From contig CAJNDT010000975.1 of assembly GCA_905221615.1 (NCBI GenBank), positions 1-64,000 on the forward strand: DNA of 64,000 bases, written 5' to 3'. Shown piece after piece: positions 1 through 64,000 of the stretch. Origin of the DNA: Symbiodinium sp. CCMP2592 (taxonomy: Eukaryota; Sar; Dinophyceae; Suessiales; Symbiodiniaceae). A program made the translations under genes and the position numbers. The notes under the pieces were generated by a model. That model was not told the DNA's origin. It did no database searches and saw only the letters and a list, made by a program, of their open reading frames with translations. The first letter of the stretch is position 1; each line of letters starts with the position of its first letter.

Positions 1-1974
1 GTTGAAATGGACGATCGCGATGGTGATGACCTTGTAAGGCCCTCTTGTACACCCCATCTCGTCAAGATCGTTTGATGCTTCTTGTGAGAAGATCTCTGCG
101 TATGACTCAAAGTCTTCCTCTGGTGGCTCATCACCCTCGACATGGCCGTTCCATTCACAGAGAACCGGCGAAGGGTCGAGGTCCGACAGTGTCAGACACG
201 CCTCTGGTGAGAGGTAAGAGCCAGCAGTGGGTCCATCCTTGTCAGGATTTTTACCCTTGAGAGGGTCATATCCGATAATCTTCATGTACTCATCTCTCGT
301 CATCCTCTGGCCGGAATATGGGTGGACCCATTCTTTTGCCTCCTTGATGGTACTGTGGTACCCAAAGGTGAGGCGGCATACCGCACCGTGGCATGCCCAC
401 AGTCGCTTCTTGGGACCACCAGCCTTAGGCTTCATTGTTCGGTGACGGTAAAAGTGGGGGACGAGAGAGATGTCTGTTGTTGGGTCACCCTTGACTCCAA
501 TATACATTGAGGGTGCCTCAGGCTCCTTGGGAGGAGAATGGATTAGCATCCCTCTGTATTCATGTTGTCGCATGGTTGCGATCGAATACTTTGACGCCAG
601 TGCTCCTGCCTCGAGTACGAGGGTAATATGTGCTGAATTGTTGAAGCACATGTCAATAAGAGGGTGGTAATCGAATCCCTTCTCAGGTTTGAGTTTCTTT
701 TTTGGATTCCCTGCTGGCACCGGCGCTCGATCCATATTTCCCCAGTTGCATACCACTAGGCTTAGTGATACGCTGTCTGGGTTTGAGCCCTCTATGTGTT
801 CTCTCTTTTCGTTAACACCGGCCATCCTATTACGAACTATCTAGTAATGTGCGTCGAGCACCAGTTTGTCTTCGTAGCCAGTAAGAGAGAGAAAAGAAGC
901 CGGGTGGCTTGTTCTGGAGTCCTTGATATTGATGTGACTCTTGTTAATGCTCTTGTATTCCTCCAGGGTTGGAGCCTCTGTGGAGCTGGTGTAAGTATTA
1001 GGAGGCTTATTCCTAATATCATCAAAGCTACATGGATCAACGCCTGGATGGGCTCTCATGAACGAATTCCTTGCGTGGTCGCAATACATGTTGATTTTCT
1101 GGACTGCCAAATCTACGTCCTCATGTGTGAGGATGGCCTCGTATAAAACCTGACGCTCTTCTGAGATCATTCCTGCTGACACTTTAGAGGGCTCGAGGCA
1201 ATCGATTGGCAAGATGCACTCGCACATCTGTTGTTTACCCTGTGGGGTAAGTCGACAGTCTGCACATACAATCGTACCACAGGAATAGCAAAAATAGCCT
1301 GTAGTCTGGTTGCAAAGATCGCAGAGAGGATTATCTGGTCGTGTCATCAGCCGTATCCTTTGGTTAAGACTCATGGCTGTCCTGCGTACTCCTACAAATC
1401 TCTCCTTGGTAGGAGGTGCAGAGGAGGAAGATGCCGAATCTCTGGGTCTGTCCCACTCCTCTTCGTCAGGAGCCTCAGAATCATTGATCATGAGTGGACT
1501 TCGGATTTTTCGATTCCATCGACTAACCCAGATTCTCTCTTTCATTTCCTGTTGCATAGCCGGGTTAGACGATGACTTCGAGATTCGGTGATTGCGATTT
1601 TCTCGAAGTCGAGCGCTGATGCGCTCATGTTCTCTTACGAGATCTTCCTCATCAGCAGGTTCCTCGTATTCGAGGTTGAGCTTGCTTCTGTTGACTCGAT
1701 AATAACTTTCTGTTTCAGGATCGAAGAGAACTAGGAATTTCTCCTTCTCCTTTTTAGGAGATTTTGGTTTCTGTGGCTCTTCGTCTGAACTATGAACATA
1801 TTCTGCTTCAGGCTTTGGTTGGTCAAGTTTGACCTTCTTAAGTTTCTCTGTGATCTCTTCCGTGGGAGATTCTTTCATCTCCTCCGACGCTGCAGGTGCA
1901 GAGTTCGTCTTGTGAGACGGATTAACATCAACTCGGAGTTCTGAGGATGACGAAGATTTTGAGCTCTTTTCGCT
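1..1974 (-). pseudogene. Second ORF, middle section, left copy (two nonsense breaks)
   Basis: This continues the second ORF beyond the TAA at 1,975-1,977. The frame is the same as in the intact right copy (23,523-25,496) and includes an acidic/Ser-rich linker. It also contains the Cys cluster CDLCNQTTGYFCYSC at about 1,268-1,340 and the first half of the EEP nuclease domain. A second stop, TAG at 841-843, replaces a Glu codon (GAG) present in the right copy. From 840 to the edge the alignment to the right copy continues without an obvious frame change. Translation of the left copy would therefore yield only the Tpt1-like part. Confidence 0.85.
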
Positions 1975-4185
1975 TTATGCCGACTCATCGTCTGATTCTT
2001 CGTCACGATCCTGGTTAGGATCCGGTTCCTCAGGTTCCGTCTCTGTTCCAGAAGATTCTTCCTTGGGAGGAACTACGTTGGCGGAAGTATCCTGAACAGG
2101 TTCTGGAGGTTTGTGACCTGTCGTTCTCTTAAGAACTTCGGTGGCGCTTCTGGTGCCGTCGGAGTTCCAGAGCTGTCCCATAAGACTGTCCGGATCCTTG
2201 TCAGCCTCGGCCTGCCGGGCGAGCTTGGATCTCGGATAGATCTCCTTTGCAGTAGTCTCCGTTTTCGGAGGTACCTCACCTGCAGAAGCGGTTTGCTCCA
2301 GGTTTGGAGCTGTGTCAGCCTCTGTCTTTGGCAGAGAAAAAGACTTCTTGTGAGAAGATCTAGCCTTGGGAGGCTCTGGTGGCAGAGTTCGCCTTGCCAC
2401 TTTTCGAAGTGCCGATTCGATTTCTCGGCCGTAATTTGCGCACCATTTCTTCGACTCGTAAGTCGCTGACGGCATCTGTTCGGAGCAATGGTCTGCCCAC
2501 CATGGTCCGATGCTATTGAGCTCATCGTATTGCGATGATACCCAGAGTGTTTCAGAGGGTGCGAATACGGCGCTAAGAGTACGGGCATGCACTACATCTG
2601 GTGTAGCAAACATCCCTACTTGCGACTGCCACAGGTTTGTGACTTCGTTCACTACGTTATTTGCATCGAATACCAGAAGCAGTGCCTTGTTGGCACGCAA
2701 CATGGTCGGATTGGGATTCGCCATGTTTAGCGTTGAGAACTGAACAGTGTCCCTGTTGGAACGACTGTTTTCATTCACAAGAGCTTGGAAATCTGGTGCT
2801 GTAACCACCTGCGCTAGGAGGTTTGATGGTACTAGACCGTGCCTCAGGATTGAGGATAATGCCTGTAGGTCCGTGGCATGCATGATGTAACAAGGGTTGT
2901 TCTGTCGAACAAAATCCTCCATGCCGACGGGCCTTGGCGCGTTAGTGGAGAGACGCTGTGCATGGGACTGCACAGGATTGCTCCCCGTTGGCATGAAGTC
3001 TGAGATGGTCATGTGTGACCTTGGTCTCTCTTCTTCAGGATCTGGTTCTTCAGCTCTTGGTAGAGTTCGTCGTGAACCGTGTCCTCCCACTGCCGAAAGG
3101 AAAATTGTGCTCATGGTCAACACATTTGCATCCGGTGGGATGTTAACGGCGGCATCTGTGGTTTCGGCCTTGCCATCTTTGTTATAAACCATGGTGACCA
3201 CAAACCTAGACTTAGTGTTGAGGAGGACACCAAGCGCGATCTCTTGTGGTGTATACTGTGCGAGCTCTGCATCGGCCAACTTGAACATGTCCAGAAGATA
3301 ATTGTGTTTGCCAGCAAAGAGATCTGGGCGCTGGTTCTGAAGGTGTCTTGTTGAGTGTGCCAACCACCTTCCGACTCTGTTGGGCTTGGAAAGAATGTGG
3401 AAGCACATCTCTGGTGAGAGACCTGTTACATCTGCCAGTTTTGGCACTGAGGAGGAGTAGTCATATTCTCCGGATCCATCAAGGCTCACACATTGTTCTA
3501 CCTCCGGTGGGAGGCCTGTCTGAAGGTGATGTGCAAGCATCGTACAGAACTGGCGTGGATCACGAGCGTGACTACCGACATTGTTATCCCAGTATACAAG
3601 GGGACTGTTGTCCCATGGTCCTTGAAGGACTCCTTCGTAGAGACTGACTCCATGTCTGGAGTTTAGAGTGAGCCTTGCTCCACTCGCATGGCCATATCGT
3701 GAGATCAATTGAGCAAGATCTCTTGGATGCGGATTGAACACCTGTTGGTGACCCATGATGATGAATTGAGGCTCGTGATTTTTCTCACGTTTGTGAATTC
3801 GGTGTCCACCGTGTTCGGTGTTTCGAAGTGATGCTTCCCGACGAGACTCGGGGTACGAGCTATCCATGTGTGGATGTCGCTCATGGTACGCCTGCACTGC
3901 CCTGGGTAGGGCGTGTCCATCACGGCTACGGAAGTTTGATCGTGTGCTCATTACGGCACAATGACCAAACAGGATCAGGAACGCTTGGTTAGCCCGAAAG
4001 GCTGATTGCTGTGAGGCTCGAGGCTGAAAGCGGCGGCGGATGATACAGAACATATAATTCTCATGAACATGTCCGATCTTAATGAAAACGCAGCTCGCAG
4101 ACACAAATTTTCTTTTAGACGGAAAACAGTCTAAATAGAAAATCCAGCACATGGTTGTGCTACCAGCAAACGAGACTACCACCAT
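1975..4185 (-). CDS. Second ORF, N-terminal section with Tpt1/KptA-like domain (left copy)
   Basis: This is a 736-codon frame overlapping the end of pol by 10 bases (4,176-4,185), the same arrangement as in the right copy. The first ATG lies in the pol overlap. A more natural start is the Met of MSTRSNFRSRDG, about 78 codons in, just after the segment with the internal polypurine motif. The protein carries the Tpt1/KptA-like fold: TPQEIALGVLLNTKSRF, then MHATDLQALSSILRHGL and RDTVQF. A Ser/Glu/Asp-rich tail ends at a premature TAA. The encoded truncated protein would lack the zinc, EEP, membrane and coiled-coil parts. Confidence 0.8.
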   Translation of the reverse strand: MVVVSFAGSTTMCWIFYLDCFPSKRKFVSASCVFIKIGHVHENYMFCIIRRRFQPRASQQSAFRANQAFLILFGHCAVMSTRSNFRSRDGHALPRAVQAYHERHPHMDSSYPESRREASLRNTEHGGHRIHKREKNHEPQFIIMGHQQVFNPHPRDLAQLISRYGHASGARLTLNSRHGVSLYEGVLQGPWDNSPLVYWDNNVGSHARDPRQFCTMLAHHLQTGLPPEVEQCVSLDGSGEYDYSSSVPKLADVTGLSPEMCFHILSKPNRVGRWLAHSTRHLQNQRPDLFAGKHNYLLDMFKLADAELAQYTPQEIALGVLLNTKSRFVVTMVYNKDGKAETTDAAVNIPPDANVLTMSTIFLSAVGGHGSRRTLPRAEEPDPEEERPRSHMTISDFMPTGSNPVQSHAQRLSTNAPRPVGMEDFVRQNNPCYIMHATDLQALSSILRHGLVPSNLLAQVVTAPDFQALVNENSRSNRDTVQFSTLNMANPNPTMLRANKALLLVFDANNVVNEVTNLWQSQVGMFATPDVVHARTLSAVFAPSETLWVSSQYDELNSIGPWWADHCSEQMPSATYESKKWCANYGREIESALRKVARRTLPPEPPKARSSHKKSFSLPKTEADTAPNLEQTASAGEVPPKTETTAKEIYPRSKLARQAEADKDPDSLMGQLWNSDGTRSATEVLKRTTGHKPPEPVQDTSANVVPPKEESSGTETEPEEPDPNQDRDEESDDESA

Positions 4186-7100
4186 AGTCCTTGGCAGTAA
4201 AATAATCGGTAAATCTCTGTTGAGATATCAATTCCAAGGAAGGCTACCGCTGTGGCGGCATTCTTGAGATTGTCTATGATCCACCGAACAGTGAAAGCGT
4301 TATGTTGAAGAAGTTCACGGAAGGGTGGATGAATGTCTGTTTCTGGTAAATTCCCTGTTTCCAGAGCCTTGATAAGCTCATCAGGTTGCGCCGAGTGCTT
4401 TGTTAATGCATCCGCTAGGCAGTACTTCGAGCTTACATGAGCTAGGTCATCTAAAGATCCAGAGTTGGATTCCTTACGAAGCATCTGAATGAGGTGGTGA
4501 GTTTCCTTCTGCTCTGGAAGGTGTGTCGTGCCTGCTGTTGTCACAAGATTGTTCGCATCTGTTCTGATAGGTATGGGTACGGTCTCTGATGAGAGATCTG
4601 CCCAAAGTCCCTTGAGGAACAGGCAAGTACCAAAGCAACGCATCAGTGCGTTAAGCTCTGCCACTGTTGTGGACATTGTGGTTGTCGTAATCTTGTGAGA
4701 CTCATAATCCACCAGGCTACCTCTCGAGGATGTTTCCTTACTAGAGGATTCAGAGAAATCGTTCTTCTTGGAAGAAGCAGCTGCTGCTGATTGTTTCATT
4801 CCCTTTAGCTTTGGATTTCGATCTTCAGCAAGGAAAATAACATGTGCTCTCTGAGATGATTTGTCATCATTGTTCCTGTAGGAAGCATCAGGGTAACCGA
4901 GGATTCTGAGATTTCCTGTCAGCGGCCAAAAACGCAATTCTACTTCGGTAGACTTCAGAATCCTAACAAGCTTGTTCAATTCTCGAATATCACCGATAGT
5001 AGGCTTGGCAGCCTTACTCGCACACCGACTGAAGCGATAACAGATGTGAGCTTGAGTCCGGCTTTGTAGCCAGTTGATCTGTCCTAAAACACTTCTGTAA
5101 GCAGTGTGCTGCTGTGGTGTGCATTGTTGGTCATTGTTGAGCTTCTTATCAAAAACAATTTCCTCTAGAGCTTCAACAGCTAGGTTCTGATTTACTGAGA
5201 TATGTGCTGGCACTGATGCTGTAGCATCCTTCCAGACTAATCTCTGTCCTACAAACATAATATCGTTCGTGTCTTCAGAACCGACTGCAAACTCCTTTTT
5301 GATCGATTCAATCACGGCCTTACGACAGGTGTCATCACCGGCCATGCACAGGTCATCTACATGTAAACAGACTACTCCATGTACCTGTCTACCCTTGGCA
5401 TTGTTGCCTGCTATGGGATCTAGGAGATAGTCAATCGCTGATTCCATGGTCTTTGGCTGAGAATTCTTGAGCTCAGCATCTGCTGTTGCAGACTTCTTAC
5501 CATACAGAACATATGTACAGCGATCCGCACGGGTTGGCACCAGGCCGTAAGACAGGAGTGCCTTATCAACGATGTTCCACCATCTTCGAGGTGCAGCGTT
5601 AAGTCCATAAGCGGGTTTCTTCATCCTCGCTGCGATGTAGGGAGGATAACCTGCTTCAGGAGGAATCTGACAGATTATGTCTCTCGACTCATCATAGGCT
5701 TCACCCTGCAGGAAAGCAGTCTTTAGGTCGATGTGTGTCAGATTCCACAGCTTGTTAGCTGCTAGTTGAATCGCTAAGCGGAAACCTGGGCGACTCGCAG
5801 AAGGACTATCAGTTTGCTGTATGTCCTTTTGTCGATCCTGGAAACCTCTTAGGACCCATCGGGCCTTGCACTTAAGGAAGTTTCCGTCCTTATCTCTTTT
5901 TAGGGTCAGGACCCATCGACCAGTGACATAATTTCGGATGTTTCCGAGTTTCCGTGTATCGACGAGCTCAAAGACATCATTGTCTAGCCAGCTCTGATAT
6001 TCTGCTGCTTTCGCTTCATCAAACTGTTTCTTCATCTCACGCTTTTCGTTGGCGGTTGCCTCCTTCCGTTGTGCCTTCTGGGTCAGATTTGCTGAGTTCC
6101 TGGGGGAACTTAGGGATAAGGCCTTGTCCTCTTTCGTGAGAAGATCATACTCTTCACGGATGTCAGATCGGAACCTTTTGGTGGGGTTATACCGTGTTCG
6201 GTCTGACCTCACTCTTGATGTTACCTCTCTGATGTCTACGGGTCCGCCATGCATGTACCGAGGCATGGAGAAAGAACCTGTGTTACTGCACAGTTTCTGT
6301 TCTTCTGTGAGAAGGACCCAGTCCTTCTCATCTACGACCAAGTCACCTTCCTTATCAGAGTAATACCTTGTGTTTTCTGACTCGGCATCGCTCTCCGGTT
6401 CTGGTGAACCAGAAGTGTGAGGAGGAGCGGACGGTTGTCCGGGGTCGTCTGGGACCAGTTCTACTTCAGTGTCTTCTTCATCTTGTTGTAACGGAAGAAT
6501 GGGTCCCTGTGGATGTGCCTTCGGTTTAGGTTTTGGTGTCGGCACCTGTGAAGGTGATTTCGGTTTGTGCGGCGAAACTTTCCTTTCCGATGAAGACCTT
6601 GGCGACACATCACCCCCCAGACGCCGAGGAGACGGAACGCGAGGAGGCGGATGCACGCGAGGCTTAGCCCGAGCAGGAGCCACGGGCTCATCGGAGGAAA
6701 CGGCCGGTAGTCGCGGTGGAGGTATGGGAGGAGGAGGACGCGACGGCGGCGTGCCGGGAGGCATCGGCTGATCTGGTTCCGGCATAGAGACATCGGCAGA
6801 TGTGATCCGTGAGCGATTAGTGCTCATGGGTTCTGACGGGTCTGACGGCGAAACCTCTTCGTCCGACATGATAACATCCGGCGGTGTTCGCACGGACGGT
6901 GAAGTCTTGCCGCCTGTCATCTGGAAGAGCACCCCCGAGAAGGTTGATGGGTGTACTTTATTCCAGGAAACCTGGTGCGGCAAGCAACACGTCATAGTCG
7001 AATTGGGCTTCTTCTTGGTCCAGAAGACAAGAACGCCATCAGTTACACTGGTGAGTGCTTTGACTGTTCCAAATGTACCTCTGTATAGAGTACACTGTTC

Positions 7101-10100
7101 GAAACCAGACCCTGGTAAGAGTCTTGATCTAAGGCGAGTAATGTCTGACACCAAGGCATCAAGGGACGGTGATGGTTTGGAATGATGCAATGGTAATTCA
7201 GTTTTACTCGATAAGGAATTTACTCTAGCAACAAGTGATCTGATTTTCGGATCTTGCAGGAGTTTGGAATCCTTGAGAGGATTTGCTGTCAAAAGTGAAT
7301 ACTCTTGGTCAAGAAGTTCCGAAAGTCCCTGGAGGCATTCATCTCCAGAGTATCCTAGTATGTCTGTGACTAAAGAAAGATGAGATGCATATGTATCTCT
7401 CTTCAGGAATCTTGCCAAACACGAGGCAAAGGTCTCACAGAATTCATAAGGATACACTTGTGCGAGTTTCGTTTTAAGACCGTAGCCTTGAATACCCTTT
7501 TCGTCTCCTGGTGGAGATGTTGGAGATTTCGTTTTGGCAGAATGCCTCTGGAGAGGAGTTAGAACCTGCGGTGGCAGGTTGTGCATGAAAATCGAGGATT
7601 TCGATTCATAGTATCCTTTTGGATCTTTCATGCCATAGGCTTGTAGGTTACAGACCTCATAGCTGATCTTGCGGTTGGAAAACAGGCGTTTTGCTTCTGG
7701 TGAAGACCAGAGCCTGCTGTAGTATGGGTTCTCAAGAACAAAGTAACGTCCGAGCTTCATTTGGTGGTCTGCGACCGATTCACAGAATTTTAAAACAGAA
7801 AGTCTCTTGGCAGAGCCTTTCTTCCACTGTGAGTACCAGCTAGACCACTGAGAGTGATCGGGTGACATAACAATAATAGTAGGTTCTTGTTCCTTGATGA
7901 TCCTAAGAAGATTGGAGCGACCTTGCGGTTGCTCAAGATCTAGACCACTACGCAAGTCGACTGGCTGACCTACTCGCAGACCTGACAGGGCAGCCTTGTG
8001 ACTCATACGGGGAGATCCACCGTAGAGTTCTAGGAAGTCAATCTTCCCAGTGCTGGTGACCTGCCAGTGACACTCTTGATGCGGAACCGTTAGGTCTGTC
8101 GACTGCAGGGAAGCATCAAAGGTGACCATGCAACTTGCGTGGTCAGAACCTTCTGACGTCAGAGTTTCCTCATCAGGCGCGAGAGGAATCTCCACATCAG
8201 ATGTTATGTCATAATTTTTCCTCAGTTTTGAGATATTAACGCGGACGATGCGTGTTCCAAGATCCACACCTACCATGGATCCTCCGAGTTCGGAGATCAC
8301 CTTTCCTTTTAGCCAAGATCCATGTTTGGACCCAGTTGATCCAATCTTAGACTTATCCTCTGACCAGTAGAAAACCTTATCTCCCAAAGAGAAAGGTCCT
8401 TCGGTCATTGACAGTCTGGCCGCAAGATCTCTGCGCAGATCATCAGATTGGCGTGCCTCTTGGTAAGCCCTGTTGGCAAGCTCCTTAATGGCTCTCGCAG
8501 TGACTTCCGTATCAGTTGGATTACCTGTCAACTGATTGGGATCAGCGTTCTCTGGTGTTATAACATCTCGAGGACGCCTACCAAAGGCCATTTCTAAAGG
8601 AGTAACTCCTCCATAGGTAATCGAAGAGTTTCTTGCCAAACATGCTTGTCGAACGAGGTTGCCATACTTCATGGTGATTCCGTTATACTGCGGGTCACCA
8701 TCCTTCAGGATCTGAAGTATGATCTTAATCTGATGCTTCAGCAATCTTACAGCAGCTTCGGCCCTGTTGGGCCATGGTGTTCCAGGTCCTGTTGCTACAG
8801 GCTTGATATTCTGCCGATTGTAATAAGCCTCCATTTTTGGAGTCATGAATGCTTGATCTCCAACTACAACCTTTGGGTTGATCTGAAATTTCTCAAAGTA
8901 GTCATTCATAATCGACATTGTAGTATGCTCTTCTTTATCCTGGACTACTTCGGAAGTCAACAGGTTTGTTGCTCCGTCATAGAGAATAAGAAATATTAAG
9001 CGACTATTCTTGCCGGGAATTGGAAGCTCACCGTGATCTACGAAGGTGAGATCACCGAAAGTCTCTGATCTTAAACCGGAAATCTTCGCTCTTGAAGGAG
9101 CTCTCACGTGTTCCTGACAGGCTGAACACTTTTTGACCAGTTGGTCATATAGCTCATATATCTCCTTTGGGATCTGTAAGGCTTTCGTGCGTCGCTTGAA
9201 CTGATCCGTACTCATATGACGGTGCTTAAGGTGAAGCTTATAGAGTTCTACAGGGTCCTTAAGCTTCTCATGAATCCTGCGAAGAGCAATGGGAAGAGAT
9301 GGCGATGGTTCTGCGACAATCTCTTCACCTGTAGGTGAGTCTGTACCAGGAGCCGGGTATTCTCTTGACTCAAGTGGTCTTACCTCCGTCCCGTCATCAG
9401 CTCCTGGGACCATAGACTTCTCCTCAACAGGAGGTTTGACCGCATATTTGCGGGTTTTCTTCAGAAGGTTTTTAAGACCCTTTGGAGTCTTTGTCTTCGC
9501 AGGTGGAACCTCAAGTCTTTCTTCTTCTGGAGGTTCGTGCGGTGCAGATGATTCTGCAGGTTTGTCTCTAGAGCCTGATGATGGTTCCGATGGTTCGGAA
9601 GGCTCAGGAGCATCACCAGATGGTTCTGGTGGATCAGGTTTCTTGGCAGATGATTCTGCCGGATCAGATGGAAGAGGCTTCTTCTTACCTGGAATGCCCT
9701 TCGGTGGTGGATCAGCTGCTCCTTCAGGTGCTTTGTCGCAACCTTTGAGGAACGTATGAGGCTTTTTCTGTCCTGCGCAGGCTGGACAGCGACCTTCCGG
9801 GATCTTAGTATAAGATCTTCTTTCTTCCTTTGGCTTCTTAGCTCCTAGAGCAGTCTCCGTCGCACTGAACGACGTACCTGACTTAGGGAGATACTTCCTG
9901 GTGGAAGTGAAGCCTAGAAGGTCCAATACCAAATGGTTATTGGTACTAATCGGAAGGGGGGTTTTGTACAAACCGAAAGCTTCACACGTTGCTAGGTCAG
10001 CTGTGGGACTACACTCGAGGGTCATTCTTAGATTCCTCATCTGTTCGATGGAGAACAAAATGGGAACTCTCCCCTGATCCAGAACTTCTATGGTTGTATC

Positions 10101-10232
10101 TCTTCTTGGAGTTGTGTTGAACCATAGAGTTACACGCTCCTTGATAAGAGCTGTTTCACTATCTGCGAAAGAGAACTTCGTGTTCGAAGGTGAGAAAGTG
10201 AAATCAATCATGCCTGGGGCACGTTGCTTCAC
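4176..10232 (-). CDS. Copia pol (protease end, integrase, methyltransferase-like, RT, RNase H), left copy
   Basis: This open frame of 2,018 codons is fused to gag in the right copy but displaced here by a one-base deletion near 10,234. In order it encodes an integrase zinc region ending KKCSACQEHVR (about 9,120-9,240) and the integrase core with TFVDHGEL, VVGDQAFM and a downstream Glu in RAEAAVRL. Next come an SH3-like tail, a Rossmann/methyltransferase-like block beginning DFLELYGG (about 8,040-7,520), and a Pro-rich linker. The Copia RT follows, with DLKTAFLQGEA and LHVDDLCMAGDD (about 6,000-5,340), then RNase H with GYPDASYR and TVAELNAL. The RT is uninterrupted here, so this copy shows the ancestral RT frame. 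The usual Copia YVDD is HVDD. Confidence 0.93.
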   Translation of the reverse strand: MKQRAPGMIDFTFSPSNTKFSFADSETALIKERVTLWFNTTPRRDTTIEVLDQGRVPILFSIEQMRNLRMTLECSPTADLATCEAFGLYKTPLPISTNNHLVLDLLGFTSTRKYLPKSGTSFSATETALGAKKPKEERRSYTKIPEGRCPACAGQKKPHTFLKGCDKAPEGAADPPPKGIPGKKKPLPSDPAESSAKKPDPPEPSGDAPEPSEPSEPSSGSRDKPAESSAPHEPPEEERLEVPPAKTKTPKGLKNLLKKTRKYAVKPPVEEKSMVPGADDGTEVRPLESREYPAPGTDSPTGEEIVAEPSPSLPIALRRIHEKLKDPVELYKLHLKHRHMSTDQFKRRTKALQIPKEIYELYDQLVKKCSACQEHVRAPSRAKISGLRSETFGDLTFVDHGELPIPGKNSRLIFLILYDGATNLLTSEVVQDKEEHTTMSIMNDYFEKFQINPKVVVGDQAFMTPKMEAYYNRQNIKPVATGPGTPWPNRAEAAVRLLKHQIKIILQILKDGDPQYNGITMKYGNLVRQACLARNSSITYGGVTPLEMAFGRRPRDVITPENADPNQLTGNPTDTEVTARAIKELANRAYQEARQSDDLRRDLAARLSMTEGPFSLGDKVFYWSEDKSKIGSTGSKHGSWLKGKVISELGGSMVGVDLGTRIVRVNISKLRKNYDITSDVEIPLAPDEETLTSEGSDHASCMVTFDASLQSTDLTVPHQECHWQVTSTGKIDFLELYGGSPRMSHKAALSGLRVGQPVDLRSGLDLEQPQGRSNLLRIIKEQEPTIIVMSPDHSQWSSWYSQWKKGSAKRLSVLKFCESVADHQMKLGRYFVLENPYYSRLWSSPEAKRLFSNRKISYEVCNLQAYGMKDPKGYYESKSSIFMHNLPPQVLTPLQRHSAKTKSPTSPPGDEKGIQGYGLKTKLAQVYPYEFCETFASCLARFLKRDTYASHLSLVTDILGYSGDECLQGLSELLDQEYSLLTANPLKDSKLLQDPKIRSLVARVNSLSSKTELPLHHSKPSPSLDALVSDITRLRSRLLPGSGFEQCTLYRGTFGTVKALTSVTDGVLVFWTKKKPNSTMTCCLPHQVSWNKVHPSTFSGVLFQMTGGKTSPSVRTPPDVIMSDEEVSPSDPSEPMSTNRSRITSADVSMPEPDQPMPPGTPPSRPPPPIPPPRLPAVSSDEPVAPARAKPRVHPPPRVPSPRRLGGDVSPRSSSERKVSPHKPKSPSQVPTPKPKPKAHPQGPILPLQQDEEDTEVELVPDDPGQPSAPPHTSGSPEPESDAESENTRYYSDKEGDLVVDEKDWVLLTEEQKLCSNTGSFSMPRYMHGGPVDIREVTSRVRSDRTRYNPTKRFRSDIREEYDLLTKEDKALSLSSPRNSANLTQKAQRKEATANEKREMKKQFDEAKAAEYQSWLDNDVFELVDTRKLGNIRNYVTGRWVLTLKRDKDGNFLKCKARWVLRGFQDRQKDIQQTDSPSASRPGFRLAIQLAANKLWNLTHIDLKTAFLQGEAYDESRDIICQIPPEAGYPPYIAARMKKPAYGLNAAPRRWWNIVDKALLSYGLVPTRADRCTYVLYGKKSATADAELKNSQPKTMESAIDYLLDPIAGNNAKGRQVHGVVCLHVDDLCMAGDDTCRKAVIESIKKEFAVGSEDTNDIMFVGQRLVWKDATASVPAHISVNQNLAVEALEEIVFDKKLNNDQQCTPQQHTAYRSVLGQINWLQSRTQAHICYRFSRCASKAAKPTIGDIRELNKLVRILKSTEVELRFWPLTGNLRILGYPDASYRNNDDKSSQRAHVIFLAEDRNPKLKGMKQSAAAASSKKNDFSESSSKETSSRGSLVDYESHKITTTTMSTTVAELNALMRCFGTCLFLKGLWADLSSETVPIPIRTDANNLVTTAGTTHLPEQKETHHLIQMLRKESNSGSLDDLAHVSSKYCLADALTKHSAQPDELIKALETGNLPETDIHPPFRELLQHNAFTVRWIIDNLKNAATAVAFLGIDISTEIYRLFYCQGLWW

Positions 10233-12061
10233 GGCTTGATAAGCCTGTTCACCGCATAGCGGGAACCCATAGCCCTAGTACAACCTGAGTCAAGTATGAC
10301 AAAGGTAGGGTTCTTATCAAGATTGATCCGCTCTGTGAGAGCAGATAGGACGGTGTGCTGCAACGGAAACACCGCTGTTGCAGTTTCAACACCTTGCCCC
10401 TCGGATGGTTCAAAGACCTGGGGCACGTAACTCACTGATGAGTTGAACACGGGTTCTTGGTGCGCGCTCGGATCTGTGCCTCTACCTGATGATCCTGCTT
10501 GATTTCTTCTCTTCTTTCTCCGTGTTTTTCTTCGTGAGGCTTGTGATGCATAGTATGTATAAGACGTTTGATCGTCATAAGCGGCATAATTCCAACTGGA
10601 GTCAGTATAATAACTGTCCTCATACCATGAATCCCAGCTCGGTGCGGTGGAACTCTCATAGGCCTGTGGAGATCCAGTTTGGTCTCCTTGTAAGGAGGCA
10701 GACTTAGCTGTATCCTTACCTTTGCCTTTTGCCTTTGCGCCTTTGAAGGAGCTTCCTTTATCTCCTTTGTCCTTTCCTTTTCCTTTGCCTTTTCCACCTT
10801 TTCCTTTTTCCTTTCCTTTACCTTTACCGAAATAGCTGGAATCAGTTGGATCATGTTCTGCCTGGTTGGCTCTCCCTTTTCCGCGGTATGACCTAAAACG
10901 GCCACGTCCTTTTCGCTTGCCACCCTTTGCTCTTCCCGGTGATCCGGGACGCATTCTTGGTCTTCTTCCCTTTTTGAATCTCCTTGCAACGAAGGCCTCA
11001 TGGTCATCAACTGTCCAGAAGACAGCTTCTTCATCCTCGGCGGCAAGAAAGCCTTCCTCAAGGGTGTCTTCGTCTTGGAGCCAGAATCCATCGACTCCAT
11101 CGTATTCACCCTGATCGAGGATGAGGAAGTTTCGACCTCCGCGTTTACGGCGTTGGTCTCTCCTTCCATGGCGGTCCTTCTTGTGAGAAGAGTGCCGAAT
11201 GTTGGGATCCTGCAGACCAGTTCTGGTCGTTGAGAACTGATCGAACATGGTCTGCCGTACCACAGGGTACGTGTAGGTCTCAATTCGGTGACCTTGGTTG
11301 GTCAATGCTGTTACCAACCTCTCACGTTGCATCTCATTTAGGTCGGACTGCACTAGGAAGAGGAGAGCTAGGAGATTATCGTTCAGAGGAAACGCTCTTC
11401 GATGATTGTCAAGGCGTTCCTTGTTCCATGTTTCGAAATAGCGTGCGGCATATGTGTCTCTCTCGGCTGCATCCTGCATGCGCAAGAAGGTTTGGTCTGC
11501 CTGCACAGCTTGCATGAAATCTGGATGGGCATCCTCCAGAGCTATCTCTGGTAAGAGATCCATCCATGAGTTTTTCACGCGCTGTAGCACGATCTCAAAC
11601 TTGGCAATCCAAGTCACAAAGTCTTGGTTGCCCTTCCATGCCTTGAATAGGCCGAGGAAACGCCACAGGAAAACGTACTGTTCTCCTTTCACGAAAAATG
11701 GACGCATCTTCTTCTTGAAGTAATCTACTCCATCTGGGGCTGCAAGCCTTTCTCGGTTCAGTGATTCCTTTTGTACTGCGGCCAATCCGGAGAGCCTCGT
11801 CTTGAGAGACGGACCTCTTTTGGTGTCATCCAGCGTTGTTATGTCGCACCAGTCGTCAATCAACTGTTCATACTCAAACCACGAGGTGGTGCCATCATAG
11901 GCAGGCGCGATCTTGGGCGTTATGCCTAATGATGCAAGCATGCGGTCAGATGTTGCATATGACTGTGCGACATAAGTGGCTGGACCTTGGGAGGTCTCTT
12001 CGTTCTCATATCCCCCGGAGGATTGGGAACTGCCGTCGGCTTCGCTATGCGAGCTCGACAT
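10229..12061 (-). CDS. Copia gag with protease N-terminus (left copy)
   Basis: 610 codons from ATG at 12,059-12,061. It encodes the capsid-like gag: an acidic Ser-rich N-terminus, then a helical retrotransposon-gag region (WFEYEQLIDDWCD onward). A very basic tail of GKGKGK repeats follows, presumably binding RNA in place of a CCHC knuckle, which I do not see. The frame then enters the aspartic protease motif ILDSGCTRAMGSRY and stops four codons after the point where one G is missing (AAGCCG here against AAGGCCG in the right copy). The stop is therefore a recent mutation rather than a programmed gag/pol boundary. Confidence 0.9.
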   Translation of the reverse strand: MSSSHSEADGSSQSSGGYENEETSQGPATYVAQSYATSDRMLASLGITPKIAPAYDGTTSWFEYEQLIDDWCDITTLDDTKRGPSLKTRLSGLAAVQKESLNRERLAAPDGVDYFKKKMRPFFVKGEQYVFLWRFLGLFKAWKGNQDFVTWIAKFEIVLQRVKNSWMDLLPEIALEDAHPDFMQAVQADQTFLRMQDAAERDTYAARYFETWNKERLDNHRRAFPLNDNLLALLFLVQSDLNEMQRERLVTALTNQGHRIETYTYPVVRQTMFDQFSTTRTGLQDPNIRHSSHKKDRHGRRDQRRKRGGRNFLILDQGEYDGVDGFWLQDEDTLEEGFLAAEDEEAVFWTVDDHEAFVARRFKKGRRPRMRPGSPGRAKGGKRKGRGRFRSYRGKGRANQAEHDPTDSSYFGKGKGKEKGKGGKGKGKGKDKGDKGSSFKGAKAKGKGKDTAKSASLQGDQTGSPQAYESSTAPSWDSWYEDSYYTDSSWNYAAYDDQTSYTYYASQASRRKTRRKKRRNQAGSSGRGTDPSAHQEPVFNSSVSYVPQVFEPSEGQGVETATAVFPLQHTVLSALTERINLDKNPTFVILDSGCTRAMGSRYAVNRLIKP

Positions 12062-12144
12062 TGTGCTGCCTCTTATCCGCTTGGTTAAGCGTTCGGCGAG
12101 GCCGACCGCTGTAGCGGACTTTGGGAGGCGGGCGGCCCTTTCCG

Positions 12145-12157
12145 GGCTCCGCTACCA
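12145..12157 (-). other. Primer binding site, left copy
   Basis: The 13 bases TGGTAGCGGAGCC (minus strand) lie six bases inside the LTR, in the same place as in the right copy. They match the tRNA-initiator-Met type primer site (plant version TGGTATCAGAGC) with small differences. Minus-strand DNA synthesis would start here. Confidence 0.75.
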
Positions 12158-12163
12158 GAAAAC

Positions 12164-12387
12164 TGAGCCGATACACCCACAAGGAAATGCTCCTTGTTAG
12201 GAGGTGTATGACCAGTTTATTCCCTAAGGATCAAAGGGCAGCGCCCTGCACACGGACAGTAGTTGTTTTGTCTTGCTACGCGGTAAAACCACTGTGAGCC
12301 AATGGGCAGCGGAATGTATATGTATGAGCATGCAGCCATTGCTGTAGGTACCTGTTAGAGCTACCCCTTTAGAGGTTTACGCAAACA
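12164..12387 (-). repeat. 5' LTR of left copy, 224 bp with internal deletion
   Basis: It begins TGTTTGCG and ends CGGCTCA on the minus strand. It matches the 250-bp LTR of the right copy throughout except for 26 missing bases between GTGGTTTTACC and GCGTAGCAAG. The deleted segment is present in both right-copy LTRs, so the loss is specific to the left copy or its lineage. Confidence 0.93.
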
Positions 12388-12640
12388 GGGGGGGCAAAGG
12401 GTCGAAGCCTTTAAGCCCCCCTTAAAGCCCCTTTAAAGCCCCCCTTTAAGCCCCCCTTTAAGCCCCCTTCAAGCCCCCCTTTAAGCCCCCCTTTAAGCCA
12501 CCCTTAAGCCCCCCTTTAAGCCCCCCTTTAAGCCCCCCCTTAAGCCCCCCTTTAAGCTCCCCTTTAAGCCCCCCTTAAGCCCCCCTTTAAGCCCCCCTTT
12601 AAGCCTTCCGGAAGCCCCCCTTAAGCTTCCCTTTAAGCCC

Positions 12641-12742
12641 CCCACGCAATCACACACACACACACACAAAACAAGAAGAAGAAGAAGCAATTACAAGCCC
12701 CCACGCAATCACACACACACACACAAAACAAGAAGAAGAAGC
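12641..12742. repeat. Tandem duplication of a CA/AAG microsatellite block
   Basis: The block CCCACGCAATC + (AC)n + AAAACAAGAAGAAG occurs at about 12,641-12,690 and again at about 12,698-12,741. A second imperfect duplication, with CGAAATCG and GCGAAGAAAATA in each half, follows at about 12,745-12,842. No gene is visible. Confidence 0.75.
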
Positions 12743-13156
12743 CACACGAAATCGTTTGATGGGGGGTTTTTGCGAAGAAAATAAAATGAGAAAAGCAAAC
12801 TTTACGAAATCGCTTTTTGGGCGTTTTGCGAAGAAAATACAATGTAGCACCCGCACTTTGAAGGCTTTGAAACCCCTTCTTCATCCCCCCCTTCAAGCCC
12901 CCTTCAAGCCCCCTTCAAAGCCCCCCATTAAGCCCCCTTAAAGCCCCCCTTTAAAGCCCCCTTTAAAGCCCCTTAAAGCCCCCCTTTAAAGCCCCCTTCA
13001 AAGCCCCTTAAAGCCCCCCTTTGAAGCCCCTTCAAAGCCTCTTGAAGCCCCCCTTCAAAGCCCCCCTTAAAGCCCCCTAGCCCCCCTTCAAAGCCCCTTT
13101 GTCAAAACCCCCTTTGCTCACCCCCTTAAAGCCCCTTTAAAGCCCCCCTGAAAGCC

Positions 13157-13161
13157 CCCCT
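13157..13161. repeat. Target-site duplication of right copy (left member)
   Basis: CCCCT directly precedes the 5' LTR and CCCCT directly follows the 3' LTR at 29,014-29,018. A 5-bp duplication is usual for Copia integrases. The target is low-complexity, so a chance match is possible but less likely. Confidence 0.7.
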
Positions 13162-13411
13162 TGTTTGCGTAAACCTCTAAAGGGGTAGCTCTAACAGGTA
13201 CCTACAGCAATGGCTGCATGCTCATACATATACATTCCGCTGCCCATTGGCTCACAGTGGTTTTACCATATTGAGACAAGACAAGCTCTCCTTGCGTAGC
13301 AAGACAAAACAACTACTGTCCGTGTGCAGGGCGCTGCCCTTTGATCCTTAGGGAATAAACTGGTCATACACCTCCTAACAAGGAGCATTTCCTTGTGGGT
13401 GTATCGGCTCA
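13162..13411 (+). repeat. 5' LTR of right copy
   Basis: 250 bp, TG...CA termini. Visible parts: TTTAGAGG-type start region, AATAAA at 13,354-13,359 as a possible polyadenylation signal, and a short hairpin CAAGGA/TCCTTG at 13,379-13,395 near the 3' end. I see no canonical TATA box. Dinoflagellate promoters usually lack one. Confidence 0.95.
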
Positions 13412-13417
13412 GTTTTC

Positions 13418-13430
13418 TGGTAGCGGAGCC
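13418..13430 (+). other. Primer binding site (tRNA-iMet type)
   Basis: TGGTAGCGGAGCC begins six bases after the 5' LTR. It resembles the initiator-Met primer site of plant and other Copia elements. The six-base offset is slightly larger than the common 0-3 bases but is conserved in both copies. Confidence 0.78.
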
Positions 13431-13512
13431 CGGAAAGGGCCGCCCGCCTCCAAAGTCCGCTACAGCGGTCGGCCTCGCCGAACGCTTAACCAAGCGGATA
13501 AGAGGCAGCACA

Positions 13513-16500
13513 ATGTCGAGCTCGCATAGCGAAGCCGACGGCAGTTCCCAATCCTCCGGGGGATATGAGAACGAAGAGACCTCCCAAGGTCCAGCTACTT
13601 ATGTCGCACAGTCATATGCAACATCTGACCGCATGCTTGCATCATTAGGCATAACGCCCAAGATCGCGCCTGCCTATGATGGCACCACCTCGTGGTTTGA
13701 GTATGAACAGTTGATTGACGACTGGTGCGACATAACAACGCTGGATGACACCAAAAGAGGTCCGTCTCTCAAGACGAGGCTCTCCGGATTGGCCGCAGTA
13801 CAAAAGGAATCACTGAACCGAGAAAGGCTTGCAGCCCCAGATGGAGTAGATTACTTCAAGAAGAAGATGCGTCCATTTTTCGTGAAAGGAGAACAGTACG
13901 TTTTCCTGTGGCGTTTCCTCGGCCTATTCAAGGCATGGAAGGGCAACCAAGACTTTGTGACTTGGATTGCCAAGTTTGAGATCGTGCTACAGCGCGTGAA
14001 AAACTCATGGATGGATCTCTTACCAGAGATAGCTCTGGAGGATGCCCATCCAGATTTCATGCAAGCTGTGCAGGCAGACCAAACCTTCTTGCGCATGCAG
14101 GATGCAGCCGAGAGAGACACATATGCCGCACGCTATTTCGAAACATGGAACAAGGAACGCCTTGACAATCATCGAAGAGCGTTTCCTCTGAACGATAATC
14201 TCCTAGCTCTCCTCTTCCTAGTGCAGTCCGACCTAAATGAGATGCAACGTGAGAGGTTGGTAACAGCATTGACCAACCAAGGTCACCGAATTGAGACCTA
14301 CACGTACCCTGTGGTACGGCAGACCATGTTCGATCAGTTCTCAACGACCAGAACTGGTCTGCAGGATCCCAACATTCGGCACTCTTCTCACAAGAAGGAC
14401 CGCCATGGAAGGAGAGACCAACGCCGCAAACGCGGAGGTCGAAACTTCCTCATCCTCGATCAGGGTGAATACGATGGAGTCGATGGATTCTGGCTCCAAG
14501 ACGAAGACACCCTTGAGGAAGGCTTTCTTGCCGCCGAGGATGAAGAAGCTGTCTTCTGGACAGTTGATGACCATGAGGCCTTCGTTGCAAGGAGATTCAA
14601 AAAGGGAAGAAGACCAAGAATGCGTCCCGGATCACCGGGAAGAGCAAAGGGTGGCAAGCGAAAAGGACGTGGCCGTTTTAGGTCATACCGCGGAAAAGGG
14701 AGAGCCAACCAGGCAGAACATGATCCAACTGATTCCAGCTATTTCGGTAAAGGTAAAGGAAAGGAAAAAGGAAAAGGTGGAAAAGGCAAAGGAAAAGGAA
14801 AGGACAAAGGAGATAAAGGAAGCTCCTTCAAAGGCGCAAAGGCAAAAGGCAAAGGTAAGGATACAGCTAAGTCTGCCTCCTTACAAGGAGACCAAACTGG
14901 ATCTCCACAGGCCTATGAGAGTTCCACCGCACCGAGCTGGGATTCATGGTATGAGGACAGTTATTATACTGACTCCAGTTGGAATTATGCCGCTTATGAC
15001 GATCAAACGTCTTATACATACTATGCATCACAAGCCTCACGAAGAAAAACACGGAGAAAGAAGAGAAGAAATCAAGCAGGATCATCAGGTAGAGGCACAG
15101 ATCCGAGCGCGCACCAAGAACCCGTGTTCAACTCATCAGTGAGTTACGTGCCCCAGGTCTTTGAACCATCCGAGGGGCAAGGTGTTGAAACTGCAACAGC
15201 GGTGTTTCCGTTGCAGCACACCGTCCTATCTGCTCTCACAGAGCGGATCAATCTTGATAAGAACCCTACCTTTGTCATACTTGACTCAGGTTGTACTAGG
15301 GCTATGGGTTCCCGCTATGCGGTGAACAGGCTTATCAAGGCCGTGAAGCAACGTGCCCCAGGCATGATTGATTTCACTTTCTCACCTTCGAACACGAAGT
15401 TCTCTTTCGCAGATAGTGAAACAGCTCTTATCAAGGAGCGTGTAACTCTATGGTTCAACACAACTCCAAGAAGAGATACAACCATAGAAGTTCTGGATCA
15501 GGGGAGAGTTCCCATTTTGTTCTCCATCGAACAGATGAGGAATCTAAGAATGACCCTCGAGTGTAGTCCCACAGCTGACCTAGCAACGTGTGAAGCTTTC
15601 GGTTTGTACAAAACCCCCCTTCCGATTAGTACCAATAACCATTTGGTATTGGACCTTCTAGGCTTCACTTCCACCAGGAAGTATCTCCCTAAGTCAGGTA
15701 CGTCGTTCAGTGCGACGGAGACTGCTCTAGGAGCTAAGAAGCCAAAGGAAGAAAGAAGATCTTATACTAAGATCCCGGAAGGTCGCTGTCCAGCCTGCGC
15801 AGGACAGAAAAAGCCTCATACGTTCCTCAAAGGTTGCGACAAAGCACCTGAAGGAGCAGCTGATCCACCACCGAAGGGCATTCCAGGTAAGAAGAAGCCT
15901 CTTCCATCTGATCCGGCAGAATCATCTGCCAAGAAACCTGATCCACCAGAACCATCTGGTGATGCTCCTGAGCCTTCCGAACCATCGGAACCATCATCAG
16001 GCTCTAGAGACAAACCTGCAGAATCATCTGCACCGCACGAACCTCCAGAAGAAGAAAGACTTGAGGTTCCACCTGCGAAGACAAAGACTCCAAAGGGTCT
16101 TAAAAACCTTCTGAAGAAAACCCGCAAATATGCGGTCAAACCTCCTGTTGAGGAGAAGTCTATGGTCCCAGGAGCTGATGACGGGACGGAGGTAAGACCA
16201 CTTGAGTCAAGAGAATACCCGGCTCCTGGTACAGACTCACCTACAGGTGAAGAGATTGTCGCAGAACCATCGCCATCTCTTCCCATTGCTCTTCGCAGGA
16301 TTCATGAGAAGCTTAAGGACCCTGTAGAACTCTATAAGCTTCACCTTAAGCACCGTCATATGAGTACGGATCAGTTCAAGCGACGCACGAAAGCCTTACA
16401 GATCCCAAAGGAGATATATGAGCTATATGACCAACTGGTCAAAAAGTGTTCAGCCTGTCAGGAACACGTGAGAGCTCCTTCAAGAGCGAAGATTTCCGGT

Positions 16501-19500
16501 TTAAGATCAGAGACTTTCGGTGATCTCACCTTCGTAGATCACGGTGAGCTTCCAATTCCCGGCAAAAATAGTCGCTTAATATTTCTTATTCTCTATGACG
16601 GAGCAACAAACCTGTTGACTTCCGAAGTAGTCCAGGATAAAGAAGAGCATACTACAATGTCGATTATGAATGACTACTTTGAGAAATTTCAGATCAACCC
16701 AAAGGTTGTAGTTGGAGATCAAGCATTCATGACTCCAAAAATGGAGGCTTATTACAATCGGCAGAATATCAAGCCTGTAGCAACAGGACCTGGAACACCA
16801 TGGCCCAACAGGGCCGAAGCTGCTGTAAGATTGCTGAAGCATCAGATTAAGATCATACTTCAGATCCTGAAGGATGGTGACCCGCAGTATAACGGAATCA
16901 CCATGAAGTATGGCAACCTCGTTCGACAAGCATGTTTGGCAAGAAACTCTTCGATTACCTATGGAGGAGTTACTCCTTTAGAAATGGCCTTTGGTAGGCG
17001 TCCTCGAGATGTTATAACACCAGAGAACGCTGATCCCAATCAGTTGACAGGTAATCCAACTGATACGGAAGTCACTGCGAGAGCCATTAAGGAGCTTGCC
17101 AACAGGGCTTACCAAGAGGCACGCCAATCTGATGATCTGCGCAGAGATCTTGCGGCCAGACTGTCAATGACCGAAGGACCTTTCTCTTTGGGAGATAAGG
17201 TTTTCTACTGGTCAGAGGATAAGTCTAAGATTGGATCAACTGGGTCCAAACATGGATCTTGGCTAAAAGGAAAGGTGATCTCCGAACTCGGAGGATCCAT
17301 GGTAGGTGTGGATCTTGGAACACGCATCGTCCGCGTTAATATCTCAAAACTGAGGAAAAATTATGACATAACATCTGATGTGGAGATTCCTCTCGCGCCT
17401 GATGAGGAAACTCTGACGTCAGAAGGTTCTGACCACGCAAGTTGCATGGTCACCTTCGATGCTTCCCTGCAGTCGACAGACCTAACGGTTCCGCATCAAG
17501 AGTGTCACTGGCAGGTCACCAGCACTGGGAAGATTGACTTCCTAGAACTCTACGGTGGATCTCCCCGTATGAGTCACAAGGCTGCCCTGTCAGGTCTGCG
17601 AGTAGGTCAGCCAGTCGATTTGCGTAGTGGTCTAGATCTTGAGCAACCGCAAGGTCGCTCCAATCTTCTTAGGATCATCAAGGAACAAGAACCTACTATT
17701 ATTGTTATGTCACCCGATCACTCTCAGTGGTCTAGCTGGTACTCACAGTGGAAGAAAGGCTCTGCCAAGAGACTTTCTGTTTTAAAATTCTGTGAATCGG
17801 TCGCAGACCACCAAATGAAGCTCGGACGTTACTTTGTTCTTGAGAACCCATACTACAGCAGGCTCTGGTCTTCACCAGAAGCAAAACGCCTGTTTTCCAA
17901 CCGCAAGATCAGCTATGAGGTCTGTAACCTACAAGCCTATGGCATGAAAGATCCAAAAGGATACTATGAATCGAAATCCTCGATTTTCATGCACAACCTG
18001 CCACCGCAGGTTCTAACTCCTCTCCAGAGGCATTCTGCCAAAACGAAATCTCCAACATCTCCACCAGGAGACGAAAAGGGTATTCAAGGCTACGGTCTTA
18101 AAACGAAACTCGCACAAGTGTATCCTTATGAATTCTGTGAGACCTTTGCCTCGTGTTTGGCAAGATTCCTGAAGAGAGATACATATGCATCTCATCTTTC
18201 TTTAGTCACAGACATACTAGGATACTCTGGAGATGAATGCCTCCAGGGACTTTCGGAACTTCTTGACCAAGAGTATTCACTTTTGACAGCAAATCCTCTC
18301 AAGGATTCCAAACTCCTGCAAGATCCGAAAATCAGATCACTTGTTGCTAGAGTAAATTCCTTATCGAGTAAAACTGAATTACCATTGCATCATTCCAAAC
18401 CATCACCGTCCCTTGATGCCTTGGTGTCAGACATTACTCGCCTTAGATCAAGACTCTTACCAGGGTCTGGTTTCGAACAGTGTACTCTATACAGAGGTAC
18501 ATTTGGAACAGTCAAAGCACTCACCAGTGTAACTGATGGCGTTCTTGTCTTCTGGAACAAGAAGAAGCCCAATTCGACTATGACGTGTTGCTTGCCGCAC
18601 CAGGTTTCCTGGAATAAAGTACACCCATCAACCTTCTCGGGGGTGCTCTTCCAGATGACAGGCGGCAAGACTTCACCGTCCGTGCGAACACCGCCGGATG
18701 TTATCATGTCGGACGAAGAGGTTTCGCCGTCAGACCCGTCAGAACCCATGAGCACTAATCGCTCACGGATCACATCTGACGATGTCTCTATGCCGGAACC
18801 AGATCAGCCGATGCCTCCCGGCACGCCGCCGTCGCGTCCTCCTCCTCCCATACCTCCACCGCGACTACCGGCCGTTTCCTCCGATGAGCCCGTGGCTCCT
18901 GCTCGGGCTAAGCCTCGCGTGCATCCGCCTCCTCGCGTTCCGTCTCCTCGGCGTCTGGGGGGTGATGTGTCGCCAAGGTCTTCATCGGAAAGGAAAGTTT
19001 CGCCGCACAAACAGAAATCACCTTCACAGGTGCCGACACCAAAACCTAAACCGAAGGCACATCCACAGGGACCCATTCTTCCGTTACAACAGGATGAAGA
19101 AGACTCTGAAGAAGAACTGGTCCCCGATGACCCCGGACAACCGTCCGTTCTTCCTCATACGTCAGGTTCTCCTGAACCAGAGAGTGATGCTGAGTCTGAT
19201 GACACAAGGTATTACTCTGATGAGGAAGGTGACCTGGTCGTAGATGAGAAGGACTGGATCCTTCTCACAGAAGAACAGAAACTGTGCAGTAACACAGGTT
19301 CTTTCTCCATGCCTCGGTACATGCATGGCGGACCCGTAGACATCAGAGAGGTAACATCAAGAGTGAGGTCAGACCGAACACGGTATAAACCCACCAAAAG
19401 GTTCCGATCTGACATCCGTGAAGAGTATGATCTTCTCACGGAAAGAGGACAAGGCCTTAGTTTGATGAAGCGAAAGCAGCAGAATAAGTGGCTAGACAAT

Positions 19501-19608
19501 GATGTCTTTGAGCTCGTCGATACACGGAAACTCGGAAACATCCGAAATTATGTCACTGGTCGATGGGTCCTGACTACTCCGAAATTAACTGATGACTCTA
19601 AGAGATAA
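13513..19608 (+). CDS. Copia gag-pol polyprotein through start of RT (right copy, truncated)
   Basis: The start chosen is the ATG of MSSSHSEADG, which matches the left copy; the frame is open further upstream without ATG support. Domains by residue from this Met: gag about 1-540 with a GKGKGK basic tract about 415-455, protease ILDSGCTRAMG near 588, and the integrase zinc region H..H..CSAC about 941-985. The DDE core has D near 1005, D near 1067 and E near 1103. A methyltransferase-like block (DFLELYGG to ENPYYSRLW) spans about 1340-1513, followed by a Pro-rich linker. Gag and pol are one frame here, so no programmed frameshift is needed. Relative to the left copy, about 100 bases are missing near 19,452-19,490. 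An insertion of about 19 bases near 19,575-19,600 then causes a stop just after GRWVLT, before the RT catalytic residues. Confidence 0.93.
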   Translation: MSSSHSEADGSSQSSGGYENEETSQGPATYVAQSYATSDRMLASLGITPKIAPAYDGTTSWFEYEQLIDDWCDITTLDDTKRGPSLKTRLSGLAAVQKESLNRERLAAPDGVDYFKKKMRPFFVKGEQYVFLWRFLGLFKAWKGNQDFVTWIAKFEIVLQRVKNSWMDLLPEIALEDAHPDFMQAVQADQTFLRMQDAAERDTYAARYFETWNKERLDNHRRAFPLNDNLLALLFLVQSDLNEMQRERLVTALTNQGHRIETYTYPVVRQTMFDQFSTTRTGLQDPNIRHSSHKKDRHGRRDQRRKRGGRNFLILDQGEYDGVDGFWLQDEDTLEEGFLAAEDEEAVFWTVDDHEAFVARRFKKGRRPRMRPGSPGRAKGGKRKGRGRFRSYRGKGRANQAEHDPTDSSYFGKGKGKEKGKGGKGKGKGKDKGDKGSSFKGAKAKGKGKDTAKSASLQGDQTGSPQAYESSTAPSWDSWYEDSYYTDSSWNYAAYDDQTSYTYYASQASRRKTRRKKRRNQAGSSGRGTDPSAHQEPVFNSSVSYVPQVFEPSEGQGVETATAVFPLQHTVLSALTERINLDKNPTFVILDSGCTRAMGSRYAVNRLIKAVKQRAPGMIDFTFSPSNTKFSFADSETALIKERVTLWFNTTPRRDTTIEVLDQGRVPILFSIEQMRNLRMTLECSPTADLATCEAFGLYKTPLPISTNNHLVLDLLGFTSTRKYLPKSGTSFSATETALGAKKPKEERRSYTKIPEGRCPACAGQKKPHTFLKGCDKAPEGAADPPPKGIPGKKKPLPSDPAESSAKKPDPPEPSGDAPEPSEPSEPSSGSRDKPAESSAPHEPPEEERLEVPPAKTKTPKGLKNLLKKTRKYAVKPPVEEKSMVPGADDGTEVRPLESREYPAPGTDSPTGEEIVAEPSPSLPIALRRIHEKLKDPVELYKLHLKHRHMSTDQFKRRTKALQIPKEIYELYDQLVKKCSACQEHVRAPSRAKISGLRSETFGDLTFVDHGELPIPGKNSRLIFLILYDGATNLLTSEVVQDKEEHTTMSIMNDYFEKFQINPKVVVGDQAFMTPKMEAYYNRQNIKPVATGPGTPWPNRAEAAVRLLKHQIKIILQILKDGDPQYNGITMKYGNLVRQACLARNSSITYGGVTPLEMAFGRRPRDVITPENADPNQLTGNPTDTEVTARAIKELANRAYQEARQSDDLRRDLAARLSMTEGPFSLGDKVFYWSEDKSKIGSTGSKHGSWLKGKVISELGGSMVGVDLGTRIVRVNISKLRKNYDITSDVEIPLAPDEETLTSEGSDHASCMVTFDASLQSTDLTVPHQECHWQVTSTGKIDFLELYGGSPRMSHKAALSGLRVGQPVDLRSGLDLEQPQGRSNLLRIIKEQEPTIIVMSPDHSQWSSWYSQWKKGSAKRLSVLKFCESVADHQMKLGRYFVLENPYYSRLWSSPEAKRLFSNRKISYEVCNLQAYGMKDPKGYYESKSSIFMHNLPPQVLTPLQRHSAKTKSPTSPPGDEKGIQGYGLKTKLAQVYPYEFCETFASCLARFLKRDTYASHLSLVTDILGYSGDECLQGLSELLDQEYSLLTANPLKDSKLLQDPKIRSLVARVNSLSSKTELPLHHSKPSPSLDALVSDITRLRSRLLPGSGFEQCTLYRGTFGTVKALTSVTDGVLVFWNKKKPNSTMTCCLPHQVSWNKVHPSTFSGVLFQMTGGKTSPSVRTPPDVIMSDEEVSPSDPSEPMSTNRSRITSDDVSMPEPDQPMPPGTPPSRPPPPIPPPRLPAVSSDEPVAPARAKPRVHPPPRVPSPRRLGGDVSPRSSSERKVSPHKQKSPSQVPTPKPKPKAHPQGPILPLQQDEEDSEEELVPDDPGQPSVLPHTSGSPEPESDAESDDTRYYSDEEGDLVVDEKDWILLTEEQKLCSNTGSFSMPRYMHGGPVDIREVTSRVRSDRTRYKPTKRFRSDIREEYDLLTERGQGLSLMKRKQQNKWLDNDVFELVDTRKLGNIRNYVTGRWVLTTPKLTDDSKR

Positions 19609-19822
19609 GGACGGAAACTTCCTTAAGTGCAAGGCCCGATGGGTCCTAAGAGGTTTCCAGGATCGACAAAAGGACATTCAGCAAACTGATAGTCCTGCTG
19701 CGAGTCGCCCAGGTTTCCGCTTGGCGATTCAACTAGCAGCTAACAAGCTGTGGAATCTGACACACATCGACCTAAAGACTGCTTTCTGCAGGGTGAAGCC
19801 TATGATGAGTCGAGAGACATAA
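19592..19822 (+). pseudogene. RT fragment, frame-shifted (right copy)
   Basis: Short frame carrying the RT fingers segment KDGNFLKCKARWVLRGFQD up to DLKTAF, displaced from gag-pol by the insertion near 19,580. It ends because one C is missing in GCTTTCTGCAGG (left copy GCTTTCCTGCAGG), which shifts the next part of RT again. Confidence 0.85.
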
Positions 19823-21321
19823 TCTGTCAGATTCCTCCTGAAGCAGGTTATCCTCCCTACATTGCAGCGAGGATGAAGAAACCCGCTTATGGACTTAACG
19901 ATGCACCTCGAAGATGGTGGAACATCGTTGATAAGGCACTCCTGTCTTACGGCCTGGTGCCAACCCGTGCGGATCGCTGTACATATGTTTTGTATGGTAA
20001 GAAGTCTGCAACAGCAGATGCTGAGCTCAAGAAGTCTCAGCCAAAGACCATGGAATCAGCGATTGACTATCTCCTAGATCCCATAGCAGGCAACAATGCC
20101 AAGGGTAGACAGGTACATGGAGTAGTCTGTTTGCATGTAGATGACCTGTGCATGGCCGGTGATGACACCTTTCGTAAGGCCGTGATTGATTCGATCAAAA
20201 AGGAGTTTGCAGTAGGTTCTGAAGACACGAACGACATTATGTTTGTAGGACAGAGATTAGTCTGGAAGGATGCTACAGCATCAGTGCCAGCACATATCTC
20301 AGTAAATCAGAACCTAGCTGTTGAAGCTCTAGAGGAAATTGTTTTTGATAAGAAGCTCAACAATGAGCAACAATGCACACCACAGCAGCACACTGCTTAC
20401 AGAAGTGTTTTAGGACAGATCAACTGGCTACAAAGCCGGACTCAAGCTCACATCTGTTATCGCTTCAGTCGGTGTGCGAGCAAGGCCGCCAAACCTACTA
20501 TCGGTGACGTTCGAGAACTGAACAAGCTTGTTAGGATTTTGAAGTCTACTGAGGTAGAACTACGTTTTTGGCCGCTGAAAGGAAATCTCAGAATCCTCGG
20601 TTACCCTGATGCTTCCTACAGGAACAATGATGACAAATCATCTCAGAGAGCACATGTTATTTTCCTTGCTGAAGATCGAAATCCAAAGCTAAAGGGAATG
20701 AAACAATCAGCAGCAGCTGCTTCTTCCAAGAAGAACGATTTCTCTGAATCCTCTATTAAGGAAACATCCTCGAGAGGGAGCCTGGTGGATTATGAGTCTC
20801 ACAAGATTACGACAACCACAATGTCCACAACAGTGGCAGAGCTTAACGCACTGATGCGTTGCTTTGGTACTTGCCTGTTCCTCAAGGGACTTTGGGCAGA
20901 TCTCTCATCAGAGACCGTACCCATACATATCAGAACAGATGCGAACAATCTTGTGACAACAGCAGGCACGACACACCTTCCAGAGCAGAAGGAAACTCAC
21001 CACCTCATTCAGATGCTTCGTAAGGAATCCAACTCTGGATCTTTAGATGACCTAGCTCATGTAAGCTCGAAGTACTGCCTAGCTGATGCATTAACAAAGC
21101 ACTCGGCGCAACCTGATGAGCTTATCAAGGCTCTGGAAACAGGGAATTTACCAGAAACAGACATTCATCCACCCTTCCGTGAACTTCTTCAACATAAAGC
21201 TTTCACTGTTCGGTGGATCATAGACAATCTCAAGAATGCCGCCACAGCGGTAGCCTTCCTTGGAATTGATATCTCAACAGAGATTTACCGATTATTTTAC
21301 TGCCAAGGAATATGGTGGTAG
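19750..21321 (+). pseudogene. RT palm/thumb and RNase H (right copy, cut off from gag-pol)
   Basis: Open frame of about 523 codons continuing RT after the one-base deletion near 19,790. Visible are LQGEAYDESRDI, KKPAYGLNDAPRRWW, the catalytic LHVDDLCMAGDD (about 20,130) and RNase H with GYPDASYRNN (about 20,600), TVAELNALMRC and SKYCLADALTKH. The catalytic residues are retained, but the protein is not in frame with gag-pol. It ends with TGGTGGTAG, whose ATGG overlap starts the second ORF. The left copy has this whole region as one frame. Confidence 0.9.
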
Positions 21322-24300
21322 TCTCGTTTGCTGGTAGCACAACCATGTGCTGGATTTTCTATTTAGACTGTTTTCCGTCTAAAAGAAAATTTGTGTCTGC
21401 GAGCTGCGTTTTCATTAAGATCGGACATGTTCATGAGAATTATATGTTCTGTATCATCCGCAGCCGCTTTCAGCCTCGAGCCTCACAGCAATCAGCCTTT
21501 CGGGCTAACCAAGCGTTCCTGATCCTGTTTGGTCATTGTGCCGTAATGAGCACACGATCAAACTTCCGTAGCCGTGATGGACACGCCCTACCCAGGGCAG
21601 TGCAGGCGTACCATGAGCGACATCCACACATGGATAGCTCGTACCCCGAGTCTCGTCGGGAAGCATCACGTCGAAACACCGAACACGGTGGACACCGAAT
21701 TCACAAACGTGAGAAAAATCACGAGCCTCAATTCATCATCATGGGTCACCAACAGGTGTTCAATCCGCATCCAAGAGATCTTGCTCAATTGATCTCACGA
21801 TATGGCCATGCGAGTGGAGCAAGGCTCACTCTAAACTCCAGACATGGAGTCAGGCTCTACGAAGGAGTCCTTCAAGGACCATGGGACAACAGTCCCCTTG
21901 TATACTGGGATAACAACGTCGGTAATCACGCTCGTGATCCACGCCAGTTCTGTACGATGCTTGCACATCACCTTCAGACAGGCCTCCCACCGGAGGTAGA
22001 ACAATGTGTGAGCCTTGATGGATCCGGAGAATATGACTATTCCTCCTCAGTGCCAAAACTGGCAGATGTAACAGGTCTCTCACCAGAGATGTGCTTCCAC
22101 ATTCTTTCCAAGACCAACAGAGTCGGAAGGTGGTTGGCACACTCAACAAGACACCTTCAGAACCAGCGCCCAGATCTCTTTGCTGGCCAACACAATTATC
22201 TTCTGGACATGTTCAAGTTGGCCGATGCAGAGCTCGCACAGTATACACCACAAGAGATCGCGCTTGGTGTCCTCCTCAACACTAAGTCTAGGTTTGTGGT
22301 CACCATGGTTTATAACAAAGATGGCAAGGCCGAAACCACAGATGCCGCCGTTAACATCCCACCGGATGCAAATGTGTTGACCATGAGCAAAATTTTCCTT
22401 TCGGCAGTGGGAGGACACGGTTCACGACGAACTCTACCAAGAGCTGAAGAACCAGATCCTGAAGAAGAGAGACCAAGGTCACACATGACCATCTCAGACT
22501 TCATGGCAACGGGGAGCAATCCAGTGCAGTCCCGTGCACAGCGTCTCTCCACTAACGCGCCGAGGCCCGTCGGCATGGAGGATTTTGTTCGACAGAACAA
22601 CCCTTGTTACATCATGCATGCCACGGACCTACAGGCATTATCCTCAATCCTGAGGCACGGTCTGGTACCATCAAACCTCCTAGCGCAGGTGGTTACAGCA
22701 CCAGATTTCCAAGCTCTTGTGAATGAAAACAGTCGTTCCAACAGGGACACTGTTCAGTTCTCAACGCTAAACCTGGCGAATCCCAATCCGACCATGTTGC
22801 GTGCCAACAAGGCACTGCTTCTGGTATTCGATGCAAATAACGTAGTGAACGAAGTCACAAACCTGTGGCAGTCGCAAGTAGGGATGTTTGCTACACCAGA
22901 TGTAGTGCATGCCCGTACTCTTAGCGCCGTATTCGCACCCTCTGAAACACTCTGGGTATCATCGCAATACGATGAGCTCAAGAGCATCGGACCATGGTGG
23001 GCAGACCATTGCTCCGAACAGATGCCGTCAGCGACTTACGAGTCGAAGAAATGGTGCGCAAATTACGGCCGAGAAATCGAATCGGCACTTCGAAAAGTGG
23101 CAAGGCGAAATCTGCCACCAGAGCCTCCCAAGGCTAGATCTTCTCACAAGAAGTCTTTTTCTCTGCCAAAGACAGAGGCTGACACAGCTCCAAACCTGGA
23201 GCAAACCGCTTCTGCAGGTGAGGTACCTCCGAAAACGGAGACTACTGCAAAGGAGATCCATCCGAGATCCAAGCTCGCCCGGCAGGCCGAGGCTGACAAG
23301 GATCCGGACAGTCTTATGGGACAGCTCTGGAACTCCGACGGCACCAGAAGCGCCACCGAAGTTCTTAAGATAACGACAGGTCACAAACCTCCAGAACCTG
23401 TTCAGGATACTTCCGCCAACGTAGTTCCTCCCAAGGAAGAATCTTCTGGAACAGAGACGGAACCTGAGGAACCGGATCCTAACCAGGATCGTGACGAAGA
23501 ATCAGACGATGAGTCGGCATCAAGCGAAAAGAGCTCAAAATCTTCGTCATCCTCAGAACTCCGAGTTGATGTTAATCCGTCTCACAAGACGAACTCTGCA
23601 CCTGCAGCGTCGGAGGAGAAGAAAGAATCTCCCACGGAAGAGATCACAGAGAAACTTAAGAAGGTCAAACTTGACCAACCAAGGCCTGAAGCAGAATATG
23701 TTCAGAGTTCAGACGAAGAGCCACAGAAACCAAAATCTCCTAAAAAGGAGAAGGAAAAATTTCTAGTTCTCTTCGATCCTGAAACAGAAAGTTATTATCG
23801 AGTCAACAGAAGCAAGCTCAACCTCGAATACGAGGAACCTGCTGATGAGGAAGATCTCGTAAGAGAACATGAGCGCATCAGCGCTCGACTTCGAGAAAAT
23901 CACAAGCACCGAATCTCGAAGTCATCGTCTAACCCGGCTATGCAACAGGAAATGAAAGAGAGAATCTGGGTTAGTCGATGGAATCGAAAAATCCGAAGTC
24001 CACTCATGATCAAGGATTCTGAGGCTCCTGACGAAGAGGAGTGGGACAGACCCAGAGATTCGGCATCTTCCTCCTCTGCACCTCCTACCAAGGAGAGATT
24101 TGTAGGAGTACGCAGGACAGCCATGAGTCTTAACCAAAGGATACGGCTGATGACACGACCAGATAATCCTCTCTGCGATCTTTGCAACCAGCCTACAGGC
24201 TATTTTTGCTATTCCTGTGGTACGATTGTATGTGCAGACTGTCGACTTACCCCACAGGGTAAACAACAGATGTGCGAGTGCATCTTGCCAATCGATTGCC

Positions 24301-27300
24301 TCGAGACCTCTAAAGTGTCAGCAGGAATGACCTCAGAAGAGCGTCAGGTTTTATACGAGGCCATCCTCACACATGAGGACGTAGATTTGGCAGTCCAGAA
24401 AATCAACATGTATTGCGACCACGCAAGGAATTCGTTCATGAGAGCCCATCCAGGCGTTGATCCATGTAGCTTTGATGATATTAGGAATAATCCTCCTAAT
24501 ACTTACACCAGCTCCACAGAGGCTCCAACCCTGGAGGAATACAAGAGCATCAACAAGGGTCACATCAATATCAAGGACTCCAGAACAAGCCACCCGGCTT
24601 CTTTTCTCTCTCTTACTGGCTACGAAGACAAACTGGTGCTCGACGCACATTACGAGATAGTTCGTAATAGGATGGCCGGTGTTAACGAAAAGAGAGAATA
24701 CATAGAGGGCTCAAACCCAGACAGCGTATCACTAAGCCTAGTGGTATGCAACTGGGGAAATATGGATCGAGCGCCGGTGCCAGCAGGGAATCCCAAAAAG
24801 AAACTCAAACCTGAGAAGGGATTCGATTACCACCCTCTTATTGACATGTGCTTCAACAATTCAGCACATATTACCCTCGTACTCGAGGCAGGAGCACTTG
24901 CGTCAAAGTATTCGATCGCAACCATGCGACAACATGAATACAGAGGGATGCTAATCCATTCTCCTCCCAAGGAGCCTGAGGCACCCTCAATGTATATTGG
25001 AGTCAAGGGTGACCCAACAACAGACATCTCTCTCGTCCACCACTTTTACCGTCACCGAACAATGAAGCCTAAGGCTGGTGGTCCCAAGAAGCGACTGTGG
25101 GCATGCCACGGTGCGGTATGCCGCCTCACCTTTGGGTACCACAGTACCATCAAGGAGGCAAAAGAATGGGTCCACCCATATTCCGGCCAGAGGATGACGA
25201 GAGATGAGTACATGAAGATTATCGGATATGACCCTCTCAAGGGTAAAAATCCTGACAAGGATGGACCCACTGATGGCTCTTACCTCTCACCAGAGGCGTG
25301 TCTGACAATGTCGGACCTCGACCCTGCGCCGGTTCTCTGTGAATGGAACGGCCATGTCGAGGGTGATGAGCCACCAGAGGAAGACTTTGAGTCATACGCA
25401 GAGATCTTCTCACAAGAAGCATCAAACGATCTTGACGAGATGTGGTGTACAAAAGGGCCTTACAAGGTCATCACCATCGCGATCGTCCATTTCAACTCAT
25501 ACATGACTCATAAGGAAGAACAGAGGCGCGAACTGGTGAACGCGTTCCTCAACGAGGTTCTCCCTTTCAAACCGGATGTAATTGCGGGGGATCTCAATAA
25601 TATTGCGTCGAGGCTCACCTTAAAAGGTGGAGACGTTCACCCGCGAAACGGTTTGTTTTCTCTATACCTGGAGAAGAAACTTGCAGCATTCAACAGAATA
25701 GCAGGAAGGCACTCACAAGTGCGACACCTCTGCTTGAACAACTCTGACCAGCACAGACTGGCACGTGCAGATCGTCTACCGCCGGACCCGGCGAAGAAAG
25801 TTGCTGACCTCGACTGTATCAACAGTTATATCCTTGACTGGAGTAAAACGCCGCACACGGCGTCACCTAGTCCAAGAGATGCTACACCTGCCGCCGAAAG
25901 AACATACTGGGAACGAGTCTCAGATATGTGGCAGGACATGAACAGAAACAGGGATATCGATATCCGTCTGTTTGTCTCAGTCAAGCAGTACTATTCAACT
26001 TTTTCTAACCTTGACCTGTGGTTGAGTCCCTCTGACAAAGATTGGCACAGCCCTTTGGGCTTCACGATACAACCAATCCTTACAAAAGGGAAACACAACC
26101 GGTCAGATGCCCAGGTTCAGAAGATCGCTGACAAGCGACAGGCTTACAAGCAGCGTAATGCTGAATACTGGGATTACAAAGACTCATTTGTGTATTCATC
26201 CGGCAACAGCTGGTACGACAGACAGCAACCACAAGGTAGCTATCACAGATATGGAAGATTCTGGGAAAGGCCACAGCCTGAACGTCCCAGCGAGCCTGAA
26301 GGCCCTCCTCCAAGAAGGAGCCAGGCATCATCGTCCTCTTCACAACAAGATCTACCAAGATCGAGATCCAGACCTCAGAGAGCCAGTCTTGTTGACAAGC
26401 TCAACATGTCTTTAGAGGAACTGGACACACTGGAGGAAGAACAATCTCCAACAAAAAGTGATATCGAAGAGCACGAACGAGAAACATCAAACCTGATGTC
26501 GGCTCAAAGAGATGAAGAGGAACAGGAGGATGAATCTTCCAGCCGAAGAAGAAGAAGGAAGTCATCACGACCGCCGTCTGCTCCGAGCAGCAAGGCACTC
26601 CGAACAGCTGCCACAGCAGCGGGATTATCGAACTGGTTCGGACACCGTAATCAAGGCGGTGCAAACGCAGAGTCTATCAAGACTGATGAACCTTCACTTC
26701 CAAACTCACTAACCAGTGAGCAAGATTTCTCCGTCTTCAGCATCGCGTGGAATGTGTTTCTGCTGCTAATGGGCCTACACTGGATGTGGAAGCAGCTCAC
26801 CAGGGCTCCCATCAGATGTATGGACCGCCAACAATCAAATGCAAAAGCAGCAGCGAAACGACCACCACCATTTCTCGAACCCGAGAATGAACCACAGACG
26901 CGTGAACCTTTAGGACCCAACAGGGTCAATTCTGGAGAAACAACGGATTTGCGACCTGTGTGGCACACTTCCCGAAGCGAAGTCTACCATCTTTCAGACA
27001 GCTGTTACCAGCTCAAGCAAGCAAAAGATGTTTCAAGGAAGGTGCTGTGTAAAACCTGCCTCCAGGCAGTACAAGTTGCGGAGATTCGCAGGAACGATCC
27101 TTTTCAAAGAGGTGATACACGATCACGTGGCACCGAAAGGGACATTGAACGGTTTCAAACCTATGACGATGCAAGTACTACTCCTCATATGAGGCAATTA
27201 TTCAGTGATGCATTGCATTCACAAATGGCCGAAGAAGCCATGCAGATTACCTATACATCAATCCCTAAGGGATCCTCGGCAAGAGCCAGAGGTACATCTG

Positions 27301-28451
27301 CACTCGCAAGTGCCTCATCGTCGTCAGTGCCCAAGGCAATGCCACCAGTGCCTAACAAGGCAAACATGTCACCTCCACCTAAGACTCCTCCGCCAAAGGC
27401 GAAAGGAACAGTACCTTCAGATCCTCCGAGACCAAAAGGTCCTACCAGAAGAGGAGGTCAAAATCGGCGCATTCAACGAAAAGCAGCTAGAGAAGCCCAT
27501 AACAGTGGACTCTGCAACCATGCAGACGCTGCACTTGGCGAAGCCAATCAAGGCCAGGCCATTAACACTATGTGCCGAAACATGGCAGTAAGACACGTCA
27601 GCTCTATCGATGCAACGGTAGAAGCAGCCGAGCAGTTTACACAACGCGTGCAACAGCACGTAGAAACATATGATGAAGAGGAACCGTGGAGCACGGAGTT
27701 TCTACCAGTCGTGGAAGTCCTATTCAGGAACTTGAGCAGCGACGAAACAACTGTCATACATGACAATCATACGGTAACTATGCCTATTGAGAAATATCTC
27801 GACCTCCTCAGAATCGCACAATCATTGCGAAACTCTATCCAGAGAGACAAGGAGGAAAGAAAGGATCATCTTGACACCATCCAAGATACTCTATCCAGAG
27901 TGGAAATCCTTCTAACAGCACTGAAGGACTCAAAAACAGTCTTCAATCAATTGGTCCATTCCTCACTAGAGATAGAGCGAAGACATAAAAACCTCAAAAA
28001 TGTCCTTGAGACACTTTTTGACGACCAAAGCTCTGAGGAAGACCAGTCAGAATCTGACCATGAAGAAGTCCTAACTCCTTCTGCAGCACAGTACTGGAAC
28101 AGCCTTCATGCCCACGCCTTATCTCCCTCAGGAGATGAAAGTGAAAGATCATGGGCGTCCTCAGACGGACAGCTTGAAAGAAGAAGGGCCGAACGGGCAA
28201 AGGCTAAGCAGCCACAACCGGCTAAAGCCGAGGCAACTCCAATCAGCTCACAAGCTGCACCAAAGGCCGAGCCAAAGGCGACTACATCCAACCATGGATA
28301 TGACACTGCAGACGCCGCCTTCACCAGGGCTGAGAACAGATTACTCGGAATCTTTTCAAGTTCCGAAGAAGATCACTCAGACCCGGATGAACCACATCCG
28401 AACGTCTATGCTCGAGCCTATGATCCAAACCTGGATCCAAATCTGAGATAA
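21312..28451 (+). CDS. Second ORF: Tpt1-like / zinc / EEP nuclease / membrane / coiled-coil protein (intact)
   Basis: 2,379 codons with no interruption, in the -1 frame relative to pol and overlapping it by 10 bases. A likelier start is ATG 21,546 (residue 79, MSTRSNFRS), after the internal purine tract. Visible regions by residue: Tpt1/KptA-like about 210-560 (LAHHLQTGLP, LLNTKSRF, MHATDLQALSSILRHGL, RDTVQF, LLLVFDANNV), acidic/Ser-rich linker 600-800, Cys cluster 955-990 (CDLC..CYSC..CADC..CEC), and an EEP-type nuclease about 1140-1590. The nuclease shows VVCNWGN, LVLEAG, VIAGDLNN and DWHSPL. A single hydrophobic helix lies near 1807-1829, an Ada-like YHLSDSC...CKTC at about 1892-1920, and a coiled coil at about 2158-2240. 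Three of the four Tpt1 catalytic positions look substituted, while the EEP acidic and His positions look kept. Known Copia elements do not normally carry such an ORF. Its role is inferred to be in RNA or DNA processing or host interaction. Confidence 0.9.
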   Translation: MVVVSFAGSTTMCWIFYLDCFPSKRKFVSASCVFIKIGHVHENYMFCIIRSRFQPRASQQSAFRANQAFLILFGHCAVMSTRSNFRSRDGHALPRAVQAYHERHPHMDSSYPESRREASRRNTEHGGHRIHKREKNHEPQFIIMGHQQVFNPHPRDLAQLISRYGHASGARLTLNSRHGVRLYEGVLQGPWDNSPLVYWDNNVGNHARDPRQFCTMLAHHLQTGLPPEVEQCVSLDGSGEYDYSSSVPKLADVTGLSPEMCFHILSKTNRVGRWLAHSTRHLQNQRPDLFAGQHNYLLDMFKLADAELAQYTPQEIALGVLLNTKSRFVVTMVYNKDGKAETTDAAVNIPPDANVLTMSKIFLSAVGGHGSRRTLPRAEEPDPEEERPRSHMTISDFMATGSNPVQSRAQRLSTNAPRPVGMEDFVRQNNPCYIMHATDLQALSSILRHGLVPSNLLAQVVTAPDFQALVNENSRSNRDTVQFSTLNLANPNPTMLRANKALLLVFDANNVVNEVTNLWQSQVGMFATPDVVHARTLSAVFAPSETLWVSSQYDELKSIGPWWADHCSEQMPSATYESKKWCANYGREIESALRKVARRNLPPEPPKARSSHKKSFSLPKTEADTAPNLEQTASAGEVPPKTETTAKEIHPRSKLARQAEADKDPDSLMGQLWNSDGTRSATEVLKITTGHKPPEPVQDTSANVVPPKEESSGTETEPEEPDPNQDRDEESDDESASSEKSSKSSSSSELRVDVNPSHKTNSAPAASEEKKESPTEEITEKLKKVKLDQPRPEAEYVQSSDEEPQKPKSPKKEKEKFLVLFDPETESYYRVNRSKLNLEYEEPADEEDLVREHERISARLRENHKHRISKSSSNPAMQQEMKERIWVSRWNRKIRSPLMIKDSEAPDEEEWDRPRDSASSSSAPPTKERFVGVRRTAMSLNQRIRLMTRPDNPLCDLCNQPTGYFCYSCGTIVCADCRLTPQGKQQMCECILPIDCLETSKVSAGMTSEERQVLYEAILTHEDVDLAVQKINMYCDHARNSFMRAHPGVDPCSFDDIRNNPPNTYTSSTEAPTLEEYKSINKGHINIKDSRTSHPASFLSLTGYEDKLVLDAHYEIVRNRMAGVNEKREYIEGSNPDSVSLSLVVCNWGNMDRAPVPAGNPKKKLKPEKGFDYHPLIDMCFNNSAHITLVLEAGALASKYSIATMRQHEYRGMLIHSPPKEPEAPSMYIGVKGDPTTDISLVHHFYRHRTMKPKAGGPKKRLWACHGAVCRLTFGYHSTIKEAKEWVHPYSGQRMTRDEYMKIIGYDPLKGKNPDKDGPTDGSYLSPEACLTMSDLDPAPVLCEWNGHVEGDEPPEEDFESYAEIFSQEASNDLDEMWCTKGPYKVITIAIVHFNSYMTHKEEQRRELVNAFLNEVLPFKPDVIAGDLNNIASRLTLKGGDVHPRNGLFSLYLEKKLAAFNRIAGRHSQVRHLCLNNSDQHRLARADRLPPDPAKKVADLDCINSYILDWSKTPHTASPSPRDATPAAERTYWERVSDMWQDMNRNRDIDIRLFVSVKQYYSTFSNLDLWLSPSDKDWHSPLGFTIQPILTKGKHNRSDAQVQKIADKRQAYKQRNAEYWDYKDSFVYSSGNSWYDRQQPQGSYHRYGRFWERPQPERPSEPEGPPPRRSQASSSSSQQDLPRSRSRPQRASLVDKLNMSLEELDTLEEEQSPTKSDIEEHERETSNLMSAQRDEEEQEDESSSRRRRRKSSRPPSAPSSKALRTAATAAGLSNWFGHRNQGGANAESIKTDEPSLPNSLTSEQDFSVFSIAWNVFLLLMGLHWMWKQLTRAPIRCMDRQQSNAKAAAKRPPPFLEPENEPQTREPLGPNRVNSGETTDLRPVWHTSRSEVYHLSDSCYQLKQAKDVSRKVLCKTCLQAVQVAEIRRNDPFQRGDTRSRGTERDIERFQTYDDASTTPHMRQLFSDALHSQMAEEAMQITYTSIPKGSSARARGTSALASASSSSVPKAMPPVPNKANMSPPPKTPPPKAKGTVPSDPPRPKGPTRRGGQNRRIQRKAAREAHNSGLCNHADAALGEANQGQAINTMCRNMAVRHVSSIDATVEAAEQFTQRVQQHVETYDEEEPWSTEFLPVVEVLFRNLSSDETTVIHDNHTVTMPIEKYLDLLRIAQSLRNSIQRDKEERKDHLDTIQDTLSRVEILLTALKDSKTVFNQLVHSSLEIERRHKNLKNVLETLFDDQSSEEDQSESDHEEVLTPSAAQYWNSLHAHALSPSGDESERSWASSDGQLERRRAERAKAKQPQPAKAEATPISSQAAPKAEPKATTSNHGYDTADAAFTRAENRLLGIFSSSEEDHSDPDEPHPNVYARAYDPNLDPNLR
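21362..21399 (+). promoter_or_regulatory. Hairpin plus internal polypurine motif (possible central PPT)
   Basis: TTTAGAC/GTCTAAA form a perfect 7-bp stem with an 8-base loop (21,362-21,383), running into TAAAAGAAAATTTGTGTCTG at 21,380-21,399. The latter matches the purine motif before the 3' LTR (28,742-28,761) at 19 of 20 bases. It sits between the pol stop and the probable start of the second ORF. It is also present in the left copy. Confidence 0.6.
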
Positions 28452-28763
28452 GAAAATTCTCAGAGTTTCACAACAGTGACTCACAAAGCTCTAACAAGAG
28501 CACAGTGAAGGGCTGCATAATTCGATAGAAGAACATCACCAGACCTGATCTTGTACAGATGATCTCTCTGACCAATGTGCATGAAAGAGTTCAAAAGGAG
28601 TGATTTCAAGAGTGACTTCAACAGTGTACTTCAGTGCTATACCTAGCATAAACAATATGCTGTTTTTATCATGAGTCCAAACTCCGCAACTGTGACAGTG
28701 GGCATAATAGTATATGTGTGAATGTGCGGCCATGCTTCCGGTAAAAGAAAATTAGTGTCTGTT
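28452..28763 (+). other. 3' untranslated leader to the 3' LTR with polypurine tract
   Basis: 312 bases without a credible gene. It ends with TAAAAGAAAATTAGTGTCTG (28,742-28,761), the likely priming site for plus-strand DNA. The purine run is 11 bases from the LTR start rather than adjacent to it. Confidence 0.6.
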
Positions 28764-29013
28764 TGTTTGCGTAAACCTCTAAAGGGGTAGCTCTAACAGG
28801 TACCTACAGCAATGGCTGCATGCTCATACATATACATTCCGCTGCCCATTGGCTCACAGTGGTTTTACCATATTGAGACAAGACAAGCTCTCCTTGCGTA
28901 GCAAGACAAAACAACTACTGTCCGTGTGCAGGGCGCTGCCCTTTGATCCTTAGGGAATAAACTGGTCATACACCTCCTAACAAGGAGCATTTCCTTGTGG
29001 GTGTATCGGCTCA
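28764..29013 (+). repeat. 3' LTR of right copy
   Basis: 250 bp, read as identical to the 5' LTR at 13,162-13,411, including the 26-bp segment missing from the left copy. AATAAA is at 28,956-28,961. It is followed by CCCCT, the right target duplication, and then by remnants of the CCCCTTTAAG satellite. Confidence 0.95.
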
Positions 29014-29822
29014 CCCCTTAAGCCCCCCCCTTTGTTAAAGCGGGAGGGGCCCACAGAGAGCCGGTAGAAGGGCAGTCGAAGGCAAGTTGCACCAAGGCGG
29101 CAGAAGACCTTGCAGTTGTCAGTCCGCATTGCAGGAATCTGTGCTTCCCGGGTGGCTAACGGTGACAAGGCCGGGGAAAACGGTCAACTCGTGCTCAGAG
29201 AAGACCATCAGTCGCTGTTGGATTTGCTGCCTGCTTTTCTTCCGGAGATTGCAGTGCCCTCAGACTGGATCCCTGGCCGGTCAAGCTTTAGTGGCCTTTT
29301 GCTTGCTGTCTCTGCTCAGCTTAGCATGGCAAGGCCTTTTTTCGTGCCTATGCAATAGCCCTGCGGACTGGAGGGGGAGCGTCGGCTGTGCTTGCAAACC
29401 CAGGGAGGCATCGTCTAACGGAAGTAAGAGGAGAAAAGTGCCTTTGCAGACGCCTGGGTACGAAAACATTTGAGGATCGAAATCGTTCCGTCTGGCTGGG
29501 AGAAGTCCACGATGGAAGCCTTCCACATGCGGGCAGCAATCGCAATTTGGAGCTGGCCTACAAGAGAGGCGGGCACCTCCGCCTTGACTCTGATCTCAAC
29601 AAACCGCAAGCCATTGTGCTTGACTGGTACGACTCTTACGAGCTGTAGGAGGGAAGGCGCATCAGGCTCGTCGGTCAGGACCCTGGCTGCGCTTCGTTGC
29701 AAGGGCCCCAGGTTTGTCCCTCTCTGCACGTCGCAGCCAGGGAGTGCATGCGGTGGTTGGCTGTCGGCCTATGAGAGGAGACTTCCCCTTGCCTCACGCC
29801 CTTGGCTATGTTGCACATGTTA

Positions 29823-29866
29823 GATAACTTTTATGCTAAGTGTGCTAACTATCTTAAAAAGTTATC
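29823..29866. repeat. AT-rich inverted repeat
   Basis: GATAACTTTT (29,823-29,832) and AAAAGTTATC (29,857-29,866) are perfect complements around a 24-base loop, inside an AT-rich island unlike its surroundings. This could be a small non-autonomous element or an RNA hairpin. No target duplication was identified. Confidence 0.5.
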
Positions 29867-30042
29867 AACCTTAGCTTGATTAGCTGTTCTTAGACAAAAG
29901 CTAGCTTTACTTATCTTATGGAAATATTTTTGTGAACCGCTCACCACTTTTTCTAAACAGGGTGCTTGCCGAAAATGACAATATTTCCAGGCAGCATGTG
30001 CTTCATTGTACACACTCCACAGATCCCTGCATATGTTTGCAG

Positions 30043-30133
30043 CAGCACTCGGTGCTTTTCTCCCTGCATGCAGCTCGCTTGTATAGCAGCACTCGGTGCT
30101 TTCGGCTTTGCATGTACCAGCACTCGGTGCTTT
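30043..30133. repeat. Three copies of the palindrome CAGCACTCGGTGCTTT
   Basis: Identical 16-base copies start at 30,043, 30,087 and 30,118. Each contains AGCAC-TCG-GTGCT, a 5-bp stem with a 3-base loop. Variants of the same palindrome occur at 44,144-44,539. Confidence 0.85.
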
Positions 30134-30225
30134 GATTGGCCACGCAGATTGGCAATGTATGTATGCTATGAGTATATGATCCATTGCCGGAAACACGCAG
30201 GCGCTAGGCCCAAGGAGGGCCATCC

Positions 30226-32699
30226 GTGACCACTGCCCACGCTGCAGCAGCCAAGATCCACAGGGATCTTTTTGTGCCAGGGCTCACCATGCCCATGACC
30301 ACGGAGGTGCAGCAGGCCATCACCCAGATAAAGAAGGATGTCCAGATCCCCATAAATACGAAATGGTTGCAGATCTGCAACCACTTGATGCAAGCAGGGC
30401 TCTTGTACCAGCTGCAGGTGGTTCCCAGCTCCATGCGCCATGTTTTCATGGCATGACTGCCACCACAAGGGCCACGCCATCCTTGCCACAGGCCCAGATC
30501 GAGTTGGCCACCGATGCAGACAAGCGCCAGCCAGATCAAGGCCAATGTGGAGCTCTGCGAGGCCAGCGGAGGCCAGCTAGCCAGACCTACAGGGCAGGAA
30601 AGGTACCTGAGCCTGGGCAGCTCCCACTTGACCCAGTTTTGCAAGGCCGTCGAGAACAACGCCAAGACCAGCCACTCAGAGCTGTCCAAGCTTTGCCAAG
30701 GGGTGCTGAGCCTCGATGCTTGCACCCAGGACCATGGTTCAGATTCCGTGTTTTCCCGGATGATTTCGTAGGGATGGAAATGGGACAGACCTCCCATTGC
30801 TCATCCAGCAAGCTTTGAATTCCTCCCACATCACCCAAAGCTCCGGAAATGAGGTCGAAGCGATGTTCCACATCGCTTCCCACTTCGAGGCCACGAAATC
30901 CTTGCTCCAAGCGGTGCAGCTGGCCATGACCACTCAACCACCATGTCTGCCATACATGAGCTCGGTGAGCAACTTTGTCCAGAACTATTCTGGGGGGCCA
31001 AGCTTTCCAATCGTGAAGATCTTGGCCCATGTGAGCCACTTGTTTTTGCATAAGTTTGTTGTTTTTGGTAAACATGTGTTTTCTAGATACGGTATAGGTG
31101 CATGATGGGCTTAGGATTAACTTTTGCAGGTCGATCCTTCCAGACGTCTCTCAGCCTCGGCCAGGAGTTCACAGAGTGTGTAAGCCAGCTGGATTTCAAG
31201 GAGCCATCCTCCATGTTCCCGTGGCTTCGAGCGGCCAGCTTCGCCGCCAACTTGGCCTCTCTCCACTCCAAGGACAACATTGGGCGGTCCATCTCCAAGT
31301 CGGACGTGGAGAAGCTCCGCCATCCGAGCCAGCGCTCTGAGGTGCTCCAAGCGGAGAAGCAGTGCTGAAGCCCAAGGTGACCATGAAACCAACTTGGGCT
31401 GTCCTGCCAAGCGCGGGCCATGATCAGAACCATTTTGTACCTGACGAAGAGGCAGGACGAGGGCCATGAGACGCACCACTATGACAGTCTTGCAGAGATT
31501 GCCCAAACCTTCGGCACGGAGATGCAAAAGTTGCACGCGGGTTCCGCCAGCAGCTCCAGTGCAGCACCCAAAGAAGCTGAAGAAGCAGTTTTGCCAATGC
31601 AGCTGGAGGACTGCAGTCTGTGTTCAGTTTGGTAAGCTTTCATGAGGGACTGCAGGGGGTGCCATTATAGTGGGTTTCAAATACACATGCATTTAATGGC
31701 CGCAGGACACCATGGATGCGGCCAAGATCTGCCTCAAGCGAACAGCCATGCAAATCGGCCAGTACTACAAGCAGAAAGGCGAAGCCAAGCTGTGGAAGTT
31801 CGTCGAGCTGGACATGAGAAGGCCCACTTCCACCACCAGCCTTTGTTCAGTTCCGGCGAGGAGCCAGAGGTTCTCACAGTGCCACACGAGGAGTTGAAGA
31901 ACTTCAAGCTGGCCCCAGGCGATCCACTCCAGCTGGTCGCCACAGACGACATGGAGCCATTGCTGCCACAGAACAGCCAGACCGTGGAGATGGAGCAGGC
32001 CAAAGCCAAGGCCAGCCTCCTGCTCTTCCAGACCTATAGCAAGTGCTCCAGCTGGAAACCACATGCATGGTTTTTGCACAGTCATCTAAATGGTGCATGT
32101 AACGTTTATATATATATATATATATATTATGTTAAGTTTTTTGCGACATGTGTCTTGTGAATTCCCCTTTGTGACCTTTGTGCAAGGCACATGCCAGATG
32201 CATCGAGCTTGGTTTGGGCAACCAAGGGCGCTGGCCTGTTTGCCAACAGCCAGCAGCAGAAGTTGACGCTGGTGCCATACGGCACCATGTCCACCCCAAA
32301 GGATCCGGCCAAGCAGACTGTCAGCAGGACCAGCTGTGTCGTGTCAGGCCCGAACGCCACCCAGTTCCAAGTGTCGGCACCCAAGCTGCCCCAAGCTAGA
32401 CCTCGAGAAAGTGCAGGGCTTGGCTGTGCCTTTCTTCCATGTCGGCCAGACCACGGAGTCAGCCTTCGTGAACATGGAGGCCGCCACCATCAACGTGGAA
32501 GCACACCATCCCGTGCTATCGCAACAAGCGCGCAGCTCCAGGCTGGGAACCAGCTGCTGGTGCTCCAGAAGAGGACACGTCTAACAAGGCCAATGCGGCC
32601 AAGGAGACCAAGAAGGACAAGAAGGAGGCCAAGACCGCGAAGAAGGAGGCCAAGGCCACGGAGAAGACGACAAAGCCAGCCAAGAAGCCACGAAAGTAG
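30226..32699 (+). pseudogene. Degraded or multi-exon gene of unknown function with Lys-rich C-terminus
   Basis: Several short coding-like blocks lie on the plus strand in shifting frames: about 30,226-30,456, 30,514-30,771, 30,797-31,010, 31,126-31,367, 31,420-31,635, 31,700-32,070, 32,190-32,580 and a Lys/Ala-rich end 32,583-32,699 (KETKKDKKEAKTAKK). Some gaps, for example 31,030-31,130 ending TTTTGCAG, look intron-like, while others look like indels. No known domain was recognised. It may be a real gene with introns or a decayed copy of a repetitive family. Joining the blocks without transcript data would be guesswork. Confidence 0.45.
32107..32128. repeat. (TA)n microsatellite
   Basis: About eleven TA units in a probable intron or gap between coding-like blocks of the degraded gene. 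Confidence 0.9.
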
Positions 32700-32891
32700 T
32701 AGCTGTCAGCGAGGCAGAACCAAAAGCGCGACCATGACAGTTGCTCTGAGCAGAAAAAATATTGAGCTTTCTTGCACATGCATTCATGCACTTGAACATC
32801 CGCTAGCAAGCGTGCATACTTTTCCAAGTATTGCCGCATGCCAACCATAGCTTGGAACTTCCAGTAGCTGCACCTCTAGCTGCACCAGTCG

Positions 32892-33308
32892 CCATGTGTG
32901 ACATATCCATGAAGACTGGCGTCCAGCTGACGAACAAGCCAGCTGGCAGCACCGTCAACCTCCCAGAGGACATGCTTACCACCCACGACAATGTCCAGTG
33001 TTCAGCTGCGGCCCAGCAAGCGAACAATCCTCCATCTGCTCGTTGGCCCACATGCCAGAAGCCACCTCAAGCCATTCCAAGCTGTACCAGCACCTCAGAG
33101 CCAAGCGGCACCAGGAGTACCAGAAACTCCATGGCCCAGACCAACAGACCCACTTGGCCTCAACCAGCAGGACCAGAGCCCAGAAGCAAAATGTCCAGGT
33201 CCAGTGGGCGACACCAGTGTGTCCATATTGTGCGGCGGCAAGAAGAAGGGAAAAGGAAAGGAGAAAGGAAAAGACAAGGGCAAGAGCACGAGCCCAGACC
33301 AGCTGTGA
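32892..33308 (+). pseudogene. Second degraded coding fragment with Lys-rich tail
   Basis: Two plus-strand frames share this stretch. One contains KLYQHLRAKRHQEYQKLHG and CPYCAAA. The other ends in GGKKKGKGKEKGKDKGKS and stops at 33,306-33,308. The pattern resembles the Lys-rich end of the preceding fragment, so both may derive from one gene family. No function can be assigned. Confidence 0.35.
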
Positions 33309-33639
33309 GCCTTACCGCGACGGTCGAGGAGCTCCCGAAGGTTCCGAGGCCGAAGAAAAGGCCTGAACTTCCGGTGTTACCATATCCGGCCACTTCTCTG
33401 ACACCACAGGAGACAAGGGCAGAAGTGCAGCCGGTGGCAAGGGCAGCGGCTCTGGGGTGGGGCCTCCATGGCCTCAATCTTCCGAGGCCTCCTCCGGCGA
33501 TCGTTTTGGAGACGAGGCCGGGGAGACGTCTGCCGGAGCCGCCAGCAGTTCCGAGAAGGTCGAGGACACCGGTGAGGCGGAGGACCCGGCCGAGAGGATC
33601 ACGGAGCCCGGCCTGGAGCTCCTGTAGGTGCCAGCCCGG

Positions 33640-34317
33640 AGTTTTATGATGGAAAAGAAAATAGCGCCGAGCCTTCTGATGCGTGCTGGATTGCAAGTGA
33701 CAGAGATGTGCTGCCTAAGTTCAGCTTGTTTGAGCATGAGTTGCGGTCGCATGTTCCATATATATAGCAGTTCCTGCGAAGTGTGCGTGAGAGCTAGGGG
33801 TTTGAAGAAAGCCCGCCAAAGGACCGATGTGCACCAGAACGAGGTACAGCTTGATCAGTTCTGGCATGGGTCGCTGAAGTTCTTGATCATTGTGCATTCT
33901 AGGTCTTTTGCCATAGGTTGCGTGAATGGTGATAGGCCGAAGGAAGCGATTGTTGCAGACATTTCCCAGTGGCTTTTGCATTTCGGTTTGTCCAACAAAG
34001 ACTGCCTCTTCACCTGTGACGCTGAGGGTTACATGCGTGCGTTGTGGCAGCAGCTCCTGCAGGATCAGCCAACATTCCAAGGTACCATCGAGCAGTTCGC
34101 AGCAGGCCGTCACGCCCCTGTGGCGGAACGCGGGGTTCGAGCTTTGAGAGAAGTTGCCAGTGGGATTTTGTTGCAGATGCAGGACAACTTTGTTGGGTTG
34201 AGGAACAATCGGAAAGCCTTTAGCTTGTTGTTGTTTGCCCATGCTTGCGCAGTGCATAACGGCATAAAGGATACAACACCATGTCTGGATCCATGTTGTC
34301 GCCTTTGCAGAGACTGA
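33640..34317 (+). pseudogene. Copia integrase remnant
   Basis: The zinc region reads FEHELRSHVPY up to about 33,764, then shifts frame before CEVCVRARG. Together they restore the H..H..C..C pattern of Copia pre-integrase. The core follows: VQLDQFWHG, LFTCDAEGYM and a Glu-containing ERGVRALRE. The first acidic position is kept as D in QLDQFW. The frame ends at 34,317, while the downstream RT part continues in the -1 frame from about 34,281. Confidence 0.7.
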
Positions 34318-36056
34318 GAGGGAACCAGCACAAAGCACACCAAACCTACGTTTTCGGTGGGACTGTTCTTGTTGCGCCACCACCAAGCAAAGCAGCAGCA
34401 ATCACAGGTCGATTTGCGTATGGAGCCTACCTGGGACCTGTTCTGGGGAAGGCTTCACATTGGGCTTCTATCCAGCTGAGGCCGGGAGAGGTTGAGATCC
34501 TGCCATCACCTGCTGTGAAGATGTTGTTGCCAGTGAGATACGACCTTGAGTTGCTTGGGTTGCTTGGGAAGAGGTCTGGGAGCATTGTGCATCGACCGCC
34601 GCGCTTGCCTGACATTGAGCGTGTCGATGATGAGTTGACCGTGTTGCCGTTGAGCTTGACTGAAGATGGGAACCCTCCAAAGGATTGGTTGCTTGAGCAT
34701 GGTCGAACCCGTCGTTGCTTGGCTTGTGAGCGTGGCATGTTCCATGGAGTGAAACATTCAGTGACCTGTCGGAAGCGTTATCGTGCGTGGCTTGAGGAAC
34801 AGCGTGAGAATCAGCCGGCAGCCGCCGGACGACAGGGAGGCGAGGAACCTTCAGACGTAGTGCCAGAGCCCATTGGGATGGATGATGAGGACCCGAGAGT
34901 TGAGGTGGAACTTCCAGATGACTATGATGATGTTGAGGTTCGGGATCCTTGGATGCCATCGGTTGATGATTATCTCCCCTCTGGGTCACCTCCTGCTGTA
35001 CCTTCTGAGGCCGAGCCTTTGGAGGAACAGGGAGAAGCAGAAGAGGATGAAGGCCGAGGCGTCGGTGAAATCCCGATGGATGTTGATGCATGTTGGTCGG
35101 TTGCCTCTTATGATGCACTTGATGCTGTTCCACTTGAGTTTGCGGAGAACTTTGCTGTTGGAGTCGAGTGTCGGGCGAGCATGTTTTCGAGCATTGAAGA
35201 TGATGGTTGGACAGAACTGAAGATGCGTGACCGCATCATCTACCTCCAGAAACCCAGTTTCGTGAGGGACGATGCCACTGATAAACCGCTCGATCCCACG
35301 AAGACCCGCGAGGGAATGACTAAGGAGATTCGAGCACTCGATTCACTTCGAGTTGGAGACGTTGTGACCAAGCGCGAGGCGGATGAGTACTGTCGAGATC
35401 ATGGGATTCGGATCCTCTCCACTCGGTGGGTTGTGGTGGAGAAGAAGGACGGAGAAACAAAGGAGGACATCGTGCGTGCCAGAGTGGTCGCACGTGATTA
35501 CGCCAGCGGCAGCCCTACGGCGGCCGAGCTGGGGATCTCAAGTCCTACTTCGTCCAATGAAGCGTTCCGGTCCTTCCTTGTTTTCGTCTCTGCGACTGAT
35601 TCGGACATTGTGCTTGCCGACGTTTCAACAGCCTTCTTGTTTGCGCTCATTGTGTCGCCTGAGTGTGTGATGCTACCACCAAACATTCGCTTCAGTGACA
35701 ACTCAAGAGTTTTCATGAAGTTGCGGAAAGCACTTTATGGATTGCGATCGGCGTCACTTGCGTGGTACAAGCATCTGAGCGAGCTTGTGAAAGAGATGGG
35801 CTTGCATGCGTCGGATACAGAGAAGAGCGTGTTTTCGGGAGAGTACGAGTTCAAGGGAAAGAAAGTTTGGATGCTTTTGCTTGCTTACGTCGACGATTTG
35901 ATGATTGCTTGTAAGGACAGAGAAGCAGCACTCAATTTGATCGAGCGCCTGGGGCGTTCGGTGAAGATCAAGGTCACAGGGATCCTGTCCCGTGACAAGA
36001 AGATCGACTTCTTGGGTGTTGGGGCTTCCAGAGGGCTACTTCACTTCGGTGTATGA
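34281..36056 (+). pseudogene. Copia reverse transcriptase (second element)
   Basis: 591 codons. The N-terminal part (GNQHKAHQTYVFGGTVLV) is the end of the integrase region, followed by an acidic linker. The Copia RT begins near TKEIRALDSLRVGD, with ARVVARDYA, LADVSTAFLFA, RKALYGLRSASLAWYKH and the catalytic LLAYVDDLMIA (about 35,880). The last codons, after KIDFLG near 36,015, are out of frame, since the proper continuation is in the next frame. Catalytic residues appear intact, but the protein cannot be made as one chain with integrase or RNase H. Confidence 0.88.
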
Positions 36057-37635
36057 GTCCTACGGCATAAAACGGGGGAGCCCAACGCCGCCAGATCTTA
36101 GAAAAATATTGGATGAATCCCTGGAGAAACCCGATTCCCAGAAACCGTTGTCCACGGAAGCGGCGACGAAATATCGCTCAGCAGTGGGCAAGATCAGTTG
36201 GGCGGGGCAAACGAGAATAGACTTGACCTACTTCATCAGTGTTCTGAGCCGAGGCCAGTCAACGCCTTTGGTTGTACATGAAGCCTGCCTTCGGGCTTTC
36301 CTCAGGTATCTGATTTCGGTGGATCACCTCAAACAACTCATGAGTGCCGAGGAGTGTTCTGGAAGGGTCGAAGCTTACGTCGATTCGAACTGGGCCCCCG
36401 AACGGAATAACGATCGGAGGTCCCTGTCGGGATGTGTTATCGTCGTCGATGGCTTCCCCATCAAGGCATTTACCCGGACACAGACCAGCGTGGCAATGTC
36501 GAGCGCAGAAGCAGAGTTGGTTGCGATCACCGAGGGAGCCAAGGAAGCGGTAGGAGTTGTTGCTTTGGTTCAGCACATCTGGGGAATGTTTCGCACCTGT
36601 CAGGAGCCACCCGCGATCTACTCAGACTCGCAAGCCGCCATCAATATTGGATCCATGCATGGTTTGCTTCGTCGAGTCAGGCACATTGATCTTCGCGTGT
36701 GTTGGACTCAGGCTGCGATTCAGGATAAGTTGATTACGTTGTCTTGGGTTCCTGGAGCCCAGAACCCCGCTGATATCTTCACGAAAGCGCTGGGAAAGCC
36801 ACAAGTGCATTGGGAAAAGCTTGGGATCATCGAGCATCTGCCGCGGCAATCTCTCTTGTTGCTTGATCTTGATTTTGATAACGAGGTGCTCTGCACGATG
36901 CTTGGAAGAGTGGTGTCCGCCCCCGTCCTTGAGCGCTTTAGTCGCCAGCTTGACGAGGTGAACCCTTTGAGAAACCGTTGGGTTGTGGTTGAGTTCTGCA
37001 CCTCAGTGAACTCCGGCATGAAGGTTTCTGCCGAGGCCTTCAGAGATCTGAAGGTGATTTGCATCACGGAAGAGGAGAATGGACTGTCTGAGGACACTAT
37101 CGCGTTGACTCGAAGCTTTATCGTGCGCATGGTTGAACACAAGGTGCGTGTGCTTGTTTGGTCTTCGACCCCGTGCACAGGTGGATGCTTGTGGCAGCAT
37201 CTTCATATGGGCAGAGCTGGACACGATGCCCGCCTCAGGAAACTGTGGGGCATCCAGCGGATGCTTTGGAAGAACCTCTGCCTGTTGGTGTCGCCAGTTG
37301 AAGGGATGAGTGCCGAGCTTCAGCCGTACTTTGCAGTCGAGTGGCCCAAGACGTGCCAGTACTGGAGTTGGAAAGACGTCAAGAAGATGCTTGCGAGCCG
37401 CGAGCGTCCTGTGATCACCAGCTTCGTTGATGGCTGTGCTGTCGGCATGATTGGAGCAGATGGAGCATTGATTCACAAGCGTTGGCGTGTGGACACCGAC
37501 TTCGAGCCACTTGCTTGCGCGTTGAACAGCATTCGTTGCACCAAGGACCATGTTCATTCCGAGAACTTCAATCTTCGCGAGACGCAGCACTACCCTGTTG
37601 CCTTGTGTGACAAAGTGTTGCAATCTTTGAAGTGA
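35992..37635 (+). pseudogene. Copia RNase H with C-terminal methyltransferase-like domain (second element)
   Basis: Continues RT after a one-base shift near 36,020 (LPEGYFTSVYE onward). RNase H shows YVDSNWAPERN, SSAEAELVAI and IYSDSQAAINIG, then ADIFTKALG. The C-terminal about 220 residues (VVVEFCTSVNSGM, VWSSTPCTGGCLWQHL, FAVEWPKTCQYW, KRWRVDTD) follow the order of a Rossmann methyltransferase. That is: a first loop, a PC motif as in cytosine-C5 enzymes, an E-W/N-P motif and a terminal W.V.T strand. Family assignment of this tail is an inference. Similar tails recur on dinoflagellate Copia proteins. Confidence 0.8.
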
Positions 37636-37741
37636 GCCCAATACGTCGCGTCCTCAGCTTAGACTCAGAGACGCCGCAGACCCGCAGCTGGTAACCTCGA
37701 ACTGAGTGCCAGTTAGAGTTTCTTTCTTTTAGTGACGAGCC

Positions 37742-38110
37742 ATGGACGAGCTTCTTTGGCTTCTACTTGCCACGGCAACAGTGTCCGCTGCGGTGGCCAG
37801 TTTGGTCACTTGGTGCTTGGTTGCTCCCCGGAAGTCGGTTAGTTTGAAAACGCAAGTCAGACTTGACGATCCGGATGAATCAGAAGAAGATCTTTCGACA
37901 GCTTTGCCTACTACAACTTTGGACGAACACAGCAAGTTCTTTCTTTCCTCAGCTGGCAAGACTTTGCACCTCTTTCCAACGTGCCCAGGTCGCCACGCCA
38001 GGCTGAAGACCTTTCGGGTGTGCATCAATTGCATCAACCGCCTTGATTCTGCACCAACTGTCGGAACGAAGCAACCTCCAAGAGGGGGTAAAGGAATTCG
38101 ACACCGTTGA
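37742..38110 (+). CDS. Small membrane protein with His/Cys cluster
   Basis: 122 codons from ATG 37,742, about 100 bases after the RNase H/methyltransferase frame. Residues about 4-27 are one hydrophobic helix (LLWLLLATATVSAAVASLVTW begins it), followed by an acidic stretch. GKTLHLFPTC and CINC come next, which resembles the Zn-binding pattern of Ada-type domains. The same helix-then-cluster order occurs near the C-terminus of the giant element's second ORF. It is probably the last gene of the second Copia element. Function unknown. Confidence 0.6.
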   Translation: MDELLWLLLATATVSAAVASLVTWCLVAPRKSVSLKTQVRLDDPDESEEDLSTALPTTTLDEHSKFFLSSAGKTLHLFPTCPGRHARLKTFRVCINCINRLDSAPTVGTKQPPRGGKGIRHR

Positions 38111-38924
38111 TGTGGGATGGAGCTTGCTTCGCATGGTTGCTTAAGTAAGTTGTCGTTTGTTTTTGCCCTGAAGAACCAACACCTGTCAGCAGCGAGAGCA
38201 AAAGTGTTTCAAGTCGAGTTTTCTTTCACGTCTGAGCAAGTAGAGAATTTCATGCAGAACGGCATGGTATTTGCATGTTTTGAGCATGTCTGAAGAGTCT
38301 TGAGCTTGTTTTGTGCCAACTGCCGCAAGGATGAGACTGCAGTTTGAAAGGATCCTCAAGGGAATCTTTGTGAAGTGCTTGAAGTGCTTAGCAGAAGCAC
38401 TAGTGTCTCTGAGGGGCCTGAGTTGGTTGTGCGAGTTTGGTTGCAAGCTGTAGTTCAGAAGTTTTGCTGCAGTGAAAGCGTGACCGAACTGCTTGGCTCA
38501 AGCGCGAGTGTGAAAAAGAAGTCCGAGTGCAGCGCTTCGCTTTGCAGTTTGTCCTGAGCCACTTCGTGAAGTTTGTTTTCCGACTGGGAGAGCTTCGTGA
38601 GCTTTTGGTTGGAACTTCAAGGTTTTGAACTTGGTTGTGACGGTCTCGAAGTTTTTCGGCCCGGCTACGTGTCGGCGGCAGCGCCAAAGAGGCCGCCACC
38701 CGGGCATAACCCGGGGATTCCTGCTGCTCGTGCCACAGTGCACCCGAAGCCGCGAGGGCCCAAGCAGGCCCACAGTCGCTCCAACTCTCCAGCTCTCCAG
38801 AAGCCATGGACTCCAAGGCTCCACAACTTAAGCACTTAACCCATGGAAACCCAAACCTTGCCGGGGCCGGCGGACCAGAGCGCCAAGAAGCGCCCAGCAG
38901 CGGCGGTGCGCTTTCAGTGTGTGT
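38111..38924. other. Non-coding stretch
   Basis: No recognisable gene. It ends in a (GT)n run at 38,915-38,933 that leads into the first long direct repeat. Open frames here lack motifs and overlap on both strands. Confidence 0.6.
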
Positions 38925-39589
38925 GTGTGTGTGACAACCCTGTGTCCAAGGGTCTTCAGGCCACGCTCCCATGACATGCTTTGCTTTGCCTTTCTCTTGG
39001 TCTTCTATCACTACAGCAGGGGGATGAGACGCATGCTCAGTGATCTCATCCAACGAAGCTAACTGAGTATGCGGGAAGCTGAAACTGGCCATTTCAGTGT
39101 ACCTGCTATGGGGGACTCCGCTCCTGGGCTCTGCGTGGCAGCTGGAGGGAGTCAGCAAGGTGCTCTGGGCCAGGCATGGCAGCTGGGACCTTGCACCCCA
39201 TGATCCCATTGGACATGGCACGGGGCAAGCCGAGAACCCTCAGTGCGTGCGTTGGGTGCCATTCTTCCATGCTTGCGTCCACCGTACATTTGGAGCGGTA
39301 CATTCAGTGCTTGAGCTTACAGTTATTGGACGTTTGGTGACGAGTCACAGGTTGCGCAGTCAGTCAGGCCCACGTTCTCTGTGTTGCCCTTCGGTGCGTT
39401 GGGGTTCAGGCTGGCGTTGTGGTTTAGTCAGGCAGGTAGAGGTCTCAGGCCACGAACTTTCTGCTCTTCCTCTTTGCAGTTATTGTCCATGATGCCACGT
39501 GTCAAAAGTCATCCAGCATGTGGTCGCCTGAGACCTGGGTGCTGGTTCTGGTTCTTCGCATACCGAAACCTTACTTGCCATTCAGTGTG
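38925..39589. repeat. Long direct repeat, left copy (about 665 bp)
   Basis: Starts at GTGTGTGTGACAACCC and ends at CCATTCAGTGTG. It repeats almost exactly at 43,344-44,016, with only small indels seen by eye (for example one extra base near 43,646 and seven near 43,735). It contains a segment near 39,399-39,450 (CTTCGGTGCGTTGGGGTTCAGG...) that is also part of the satellite unit it flanks. Confidence 0.93.
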
Positions 39590-40029
39590 TAGTCCTCCGG
39601 GACGGTGGTGTATGCCTCGGTGCTGCACTCAGATCCTCCAAGTCCGGAGGCGCCAAATTCAGTGTCAGCGCTTAGATCAGTTCAATGAGGAGAGCAGTGA
39701 AGCCACACGGCCCTACCGCCTCTTATGGCACCCACAAAATCGGCTTCATGCCTACCAAAACGCGATTGCAGCCAAAGCAGCTTCAAGCGACCATACCCAA
39801 GGAATGTGCTGTAGACGCTAGAGGGCCTTTTCGTGACCGTTGTAGTTGTTTTGCTTTCCGTTGGTACACCCGTTTAAGGTAGGGTGTTTTCCTTTTTGGT
39901 TTTCCTGTTGTAAACTGCGATAGGGTAGGTGCGGTCTTTTAAACTTTTAAACTGTTGAACCTTCGGGGACAAGTTCGACCAGAACTTGGAGCCGTGGATC
40001 TACCCAGCAGCTCACACACTTTGACCAGA
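39590..40029. other. Stretch between direct repeat and satellite
   Basis: 440 bases with no recognisable gene or internal repeat. It contains GTGT/TTTT-rich non-coding sequence. CAGTGTCAGCGC echoes the CAGTG motif of the direct repeats. Confidence 0.5.
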
Positions 40030-43000
40030 GCATGGAGGGCATCCACTGTACGACCTCTTCGTGGCAAACTTCGTTGGCTTTCGGGGTATCCATTCCCCTA
40101 CCCGCAGTCACCTCCTCCTTCTTGCTTTTGTCTGCGGTGCTTGGGGTTCAGGCTGGTTGTGGTTTAGGGAGACAGGTTGAGGCTCTAGGCTTAAACGCTG
40201 TCTTCACCTCTGACACCGTGGCGAAGCACATGGCGCAGTCACGACCTGTACGTGGCGAAGTTTTTGGCCTTCGGGTATCCATCCCCCTTTCCCACGCTTT
40301 CGTAACGACCTCTTCGTGACGAACCTTGCTGGCTTTCGGGGTATCCATCCCCCTACCCGTGTGCTGCTGTACGACCTCTTCGCGGCGAAGCTGTGCGACC
40401 ACTTCGTGGCGAACTTTGCTGGCTTCCGGGTATTCATCCCCTTACCCGCGTACTGCTGTACGACCTCTTCGCGGCGAAGCTGTACGACTTCTTCGTGACG
40501 AACCTGGTTGGCTTGGGGGGTATCCATTCCCCTACCCATAGTCACTTCTTCCTCCTTGCCTTTGTCTTCGGTGCGTGGGGGTTCAGGCCGGTTGTGGTTT
40601 AAGGAGGCAGGTTGAGGCTCTGGGCTTAAACGCTGTCTTCACTTCTGACACCGTGGCGCAGCACATGGTGCAGTCACGACCTGTACGTGGCGAAGTTTGT
40701 TGGCCTTCGGGTATCCATCCCCTTTCCCCATGCTCTCGTAACGACCTCTTCGTGGCGAACCTTGTTGGCTTTCGGGGTATCCATCCCCCCCTACCCGTGT
40801 GCTGCTGTACACCTCTTCGCGGCGAAGCTGTGCGACCACTTCGTGGCGAACTTTGTGGACTTCCGGGTATTCATCCCCTTACCCGCGCGCTGCTGTACGA
40901 CCTCTTCGCGGCGAAGCTATACGACTTCTTCGTGACGACCCTGGTTGGCTTTTGGGGGTATCCATTCCCCTACCCGCAGTCACTTCTTCCGCCTTGCCTT
41001 TGTCTTCGGTGCGTGGGGGTTCAGGCCGGTTGTGGTTTAGGGAGGCAGGTTGAGGCTCTAGGCTTGCACGCTGTCTTCACCTCTGACACCGTGGCGAAGC
41101 ACATGGCGCAGTCACGACCTGTACGTGGCGAAGGTTGTTGGCCTTCGGGTATCCATCCCCTTTCCCACGCTTTCGTAACGACCTCTTCGTGGCGAACCTT
41201 GCTGGCTTTCGGGGTATCCATCCCCCTACTCGTGTGCTGCTGTACGACCTCTTCGCGGCGAAGCTGTGCGACCACTTCCTGGCGAACTTTGTTGGCTTCC
41301 GGGTATTCATCCCCTTGCCTGCGTGCTGCTGGACGACCTCCTCGCGGCGAAGCTGTACGACTTCTTCGTAACGAACCTGGTTGGCTTTGGGGCATCCATT
41401 CCCCTACCCACAGTCCCTTCTTCCTCCTTGCCTTTGTCTTCGGTGCGTGGGGTTCTGACCGGTTGTGGTTTAGGGAGGCAGGTTGAGGCTCTAGGCTTAA
41501 ACGCTGTCTTCACCTCTGACACCGTGGCGAAGCACATGGCGCAGTCACGACCTGTACGTGGCGAAGTTTTTGGCCTTCGGGTATCCATCCCCCTTTCCCA
41601 CGCTTTCGTAACGACCTCTTCGTGGCGAACCTTGTTGGCTTTCGGGGTATCCATCCCCCCTACCCGTGTGCTGCTGTACGACCTCTTCGCGGCGAAGCTG
41701 TGCGACCACTTCGTGGCGAACTTTGCTGGCTTCCGGGTATTCATCCCCTTGCCCGCGTGCTGCTGTACGACCTCTTCGCGGCGAAGCTGTACGACTTCGT
41801 GACAAACCTGGTTGGCTTTGGGGGTATCCATTCCCCTACCCCCATAGTCACTTCTTCCTCCTTGCCTTTGTCTTCGGTGCGTGGGGGTTCAGGCCGGTTG
41901 TGGTTTAGTGAGACAGGTTGAGACCCTAGGCTTAAAAGCTGTCTTCACCTCTGACACCGTGGCGAAGCACGTGGCGCAGTCACGACCTGTACGTGGCGAA
42001 GGTTGTTGGCCTTCGGGTATCCATCCCCTTTCCCCACGCTCTCGTAACGACCTCTTCGTGGCGAACCTTGTTGGCTTTCGGGGTATCCATCCCCCCTACT
42101 CGTGTGCTGCAGTACGACCTCTTCGCGACGAAACTGTGCGACCACTTCGTGGCGAACTTTGTTGGCTTCCGGGTATTCATCCCCTTGCCCGCGTGCTGCT
42201 GGACGACCTCGTCGCGGTGAAGCTGTACGACTTCGTGACGAACCTGGTTGGCTTTGGGGGTATCCATTCCCCTACCCACAGTCACTTCTTCTTCGGTGCG
42301 TGGGGGGTTCAGGCCGGTTGTGGTTTAGGGAGGCAGGTTGAGGCTCTAGGCTTAAACGCTGTCTTCACCTCTGACACCGTGACGAAGCACATGGCACAGT
42401 CACGACCTGTACGTGGCGAAGTTTGTTGGCCTTCGGGTATCCATCCCCTTTCCCCATGCTTTCGTAACGACCTCTTCGTGGCGAACCTTGTTGGCTTTCC
42501 GGGTATCCATCCCCCCCCTACCCGTGTGCTTGCTGTACACCTTTTCGCGGCGAAGCTGTGCGACCACTTCGTGGCGAACTTTGTTGGCTTCCGGGTATTC
42601 ATCCCCTTACCCGTGTACTGCTGTACGACCTCTTCGCGGCGAAGCTGTACGACTTCTTCGTGACGGACCGGGTTGGCTTGGGGGGTATCCATTCCCCTAC
42701 CCACAGTCCCTTCTTCCTCCTTGCCTTTGTCTTCGGTGCGTGGGGGTTCAGGCCGGTTGTGGTTTAGGGAGACAGGTTGAGGCTCTAGGCTTAAATGCTG
42801 TCTTCACCTCTGACACCGTGGCGAAGCACATGGTGCAGTCACGACCTGTACGTGGCGAAGTTTGTTGGCCTTCGGGTAGCCATTCCCTTTCCCCACATTG
42901 CCGCAACGACTTCTTCTTCGTGGCGAACCTTGTTGGTTTTCGGGGTATCCATCCCCCTACCCGTGTGCTGCTGTACGACCTCTTCGCGGCGAAGCTGTTC

Positions 43001-43290
43001 GACCTCTTCCTGGTGCACTTTGTTGGCTTTCGGGGTATTTATCCCCCTACCCGCGTACTGCTGTACGACCTCTTCGCGGCGAAGATGTACGACTTCTTCG
43101 TGACGAACCCGGTTGGCTTTGGGGGTATCCATTCCCCTACCCGCAGTCACTTCTTCCTCCTTGCCTTTGTCTTCGGTGCGTGGGTTTAGGCTGGTTGTGG
43201 TTTAGGGAGGCAGGTTGAGGCACTAGGCAAAAACGCTGTCTTCACCTCCGACACCGTGGCAAAGAACATGGCGCAGTACCTTGGCGAAGC
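40030..43290. repeat. Higher-order satellite, period about 435 bp, about 7.5 units
   Basis: The anchor GGTTGA of the segment CAGGTTGAGGC recurs at 40,175, 40,611, 41,048, 41,481, 41,916, 42,336, 42,776 and 43,213, giving spacings of 436, 437, 433, 435, 420, 440 and 437. Within each unit, smaller subunits repeat a palindromic core (CTTCGCGGCGAAG, TTCGTGGCGAA) followed by GGTATCCATCCCC. All six frames stay open for long runs because the unit is GC-rich and repetitive. The resulting frames of up to about 300 codons are not credible genes. Confidence 0.95.
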
Positions 43291-43324
43291 ACATGGCACG
43301 GTTGACCGCAGCCGTTTCTTGACT

Positions 43325-43344
43325 CGCCCCGCTACGGCGGGGCG
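43325..43344. repeat. GC hairpin with TACG loop at satellite/direct-repeat junction
   Basis: CGCCCCGC and GCGGGGCG form a perfect 8-bp stem around TACG, exactly at the boundary where the right direct repeat starts. As RNA it would be a UACG tetraloop. Confidence 0.8.
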
Positions 43345-44016
43345 TGTGTGTGACAACCCTGTGTCCAAGGGTCTTCAGGCCACGCTCCCATGACATGCTT
43401 TGCCTTGCCTTTCTCTTGGTCTTCTATCACTACAGCAGGGGGATGAGACGCATGCTCAGTGATCTCATCCAACGAAGCTAACTGAGTATGCGGGAAGCTG
43501 AAACTGGCCATTTCAGTGTACCTGCTATGGGGGACTCCGCTCCTGGGCTCTGCGTGGCAGCTGGAGGGAGTCAGCAAGGTGCTCTGGGCCAGGCATGGCA
43601 GCTGGGACCTTGCACCCCATGATCCCATTGGACATGGCACGGGGCTAAGCCGAGAACCCTCAGTGCGTGCGTTGGGTGCCATTCTTCCATGCTTGCGTCC
43701 ACCGTACATTTGGAGCGGTACATTCAGTGCTTGAGGCTTGAGCTTACAGTTATTGGACGTTTGGTGACGAGTCACAGGTTGCGCAGTCAGTCAGGCCCAC
43801 GTTCTCTGTGTTGCCCTTCGGTGCGTTGGGGTTCAGGCTGGCGTTGTGGTTTAGTCAGGCAGGTAGAGGTCTCAGGCCACGAACTTTCTGCTCTTCCTCT
43901 TTGCAGTTATTGTCCATGATGCCACATGTCAAAAGTCATCCAGCATGTGGTCGCCTGAGACCTGGGTGCTGGTTCTGGTTCTTCGCATACCGAAACCTTA
44001 CTTGCCATTCAGTGTG
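43344..44016. repeat. Long direct repeat, right copy (about 673 bp)
   Basis: Near-identical to 38,925-39,589. Together they enclose the satellite as LTRs would enclose an internal region. I see no primer site, purine tract or coding potential, and the termini are not cleanly TG...CA, so a plain segmental duplication remains possible. Confidence 0.93.
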
Positions 44017-44175
44017 CGGTTCGGGGTTCAGGTTTAGTACGGTTTTTTTTGGTATGGCCAAGGCGCCACAGCTGCCACACAGCCAGAGCTCCATCGACCC
44101 AGAGCTCCACGACCAGGCCAGGTAGCCACCTAAACCACAAACCCAGCACTTGGTGCTTCTGCAATTCCAGCTTTC

Positions 44176-44292
44176 GGATTTAGGGGTTTCTATGGGGTTA
44201 AGGGGTTTGGGTAGGGTTTAGGGTTTATAGGGTTTATGGTTTGGGGTTATAGGGTTTAGCGGTTTAGGGGTTTAGGGGTTTAGGAGTTTAGG
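44176..44292. repeat. Degenerate interstitial TTTAGGG telomere-type repeats
   Basis: Runs of TTTAGGG, TTTAGGGG and diverged forms such as TTTATAGGG and TTTAGCGG. TTTAGGG is the plant/dinoflagellate telomere unit. The tract directly borders a TAG array. Confidence 0.85.
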
Positions 44293-44294
44293 GC

Positions 44295-44379
<85 letters not shown>

Positions 44380-44445
44380 CAAGTACTAGTAGTATAGTCG
44401 TCGTAGTAGCAGTAGTGGTAGATAGTAGCAGTAGCAGAACCACCC
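44293..44445. repeat. (TAG)n array
   Basis: About 29 near-perfect AGT/TAG units followed by diverged units to about 44,436. It lies outside the inverted-repeat structure at 44,527-45,649 but is complementary to the CTA array inside it. Confidence 0.95.
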
Positions 44446-44526
44446 AGCACTCAGTGCTTTTCCAAATCCCATGCCATGAACTCCACACCCAAGCTAGAAA
44501 CCCAGCACTTCGTGCTTGCAACCCAG

Positions 44527-44614
44527 CACCATGGTGCTTCTAGGGTCAAGGGGTTATGAAAACTACTAGTACTACTACTACTACTACTACTACTAGTACT
44601 AGTACTAGTACTAG

Positions 44615-44694
<80 letters not shown>

Positions 44695-44788
44695 ACGCTA
44701 CTACTATTACGATTTCTATTGCTATTTTTATTTCTATTTCTATTGCTATTTCTATTGCTACTACTACGACTGCTACTACTACGACCAA

Positions 44789-44856
<68 letters not shown>

Positions 44857-45125
44857 GTACTGCTACTGCTACTGCTACTACTACTACTACTGCTACTACT
44901 CCTGCAGGTTCTCGCCAACCTGACAAGTGAGTTTTTGGTCTATAAGCTCGTCGTGCATTGCGCATGCAAGGAGAGCAAACTTTTTCTTCGGCGCGTAAAA
45001 GATGTACCGAGATGTACGATGTGTGGACGGTCCTGGTTACAGACGTTGAAAGACCGCGGCGCAGTGTGGCACGCCTAAGTGCTGCCATGCTGCGCCGTGG
45101 TCTTTCGGGGTGGGGTGAAAGTAGG

Positions 45126-45178
<53 letters not shown>

Positions 45179-45265
45179 CAATAGTAGCAATAGAAATACT
45201 ACAACTATCGGTAATAAAAAAAATTATGGTAGTAGCACTAGTTAGTATTGGTAGCAGTAAGAGTA

Positions 45266-45314
<49 letters not shown>

Positions 45315-45315
45315 C

Positions 45316-45372
<57 letters not shown>

Positions 45373-45509
45373 TTATAGTAGTAGTACTAGTAGTAGAAGT
45401 AGTAGAAGTAGTAGTAGTAGTGATAGCAGCAGTAGTAGTAGCAATAGAAATACTACTAGTATTGGTAATAATAATGGTAGTAGCAGTAGTTAGCATTGGC
45501 AGTAGTAAC

Positions 45510-45606
<97 letters not shown>

Positions 45607-45649
45607 ATAGTAGTTTTCATAACCCCTTGACCCTAGAAGCACCATGGTG
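44527..45649. repeat. 1.1-kb palindromic element with perfect 39-bp inverted ends and CTA/TAG arms
   Basis: The 39 bases at 44,527-44,565 are the exact reverse complement of 45,611-45,649, beginning with the palindrome CACCATGGTG. Inside, the left arm is (CTA)n-rich (44,562-44,699, 44,789-44,915) and the right arm (TAG)n-rich (45,130-45,179, 45,267-45,371, 45,510-45,612). Diverged blocks such as TATTTCTATTGCT (left) and AGCAATAGAAATA (right) also pair. The centre holds a separate hairpin. Serine- and valine-run frames here are translations of the array. Confidence 0.9.
45048..45106. repeat. Central hairpin, 24-base arms
   Basis: 45,048-45,071 pairs with 45,083-45,106 at 21 of 24 positions (GAAAGACC..GGCGCAG against CTGCGCC..GGTCTTTC), with an 11-base loop. 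It lies within about 15 bases of the midpoint of the larger palindrome. It could be a precursor-type RNA hairpin or a nested foldback unit. Confidence 0.75.
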
Positions 45650-46362
45650 TGGATTTTTCAGAAGAACCTCCTCTCGAGTCTCTCTCGCCTGCGGCCAAGG
45701 CCGCTGCCCTGCCGAGGCAACAAGACCAGCCGCGCCGCAAATCCGTCCCGAGGCAGAAAGGACCTGGGGCGGTCCAAGGGCTCGGGCAAGGCACCCAGCC
45801 TAGAGCACAATCAGGTGCCATCCAGGCGCTGAGCCCGGAAGAGCTTACCAAAGCCTTCCTTGTACACGACGACCAAATGAGTCTACTGCAACATCAGCTG
45901 TCATTGGTGTACAAACTTCCCCAAGACCATCAACTTTCGAAGGCATTAGTTGCGTCCGTGAAATCCTGGCAGGGAGGTTTGAAGAAGCTGCGCCAAGGAG
46001 AACCTCACCCCGAGGGATCGTGCTCAAATGCGGTCTCCCTAGTTCTCCTCCACGAACTGACCAAGGGCAACCCTCCAGAACAAGTGGACAAGACGGAGTA
46101 CGGCAAGCTTCTGAAGGTGGTTGACTCCATGATCAACATCACCACAGACAAGACCAAGCTGGCACAGGACATAGTGCACTGCTCAGCTAAGCCAAACAAG
46201 CTCAAAACGCACGTTATCCTTGATTTCAGGGTGGCCATCTACTCAGACCTTCTGCCATACCTCTCCCTTCTCGCCTCCCTCTTTGACTCCCACGACGGCT
46301 TTGAACGCCTGGGACGTAAGGCGCCGGGAGGACTGGCTCGCAAGGCTCGAGGCCGTCCCTGA
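45649..46362 (+). CDS. LINE ORF1-like protein, 5' part
   Basis: Open frame of 237 codons starting with GTG at the very edge of the palindromic element. No upstream ATG is available, so the true start may lie in a spliced leader context or be lost. After a basic, Gln/Pro-rich N-terminus, the stretch LTKAFLVHDDQMSLLQHQLS through VKSWQGGLKKL resembles the helical ORF1 proteins that precede LINE ORF2s in dinoflagellates (from general familiarity, not a search). The last 15-20 codons look out of frame, and a neighbouring frame to 46,438 seems to continue it. Function would be RNA binding in the retroelement particle. Confidence 0.5.
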   Translation: MDFSEEPPLESLSPAAKAAALPRQQDQPRRKSVPRQKGPGAVQGLGQGTQPRAQSGAIQALSPEELTKAFLVHDDQMSLLQHQLSLVYKLPQDHQLSKALVASVKSWQGGLKKLRQGEPHPEGSCSNAVSLVLLHELTKGNPPEQVDKTEYGKLLKVVDSMINITTDKTKLAQDIVHCSAKPNKLKTHVILDFRVAIYSDLLPYLSLLASLFDSHDGFERLGRKAPGGLARKARGRP

Positions 46363-46586
46363 GTTTGGCCTAGTTGAAGCACACAGTGCACTAACTCCCT
46401 CAGCACAGCTGATGTTCTGGTCAGTCTTGCACATTTGACTTTCGTACAGGGTGCCTAGCATAGCCATGCTGATTCTTTCAACAAAGTTCCAGCTGCGCAT
46501 CAAAACGCAGGGGGCCCTTCGAGAGCAATTCAAACCGATCTACTCAACTTCCTGAGCGCGCCAGCCTGGCTCGAGCCTCTAGCACT

Positions 46587-46838
46587 ATGGATCTCACACG
46601 TTTTGCGGACCTCCCGGGCCCTGATCAAGTCCCACACTTTCTGAATCTGGTACATCAGCTGGACGAGATTCTCAAGCGCAAGGCCTCGCAACTATACACA
46701 GACCCTGGCTCGGCGTCTTCTACCAGTACTCAGTCTGCTGAACGATGCACCCTGCCCTCTGGCAAGGCTCGTCCTCCTACACCGCCAGCTCCCAAACATC
46801 GACGAACTGACGAGGCTCCGGAACAGGACACTCAGTAA
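46587..46838 (+). pseudogene. ORF1-like C-terminal fragment
   Basis: 83 codons from ATG 46,587, acidic then Pro/Ser-rich and ending with a basic KHRRTDEAPEQDTQ tail. The tail resembles that of the frame ending at 55,497 in composition. The stretch 46,363-46,586 between it and the previous frame has stops in all plus frames, so these are probably two pieces of one broken ORF. Confidence 0.4.
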
Positions 46839-47025
46839 GCATCTTCAGTGAACTAGGCACTGCCGGTGGAGCCAGCTACCAGCGAGCAAAACTCATTGCC
46901 ATGCGTTTTCCTGCATCTGCACTCAGCTGCTTTGCAACTAGGTCACAGGGCTCAAGCTACCAGTGGCAGGTAGCACACAGTGCAACACGGATTCGTCACA
47001 GACGATATCTCCCACTCACGCTGGG

Positions 47026-48246
47026 ATGTATCGTGCTCCCTATCCTGATGGAGTGCATGAGGCTCTTGGTCGGAGCCACATGCCTGGACTTCGACGACCA
47101 GTTGACCCCCAAGTGACTGCCGCCATCTCACCAGAGCTTTTAGGCGTGAAAATCGCAAAGGGATACGCCAGCGCGGTCTTCAATTCCAGTGCTGCAAACT
47201 TTGTGCTCAAGAAAGTCACGCGGCCGCAGGAAGAGTACATGGCCAGACGAGAGTTTAGCAGATTATCGCGCCTCCCGCCGATCAATACCATCATCGAGGC
47301 TTTCTGGCAGCAAGGCCCAACACTGTTACTGCCACGACTGTACCCTGCCCATATCCCCTCCATGACAACGGACCATGTCGTCAATCTCGTTGCTGACATC
47401 CGGTCTGCCCTCAATGCAGTGCATTCCAGCCAATTGGTCCACGCGGACATCCACATGGGCAACATCATGGTTCGCTTTGACCCCCCCACCTATGTCTTAA
47501 TCGATTTTGGAGGTACAGCGGGGGAAAGTGTCTATCCTCTTAGCTTGGGCTACGGCGCCCTCGGCCAGGGAGGAGTGCTTCATCGTCCTCCTCACGAGCT
47601 CATGGAGCGACCCACCAGGACCGTCAGAGGCGACTACTACAGGCTCAGCAAGACGATCTCCGTCGAAGTCGTGGGCAACAAGTGCTGGCGCAACACTGCG
47701 TCGGGCTTCCCGATGCCCCCGAAACTCCCCAAACACCTGCGCGTCGAGCTGGCAGAATGGGAGAATCTCGCTGGCCTCACTCCACCCAAATGGCCAGAAT
47801 CTGCCTTTCCCGGAGGAAGCTGGTACGAGACTGCCATCGATCCCTCGATCACAGTGCAAGCCGGCTTGTACGACGAAACCGGCAATGTTCGTCTGGCCAC
47901 CGCCGTTTTCTCCTACCCCAGGCAGCAAAAATCCAACGCATCCGGGCTCTTTGGGCCAGAAGATCCAACACGGGCTTCTCTTGACTCCGGAAGCTGGGAG
48001 GAATCTGCCGCTTACGCTCGGTTCTTCCTAGCTTGCAGGCTCCGGACCATGGGCAGCCACATCCGGACTATGTACACAGAGGTACTGCCGTACCAAAAGT
48101 ACAGCAACCAGGATGGCTACCTCATGCTGGAGAATCCCCTCGAGCATTCTCCGCCTCCACCACCTCCCCCGGCTGCCAGCTCGAACGAGCCAGCGCCCTC
48201 GACACCGGCTACTGAGCTGCAGGGCATTTGGGCGGAAATGGACTAG
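47026..48246 (+). CDS. Protein-kinase-like protein
   Basis: The frame is open from 46,963, but the first ATG is 47,026 (MYRAPYPDG), 25 bases after a CACAG repeat. Numbering from 46,963: candidate ATP-binding Lys 83/84 in FVLKKV, catalytic HADIHMGN at 160-167 (Asp162, Asn167), and metal-binding DFG at 181-183. A PPHE motif sits at the APE position, followed by GDYYRLS where the F-helix Asp is expected. The Gly-rich loop is weak. All key catalytic residues are present, so activity is plausible. The C-terminus is Pro-rich and disordered. A kinase between LINE ORF1- and ORF2-like frames is unusual. It could be captured host sequence or an older gene interrupted by the retroelement. Confidence 0.75.
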   Translation: MYRAPYPDGVHEALGRSHMPGLRRPVDPQVTAAISPELLGVKIAKGYASAVFNSSAANFVLKKVTRPQEEYMARREFSRLSRLPPINTIIEAFWQQGPTLLLPRLYPAHIPSMTTDHVVNLVADIRSALNAVHSSQLVHADIHMGNIMVRFDPPTYVLIDFGGTAGESVYPLSLGYGALGQGGVLHRPPHELMERPTRTVRGDYYRLSKTISVEVVGNKCWRNTASGFPMPPKLPKHLRVELAEWENLAGLTPPKWPESAFPGGSWYETAIDPSITVQAGLYDETGNVRLATAVFSYPRQQKSNASGLFGPEDPTRASLDSGSWEESAAYARFFLACRLRTMGSHIRTMYTEVLPYQKYSNQDGYLMLENPLEHSPPPPPPPAASSNEPAPSTPATELQGIWAEMD

Positions 48247-48372
48247 GCTTCAATCGAAGGACACAGTCCACCCAGCGGCATATGGCACAGCCTCCGCCAC
48301 GCGGCTACTGTAACCATTTTGTCGCGGAATAGGACACAGTCCAAAACTACCTGAGTCACAGACTCCGTCCCA

Positions 48373-49468
48373 ATGCCTACAGCACTGGCCTTAGCCCGAG
48401 AAAAACCTGAGCATATGTCTTGAGCGCAGTTGTCTGCACTATCCAGCTACCGTTCGCTTGAGCTCGGCTTAGTATCGGTTACCGGCTTCCCACTTGCGCT
48501 AGTGCACATGGCTGGCGAAGATGATGGCCCAATCCAGGCCATTTCCTTTCCCGCTGCGATCTTCGCAGACTACATGGAGGACTACCTCACTCTTTCGGCG
48601 CTGAAGTTGTACTGTGAGGAGGCCCAAGTGTCCCTGCCGCCGGCAGCGGGAACATGGCCCTCCAATGACATCACGGCATGGGCACACAAAGCTCTCCCAC
48701 CCCTACAGTGGCAACAATTCGAGAAATATCTCGATTCAATGACTACCATGACCTGCTCCGAGGCAGAGGAAGGCTGCTTGGTCAATCCCATCCCACACGG
48801 AGGATTGCCACACATGGTACCCAAGGCAGAGCAGATAGCCAGCAGCTGCATCACTTCTCGCTGTCTCTCCATCTGGTCATCGGTCCGTCAGGTTCTGCAG
48901 CACCTACCTTTCGAAGCCCACGACAGATGGGAGTACGCTCCCCGTGCGGCCGGCTCTTCATGTGGCCAGCGATTTCGGGTAGGGGCCTTCTGCCGAGTTC
49001 TTCCTGGCCTGCTTAAGGAGACGGTTTCCCATCCCAACGTCACTCGACTCTTCAACGCCTTCGCGTACTCATGCCATCCAGAACACCAGTGGACTTCGCT
49101 CGAGGTCTTGGTAGATGTGCACTCCCCACCGCACAAAGATGCTCGCAATGCTGCCTTGGGCACTTTGCTCATCGCGATTTCGATTTGCGACCAGGGCGGC
49201 ATATGGATCGAAGACCCTGACGGCTGTGACTACCAGGAGATCCCGCACCAGCAGGGGATGATCCGGGGAAGCTGCTTTGACCTACGTGGCCTCAGCCTCT
49301 TCTTCCGGGCGGATGCGCTGTGGCACGCAACTCTACCATGAGAAACCTATACTCGAGTCGTTTTGGCGGCCTACACGGTAAGAGGAGTCTCTCGTTTCTC
49401 ACCAACGCTGCAACAGCGCCTGACTGAGTTGGGTTTTCGCCTTCCGCTAGGCACCGCAGATGATTAGC
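48373..49468 (+). pseudogene. 2OG-Fe(II)-oxygenase-like protein with two in-frame TGA codons
   Basis: The uninterrupted part is 48,430-49,341. An upstream in-phase ATG at 48,373, 11 bases after a CACAG repeat, is separated from it by TGA at 48,421. The frame also resumes after TGA 49,339-49,341 and runs to TAG 49,466. Numbered from 48,430: HSPPHKD gives the metal-binding HxD (His235, Asp237), and ALWHATLP gives the distal His299. The Arg expected to bind 2-oxoglutarate (TYTRVVLAAY) comes only after the TGA. TGA stands where related proteins have Trp (HATLPW), so a TGG to TGA change is likely. Such domains are common in dinoflagellate retroelement proteins, as far as I recall. Confidence 0.65.
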
Positions 49469-49646
49469 TCGAATGGCACAGCCTCTTGAGCCGAGACACA
49501 GTCTCTGACCATCTCTGCTCGTAGTTTGAGGTTAACGCAGGAACACAAGCACATGTGGTTTCTGCACCGCTGTAACAACGTCACTGCAATTCTTCAGTCC
49601 TTCTAGGCTCTAAAGTTCGGCTCTGCCCTCCATTCGCTAGACTGCG

Positions 49647-50309
49647 ATGATGGAAGACGCCTTCGTCCAGCGAATCTTTCACTTCCTGACGCCGATGCTT
49701 CTAAGCCTCGACTTCTACTTGCAGTTGACGGACGTGGACAGAACAGCCATCGATGGCTCGAGCAGCCAGTCCAGCCTCACAGGACCAGGCCTCACCCCCA
49801 CCGAAGATGCGTTTCGTAGGGATAGCCTGACAGCAGCCAGAACGGGCCTCCTGAAACTTCTTCAAGAGTGCTTTAACCACTGGCCGGCCCTCTCCATCAC
49901 CTACATCCCCCCACCTGCGCCAGACACACTGGACCCGACGGGCATGCATCTTATCTACGAGGTCACGCAGCCGCGTCTAAAACAAGTCCGACGACTTGCC
50001 ACTGTCAATCGAGTCTGGCATGACCTCATATCAGCCATGATATCTGGTCAAGCCCGCATCAATACAGTGGAACTTCTGGTGGCGATGTCACGCTTGCGCA
50101 AGTCAGGCTCAGTGTCGGTTCGCGAAGGCCAGGACATTTTCTGCCTCCCGGTCTCGATGGCGTTCAGATTGCCGGTCGAGAACCTCACTTCACCTCTAGC
50201 TCGCACAGCTCCCGCCGCTGCCTACCGCGCCTCGGGCTTCAACGCCTGGCATGCGCTCCTCTTTGACAGCTATGATGCCCTGCAGAATGAGACCGAGCAA
50301 CAGGACTAA
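49647..50309 (+). CDS. Tandem paralogue 1, F-box-like helix motif
   Basis: 220 codons from ATG 49,647. The first of three adjacent proteins with the same layout: a short N-terminal helix region ending in L..D.Y/F, a middle with W..LS.TYIPPP, then GMHLIYEVTQPRLKQVRRLA and VNRVWHDLISAMI. The last element (L..vn.vWh.li) resembles the end of an F-box motif, but no full F-box is recognised. It is followed after 180 bases by paralogue 2. Function unknown; a substrate-adaptor role would be speculation. Confidence 0.6.
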   Translation: MMEDAFVQRIFHFLTPMLLSLDFYLQLTDVDRTAIDGSSSQSSLTGPGLTPTEDAFRRDSLTAARTGLLKLLQECFNHWPALSITYIPPPAPDTLDPTGMHLIYEVTQPRLKQVRRLATVNRVWHDLISAMISGQARINTVELLVAMSRLRKSGSVSVREGQDIFCLPVSMAFRLPVENLTSPLARTAPAAAYRASGFNAWHALLFDSYDALQNETEQQD

Positions 50310-50491
50310 ATGTGCCATTAAGGAGTCTAACTTTTTGAAGCCAGCAACAGTGCTCTCGGCTTGAAAAACTGGGCATCCTCCGTACAAGTAGAAGTTCGTA
50401 GGGCGTGCGCTTTGAGTTGAGTTACTTCTCGGCACGCCCTTTGCCTGCCTGCCAGTTTCTGTCAGCTGGCTCTAAGAGACTCCTAACTGCC

Positions 50492-51004
50492 ATGGATGGG
50501 CTCTCCCTGCGCCACGCCATGAAACACCTACTACCAGGGGTACTCACTCTTGACTCTTACGACGCCTCGCCCTACCCCGCCTCCTACTGGAACGATCTGG
50601 ACCTGCTTCAAGATGAAGCTCGTGCCACTCGTGATCGTCTACGGGATCTACTTCTACGTTGGGCTAGTACGGGCCCCTTCTCGCAGTACTCCATTATCGG
50701 CGACACACTCAGGATCGACCACAATGGAGTGCATGCTCAGCTCGGCATTGTCAATCTCAATCTGCTACAGGCTATACCGCTTGCGGCGGTCTGCCGTGCG
50801 TGGTACTCCGAAATCGCTCGTCTCATAGACGGCAAACCCTGGATTGGGGTGTGGAGAGCCTACATCCATCTGCGAAAGCAAGGAGCAGGAGTGTTCATTG
50901 AAGTTCTGCCGGATCAAGCTGGCACCCTTTCGAGAGAGGCCATCAGCGTCCACTATGAGCAGGTGCACTTCATTCCGACCTCTGTCTTGCGTCGCCCTCT
51001 TTAG
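50492..51004 (+). CDS. Tandem paralogue 2, F-box-like helix motif
   Basis: 170 codons from ATG 50,492 (MDGLSLRHAMKH). The frame is open from 50,405, but only a GTG lies there. It shares the core of paralogue 1: LLLRWASTGPFSQYSI, DHNGVHAQLGIVNLNLLQAI and LAAVCRAWYSEIARLI. A CACAG repeat begins seven bases after the stop. The order of conserved pieces, rather than long identity, shows the relationship, so the duplication is old or fast-evolving. Confidence 0.6.
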   Translation: MDGLSLRHAMKHLLPGVLTLDSYDASPYPASYWNDLDLLQDEARATRDRLRDLLLRWASTGPFSQYSIIGDTLRIDHNGVHAQLGIVNLNLLQAIPLAAVCRAWYSEIARLIDGKPWIGVWRAYIHLRKQGAGVFIEVLPDQAGTLSREAISVHYEQVHFIPTSVLRRPL

Positions 51005-51190
51005 GTCAGATGGCACAGCCTCCAGCCACTTGGTCACAGACCATGAGACGCGCCGGTTTTTCTCCTTTTTTAAAAGGCAAATCCGATCAGCGTTGCGGCT
51101 CAGCGTTGCGGCTCACTGGTTCGTGCTCAAAATAGGATTCTCCGCAGTCATTTCTCGGCTTGCTCTCAGCTGCCCTGCCAACCATAGCGG

Positions 51191-51823
51191 ATGTCATCCT
51201 CTCTCTGCACCGAATCATGTCGCCGCGCTCTCTCCTTCATCATTCCAGAAGTGGTCGTTGTGGACTTCTACTCGGACTACGGTTTGGACAGGGAAATGCT
51301 GGAAACTGAAATCGCTGCATATAGGCCCCCCAGCACTCTCGTTCCCATACTGCGGCTCAGGGACGCGATCCAGGAGCAAGCACGCCTCTGGGCCTCCCGC
51401 CGCTTATATGATGGCCTAGCTGTCTTCATGCAACGGTACGTCGACACGGACTACGACCAGCAGGGCGTTCATGTCAGACTGGCGATACCGCAACCAGACT
51501 TGCTGACGGCCATTTCAATGGCGTCGGTTAGCAGCACCTGGTGCGCAGCAGTGCTCCCCCTGGTTCAGCATAAGCTCTTTGTAAGTCCTCACCGCACGGC
51601 CAGGGCAGCTATGTCTCTTGACCTACGTGTCATGGTCCAGTCTTTTGACACGCCCCAGTGGCACCTCGCGTCTGAAGAGCTCACCATCCACATTCAGCAC
51701 AGCAAGCATGTCGTGGTGCAGAAGTTCCGGAACCCCCTCAACCCAGACGGGCCAGCGGCAACAATCAGCAGAGACGAAGAGGTTTACAGTGTTCTCTATG
51801 ACCACTACTACAGTCTTTTCTGA
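51191..51823 (+). CDS. Tandem paralogue 3, F-box-like helix motif
   Basis: 211 codons from ATG 51,191 (MSSSLCTESCRRALS). It has the same core: YDQQGVHVRLAIPQPDLLTA and SMASVSSTWCAAVLPLV. The C-terminal third is longer and ends DHYYSLF. It is followed by a double CACAG repeat (51,867-51,918). The three frames each have their own ATG and stop with spacers of about 180 bases, which looks like a small tandem gene array rather than one broken ORF. Confidence 0.6.
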   Translation: MSSSLCTESCRRALSFIIPEVVVVDFYSDYGLDREMLETEIAAYRPPSTLVPILRLRDAIQEQARLWASRRLYDGLAVFMQRYVDTDYDQQGVHVRLAIPQPDLLTAISMASVSSTWCAAVLPLVQHKLFVSPHRTARAAMSLDLRVMVQSFDTPQWHLASEELTIHIQHSKHVVVQKFRNPLNPDGPAATISRDEEVYSVLYDHYYSLF

Positions 51824-52326
51824 GCACTTGTGAGCCACAGGGATGTCACCGACTCATGCAAGGAATGTGGCACAGCCTCCGATAAGGTGTGGCACAGCCA
51901 CCCAACTAGTCACAGTCCGAGATGTGTTGCCCACCTGCCCTGAGAAATTGATCTTGCAGCATGCCTGAACCCAGCTACTGCTGCATCATCGTTTGCTCTA
52001 TCCTGCAATCCGAGGCCCCAGCTACCACATGGCACAAGCAGTCCCTGCTCGAGTGCCCTCTGCTGATGTTCTTTGTCTCCAGTCGTCCTGCGTTGCCTGA
52101 GCTTCGTGCTTGGTCATAAGACTCTGAAATGCTGTGCATGCATACCGCAGCTGTCAGTTCGAACTGTCGATACAGTAGGCAGCAGCAGAAGTACAGCAGC
52201 TTGCTCTAAAGACATGCCTTGCATGCAGAAGCTAAGACTTCGGAACAAACTGCGACTCCGCGAAGAGCACAGCTCACTTCCTGGCCGCGTGTCACAGACT
52301 CTGGCCCATCAGCTAAAGCTGAGACC
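51824..52326. other. Spacer with CACAG repeats
   Basis: 503 bases between paralogue 3 and the sugar transferase. Two CACAG clusters (51,867-51,918 and 52,265-52,299) are visible. The frame of the next gene is open back to 52,219 but without ATG. No gene is called. Confidence 0.55.
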
Positions 52327-53385
52327 ATGGACACCCCTCCCAGTTTGGGACCCTTTCTGGTGCTCAGCAATAGCACTTTGCAGCACATGCTGCGGGGACA
52401 CACGTACGGAGTGTTCCCACTGCTGACGGGACAGGTCTTAAGCTGTCCAGGCGCCGCCCTCAACATCTCTGCCGGCAGCGTCCCCTCCATCATGGAGCTC
52501 CTCCACTGGCAATTCGGCCTCTTTGGGCCGCACCAATTCAAGGCGGCGGTTCAGAGTCAGCCGGTGGCCTCCATTTTGGAGAGCCACCTTGACGGACAAA
52601 TCAACGTTCGCTTCATTCCGCTGTCAAGAAGCTTGCGCCCGGAGAAGCAAATCAATTATGACTACCTGATAGACGGCAGGGTCCAATATGGTTTTGCGGA
52701 CAAGAACCTGCCCAATCAGGAAATCATGGATTTGGCACAGATGCCTGGTGTAGGAGGGGTAGAATGGCTCTACAACTCCAAGAATCTCCACTTCCGCCCC
52801 GATGTCGCGGACATCGTCATCCCGGCACTTGTCACAAGAGCCATTGAGGAAATGCGCAACACCCCAGGACTGCCTGTTCTCGTGGTTGCTGGCTGGAATG
52901 CTCGCCAGCAGGACATGCATGTCGAAATGCTCGCTGCCCAGGCTCTGTCACAATGCCGAACTGTCCGAGATCTTTCGGAGGTAGCCATGCAGTACGGACA
53001 TGGCCCCTGGGGGATGCGCTTCACGCATCTCCCAGAATGGGAGGCCGCCCCCGTCCCGGCCCTCCTCTTCCAGACCTACGTCCACGACGACAAGCCGGAG
53101 CCAGCCCAAGTTGCGGCCAAAATGTTTGCTGGCTTCACCCGCAAATTCTGTGATGATGGTATCCTTCGGGCTACCCTGCGGCAACTTGCCGGAAAGTACG
53201 GCTCCAATCTGCTGGATCGCCTCAGTCAACCTGCTCATAGAGCAGACGTGTTCCGCTACGTCTACCACTACCAGCACGGCGGCCTCTACGTCGATATCAA
53301 ATGTGGCTTTGTGGTACCCTGGGAACAGGTACTGAAGCTTCTAGCAGCAGATTGGAGCACAGCTCACTCGTACGAAGGCAGGTGA
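52327..53385 (+). CDS. Sugar transferase-like protein (Gly_transf_sug/OCH1 type), N-terminal part
   Basis: 353 codons from ATG 52,327, 30 bases after a CACAG repeat. The C-terminal third carries the nucleotide-sugar transferase pattern PALLFQTYVHDD, then AHRADVFRYVYHYQHGGLYV and DIKCG. The aspartate of GGLYVDIK corresponds to the first Asp of the metal-binding DxD motif. DxK variants of this motif exist in the family. The N-terminal about 200 residues are not recognised. The frame stops at TGA 53,383-53,385 inside a CACAG repeat, and the expected continuation appears in the +1 frame immediately downstream. The gene is therefore interrupted by this short insert-like sequence. Confidence 0.7.
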   Translation: MDTPPSLGPFLVLSNSTLQHMLRGHTYGVFPLLTGQVLSCPGAALNISAGSVPSIMELLHWQFGLFGPHQFKAAVQSQPVASILESHLDGQINVRFIPLSRSLRPEKQINYDYLIDGRVQYGFADKNLPNQEIMDLAQMPGVGGVEWLYNSKNLHFRPDVADIVIPALVTRAIEEMRNTPGLPVLVVAGWNARQQDMHVEMLAAQALSQCRTVRDLSEVAMQYGHGPWGMRFTHLPEWEAAPVPALLFQTYVHDDKPEPAQVAAKMFAGFTRKFCDDGILRATLRQLAGKYGSNLLDRLSQPAHRADVFRYVYHYQHGGLYVDIKCGFVVPWEQVLKLLAADWSTAHSYEGR

Positions 53386-53386
53386 A

Positions 53387-54751
53387 GTGGGTCACAGACC
53401 CTCCCCACCTGGCCAACTCCCAAAGGAGTTCATGGTCATGGCCATTGGAGTCAAAGGAGATCACATCTTTCAAGGCATCATCTATGGCAAGCCCAGGCAC
53501 CCTTTGATGAGGGAAGCCATACAGCACGCCTTCAGCCGTCAGGTTATGACAGCGAAGGCGAACTTGCAATACATGACCTTCTGCAAATTTCTCTGGCAGA
53601 TCTTGAGTCGAGACCTTGGTCACTCCCCTCAAGCGGGCTGGAATGTTTCCGCCAAATTTGGCCCCATCTACCTGTTCTCGGAGCGTTGGGACAAGCGCGT
53701 GAAGAACAAAAAGTACGACAACGATGGCCACTACTTTGTGACAGCCAACAACACGACAGTCGCCTACACCAGGTGCTGGAAGTGGCTGAAGGGATTTCAG
53801 GGAGACCCCACCACCAAAGAACGAACCGATCGTATGCTGCAGAGCCAGCTACCCGACATCTCCCTGGAAATCCAGTCTGATAGACCCGAAGAGCACAGCT
53901 CACCACAGCCACTTAGGTCACAGACCACGGCAACCGCCACATCAGCTCCTCCTCCTCCCACTCAGGAGGATATTGAAACCTATGTGGCAGACAGCATCCA
54001 GCACAACTCCTTTGCAGAGATCATGGCCACGGTCCGTGAAACCCACCACTATAACCAAGATCTTACAGAGCAGGATGTGCTGGAGCTCATCCCTCGTGGA
54101 TTAGGGCAAGTGGAAGTTTCAGGAGACATGTGGTTATGCTGTTTGCACTGTCGGAAGCACAACCGGCAGATACAATTCAGTACTGGCCACGGCCTCAAAA
54201 ACCACTTTGTCACGCAGAAGCATGACCCGGCACCCAGCGCCTTGTCGGCATCCCACACACCTCTTCCTCCCCCTCCCCCAAAGCTCCCACAGGAGATTCC
54301 TCTCCCCCCCAGCAGAACCAGGACCAAAGGAACAGACACAGCAGCCGGCTTTGAGCCGCCGCCTTCACCCCCGTGCCCTTTCACTTCCTCAGTAGCTGAA
54401 AAGGCGGCTTTCAAGGCAAGCCAGGCGGAAACACCGAAGGCGGCCCCAGCGCTTCCGGCTAAGGCCCCACCGTCCATGGTGCCCACCCCGTGCCCTCAGC
54501 CTCCAAATTCCTCCTCGGCAGCACCTGCTCCCCCTCCGGCTATCCCTGTTTCCCCGATCCCTCCGCACCCTCCCAAGTCCGCCTCTTCCCCAGCCCCTGC
54601 CACCCAGGCCGCTCCGCGTTCCCACACGCCCCCTCCTCCTTCTTCCCGTCCCCCGTCGGCGTATGAGCCTCCGGAAACCAATGCGGAACCCGTCGGCCGG
54701 CTCCACAACAGACAGTACGTTACACGCGGCAGGAGCTGGCTCAACTGCTGA
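53387..54751 (+). CDS. Sugar transferase C-terminus fused to zinc-finger/Pro-rich ORF1-like protein
   Basis: 454 codons. There is no ATG at the start of the frame, which opens within the CACAG repeat. Residues about 15-150 (VKGDHIFQGIIYGKPRHPLM, GPIYLFSE) are the expected end of the sugar transferase. Another CACAG repeat is read through at 53,891-53,925. After it come a C2H2-type unit (CCLHC at about 251-255, HGLKNHFVTQKH at about 268-280) and a long Pro-rich disordered region. This second half looks like the N-terminus of a LINE ORF1. The fusion may be a by-product of decay of the intervening stop rather than a true chimera. Confidence 0.6.
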   Translation: MGHRPSPPGQLPKEFMVMAIGVKGDHIFQGIIYGKPRHPLMREAIQHAFSRQVMTAKANLQYMTFCKFLWQILSRDLGHSPQAGWNVSAKFGPIYLFSERWDKRVKNKKYDNDGHYFVTANNTTVAYTRCWKWLKGFQGDPTTKERTDRMLQSQLPDISLEIQSDRPEEHSSPQPLRSQTTATATSAPPPPTQEDIETYVADSIQHNSFAEIMATVRETHHYNQDLTEQDVLELIPRGLGQVEVSGDMWLCCLHCRKHNRQIQFSTGHGLKNHFVTQKHDPAPSALSASHTPLPPPPPKLPQEIPLPPSRTRTKGTDTAAGFEPPPSPPCPFTSSVAEKAAFKASQAETPKAAPALPAKAPPSMVPTPCPQPPNSSSAAPAPPPAIPVSPIPPHPPKSASSPAPATQAAPRSHTPPPPSSRPPSAYEPPETNAEPVGRLHNRQYVTRGRSWLNC

Positions 54752-54783
54752 GCTCCCAGTCCCACCAGGACTGGATTCGGGCC

Positions 54784-55497
54784 TTGGCTTCCATTAATAT
54801 CCTGGTGGCTCCGGTCATTCTTGGCGGTCTCACCAACCATGAGCAACAGACCCTTTGGTCTACCAGGATGGAAGCACTCCGCGAAGTTCCCCCGCTATTC
54901 TCTGCCATCAAGTCGGTAAGGACGCAAACAGGCCTCACATGGGACACCGCCATGTCGGTGAGGCGGGTCCTCACCAGCGATGGGAAGGTCACTATAGCCA
55001 CAGGCGCGGGAGGAGCCTATCGCGAGCTGGATGCCCCCACAAAGGTGCATGGCCTTATCCATGCCTGCTTCAACAAGATGTGGGACGAAAAGGCCTTTCA
55101 GCAGCACTTTCCCTCGTGGGTCGAGTTCAACATGATCGCCACCACCATCGTGGCAGTCTACAATGAGACGGCCAAATCAGCCGGACTCCCAGCTCGTGTC
55201 TTCAGGGTTAAACCTGACAAAAATGCCTACTCCATCATGAAGATGCGGATCCAGCACGACAAGGGGCACGAGGAGGACAAGCGCATGGCCAAACTGGCTG
55301 CTGCTGCCCCTAACAAGCGCCCACAGATGCAGGAGGCTGACACAGAGGGCAAGCGACAGCGCGATGGACCCTCCTCTTCTTCCTCGACCCAGTGGGCCAG
55401 GCAGGCACGCTCATCTCAAGAAGACGACTGGGACTGGTGGCAGCAGTGGTCCTGGCACAGTTACTCTCAGCAGTGGCCGAAAGGTCATGACCAGTGA
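54784..55497 (+). CDS. LINE ORF1-like protein, second instance
   Basis: Open frame with TTG at its listed 5' end. It is also open upstream to at least about 54,700 (RQELAQLLSSQSHQDW), overlapping the end of the previous frame. One indel near 54,700 probably separates two parts of a single protein. It is helical in the middle (VHGLIHACFNKMWDEKAFQQ) with a basic and then Ser/Trp-rich C-terminus. It precedes the LINE ORF2 by about 820 bases, the normal ORF1 position. A nucleic-acid-binding role is inferred from position and composition only. Confidence 0.5.
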   Translation: MASINILVAPVILGGLTNHEQQTLWSTRMEALREVPPLFSAIKSVRTQTGLTWDTAMSVRRVLTSDGKVTIATGAGGAYRELDAPTKVHGLIHACFNKMWDEKAFQQHFPSWVEFNMIATTIVAVYNETAKSAGLPARVFRVKPDKNAYSIMKMRIQHDKGHEEDKRMAKLAAAAPNKRPQMQEADTEGKRQRDGPSSSSSTQWARQARSSQEDDWDWWQQWSWHSYSQQWPKGHDQ

Positions 55498-56321
55498 GGG
55501 CAGAAATATGTCACAGACTCTTTGATCCCTTATGTCACAGACTCAGGGAATTCGGCACTCTTCCGACGCTTAGCAATTCTCTTCGGAAGCCTGTGAACCG
55601 CGTGCTAACCTCGCTTAAAACAGCACTTCGCTGCTTCAGCGAGCTGCCCACGTCAAAGCTGCCCACAGCCTCACTCCACCGGAGTTGCTTTCAGGTACAT
55701 GCGGTCATGGGCAAATGACCCTTACGGCCTTCTGTCTTCAACATGAGTAATCCGTGTGGGACGCCACAAGACGGATACTCCAGGTGTCGGCTTCGTCTAA
55801 GGTACGGCCTACTTGTTGTGACAGGTGCACAGATGGACGCGTCTGTTCACTCCAAGGTGTCGGAGGAGGAAGCTTTTGTAGCAGTAGTCTGTCAAGTTCG
55901 AGCTGATTAGAGAGGTATGAGCGATGCATGCTAGAAGCAGTTTCACGAGTGCACGAGACCAAAGGCGCCCGCAAAGCGCAGAGCACGCTCGCGCAGCGTT
56001 CAATTGAAAAAATAGTAGTAGTAGTAACAGTAGCCGCCACGGCTCAGACGTTTTGGAAGTTTTGCGCTGGCTTTCGAACAGGCTCTGGATTCCAACCTTG
56101 CGTTGCTAGAGGTCTCAAACAGGCCTCTCTCCGAACGACTAAGGGTTGGTTCCTCACGCTGAGCCATGTGCCATGTGCCAACAGTTTGCGTCTGAGCCGC
56201 CAGGTCCCAATTCCTGGACCCAGTACCCTGTCTCAACACGGGCCCACTGGGCAGGCGGTAGGGTTTCCACTAGCCGCGTGGTGGAGGGAGTCACTCGGCT
56301 TGCCTTGTGACGAAATAGCGG
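55498..56321 (+). other. Spacer before LINE ORF2
   Basis: 824 bases with two GTCACAGAC copies (55,510 and 55,534) and a small (TAG)n run at 56,010-56,025. A 229-codon frame (55,928-56,617) overlaps the start of ORF2 but has no recognisable features. No gene is called. Confidence 0.5.
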
Positions 56322-59300
56322 ATGGCGCTGCTCCCAGTGCACTCACAAAATTATTCTCAGATCAGGAAGAATTCTTTCAAGCATGTTTGCCGACAGGTGG
56401 CTGCAAGCCAGCAGCCTGTTTCTTACCGAGGTCAGGTTCTGACCCCAGCTCTTCTCAGGCGCATGGGCAACTGCCCACCGCAGCCGGGCTCCAAGCAGTC
56501 TTTTGCACCACGATCTCGGGCAGGACAGGCCACCAGGCCTCTCCGAGTACTGTCCTGGAATGCAGGCCATCTTGGCCAGCAACAATGGTCGGAAGTCAAA
56601 TCATGGCTCTCCACTGAGGCACACCACACCTGTGATGTGTTCGTCCTGCAGGAGACCCACTGGCAGGCTACGGCCGAATTTAGTGTTGCAGGCTGGTACT
56701 GCATCTCGTCTGCTTCTGCTGCAGATCCGAAGGCCTCTAGACGAAAGCAACGCGGGGGCAAGGCCCATAAACAGTCACCTGCAGAGGCAATGCCTAATGA
56801 CGATAAGATGACCCCACCCCGCAAGGAGCCCTCAACAACTCGCGCGGACGGGGTTATGGTTTTCCTGTCCCCACACATACTGCCCAAAAGTGTGCGCTGG
56901 CAGGAACATGTCATAGGCAGAGCCCTGGAGGTCAGGTTTGACTGGCACGGGGCCCGCATCAACCTGGTTGCTGTGTATCAACACGTCTGGTCACCGGCCA
57001 AGCAGGTACAGACCAATCGTCAGGACAGAGCACATGTCCTGAAGGCTCTTAGCAGATGCGTGCAACGCGTGCCGCACAGGGACACGCTTATCCTGGCAGG
57101 AGATTTCAATAGTTCCTTGCAAAAGCAGCCTAGGCTGGTTGGTCCAGAGATCATTAGCCCACAGGAACCGAGATCTGATGAGCCAGAGCTTACCAACTTT
57201 CTGCTTAATCATCGCTTGGTTGCCCTCAACACGTGGAGGCCTCAGCCGCCACATACGTTTCAGCAAGGGGATACGCGCACTCAAATTGACTTTGTGCTTA
57301 CGAGGGAGGTCTCTGCTGGAGGAGCTGCCAAAAACTCTACGCCGCTGGCAGCTTTCCCGCTTGGAAGCTGGAAGAAAGGCGGGCACTTACCCATCAGTGC
57401 AGCTGTCAAACCAGTTCGGCACTGGAACCTGCCAGCCCCTCAGATACAGCAGCATCATTATGACACCGCTGCTCTGCAAGCGGCTGTCAGGGACAACACG
57501 CTGCCAGCTCAGCACATGCTCGAGTGGGTTACAGCACGACTCACTCCGGACATGCAGCCGGCGTCATGGGATCGCCTCCTTGGCGAAGCCGCATCCAGGT
57601 TTTTCCCTAAGACCCCAGTGGCAATGCCAGATAGTCCGGAGACGAGCCTTGCCAGACGCATGTGGCGCTCGGCGCGTGGGAGCAATGCTCACCCCAGTGC
57701 GGAGCCATCGCCGGAGGATGAAGCCCGGCAGAGGCTGTGTGATCAGCATAAACAGGCGGTTAAGCAGGCTCGCAAGGACCAGACCAAACGGTTTCTTGCT
57801 GAGGTTGATCAGGCTCTGAGCCAGGGCGATCAGCACCTGGCATATCAGACTCTTAAGCACCTCCGGCCGTGGAAACCGGCTTTGAAAGCTCAGCTTAAGG
57901 ACGCGCACGGCTTCCTGCTCAGTCCTGCAAACGAACTGGATGAACTGGGGAAGTATGCAACTAAGGTCTTTGCGGCGCACCCACAGCTCCCGTCTGATTC
58001 GGGACTCCTGCCCCTATTGCCACAGACCAAGTTAGCAAAACATATTGCCTCGATCAAGCCTAGCAAGGCAGTTCCGAAAGGAGCGGCACCGGCCGCAGCC
58101 TGGAAGCTCTGTGCTCAGCCGATCTCTGCGGCGCTTTCACAATACTGTTCAAGCCTGACGCAGGACCAGTCACTGGACGACGATCTGACTCGCGCAGATC
58201 TCTGCTTAATCCCCAAACCGGGCAAGCCGGCTGACAAGCCTTCACAACTCAGGCCGCTGGGCATTCTTCGCCCGGATGCTAAAGGACTGGCGGGCACGGC
58301 CAAGGAGCTCCTGGAGCCTTTCACGCTGCCATACATGAAGCCTCTACCCCAGTTTGCATACCTCCCTGGGAGAGGTCTTTCGGATGCACAGAGCAGAGTG
58401 GTTCAGCATTTAAGGGAAGCAAGGCAGCTCTGTCGCAATGCGAATCTCACCCGAGCGGATCAGCAGCGGGGACAATGTCCTGTAGGTCTCGTCGGCGGCA
58501 TCACTTTCGCACTAGACCTGTCACAGGCATTCGACACTGTGTCCCGAAGTGAGATCTTGTCCCTGCTAGATGAGCTGGGCGCGGATCCCCCGCTTAAGAA
58601 ACTCATACACGGCCTTCATCATCGATCTAAATACAGACTTCATTCTCAGGGGGCCTACAAGGACGTGGAAACTACCACTGGCATCAAACAAGGCTGCAAG
58701 TTGGCCCCCACGCTGTTTTCCGTGCTCACAGGCCGCCTCCTTCATAGACTGATAGACGCATTTGGCTGGGACAATGTCCGCAGATACTTTACAGGTTACG
58801 CGGACGACTTCACCATGCATCGCACCATCCGCAGCCAAGCAGACGTGGACGCTGCTCACAAGATGATCCTACAGCTTCTGTCGGAGGTGACGAAACTGGG
58901 ATTACGCGTCAACCCGGCCAAATGTGCCATGCTAGTCAAGCTTAACGGCAGAGAGGCGGAAGCCGTGCTTCAGAAGCACACCTGCTGGCTGCCCGACTCG
59001 ACGGGCACACTACAGCGGCATTGGCGACTGGGCAAGCACAGATCCTTCCCTGCATACAAACTTGAGGCGCAAATCAAGTACCTGGGCATCCAAATTTCCT
59101 ATGGGAACTTTGAAATGCAGACGCTGCGATTCCGCATAGCGGAGGCTGCCAAAAAGCTCCAGCAGGTCAAGCGATTCGTCTACAATCGCCGCACCGCGGG
59201 GCCAATGGCCAGGCTAAAGGTCTGGTTCACCACCGTTTGGGCCACCTTGGTCACGGGACTCCCCGAAGTCGGCCTCACGGAGGAGACGGCCAGGCATCTT

Positions 59301-61262
59301 AGAGGCTGGTATGCACACAAGATACGCTCGGTCCTCAATCAGCCTGCACACGTCGGCCACACACCTACAGCTGACCTGTACCGACTATATTCAATCCAAG
59401 ACCCGGTAGCCAAAATCCAAACAAGGATGGCTTCTAGACTCAAGCGGTTGTGCAAGAGAACAGCCCCCTCCGAAGCCACCACTACAGCCCTGCCTGCACA
59501 CACTCCCAGTGAACCCTCAGCGACGCGGGGCCCATGGGCCAGGCTGAGTCCACCAGCGACGGGCCTAGCAACACACCAGCAGCCGTCTGAACCACATACA
59601 TACGGTGACGTCACGCAACTGAGCCACGTCGTACAGGACCTACAGGACATGCTGAGAGAGGTGGAAAACCTCCCGGCGAGCACCGAGGCCTCACAGCAGC
59701 GGCTACACGCCTGCCCTCACTGCGAGTCGGGTTTTGTCTCTGCACATGGCTTACACATGCACGTCACGCGAATGCATCGCGAGCACGTGCAAAGGTACAT
59801 TCCCCCCTCCTTTGATCGCAGTCGGCACTCCAAGGATGGTCTACCTGTATGTTCTGCATGCGACAAGGCTTTCCATCAATGGAAAGGCCTACGTGACCAT
59901 CTCTTATCGGGGGCCTGCACGCAGCCGGAACGACTGCGTCAGATCTCTCTCACCACTGAGGAACAGATGCAGGGTCAGGCCCTCCAGGGCCTGGCGGCCT
60001 TTCGCGCCAAGGTGCAGAGTTCGCCCAGCAACAAACTCAGTGCCATTGCCACCCGGCCAGAGGCTCAGGAGCTTAAGCATCGGTGCATTTTGTGCGGTTT
60101 TTGGACCCCGGACCATACCAAGATGAAGAATCATCAACGACAGGCCCATGCACAAGCATGGCAGCGAGATGGTCCGGCAGCACTTCAGCTTTGCAAGGCC
60201 TATTCTGTGCAGATGATAAAGGGGCACCCCTGCCCCTTTTGCAGGCTGCCGGTCTATGACAAACGCAAACACCCTGAGCAATGCATTGTCCTGTTTCAGG
60301 TTCTGCTTGGGTGGCACAAGGTGCAAGGCACGGACAAGATGCGGGAACAATGTTCCAAGCCTCATCCCAAGACCGCGGTGACAATGTCACTTAGTGGCTT
60401 TTTTGGGGCTGCAGACAAGCCAGCTACCGCGGCTGCATCACCCACTGTTGCCATGGCAACGACGGGCGCCGTCGGCAGCACTCTCCCGCCAGGCCTGTAT
60501 TCTCGTATGCGACACATGGTGAACTCGGGTAACACCTGCTATGTCAATGCGACCATTCAGGCCCTACTAGCCGCGCTAGACTCTGCGTCCAATGTAGCGG
60601 AACTGGGACCACTGGTCCAACACTGCATCAACCCGGAAGCGGATCCAATGGATACGAGGCACATAAACCCTCCAAGCCTATTCGCTCTCCGGTCCTTAGT
60701 GCCTAGATGGCGATTCGATGGCCGTCAACAAGACGCCTCCGAATTTGTCACATACATGCTAGAGCACAACACGGGGACTCTGCAACCCGCTCGCTGGGAA
60801 GGACGCACTAATGGAGTGCCGGAAAGTGAGGATGACGGCCTCACGCCGTTGCTGCTGCCCCTTTCCTCAGCCTGTCGTACACTGCAGCAGGCCTGCACGG
60901 CATGGTATGACCACACGTTCCAGCGCGCCCTGGCATGGGCCCCTGACATCCTGCCAGTCACAATCGCTCGATGGATGGACGGCACAAAACGACGCACCCC
61001 GCTGGACCTGCGCAGGCACCTCTCAATGCCGTCTTGGATTGAGGGTCAGGGCCGGCAATGGCATCAATATGCAGTCATTTCGGGAGTTTTTCACATAGGT
61101 GCTGACATACACTCCGGCCACTACCGGTCCTTCTGGATTCACCCAAATGGAGGCGCGCTGTATGTGGGGGATGATGCCACCCGCCCATACCCAGCCTCGG
61201 CCTCAGATCGCAAACATGTTATGGAAGACTGCTACCTCCTTTTCTTGAGAAGACAGGAGTGA
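56322..61262 (+). CDS. LINE ORF2: EEP endonuclease, reverse transcriptase, zinc fingers, ubiquitin-specific protease
   Basis: 1,646 codons, uninterrupted. By residue: EEP endonuclease about 73-360 (RVLSWNAGHLG, FVLQETHW, LAGDFNSSL near 261, TQIDFVLT near 322, HLPISAAV). The non-LTR RT spans about 620-900 (CLIPKPGKPADKPSQLRPL, FALDLSQAFDTVSR near 728, IKQGCKLAPTLF, FTGYADDFTMH near 825). Four Cys/His units follow about 1130-1320: C2H2 fingers CPHC, CSAC and CILC, then CPFC..KHPEQC. A C19 ubiquitin protease covers about 1395-1646, with Cys box NSGNTCYVNATIQALL, a DGRQQDASEF middle motif, His box HSGHYRSFW near 1596-1604 and GDDATRPYP supplying the third residue. All catalytic positions appear intact in every domain. 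USP on a LINE ORF2 could remove ubiquitin from the particle or a chromatin target. That role is inference. Confidence 0.93.
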   Translation: MALLPVHSQNYSQIRKNSFKHVCRQVAASQQPVSYRGQVLTPALLRRMGNCPPQPGSKQSFAPRSRAGQATRPLRVLSWNAGHLGQQQWSEVKSWLSTEAHHTCDVFVLQETHWQATAEFSVAGWYCISSASAADPKASRRKQRGGKAHKQSPAEAMPNDDKMTPPRKEPSTTRADGVMVFLSPHILPKSVRWQEHVIGRALEVRFDWHGARINLVAVYQHVWSPAKQVQTNRQDRAHVLKALSRCVQRVPHRDTLILAGDFNSSLQKQPRLVGPEIISPQEPRSDEPELTNFLLNHRLVALNTWRPQPPHTFQQGDTRTQIDFVLTREVSAGGAAKNSTPLAAFPLGSWKKGGHLPISAAVKPVRHWNLPAPQIQQHHYDTAALQAAVRDNTLPAQHMLEWVTARLTPDMQPASWDRLLGEAASRFFPKTPVAMPDSPETSLARRMWRSARGSNAHPSAEPSPEDEARQRLCDQHKQAVKQARKDQTKRFLAEVDQALSQGDQHLAYQTLKHLRPWKPALKAQLKDAHGFLLSPANELDELGKYATKVFAAHPQLPSDSGLLPLLPQTKLAKHIASIKPSKAVPKGAAPAAAWKLCAQPISAALSQYCSSLTQDQSLDDDLTRADLCLIPKPGKPADKPSQLRPLGILRPDAKGLAGTAKELLEPFTLPYMKPLPQFAYLPGRGLSDAQSRVVQHLREARQLCRNANLTRADQQRGQCPVGLVGGITFALDLSQAFDTVSRSEILSLLDELGADPPLKKLIHGLHHRSKYRLHSQGAYKDVETTTGIKQGCKLAPTLFSVLTGRLLHRLIDAFGWDNVRRYFTGYADDFTMHRTIRSQADVDAAHKMILQLLSEVTKLGLRVNPAKCAMLVKLNGREAEAVLQKHTCWLPDSTGTLQRHWRLGKHRSFPAYKLEAQIKYLGIQISYGNFEMQTLRFRIAEAAKKLQQVKRFVYNRRTAGPMARLKVWFTTVWATLVTGLPEVGLTEETARHLRGWYAHKIRSVLNQPAHVGHTPTADLYRLYSIQDPVAKIQTRMASRLKRLCKRTAPSEATTTALPAHTPSEPSATRGPWARLSPPATGLATHQQPSEPHTYGDVTQLSHVVQDLQDMLREVENLPASTEASQQRLHACPHCESGFVSAHGLHMHVTRMHREHVQRYIPPSFDRSRHSKDGLPVCSACDKAFHQWKGLRDHLLSGACTQPERLRQISLTTEEQMQGQALQGLAAFRAKVQSSPSNKLSAIATRPEAQELKHRCILCGFWTPDHTKMKNHQRQAHAQAWQRDGPAALQLCKAYSVQMIKGHPCPFCRLPVYDKRKHPEQCIVLFQVLLGWHKVQGTDKMREQCSKPHPKTAVTMSLSGFFGAADKPATAAASPTVAMATTGAVGSTLPPGLYSRMRHMVNSGNTCYVNATIQALLAALDSASNVAELGPLVQHCINPEADPMDTRHINPPSLFALRSLVPRWRFDGRQQDASEFVTYMLEHNTGTLQPARWEGRTNGVPESEDDGLTPLLLPLSSACRTLQQACTAWYDHTFQRALAWAPDILPVTIARWMDGTKRRTPLDLRRHLSMPSWIEGQGRQWHQYAVISGVFHIGADIHSGHYRSFWIHPNGGALYVGDDATRPYPASASDRKHVMEDCYLLFLRRQE

Positions 61263-61435
61263 CTCTGACTCACCCTCAAGGGGTGAGTGCTGGCCCTCCA
61301 AACCTAGGAATGCGTGCACCAATAGGGTGCCTGTGCGTGGGAAGGCCGGACCCCACAATGAACTATCTCCGCGCGTGCACGGATGAGTTTTTATTTTCCC
61401 TGCAAAACAAATTTATTTCGCTTTCGAAATAAATT
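61263..61435 (+). terminator. LINE 3' untranslated region with two stem-loops
   Basis: Just after the stop, CTCACCC and GGGTGAG pair around TCAAG (about 61,270-61,288). At 61,410-61,435, AATTTATTTCG and CGAAATAAATT form a perfect 11-bp stem with a CTTT loop. Non-LTR elements often end in a stem-loop recognised by their RT, so 61,435 is a plausible 3' end. No poly(A) tail is seen. Confidence 0.6.
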
Positions 61436-61793
61436 AGGGCATGTGTGTGACAGTTCTCATGTGAGCTATGTTAAGAGTGTTTCTCACGAAACATTTCTGC
61501 TCAAGGGAGAGGTGGGTGGGACCCCCAAAGTTTTGTAGAATTTTTCGTCTGGGGGTAGTGCATGGATGGTGCCGGGGCTCAGCCACTGAGCGAGAGAGCA
61601 GTTCGTGAGCTGCTACATGACCTTGAAGAGCGTGTGCTTGAAGCTCTAAGTGACGTGCTTTACAGAGCGGATAGACTTGAGGTCTGTGCCGGCTACTGTC
61701 CATTAGCAACTGCCTTCTGCAGAATCGCATAGCTTCTTGTGAAGGCTTGAATCGGAGTGAGACGACTGACGTCGATCTCGAAGCACCAGACTG
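61436..61793. other. Spacer between LINE and recombinase gene
   Basis: 358 bases without a recognised feature. A minus-strand frame of 159 codons overlaps the start of the recombinase but has no motif. Confidence 0.5.
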
Positions 61794-63881
61794 ATGGAGC
61801 TGTGTGACAAGTCTTGTCAGGAGGAAACTGAGGCCACTAGCATGGCCCTCCCGGAAGACATTGATCTTCTGGAAGATGATGTCCAGGAGGCTAGTGTGGA
61901 GAAGCTTTCTCATGAGGCTTCCTTGCGGATGTCAGTTGCCATACAAGACGCAGGGTTAGGTTTAGGGCGTTGCGTGATTGACACGAAGCTTCCTTGGGAA
62001 CTTCCGGGACTTGAGTTGGTTTTTGGTTCTCGTGCAAGCGTGCTTCCCAAAGCCAGTGATGCCATCTTACCGCAGGCGGTGCCTTTTCCTGTCAGGGAAT
62101 CTGTTGAAGAGGCATCCTCTTCGCGCGACTGTGCGCATCGTGCCAAGAAGGCCAGAGCAAGCGTTACCCTGGGAGCCTGCTTTCGAGATGTTGTCAATTT
62201 CAACCTTGTGGAAACTGACGCTGCGCTTGAAGAAGTCAAATGGACCAGAGCTTTAGAAATGTGGCTATTCGTGATCATGGAGGACTCCAGCTGTTCTGCG
62301 ATAGGATCCCGGATTAGCCGCAAAAACGGAGCTGATGCCATGAAGTGTCTTCGTGAACTCTTCGGGAAGAAAGCATCCAGTACCGTCGCAAAGCGTGGGA
62401 GTGCAATGCAGAAGTTCGTTGTGTGGATACACAAAGCTTGCCCAGGCGAGTGTGCCCTGCCAATCACTTCAAAGCGTGTCGATGATTACATCGAGCAACT
62501 ACAGGAAGCTAAGGTCCGACCTGGATCTTTCACAAGCTTTACTGAAGCTGTCAATTTCTCAGTGCATGTCGTGGGCTTGCCTTTCGATTGTGACGGATCT
62601 CTGAGGAACCCTTTCTCAGGAAAGCAGTTGTTCAGTCCTTGGGCTCGTGGGGCTGTTGCGCTGGAGATACAGAAGAAAGCAGAGAGGAGGCAGAGCGCTG
62701 TCCTAACCACTGACAGCGTTCTTTACCTTGAGGCTCTCTTGAGCGACGAGGATGAAGATTTAGTCGACCGTTACGCTGCAGGATGCATGATCTTCAGTTT
62801 GTTCAGCCGTAGTCGCATTAGTGATCTCAGAAAGGTCAAGGATTGGATTTTGGATTTTGATTGTTTGCAAAGCCACGGGCAAGGTTTCCTTGAGTGCAGC
62901 ACTCGCAGTCACAAGACTGAGAAGGACGTCGCGGCCATTGGTCTTGCCATGCCCCTTGTTGCACCGGCTGTCGGCTTAGGTAAGGTGAGCTGGGCTGTTA
63001 CATTCAGCAAGGTTGCTTCTGCAGTAGGTTTGGGGTTCGTAGGTCGGCCTGAGGGGCCTTTGCTGCCCGCTCCGGACGTCACCGGAGGATGGTTGTCCAG
63101 GTCGGTGACCACCTCCGAAGCTGGCGCTTGGCTCTGCAAGATTCTTGATAAGGGAGGGCAGCCATCCCAAGGGATCACAGGTCACAGCTTGAAAAGCACT
63201 ACACTGACCTGGGCCTGTAAATTTGGTTTCGATAAGTATTCCCGGTTACAACTTGGACACCATGCCACTGGCGAAGGAACATTGCACACCTATGGCCGAG
63301 ATTACTTGGCGCCTGCCCTCAGGCGCTACGACGAAATGTTGGCTGCAATTCGTAACGGAACATTCTTCCCTGACCTTACGCGCTCGGGCCGAGTGCGAGC
63401 CGCTGCACAAGTTCCGAAGGTGGAGGTCTCTGATGATGAAGTGCCTGATCTCGGGTTGACCAGCTTCGCTTCAGAAGGTTCTTTTGAGGCCATTGGTGTA
63501 GCATCCGCCGGAGAGAAGAGTGATGAAGATCAGGTTGCAGCACCCACTGACCATGAGCTGTCCTCCTCGGACAGCAGTAGCTCGCAGGACGAAGCCGTTG
63601 CAGGCAAGGACCACCCCGACTTGGACAACGACGAGATGGCGTGTGCAGTCGCCCGTCCCAAGCCAAGTTGGGAACCTGGATATGTCATGTACAAACATGT
63701 TAGGACACAGGTCGTTCATCTTTGCGCACAAGGCAGTTCGACCGGAGTTTTTGCGTGTGGGCGGAAGGTGACGTCCGATTTCAAGGAGGTCGCCCAAACT
63801 AAATTTTTGTCTTTTCGGAAGTGCAAGACCTGTGAAGGGGCAAAGCCGCTCCGCGATCCGAGCATTGGCCGAGGCCGTTAA
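61794..63881 (+). CDS. Tyrosine recombinase with C-terminal His/Cys cluster (Crypton/DIRS-like)
   Basis: 695 codons from ATG 61,794. Residues about 150-270 are the SAM-like DNA-binding part (MKCLRELFGKKASSTVAKRG, KRVDDYIEQLQEAK). The catalytic domain spans about 300-520: Arg in SRSRISDLRK near 338, GHSLKSTTLTWA near 463 (the usual HxxR is HxxK), LGHH near 488 and the nucleophile Tyr in TYGRD near 499. After an acidic linker, the end reads YKHVRTQVVHLCA...CKTC near 677. No RT is adjacent, so it is either a Crypton-like element or the recombinase part of a broken DIRS. Intact termini and target sites were not identified. Confidence 0.82.
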   Translation: MELCDKSCQEETEATSMALPEDIDLLEDDVQEASVEKLSHEASLRMSVAIQDAGLGLGRCVIDTKLPWELPGLELVFGSRASVLPKASDAILPQAVPFPVRESVEEASSSRDCAHRAKKARASVTLGACFRDVVNFNLVETDAALEEVKWTRALEMWLFVIMEDSSCSAIGSRISRKNGADAMKCLRELFGKKASSTVAKRGSAMQKFVVWIHKACPGECALPITSKRVDDYIEQLQEAKVRPGSFTSFTEAVNFSVHVVGLPFDCDGSLRNPFSGKQLFSPWARGAVALEIQKKAERRQSAVLTTDSVLYLEALLSDEDEDLVDRYAAGCMIFSLFSRSRISDLRKVKDWILDFDCLQSHGQGFLECSTRSHKTEKDVAAIGLAMPLVAPAVGLGKVSWAVTFSKVASAVGLGFVGRPEGPLLPAPDVTGGWLSRSVTTSEAGAWLCKILDKGGQPSQGITGHSLKSTTLTWACKFGFDKYSRLQLGHHATGEGTLHTYGRDYLAPALRRYDEMLAAIRNGTFFPDLTRSGRVRAAAQVPKVEVSDDEVPDLGLTSFASEGSFEAIGVASAGEKSDEDQVAAPTDHELSSSDSSSSQDEAVAGKDHPDLDNDEMACAVARPKPSWEPGYVMYKHVRTQVVHLCAQGSSTGVFACGRKVTSDFKEVAQTKFLSFRKCKTCEGAKPLRDPSIGRGR

Positions 63882-64000
63882 TGCTATGATGCAGCGAAAG
63901 TCGGCTGCAGAGAGTTTGTGAAGGTGCACTTGAAAGGCATCGCCTGAGAAAATACAGGGCAGACGACTTGTGGTCTGCAAAGTGAATGTCTGTTTGTGGA
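63882..64000. other. Right window edge, non-coding
   Basis: 119 bases after the recombinase stop. No feature is recognised. The element's 3' end is probably outside the window. Confidence 0.5.

Follow-up and report, generated by a model that had tools for sequence, protein, structure and literature searches.

What does a Copia-type retrotransposon gain from a very large open reading frame (ORF) placed behind its polymerase gene? Gag and pol are usually considered sufficient for a long terminal repeat (LTR) element, yet an element with hundreds of copies in Symbiodinium sp. CCMP2592 retains an extra protein of 2,301 amino acids with a putative Tpt1-like domain and a candidate EEP-like core. 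We analyzed this element in a window of 64,000 nucleotides (contig CAJNDT010000975.1, positions 1 to 64,000). Positions 13162-29013 of the window form a single LTR retrotransposon of ∼15.85 kb with a Copia-type reverse transcriptase (RT), and the features of this plus-strand copy, as well as the extent of a second copy, are given in Table 1.

Table 1. Features of the retrotransposon in the window (positions are those of the window).
Feature	Position	Strand	Basis or detail
Second copy, inverted, cut by window start	1-12387	-	Sequence comparison with plus copy
Target site duplication (TSD) CCCCT, 5' side	13157-13161	+	Equal to 29014-29018
5' LTR, 250 nt, TG..CA	13162-13411	+	Identity with 3' LTR
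gag-pol	13345-21321	+	Two frames here (13345-19608, 19744-21321); RVT_2 and rve similarity
Probable primer-binding region (gttttcTGGTAGCGGAGCCCGG)	13412-13433	+	Position directly after LTR
Leader, pol stop to ORF2	21322-21545	+	Codon-level neutral
Internal copy of 3' purine tract, 19/20, central-PPT-like	21380-21399	+	Sequence match
ORF2, 2,301 aa, start MSTRSNF	21546-28451	+	dN/dS and stop in L011
Tpt1/KptA-like domain (predicted)	22119-22901	+	P0001 residues ∼270-530; R280, H281, R327, H436, R478
B-box-like Cys cluster	24162-24245	+	Residues 951-978; zf-B_box
EEP-like domain (candidate)	24714-26066	+	Residues ∼1135-1585; supported core VHFN...GDLNN at ∼25455-25598
Hydrophobic segment, borderline membrane helix	26727-26783	+	Residues 1806-1824
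C-terminal Cys/His cluster (VYHLSDSC...CKTC)	26958-27059	+	Read from sequence
3' purine tract (TAAAAGAAAATTAGTGTCTG)	28742-28761	+	Read from sequence
3' LTR, 250 nt, TG..CA	28764-29013	+	Identity with 5' LTR
TSD CCCCT, 3' side	29014-29018	+	Equal to 5' side

The pol domains, read from the sequence, are in the order integrase and then RT. The RT matched RVT_2 in Pfam (E value, 9.6e-17 in the minus-strand copy), and the integrase region had a match to rve (E value, 0.0048; 17.6 of 32.6 bits). Pol of the plus-strand copy is broken between ∼19443 and ∼19786, and a search for the tRNA primer with one exact tRNA pattern gave no matches. An APE-type LINE was ruled out, as LTRs are present and the RT lies in a separate pol frame. 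Membership of the DNMT-bearing retrotransposons was not supported: the DNMT-like block in pol (17482-18051) matched no Pfam family at E values up to 5, leaving a DNA_methylase domain there without Pfam support. As the preliminary description of this DNA had claimed, the Copia element contains a giant second ORF; its frame is intact, follows a pol with RVT_2 similarity, and lies inside identical LTRs. A copy of the element's own 3' purine tract, missed in that description, precedes ORF2.

A 40-mer from ORF2 was found at 635 places in the genome with three or fewer mismatches, while the reversed control was found at none. At least 19 of 20 LTR pairs with a spacing of 15.3 to 15.75 kb have the exact site of ORF2 between them; for the 20th pair (C240), the site was absent among the matches listed (100 of 635). 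The 2,393-codon frame had no stops in all 20 scored matches, which are the best 20 of 10,723 candidates and hence biased; together with the 40-mer count, this places the open frame beyond chance. The succession of Copia pol and the same ORF, searched for in the window's own assembly, recurs in two diverged subfamilies (C913 and C1170), which have kept the ORF with pol-end ORFs upstream and related LTR sequence downstream, and ORF2 is therefore not a one-off insertion. The element is a high-copy Copia-type LTR retrotransposon in which ORF2 comes after pol and before the 3' LTR, a place occupied in other elements by accessory or env-like ORFs. A protein search that needs shared 5-mers returned eight proteins, the three named ones being from Symbiodinium.

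The frame containing ORF2 is open from stop to stop at 21270-28451 (2,393 codons), with an ATG at 21312 that had been taken as the start. Between the window and L010, the dN/dS of the first 78 codons (67 aligned) was 0.94, and that of the segments after them ranged from 0.10 to 0.21. Because of this neutral leader and because L011 has a stop codon immediately upstream of MSTRSN, we place the start of coding at residue 79 (21546) instead. From residue 79 onward, overall dN/dS was 0.134 against L010, 0.099 against L009, and 0.25 against L011, the three being subfamilies, and ORF2 is thus kept by purifying selection between subfamilies; these values also rule out a decayed pseudogene. Selection had earlier been argued from a frame conserved between the two copies in the window. 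That argument fails, as the frame of the minus-strand ORF2 is interrupted by stop codons at 1975-1977 and 841-843 (the gag/pol frame of this copy also breaks near 10235), whereas the claim of selection itself is borne out by the subfamily comparisons. Among eight near-identical copies, the N/S ratio was 0.22; the copies were chosen by protein similarity, so this ratio was not used as evidence of selection.

The claim of a Tpt1/KptA-like domain in ORF2 held in profile tests. Alignment with hhalign to Tpt1/KptA gave a P of 65 to 69% (E value, 4 to 6e-5), the KptA profile scored 39.3 compared to a maximum of 27.4 for column-shuffled profiles, and KptA ranked first against 35 Escherichia coli ORFs and four EEPs. 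A plain HMM for Tpt1/KptA was marginal, and the Pfam match (E value, 0.012; 16.1 of 26 bits) was under the cut-off. The C-lobe gave a significant profile match; the N-lobe alone did not, with 7 of 50 shuffles scoring at or above it. The R-H-R-R tetrad and the HxT His were the same in all four rows of A2; the assignment of the N-lobe residues comes from a low-confidence alignment. TRHL was kept in all nine rows covering that stretch, and the KSRF, HAT, and RD rows were also compared. Taken as a prediction from sequence, a Tpt1/KptA-like domain in ORF2 is supported.

For the EEP-like domain, we used a home-made profile of four seeds and 19 of 22 loci (L034, L036, and L042 were left out). The core of 46 columns aligned with an hhalign P of 69.4%, the profile scored 41.1 compared to a maximum of 24.7 among 60 profiles with shuffled columns, and 9 of 10 pieces scored 10.9 to 16.1 bits compared to at most 7.6 for 500 shuffles. 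For the N-lobe, P was 0.1% and 23 of 50 shuffles equaled or exceeded its score; for the C-end, P was 4% and 0 of 50 shuffles did so. Residues N1147, E1192, D1427, N1429, and H1579 were the same in covering relatives, the exceptions being short rows or a row with a broken end (P0009); L009 has GDPNN, in which the D and N are retained. For CNWGN, LVLEAG, and DWH, the basis is motif order and conservation, as separate tests lent them no support, and in DWH the D and H are one residue apart rather than adjacent, an atypical spacing. Searches for an EEP domain in ORF2 gave no matches in Pfam, NCBIfam, and PHROGs and no EEP chain from the PDB, and a search of viral contigs for sequences related to XthA, to YbhP, or to the EEP piece of ORF2 was negative. 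Of the full set of EEP hallmarks described earlier, the core VHFN...GDLNN is therefore supported and the rest is not, given the N-lobe shuffles and the DWH spacing. We assign an EEP-like core to ORF2 less surely than the Tpt1-like domain and limit the fold assignment to that core.

The likeness to Tpt1 and EEP could lie only in short motifs of a lineage-specific protein with a fold of its own. No family library scored over its cut-off, significance was limited to the core on the EEP side and the C-lobe on the Tpt1 side, and the AlphaFold models of the two pieces (six rows each) were poor (mean pLDDT, 30.7 and 40.3). Nonetheless, both profile-profile scores exceeded those of every shuffled profile, and the Tpt1 and EEP motifs are in the right order and conserved in relatives 54 to 69% identical, and we consider such chance resemblance very unlikely.

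The remaining segments bear on whether ORF2, positioned like env, instead encodes a large protein that is structural or linked to membranes and whose enzyme-like domains only bind. Accessory ORFs after pol are often termed env-like (PMC7264820), and the position of ORF2 after pol, its long acidic and Ser-rich linkers, and its single hydrophobic segment would fit such a role. However, the membrane helix claimed for this segment is borderline, the highest 19-mer hydropathy in ORF2 being 1.56, and the conserved residues look catalytic, so we find this account quite unlikely. The zinc domain claimed earlier fared similarly: the Cys cluster resembles zf-B_box (E value, 0.00041), and its 20.9 of 24.1 bits are below the Pfam cut-off.

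A preference for C-runs as targets, which the preliminary description missed, was seen at the insertion sites. The 3' flank was a C-run in 24 of 25 main-family insertions and in both diverged subfamilies (C913 and C1170), and 18 of 20 5' flanks were C-runs. The C is on the sense strand of the element and the TSD is ∼5 bp; elsewhere in the window, 0.5% of positions are the start of a CCCC. Of the 20 LTR pairs, at least seven have a recurring repeat context in common, which makes these sites less than fully independent; with these pairs excluded, a C-run was present at 11 of 12 readable 3' flanks, the exception being C93. TSDs were 5 bp in C93 (AACCT) and C244 (CCCCA), 6 bp in C430a, and absent in C543, and they were shorter or absent at slipping C-runs. 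Three Copia families without ORF2 (L088, L089, and L090) had a C-run at 0 of 4 readable flanks, a comparison in which the families are few and distant and their LTR ends uncertain.

The presence of C-runs at nearly all insertions examined is a hint of an unusual type of helper protein. We see about even chances that ORF2, maintained by purifying selection, encodes an accessory protein of replication or integration. A more specific proposal, which we put forward tentatively and at less than even chances, is that the ORF2 protein would accompany the preintegration complex and that its EEP-like domain would bind or nick C/G tracts. Such tracts would then attract the pol integrase, which would still join the ends, and the Tpt1-like domain might process or ADP-ribosylate phosphate ends of element RNA or cDNA. 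In LINEs, the choice of target is made by EEP nucleases. That a recruited EEP nuclease and a Tpt1-type phosphate/ADP-ribose enzyme together form a strand-specific module of target choice and end processing, directing integrase insertions to C-runs, is an unlikely extension of this proposal. No result connects the EEP-like domain and the C-runs, and the choice could be made by the integrase, another part of pol, or a host factor instead.

Alternatively, both domains may serve in repair of RNA ends or evasion of defense, healing cut element RNA or tRNA primer or disarming a host RNA-cutting defense, an account that we regard as possible but somewhat unlikely. The EEP-like part would here be a nuclease or, like ANGEL2, an EEP-type phosphatase of RNA 2',3'-cyclic phosphate ends, with C-run targeting left to the integrase, and the Tpt1-like part would remove or ADP-ribosylate 2'-phosphates. 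Both domains lie within one protein under selection, the tetrad residues are kept in ORF2, and Tpt1 enzymes act on the RNA 2'-phosphate (PMC6333775). Against this account, the C-runs are left unexplained, and the profile tests do not distinguish the EEP-like subgroup, whose activity is a prediction.

The fixed-strand preference raises a testable question, namely which factor directs the integrase of a Copia element to a homopolymer. Should the EEP-like domain target C-runs, a LINE-type choice of target would be grafted onto LTR-type integration; if it does not, the Tpt1-EEP protein would be a candidate RNA repair module of a mobile element. Among the retrotransposon classes of Symbiodinium, Copia is described as the most abundant (PMC5890265), so the answer may bear on genome growth there.

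Compared with known systems, the predicted domains share features with their families and depart from them. ORF2 shares with the Tpt1/KptA RNA 2'-phosphotransferases the C-lobe profile and, by an alignment of low confidence in the N-lobe, the putative positions of the R-H-R-R tetrad and the HxT His; HGT of Tpt1/KptA corresponds to HAT in ORF2, and HVHLS corresponds to VQF in most ORF2 relatives. Unlike in Tpt1/KptA, the domain lies inside a giant retroelement protein and has a long insert before the HAT motif. With the EEP nucleases (E. coli XthA, YafD, and YbhP and the EEP of a LINE in the window at 56319-61262), ORF2 shares the predicted strand-helix-strand core VH..GDxN and the motif order, but it has neither a family-library match nor a supported N-lobe, D-W-H replaces the adjacent D-H, and its context is an LTR element. 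We found no report of a Tpt1 and EEP pairing in a retroelement within the license-limited literature searched.

The three Copia families without ORF2 from this genome (L088, L089, and L090) also have a large gag-pol frame and LTRs, and the window member of the first has an RVT_2-type RT. The RT regions of L089 and L090 are ∼21 to 23% identical to this pol over ∼400 residues, and L088 had no match at an E value of 1e-4. These families have a single frame of 2,370 to 2,706 codons and only 457 to 683 nt between the pol stop and the 3' LTR, and thus no room for ORF2. In the excerpted text of PMC5408684, the LTR elements of bdelloid rotifers, like this one, carry an enzymatic accessory ORF after pol with invariant residues kept and a role unknown. 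That ORF3 is a DEDDy exonuclease or a GDSL esterase, for which the authors find no significant deviation from neutrality; it differs from ORF2 in enzyme family and in LTR lineage, and the excerpt notes no EEP or Tpt1. The excerpted text of PMC5890265 describes abundant Symbiodinium Copia elements without a DNMT domain, and a figure legend names Exo_endo_phos for SymbioLINE-Dnmt and SymbioDIRS-Dnmt3. Unlike the element described here, these two belong to the LINE and DIRS classes and have no Tpt1 noted in that excerpt; like it, they are Symbiodinium retroelements with captured enzymes (PMC5890265).

The open reading frame that follows pol in the Copia-type element (ORF2) is part of the element and is coding. 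In the 1.098-Gb genome that holds the window, the opening 28 nt of the LTR were found at 471 places (≤2 mismatches) and a 40-mer from ORF2 at 635 places (≤3 mismatches); the reversed controls gave 0 in both cases. Of 20 LTR pairs spaced 15.3 to 15.75 kb, drawn from 100 listed of the 471 LTR places, 19 enclosed the exact 40-mer; insertion C240 was absent among 100 listed of the 635 40-mer places. RVT_2 was matched in pol (E = 9.6e-17, minus copy; 0.0015, plus copy), and integrase similarity was weak (rve, E = 0.0048). The frame had been described as conserved between the two window copies; ORF2 is open in the plus copy, whose pol is damaged between about 19443 and 19786, but the inverted copy is damaged near 10235 and by two ORF2 stops (1975-1977 and 841-843).

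Features of the plus-strand element copy
Feature	Position	Strand	Remarks
LTR retrotransposon	13162-29013	+	two identical 250-nt LTRs, TG..CA, CCCCT on both sides
Purine tract TAAAAGAAAATTAGTGTCTG	28742		3' purine tract
Purine tract copy, one change from TAAAAGAAAATTAGTGTCTG	21380		166 nt before ORF2

The two inverted copies meet head to head at 12381-13161 within an imperfect ~12-nt repeat (TTTAAGCCCCCC-like). Between integrase and RT, block 17482-18051 (+) resembles by eye a degenerate C5-methyltransferase, as does a block after RNase H in the other Copia of the window; a Pfam search of 17482-18051 gave no match. Near-identical direct repeats ~4.42 kb apart (38925-39589 and 43344-44016), flanking a tandem array of ~435-bp units, are perhaps a non-autonomous LTR element.

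Compared with locus L010, dN/dS was 0.94 in the 78-codon leader; for the remainder, which begins at residue 79 (counted from the ATG at 21312), it was 0.134. One TGA lay within the match in 10 of 22 full-length relatives, and in L011, the one read among these 10, it stands in the leader directly before MSTRSN. We therefore place ORF2 at 21546-28451 (2,301 aa), so that the frame first given from 21312 holds as coding from residue 79 and loses its leader. The proposed selection on the frame is borne out: segments gave 0.10 to 0.21 versus L010 (lowest in the EEP stretch; one short segment not computable), and the ratio was 0.25 versus L011 (segments, 0.14 to 0.49) and 0.099 versus L009, the L009 and L010 ratios being rough, with dS near 2 in both. 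The leader copy of the purine tract is identical in L009, L010, and L011, and no further sites were found within the element at ≤3 mismatches. In this it is similar to the central polypurine tracts found in lentiviruses and in Ty1; a splice-acceptor role is also conceivable.

Among named proteins, those nearest ORF2 belong to Symbiodinium sp. CCMP2592 and KB8. Two public CCMP2592 gene models (P0010 and P0011), one of which bears the name BSL3 and has a Metallophos domain, fuse element fragments to other sequence, likely an annotation artefact. Contig G000:C5051 (L022, L023) may be contamination of the assembly, because the genes adjoining these loci, judged by eye, resemble bacterial ones (for PEP-CTERM-like and CtaB-like proteins). 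At L083 (G000:C1170:1000-3100), a main-family copy (1,119 nt at 98.9% identity) and the diverged C1170 copy face each other tail to tail across a C-rich repeat.

The Tpt1-like similarity of the preliminary description held in profile comparisons, with significance confined to the NAD lobe. A profile of ORF2 relatives matched four KptA sequences (P 65 to 69%, E = 4-6e-5), scoring 39.3 versus ≤27.4 for 60 column-shuffled profiles, and ranked this set first against 35 Escherichia coli ORFs and 4 EEPs, with E. coli KptA alone second. The N-lobe tested alone was not significant (7/50 shuffles at or above). PF01885 matched 3 of 6 members of alignment A5 under the family cut-off (best E = 0.012), and a plain HMM was marginal (P0008, 7.9 bits; P0001, the plus-copy protein, 5.2; P0009, 2.9; P0014, 1.8; P0015, -2.1; best of 200 shuffles, 2.0). 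In a low-confidence full-length alignment, GRWLAHSTRHL falls at the LRH motif and NTKSRF at DKKRF; with SNRDTVQF added, the R-H-R-R tetrad (described in PMC6333775) would be R280, H281, R327, and R478, and the HGT His H436. These residues are identical in all four rows of alignment A2, and TRHL occurs in 9/9 rows covering that stretch.

For the EEP-like stretch, family libraries gave no match. A 23-row EEP profile scored 9 of 10 ORF2 pieces at 10.9 to 16.1 bits (500 shuffles, ≤7.6); the tenth, P0010, is without GDLNN (5.0 bits). Of the hallmarks first listed, the one that stood is GDLNN, within the core ITIAIVHFN...AGDLNN (hhalign, 46 columns, P 69.4%, score 41.1 versus ≤24.7 for 60 column-shuffled profiles), whereas the N-lobe with CNWGN and LVLEAG found no support (P 0.1%, equalled or exceeded by 23/50 shuffles) and the match at the C-end (P 4%, 0/50) leaves out DWH. 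Since CNWGN, LVLEAG, and DWH are kept in relatives and arranged in EEP order, we still name the domain EEP-like. Elsewhere in the window, a LINE-like 1,647-aa single ORF (56319-61262, +) carries matches to RVT_1 (E = 7.5e-22) and Exo_endo_phos (E = 2.4e-8) and ends in a ubiquitin hydrolase domain, UCH (E = 8e-11).

A preference for C-runs as target sites is a feature absent from the preliminary description. CCCC or longer opens the 3' flank in 8/8 first copies, and a C-run opens 18 of 19 readable 3' flanks among the 20 LTR pairs, taken in list order (exception: C93, AACCT), or 11/12 after removal of 7 pairs sharing a repeat context. The 5' flanks end in a C-run or ≤2 bases from one in 18/20 (exceptions: C93 and C543). 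With each insertion counted once, C-runs occur at 24/25, plus 2/2 diverged subfamilies, always on the element's sense strand. The target site duplication is 5 bp long at the window element as well as at C93 and C244, 6 in C430a, 4 in C330, and 3 in C646b, with none in C543; within long C-runs their length is ambiguous. Three Copia families without ORF2 had C-runs in 0/4 readable flanks, their LTR ends being uncertain.

We tentatively favor a reading of ORF2 as an integration and end-processing helper, in which the protein would assist integration and process ends and its EEP-like domain would choose the insertion target. RNA-end repair is a close second, and neither reading is more likely than not. 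No Copia ORF that pairs a Tpt1-like with an EEP-like domain, and no C-run targeting, turned up among the open-licence papers searched. ORF2 occupies the place of accessory ORFs (PMC7264820, PMC5408684), and both LTR elements with enzymatic accessory ORFs (PMC5408684) and Symbiodinium LINE and DIRS elements that have captured enzymes (PMC5890265) are already known.
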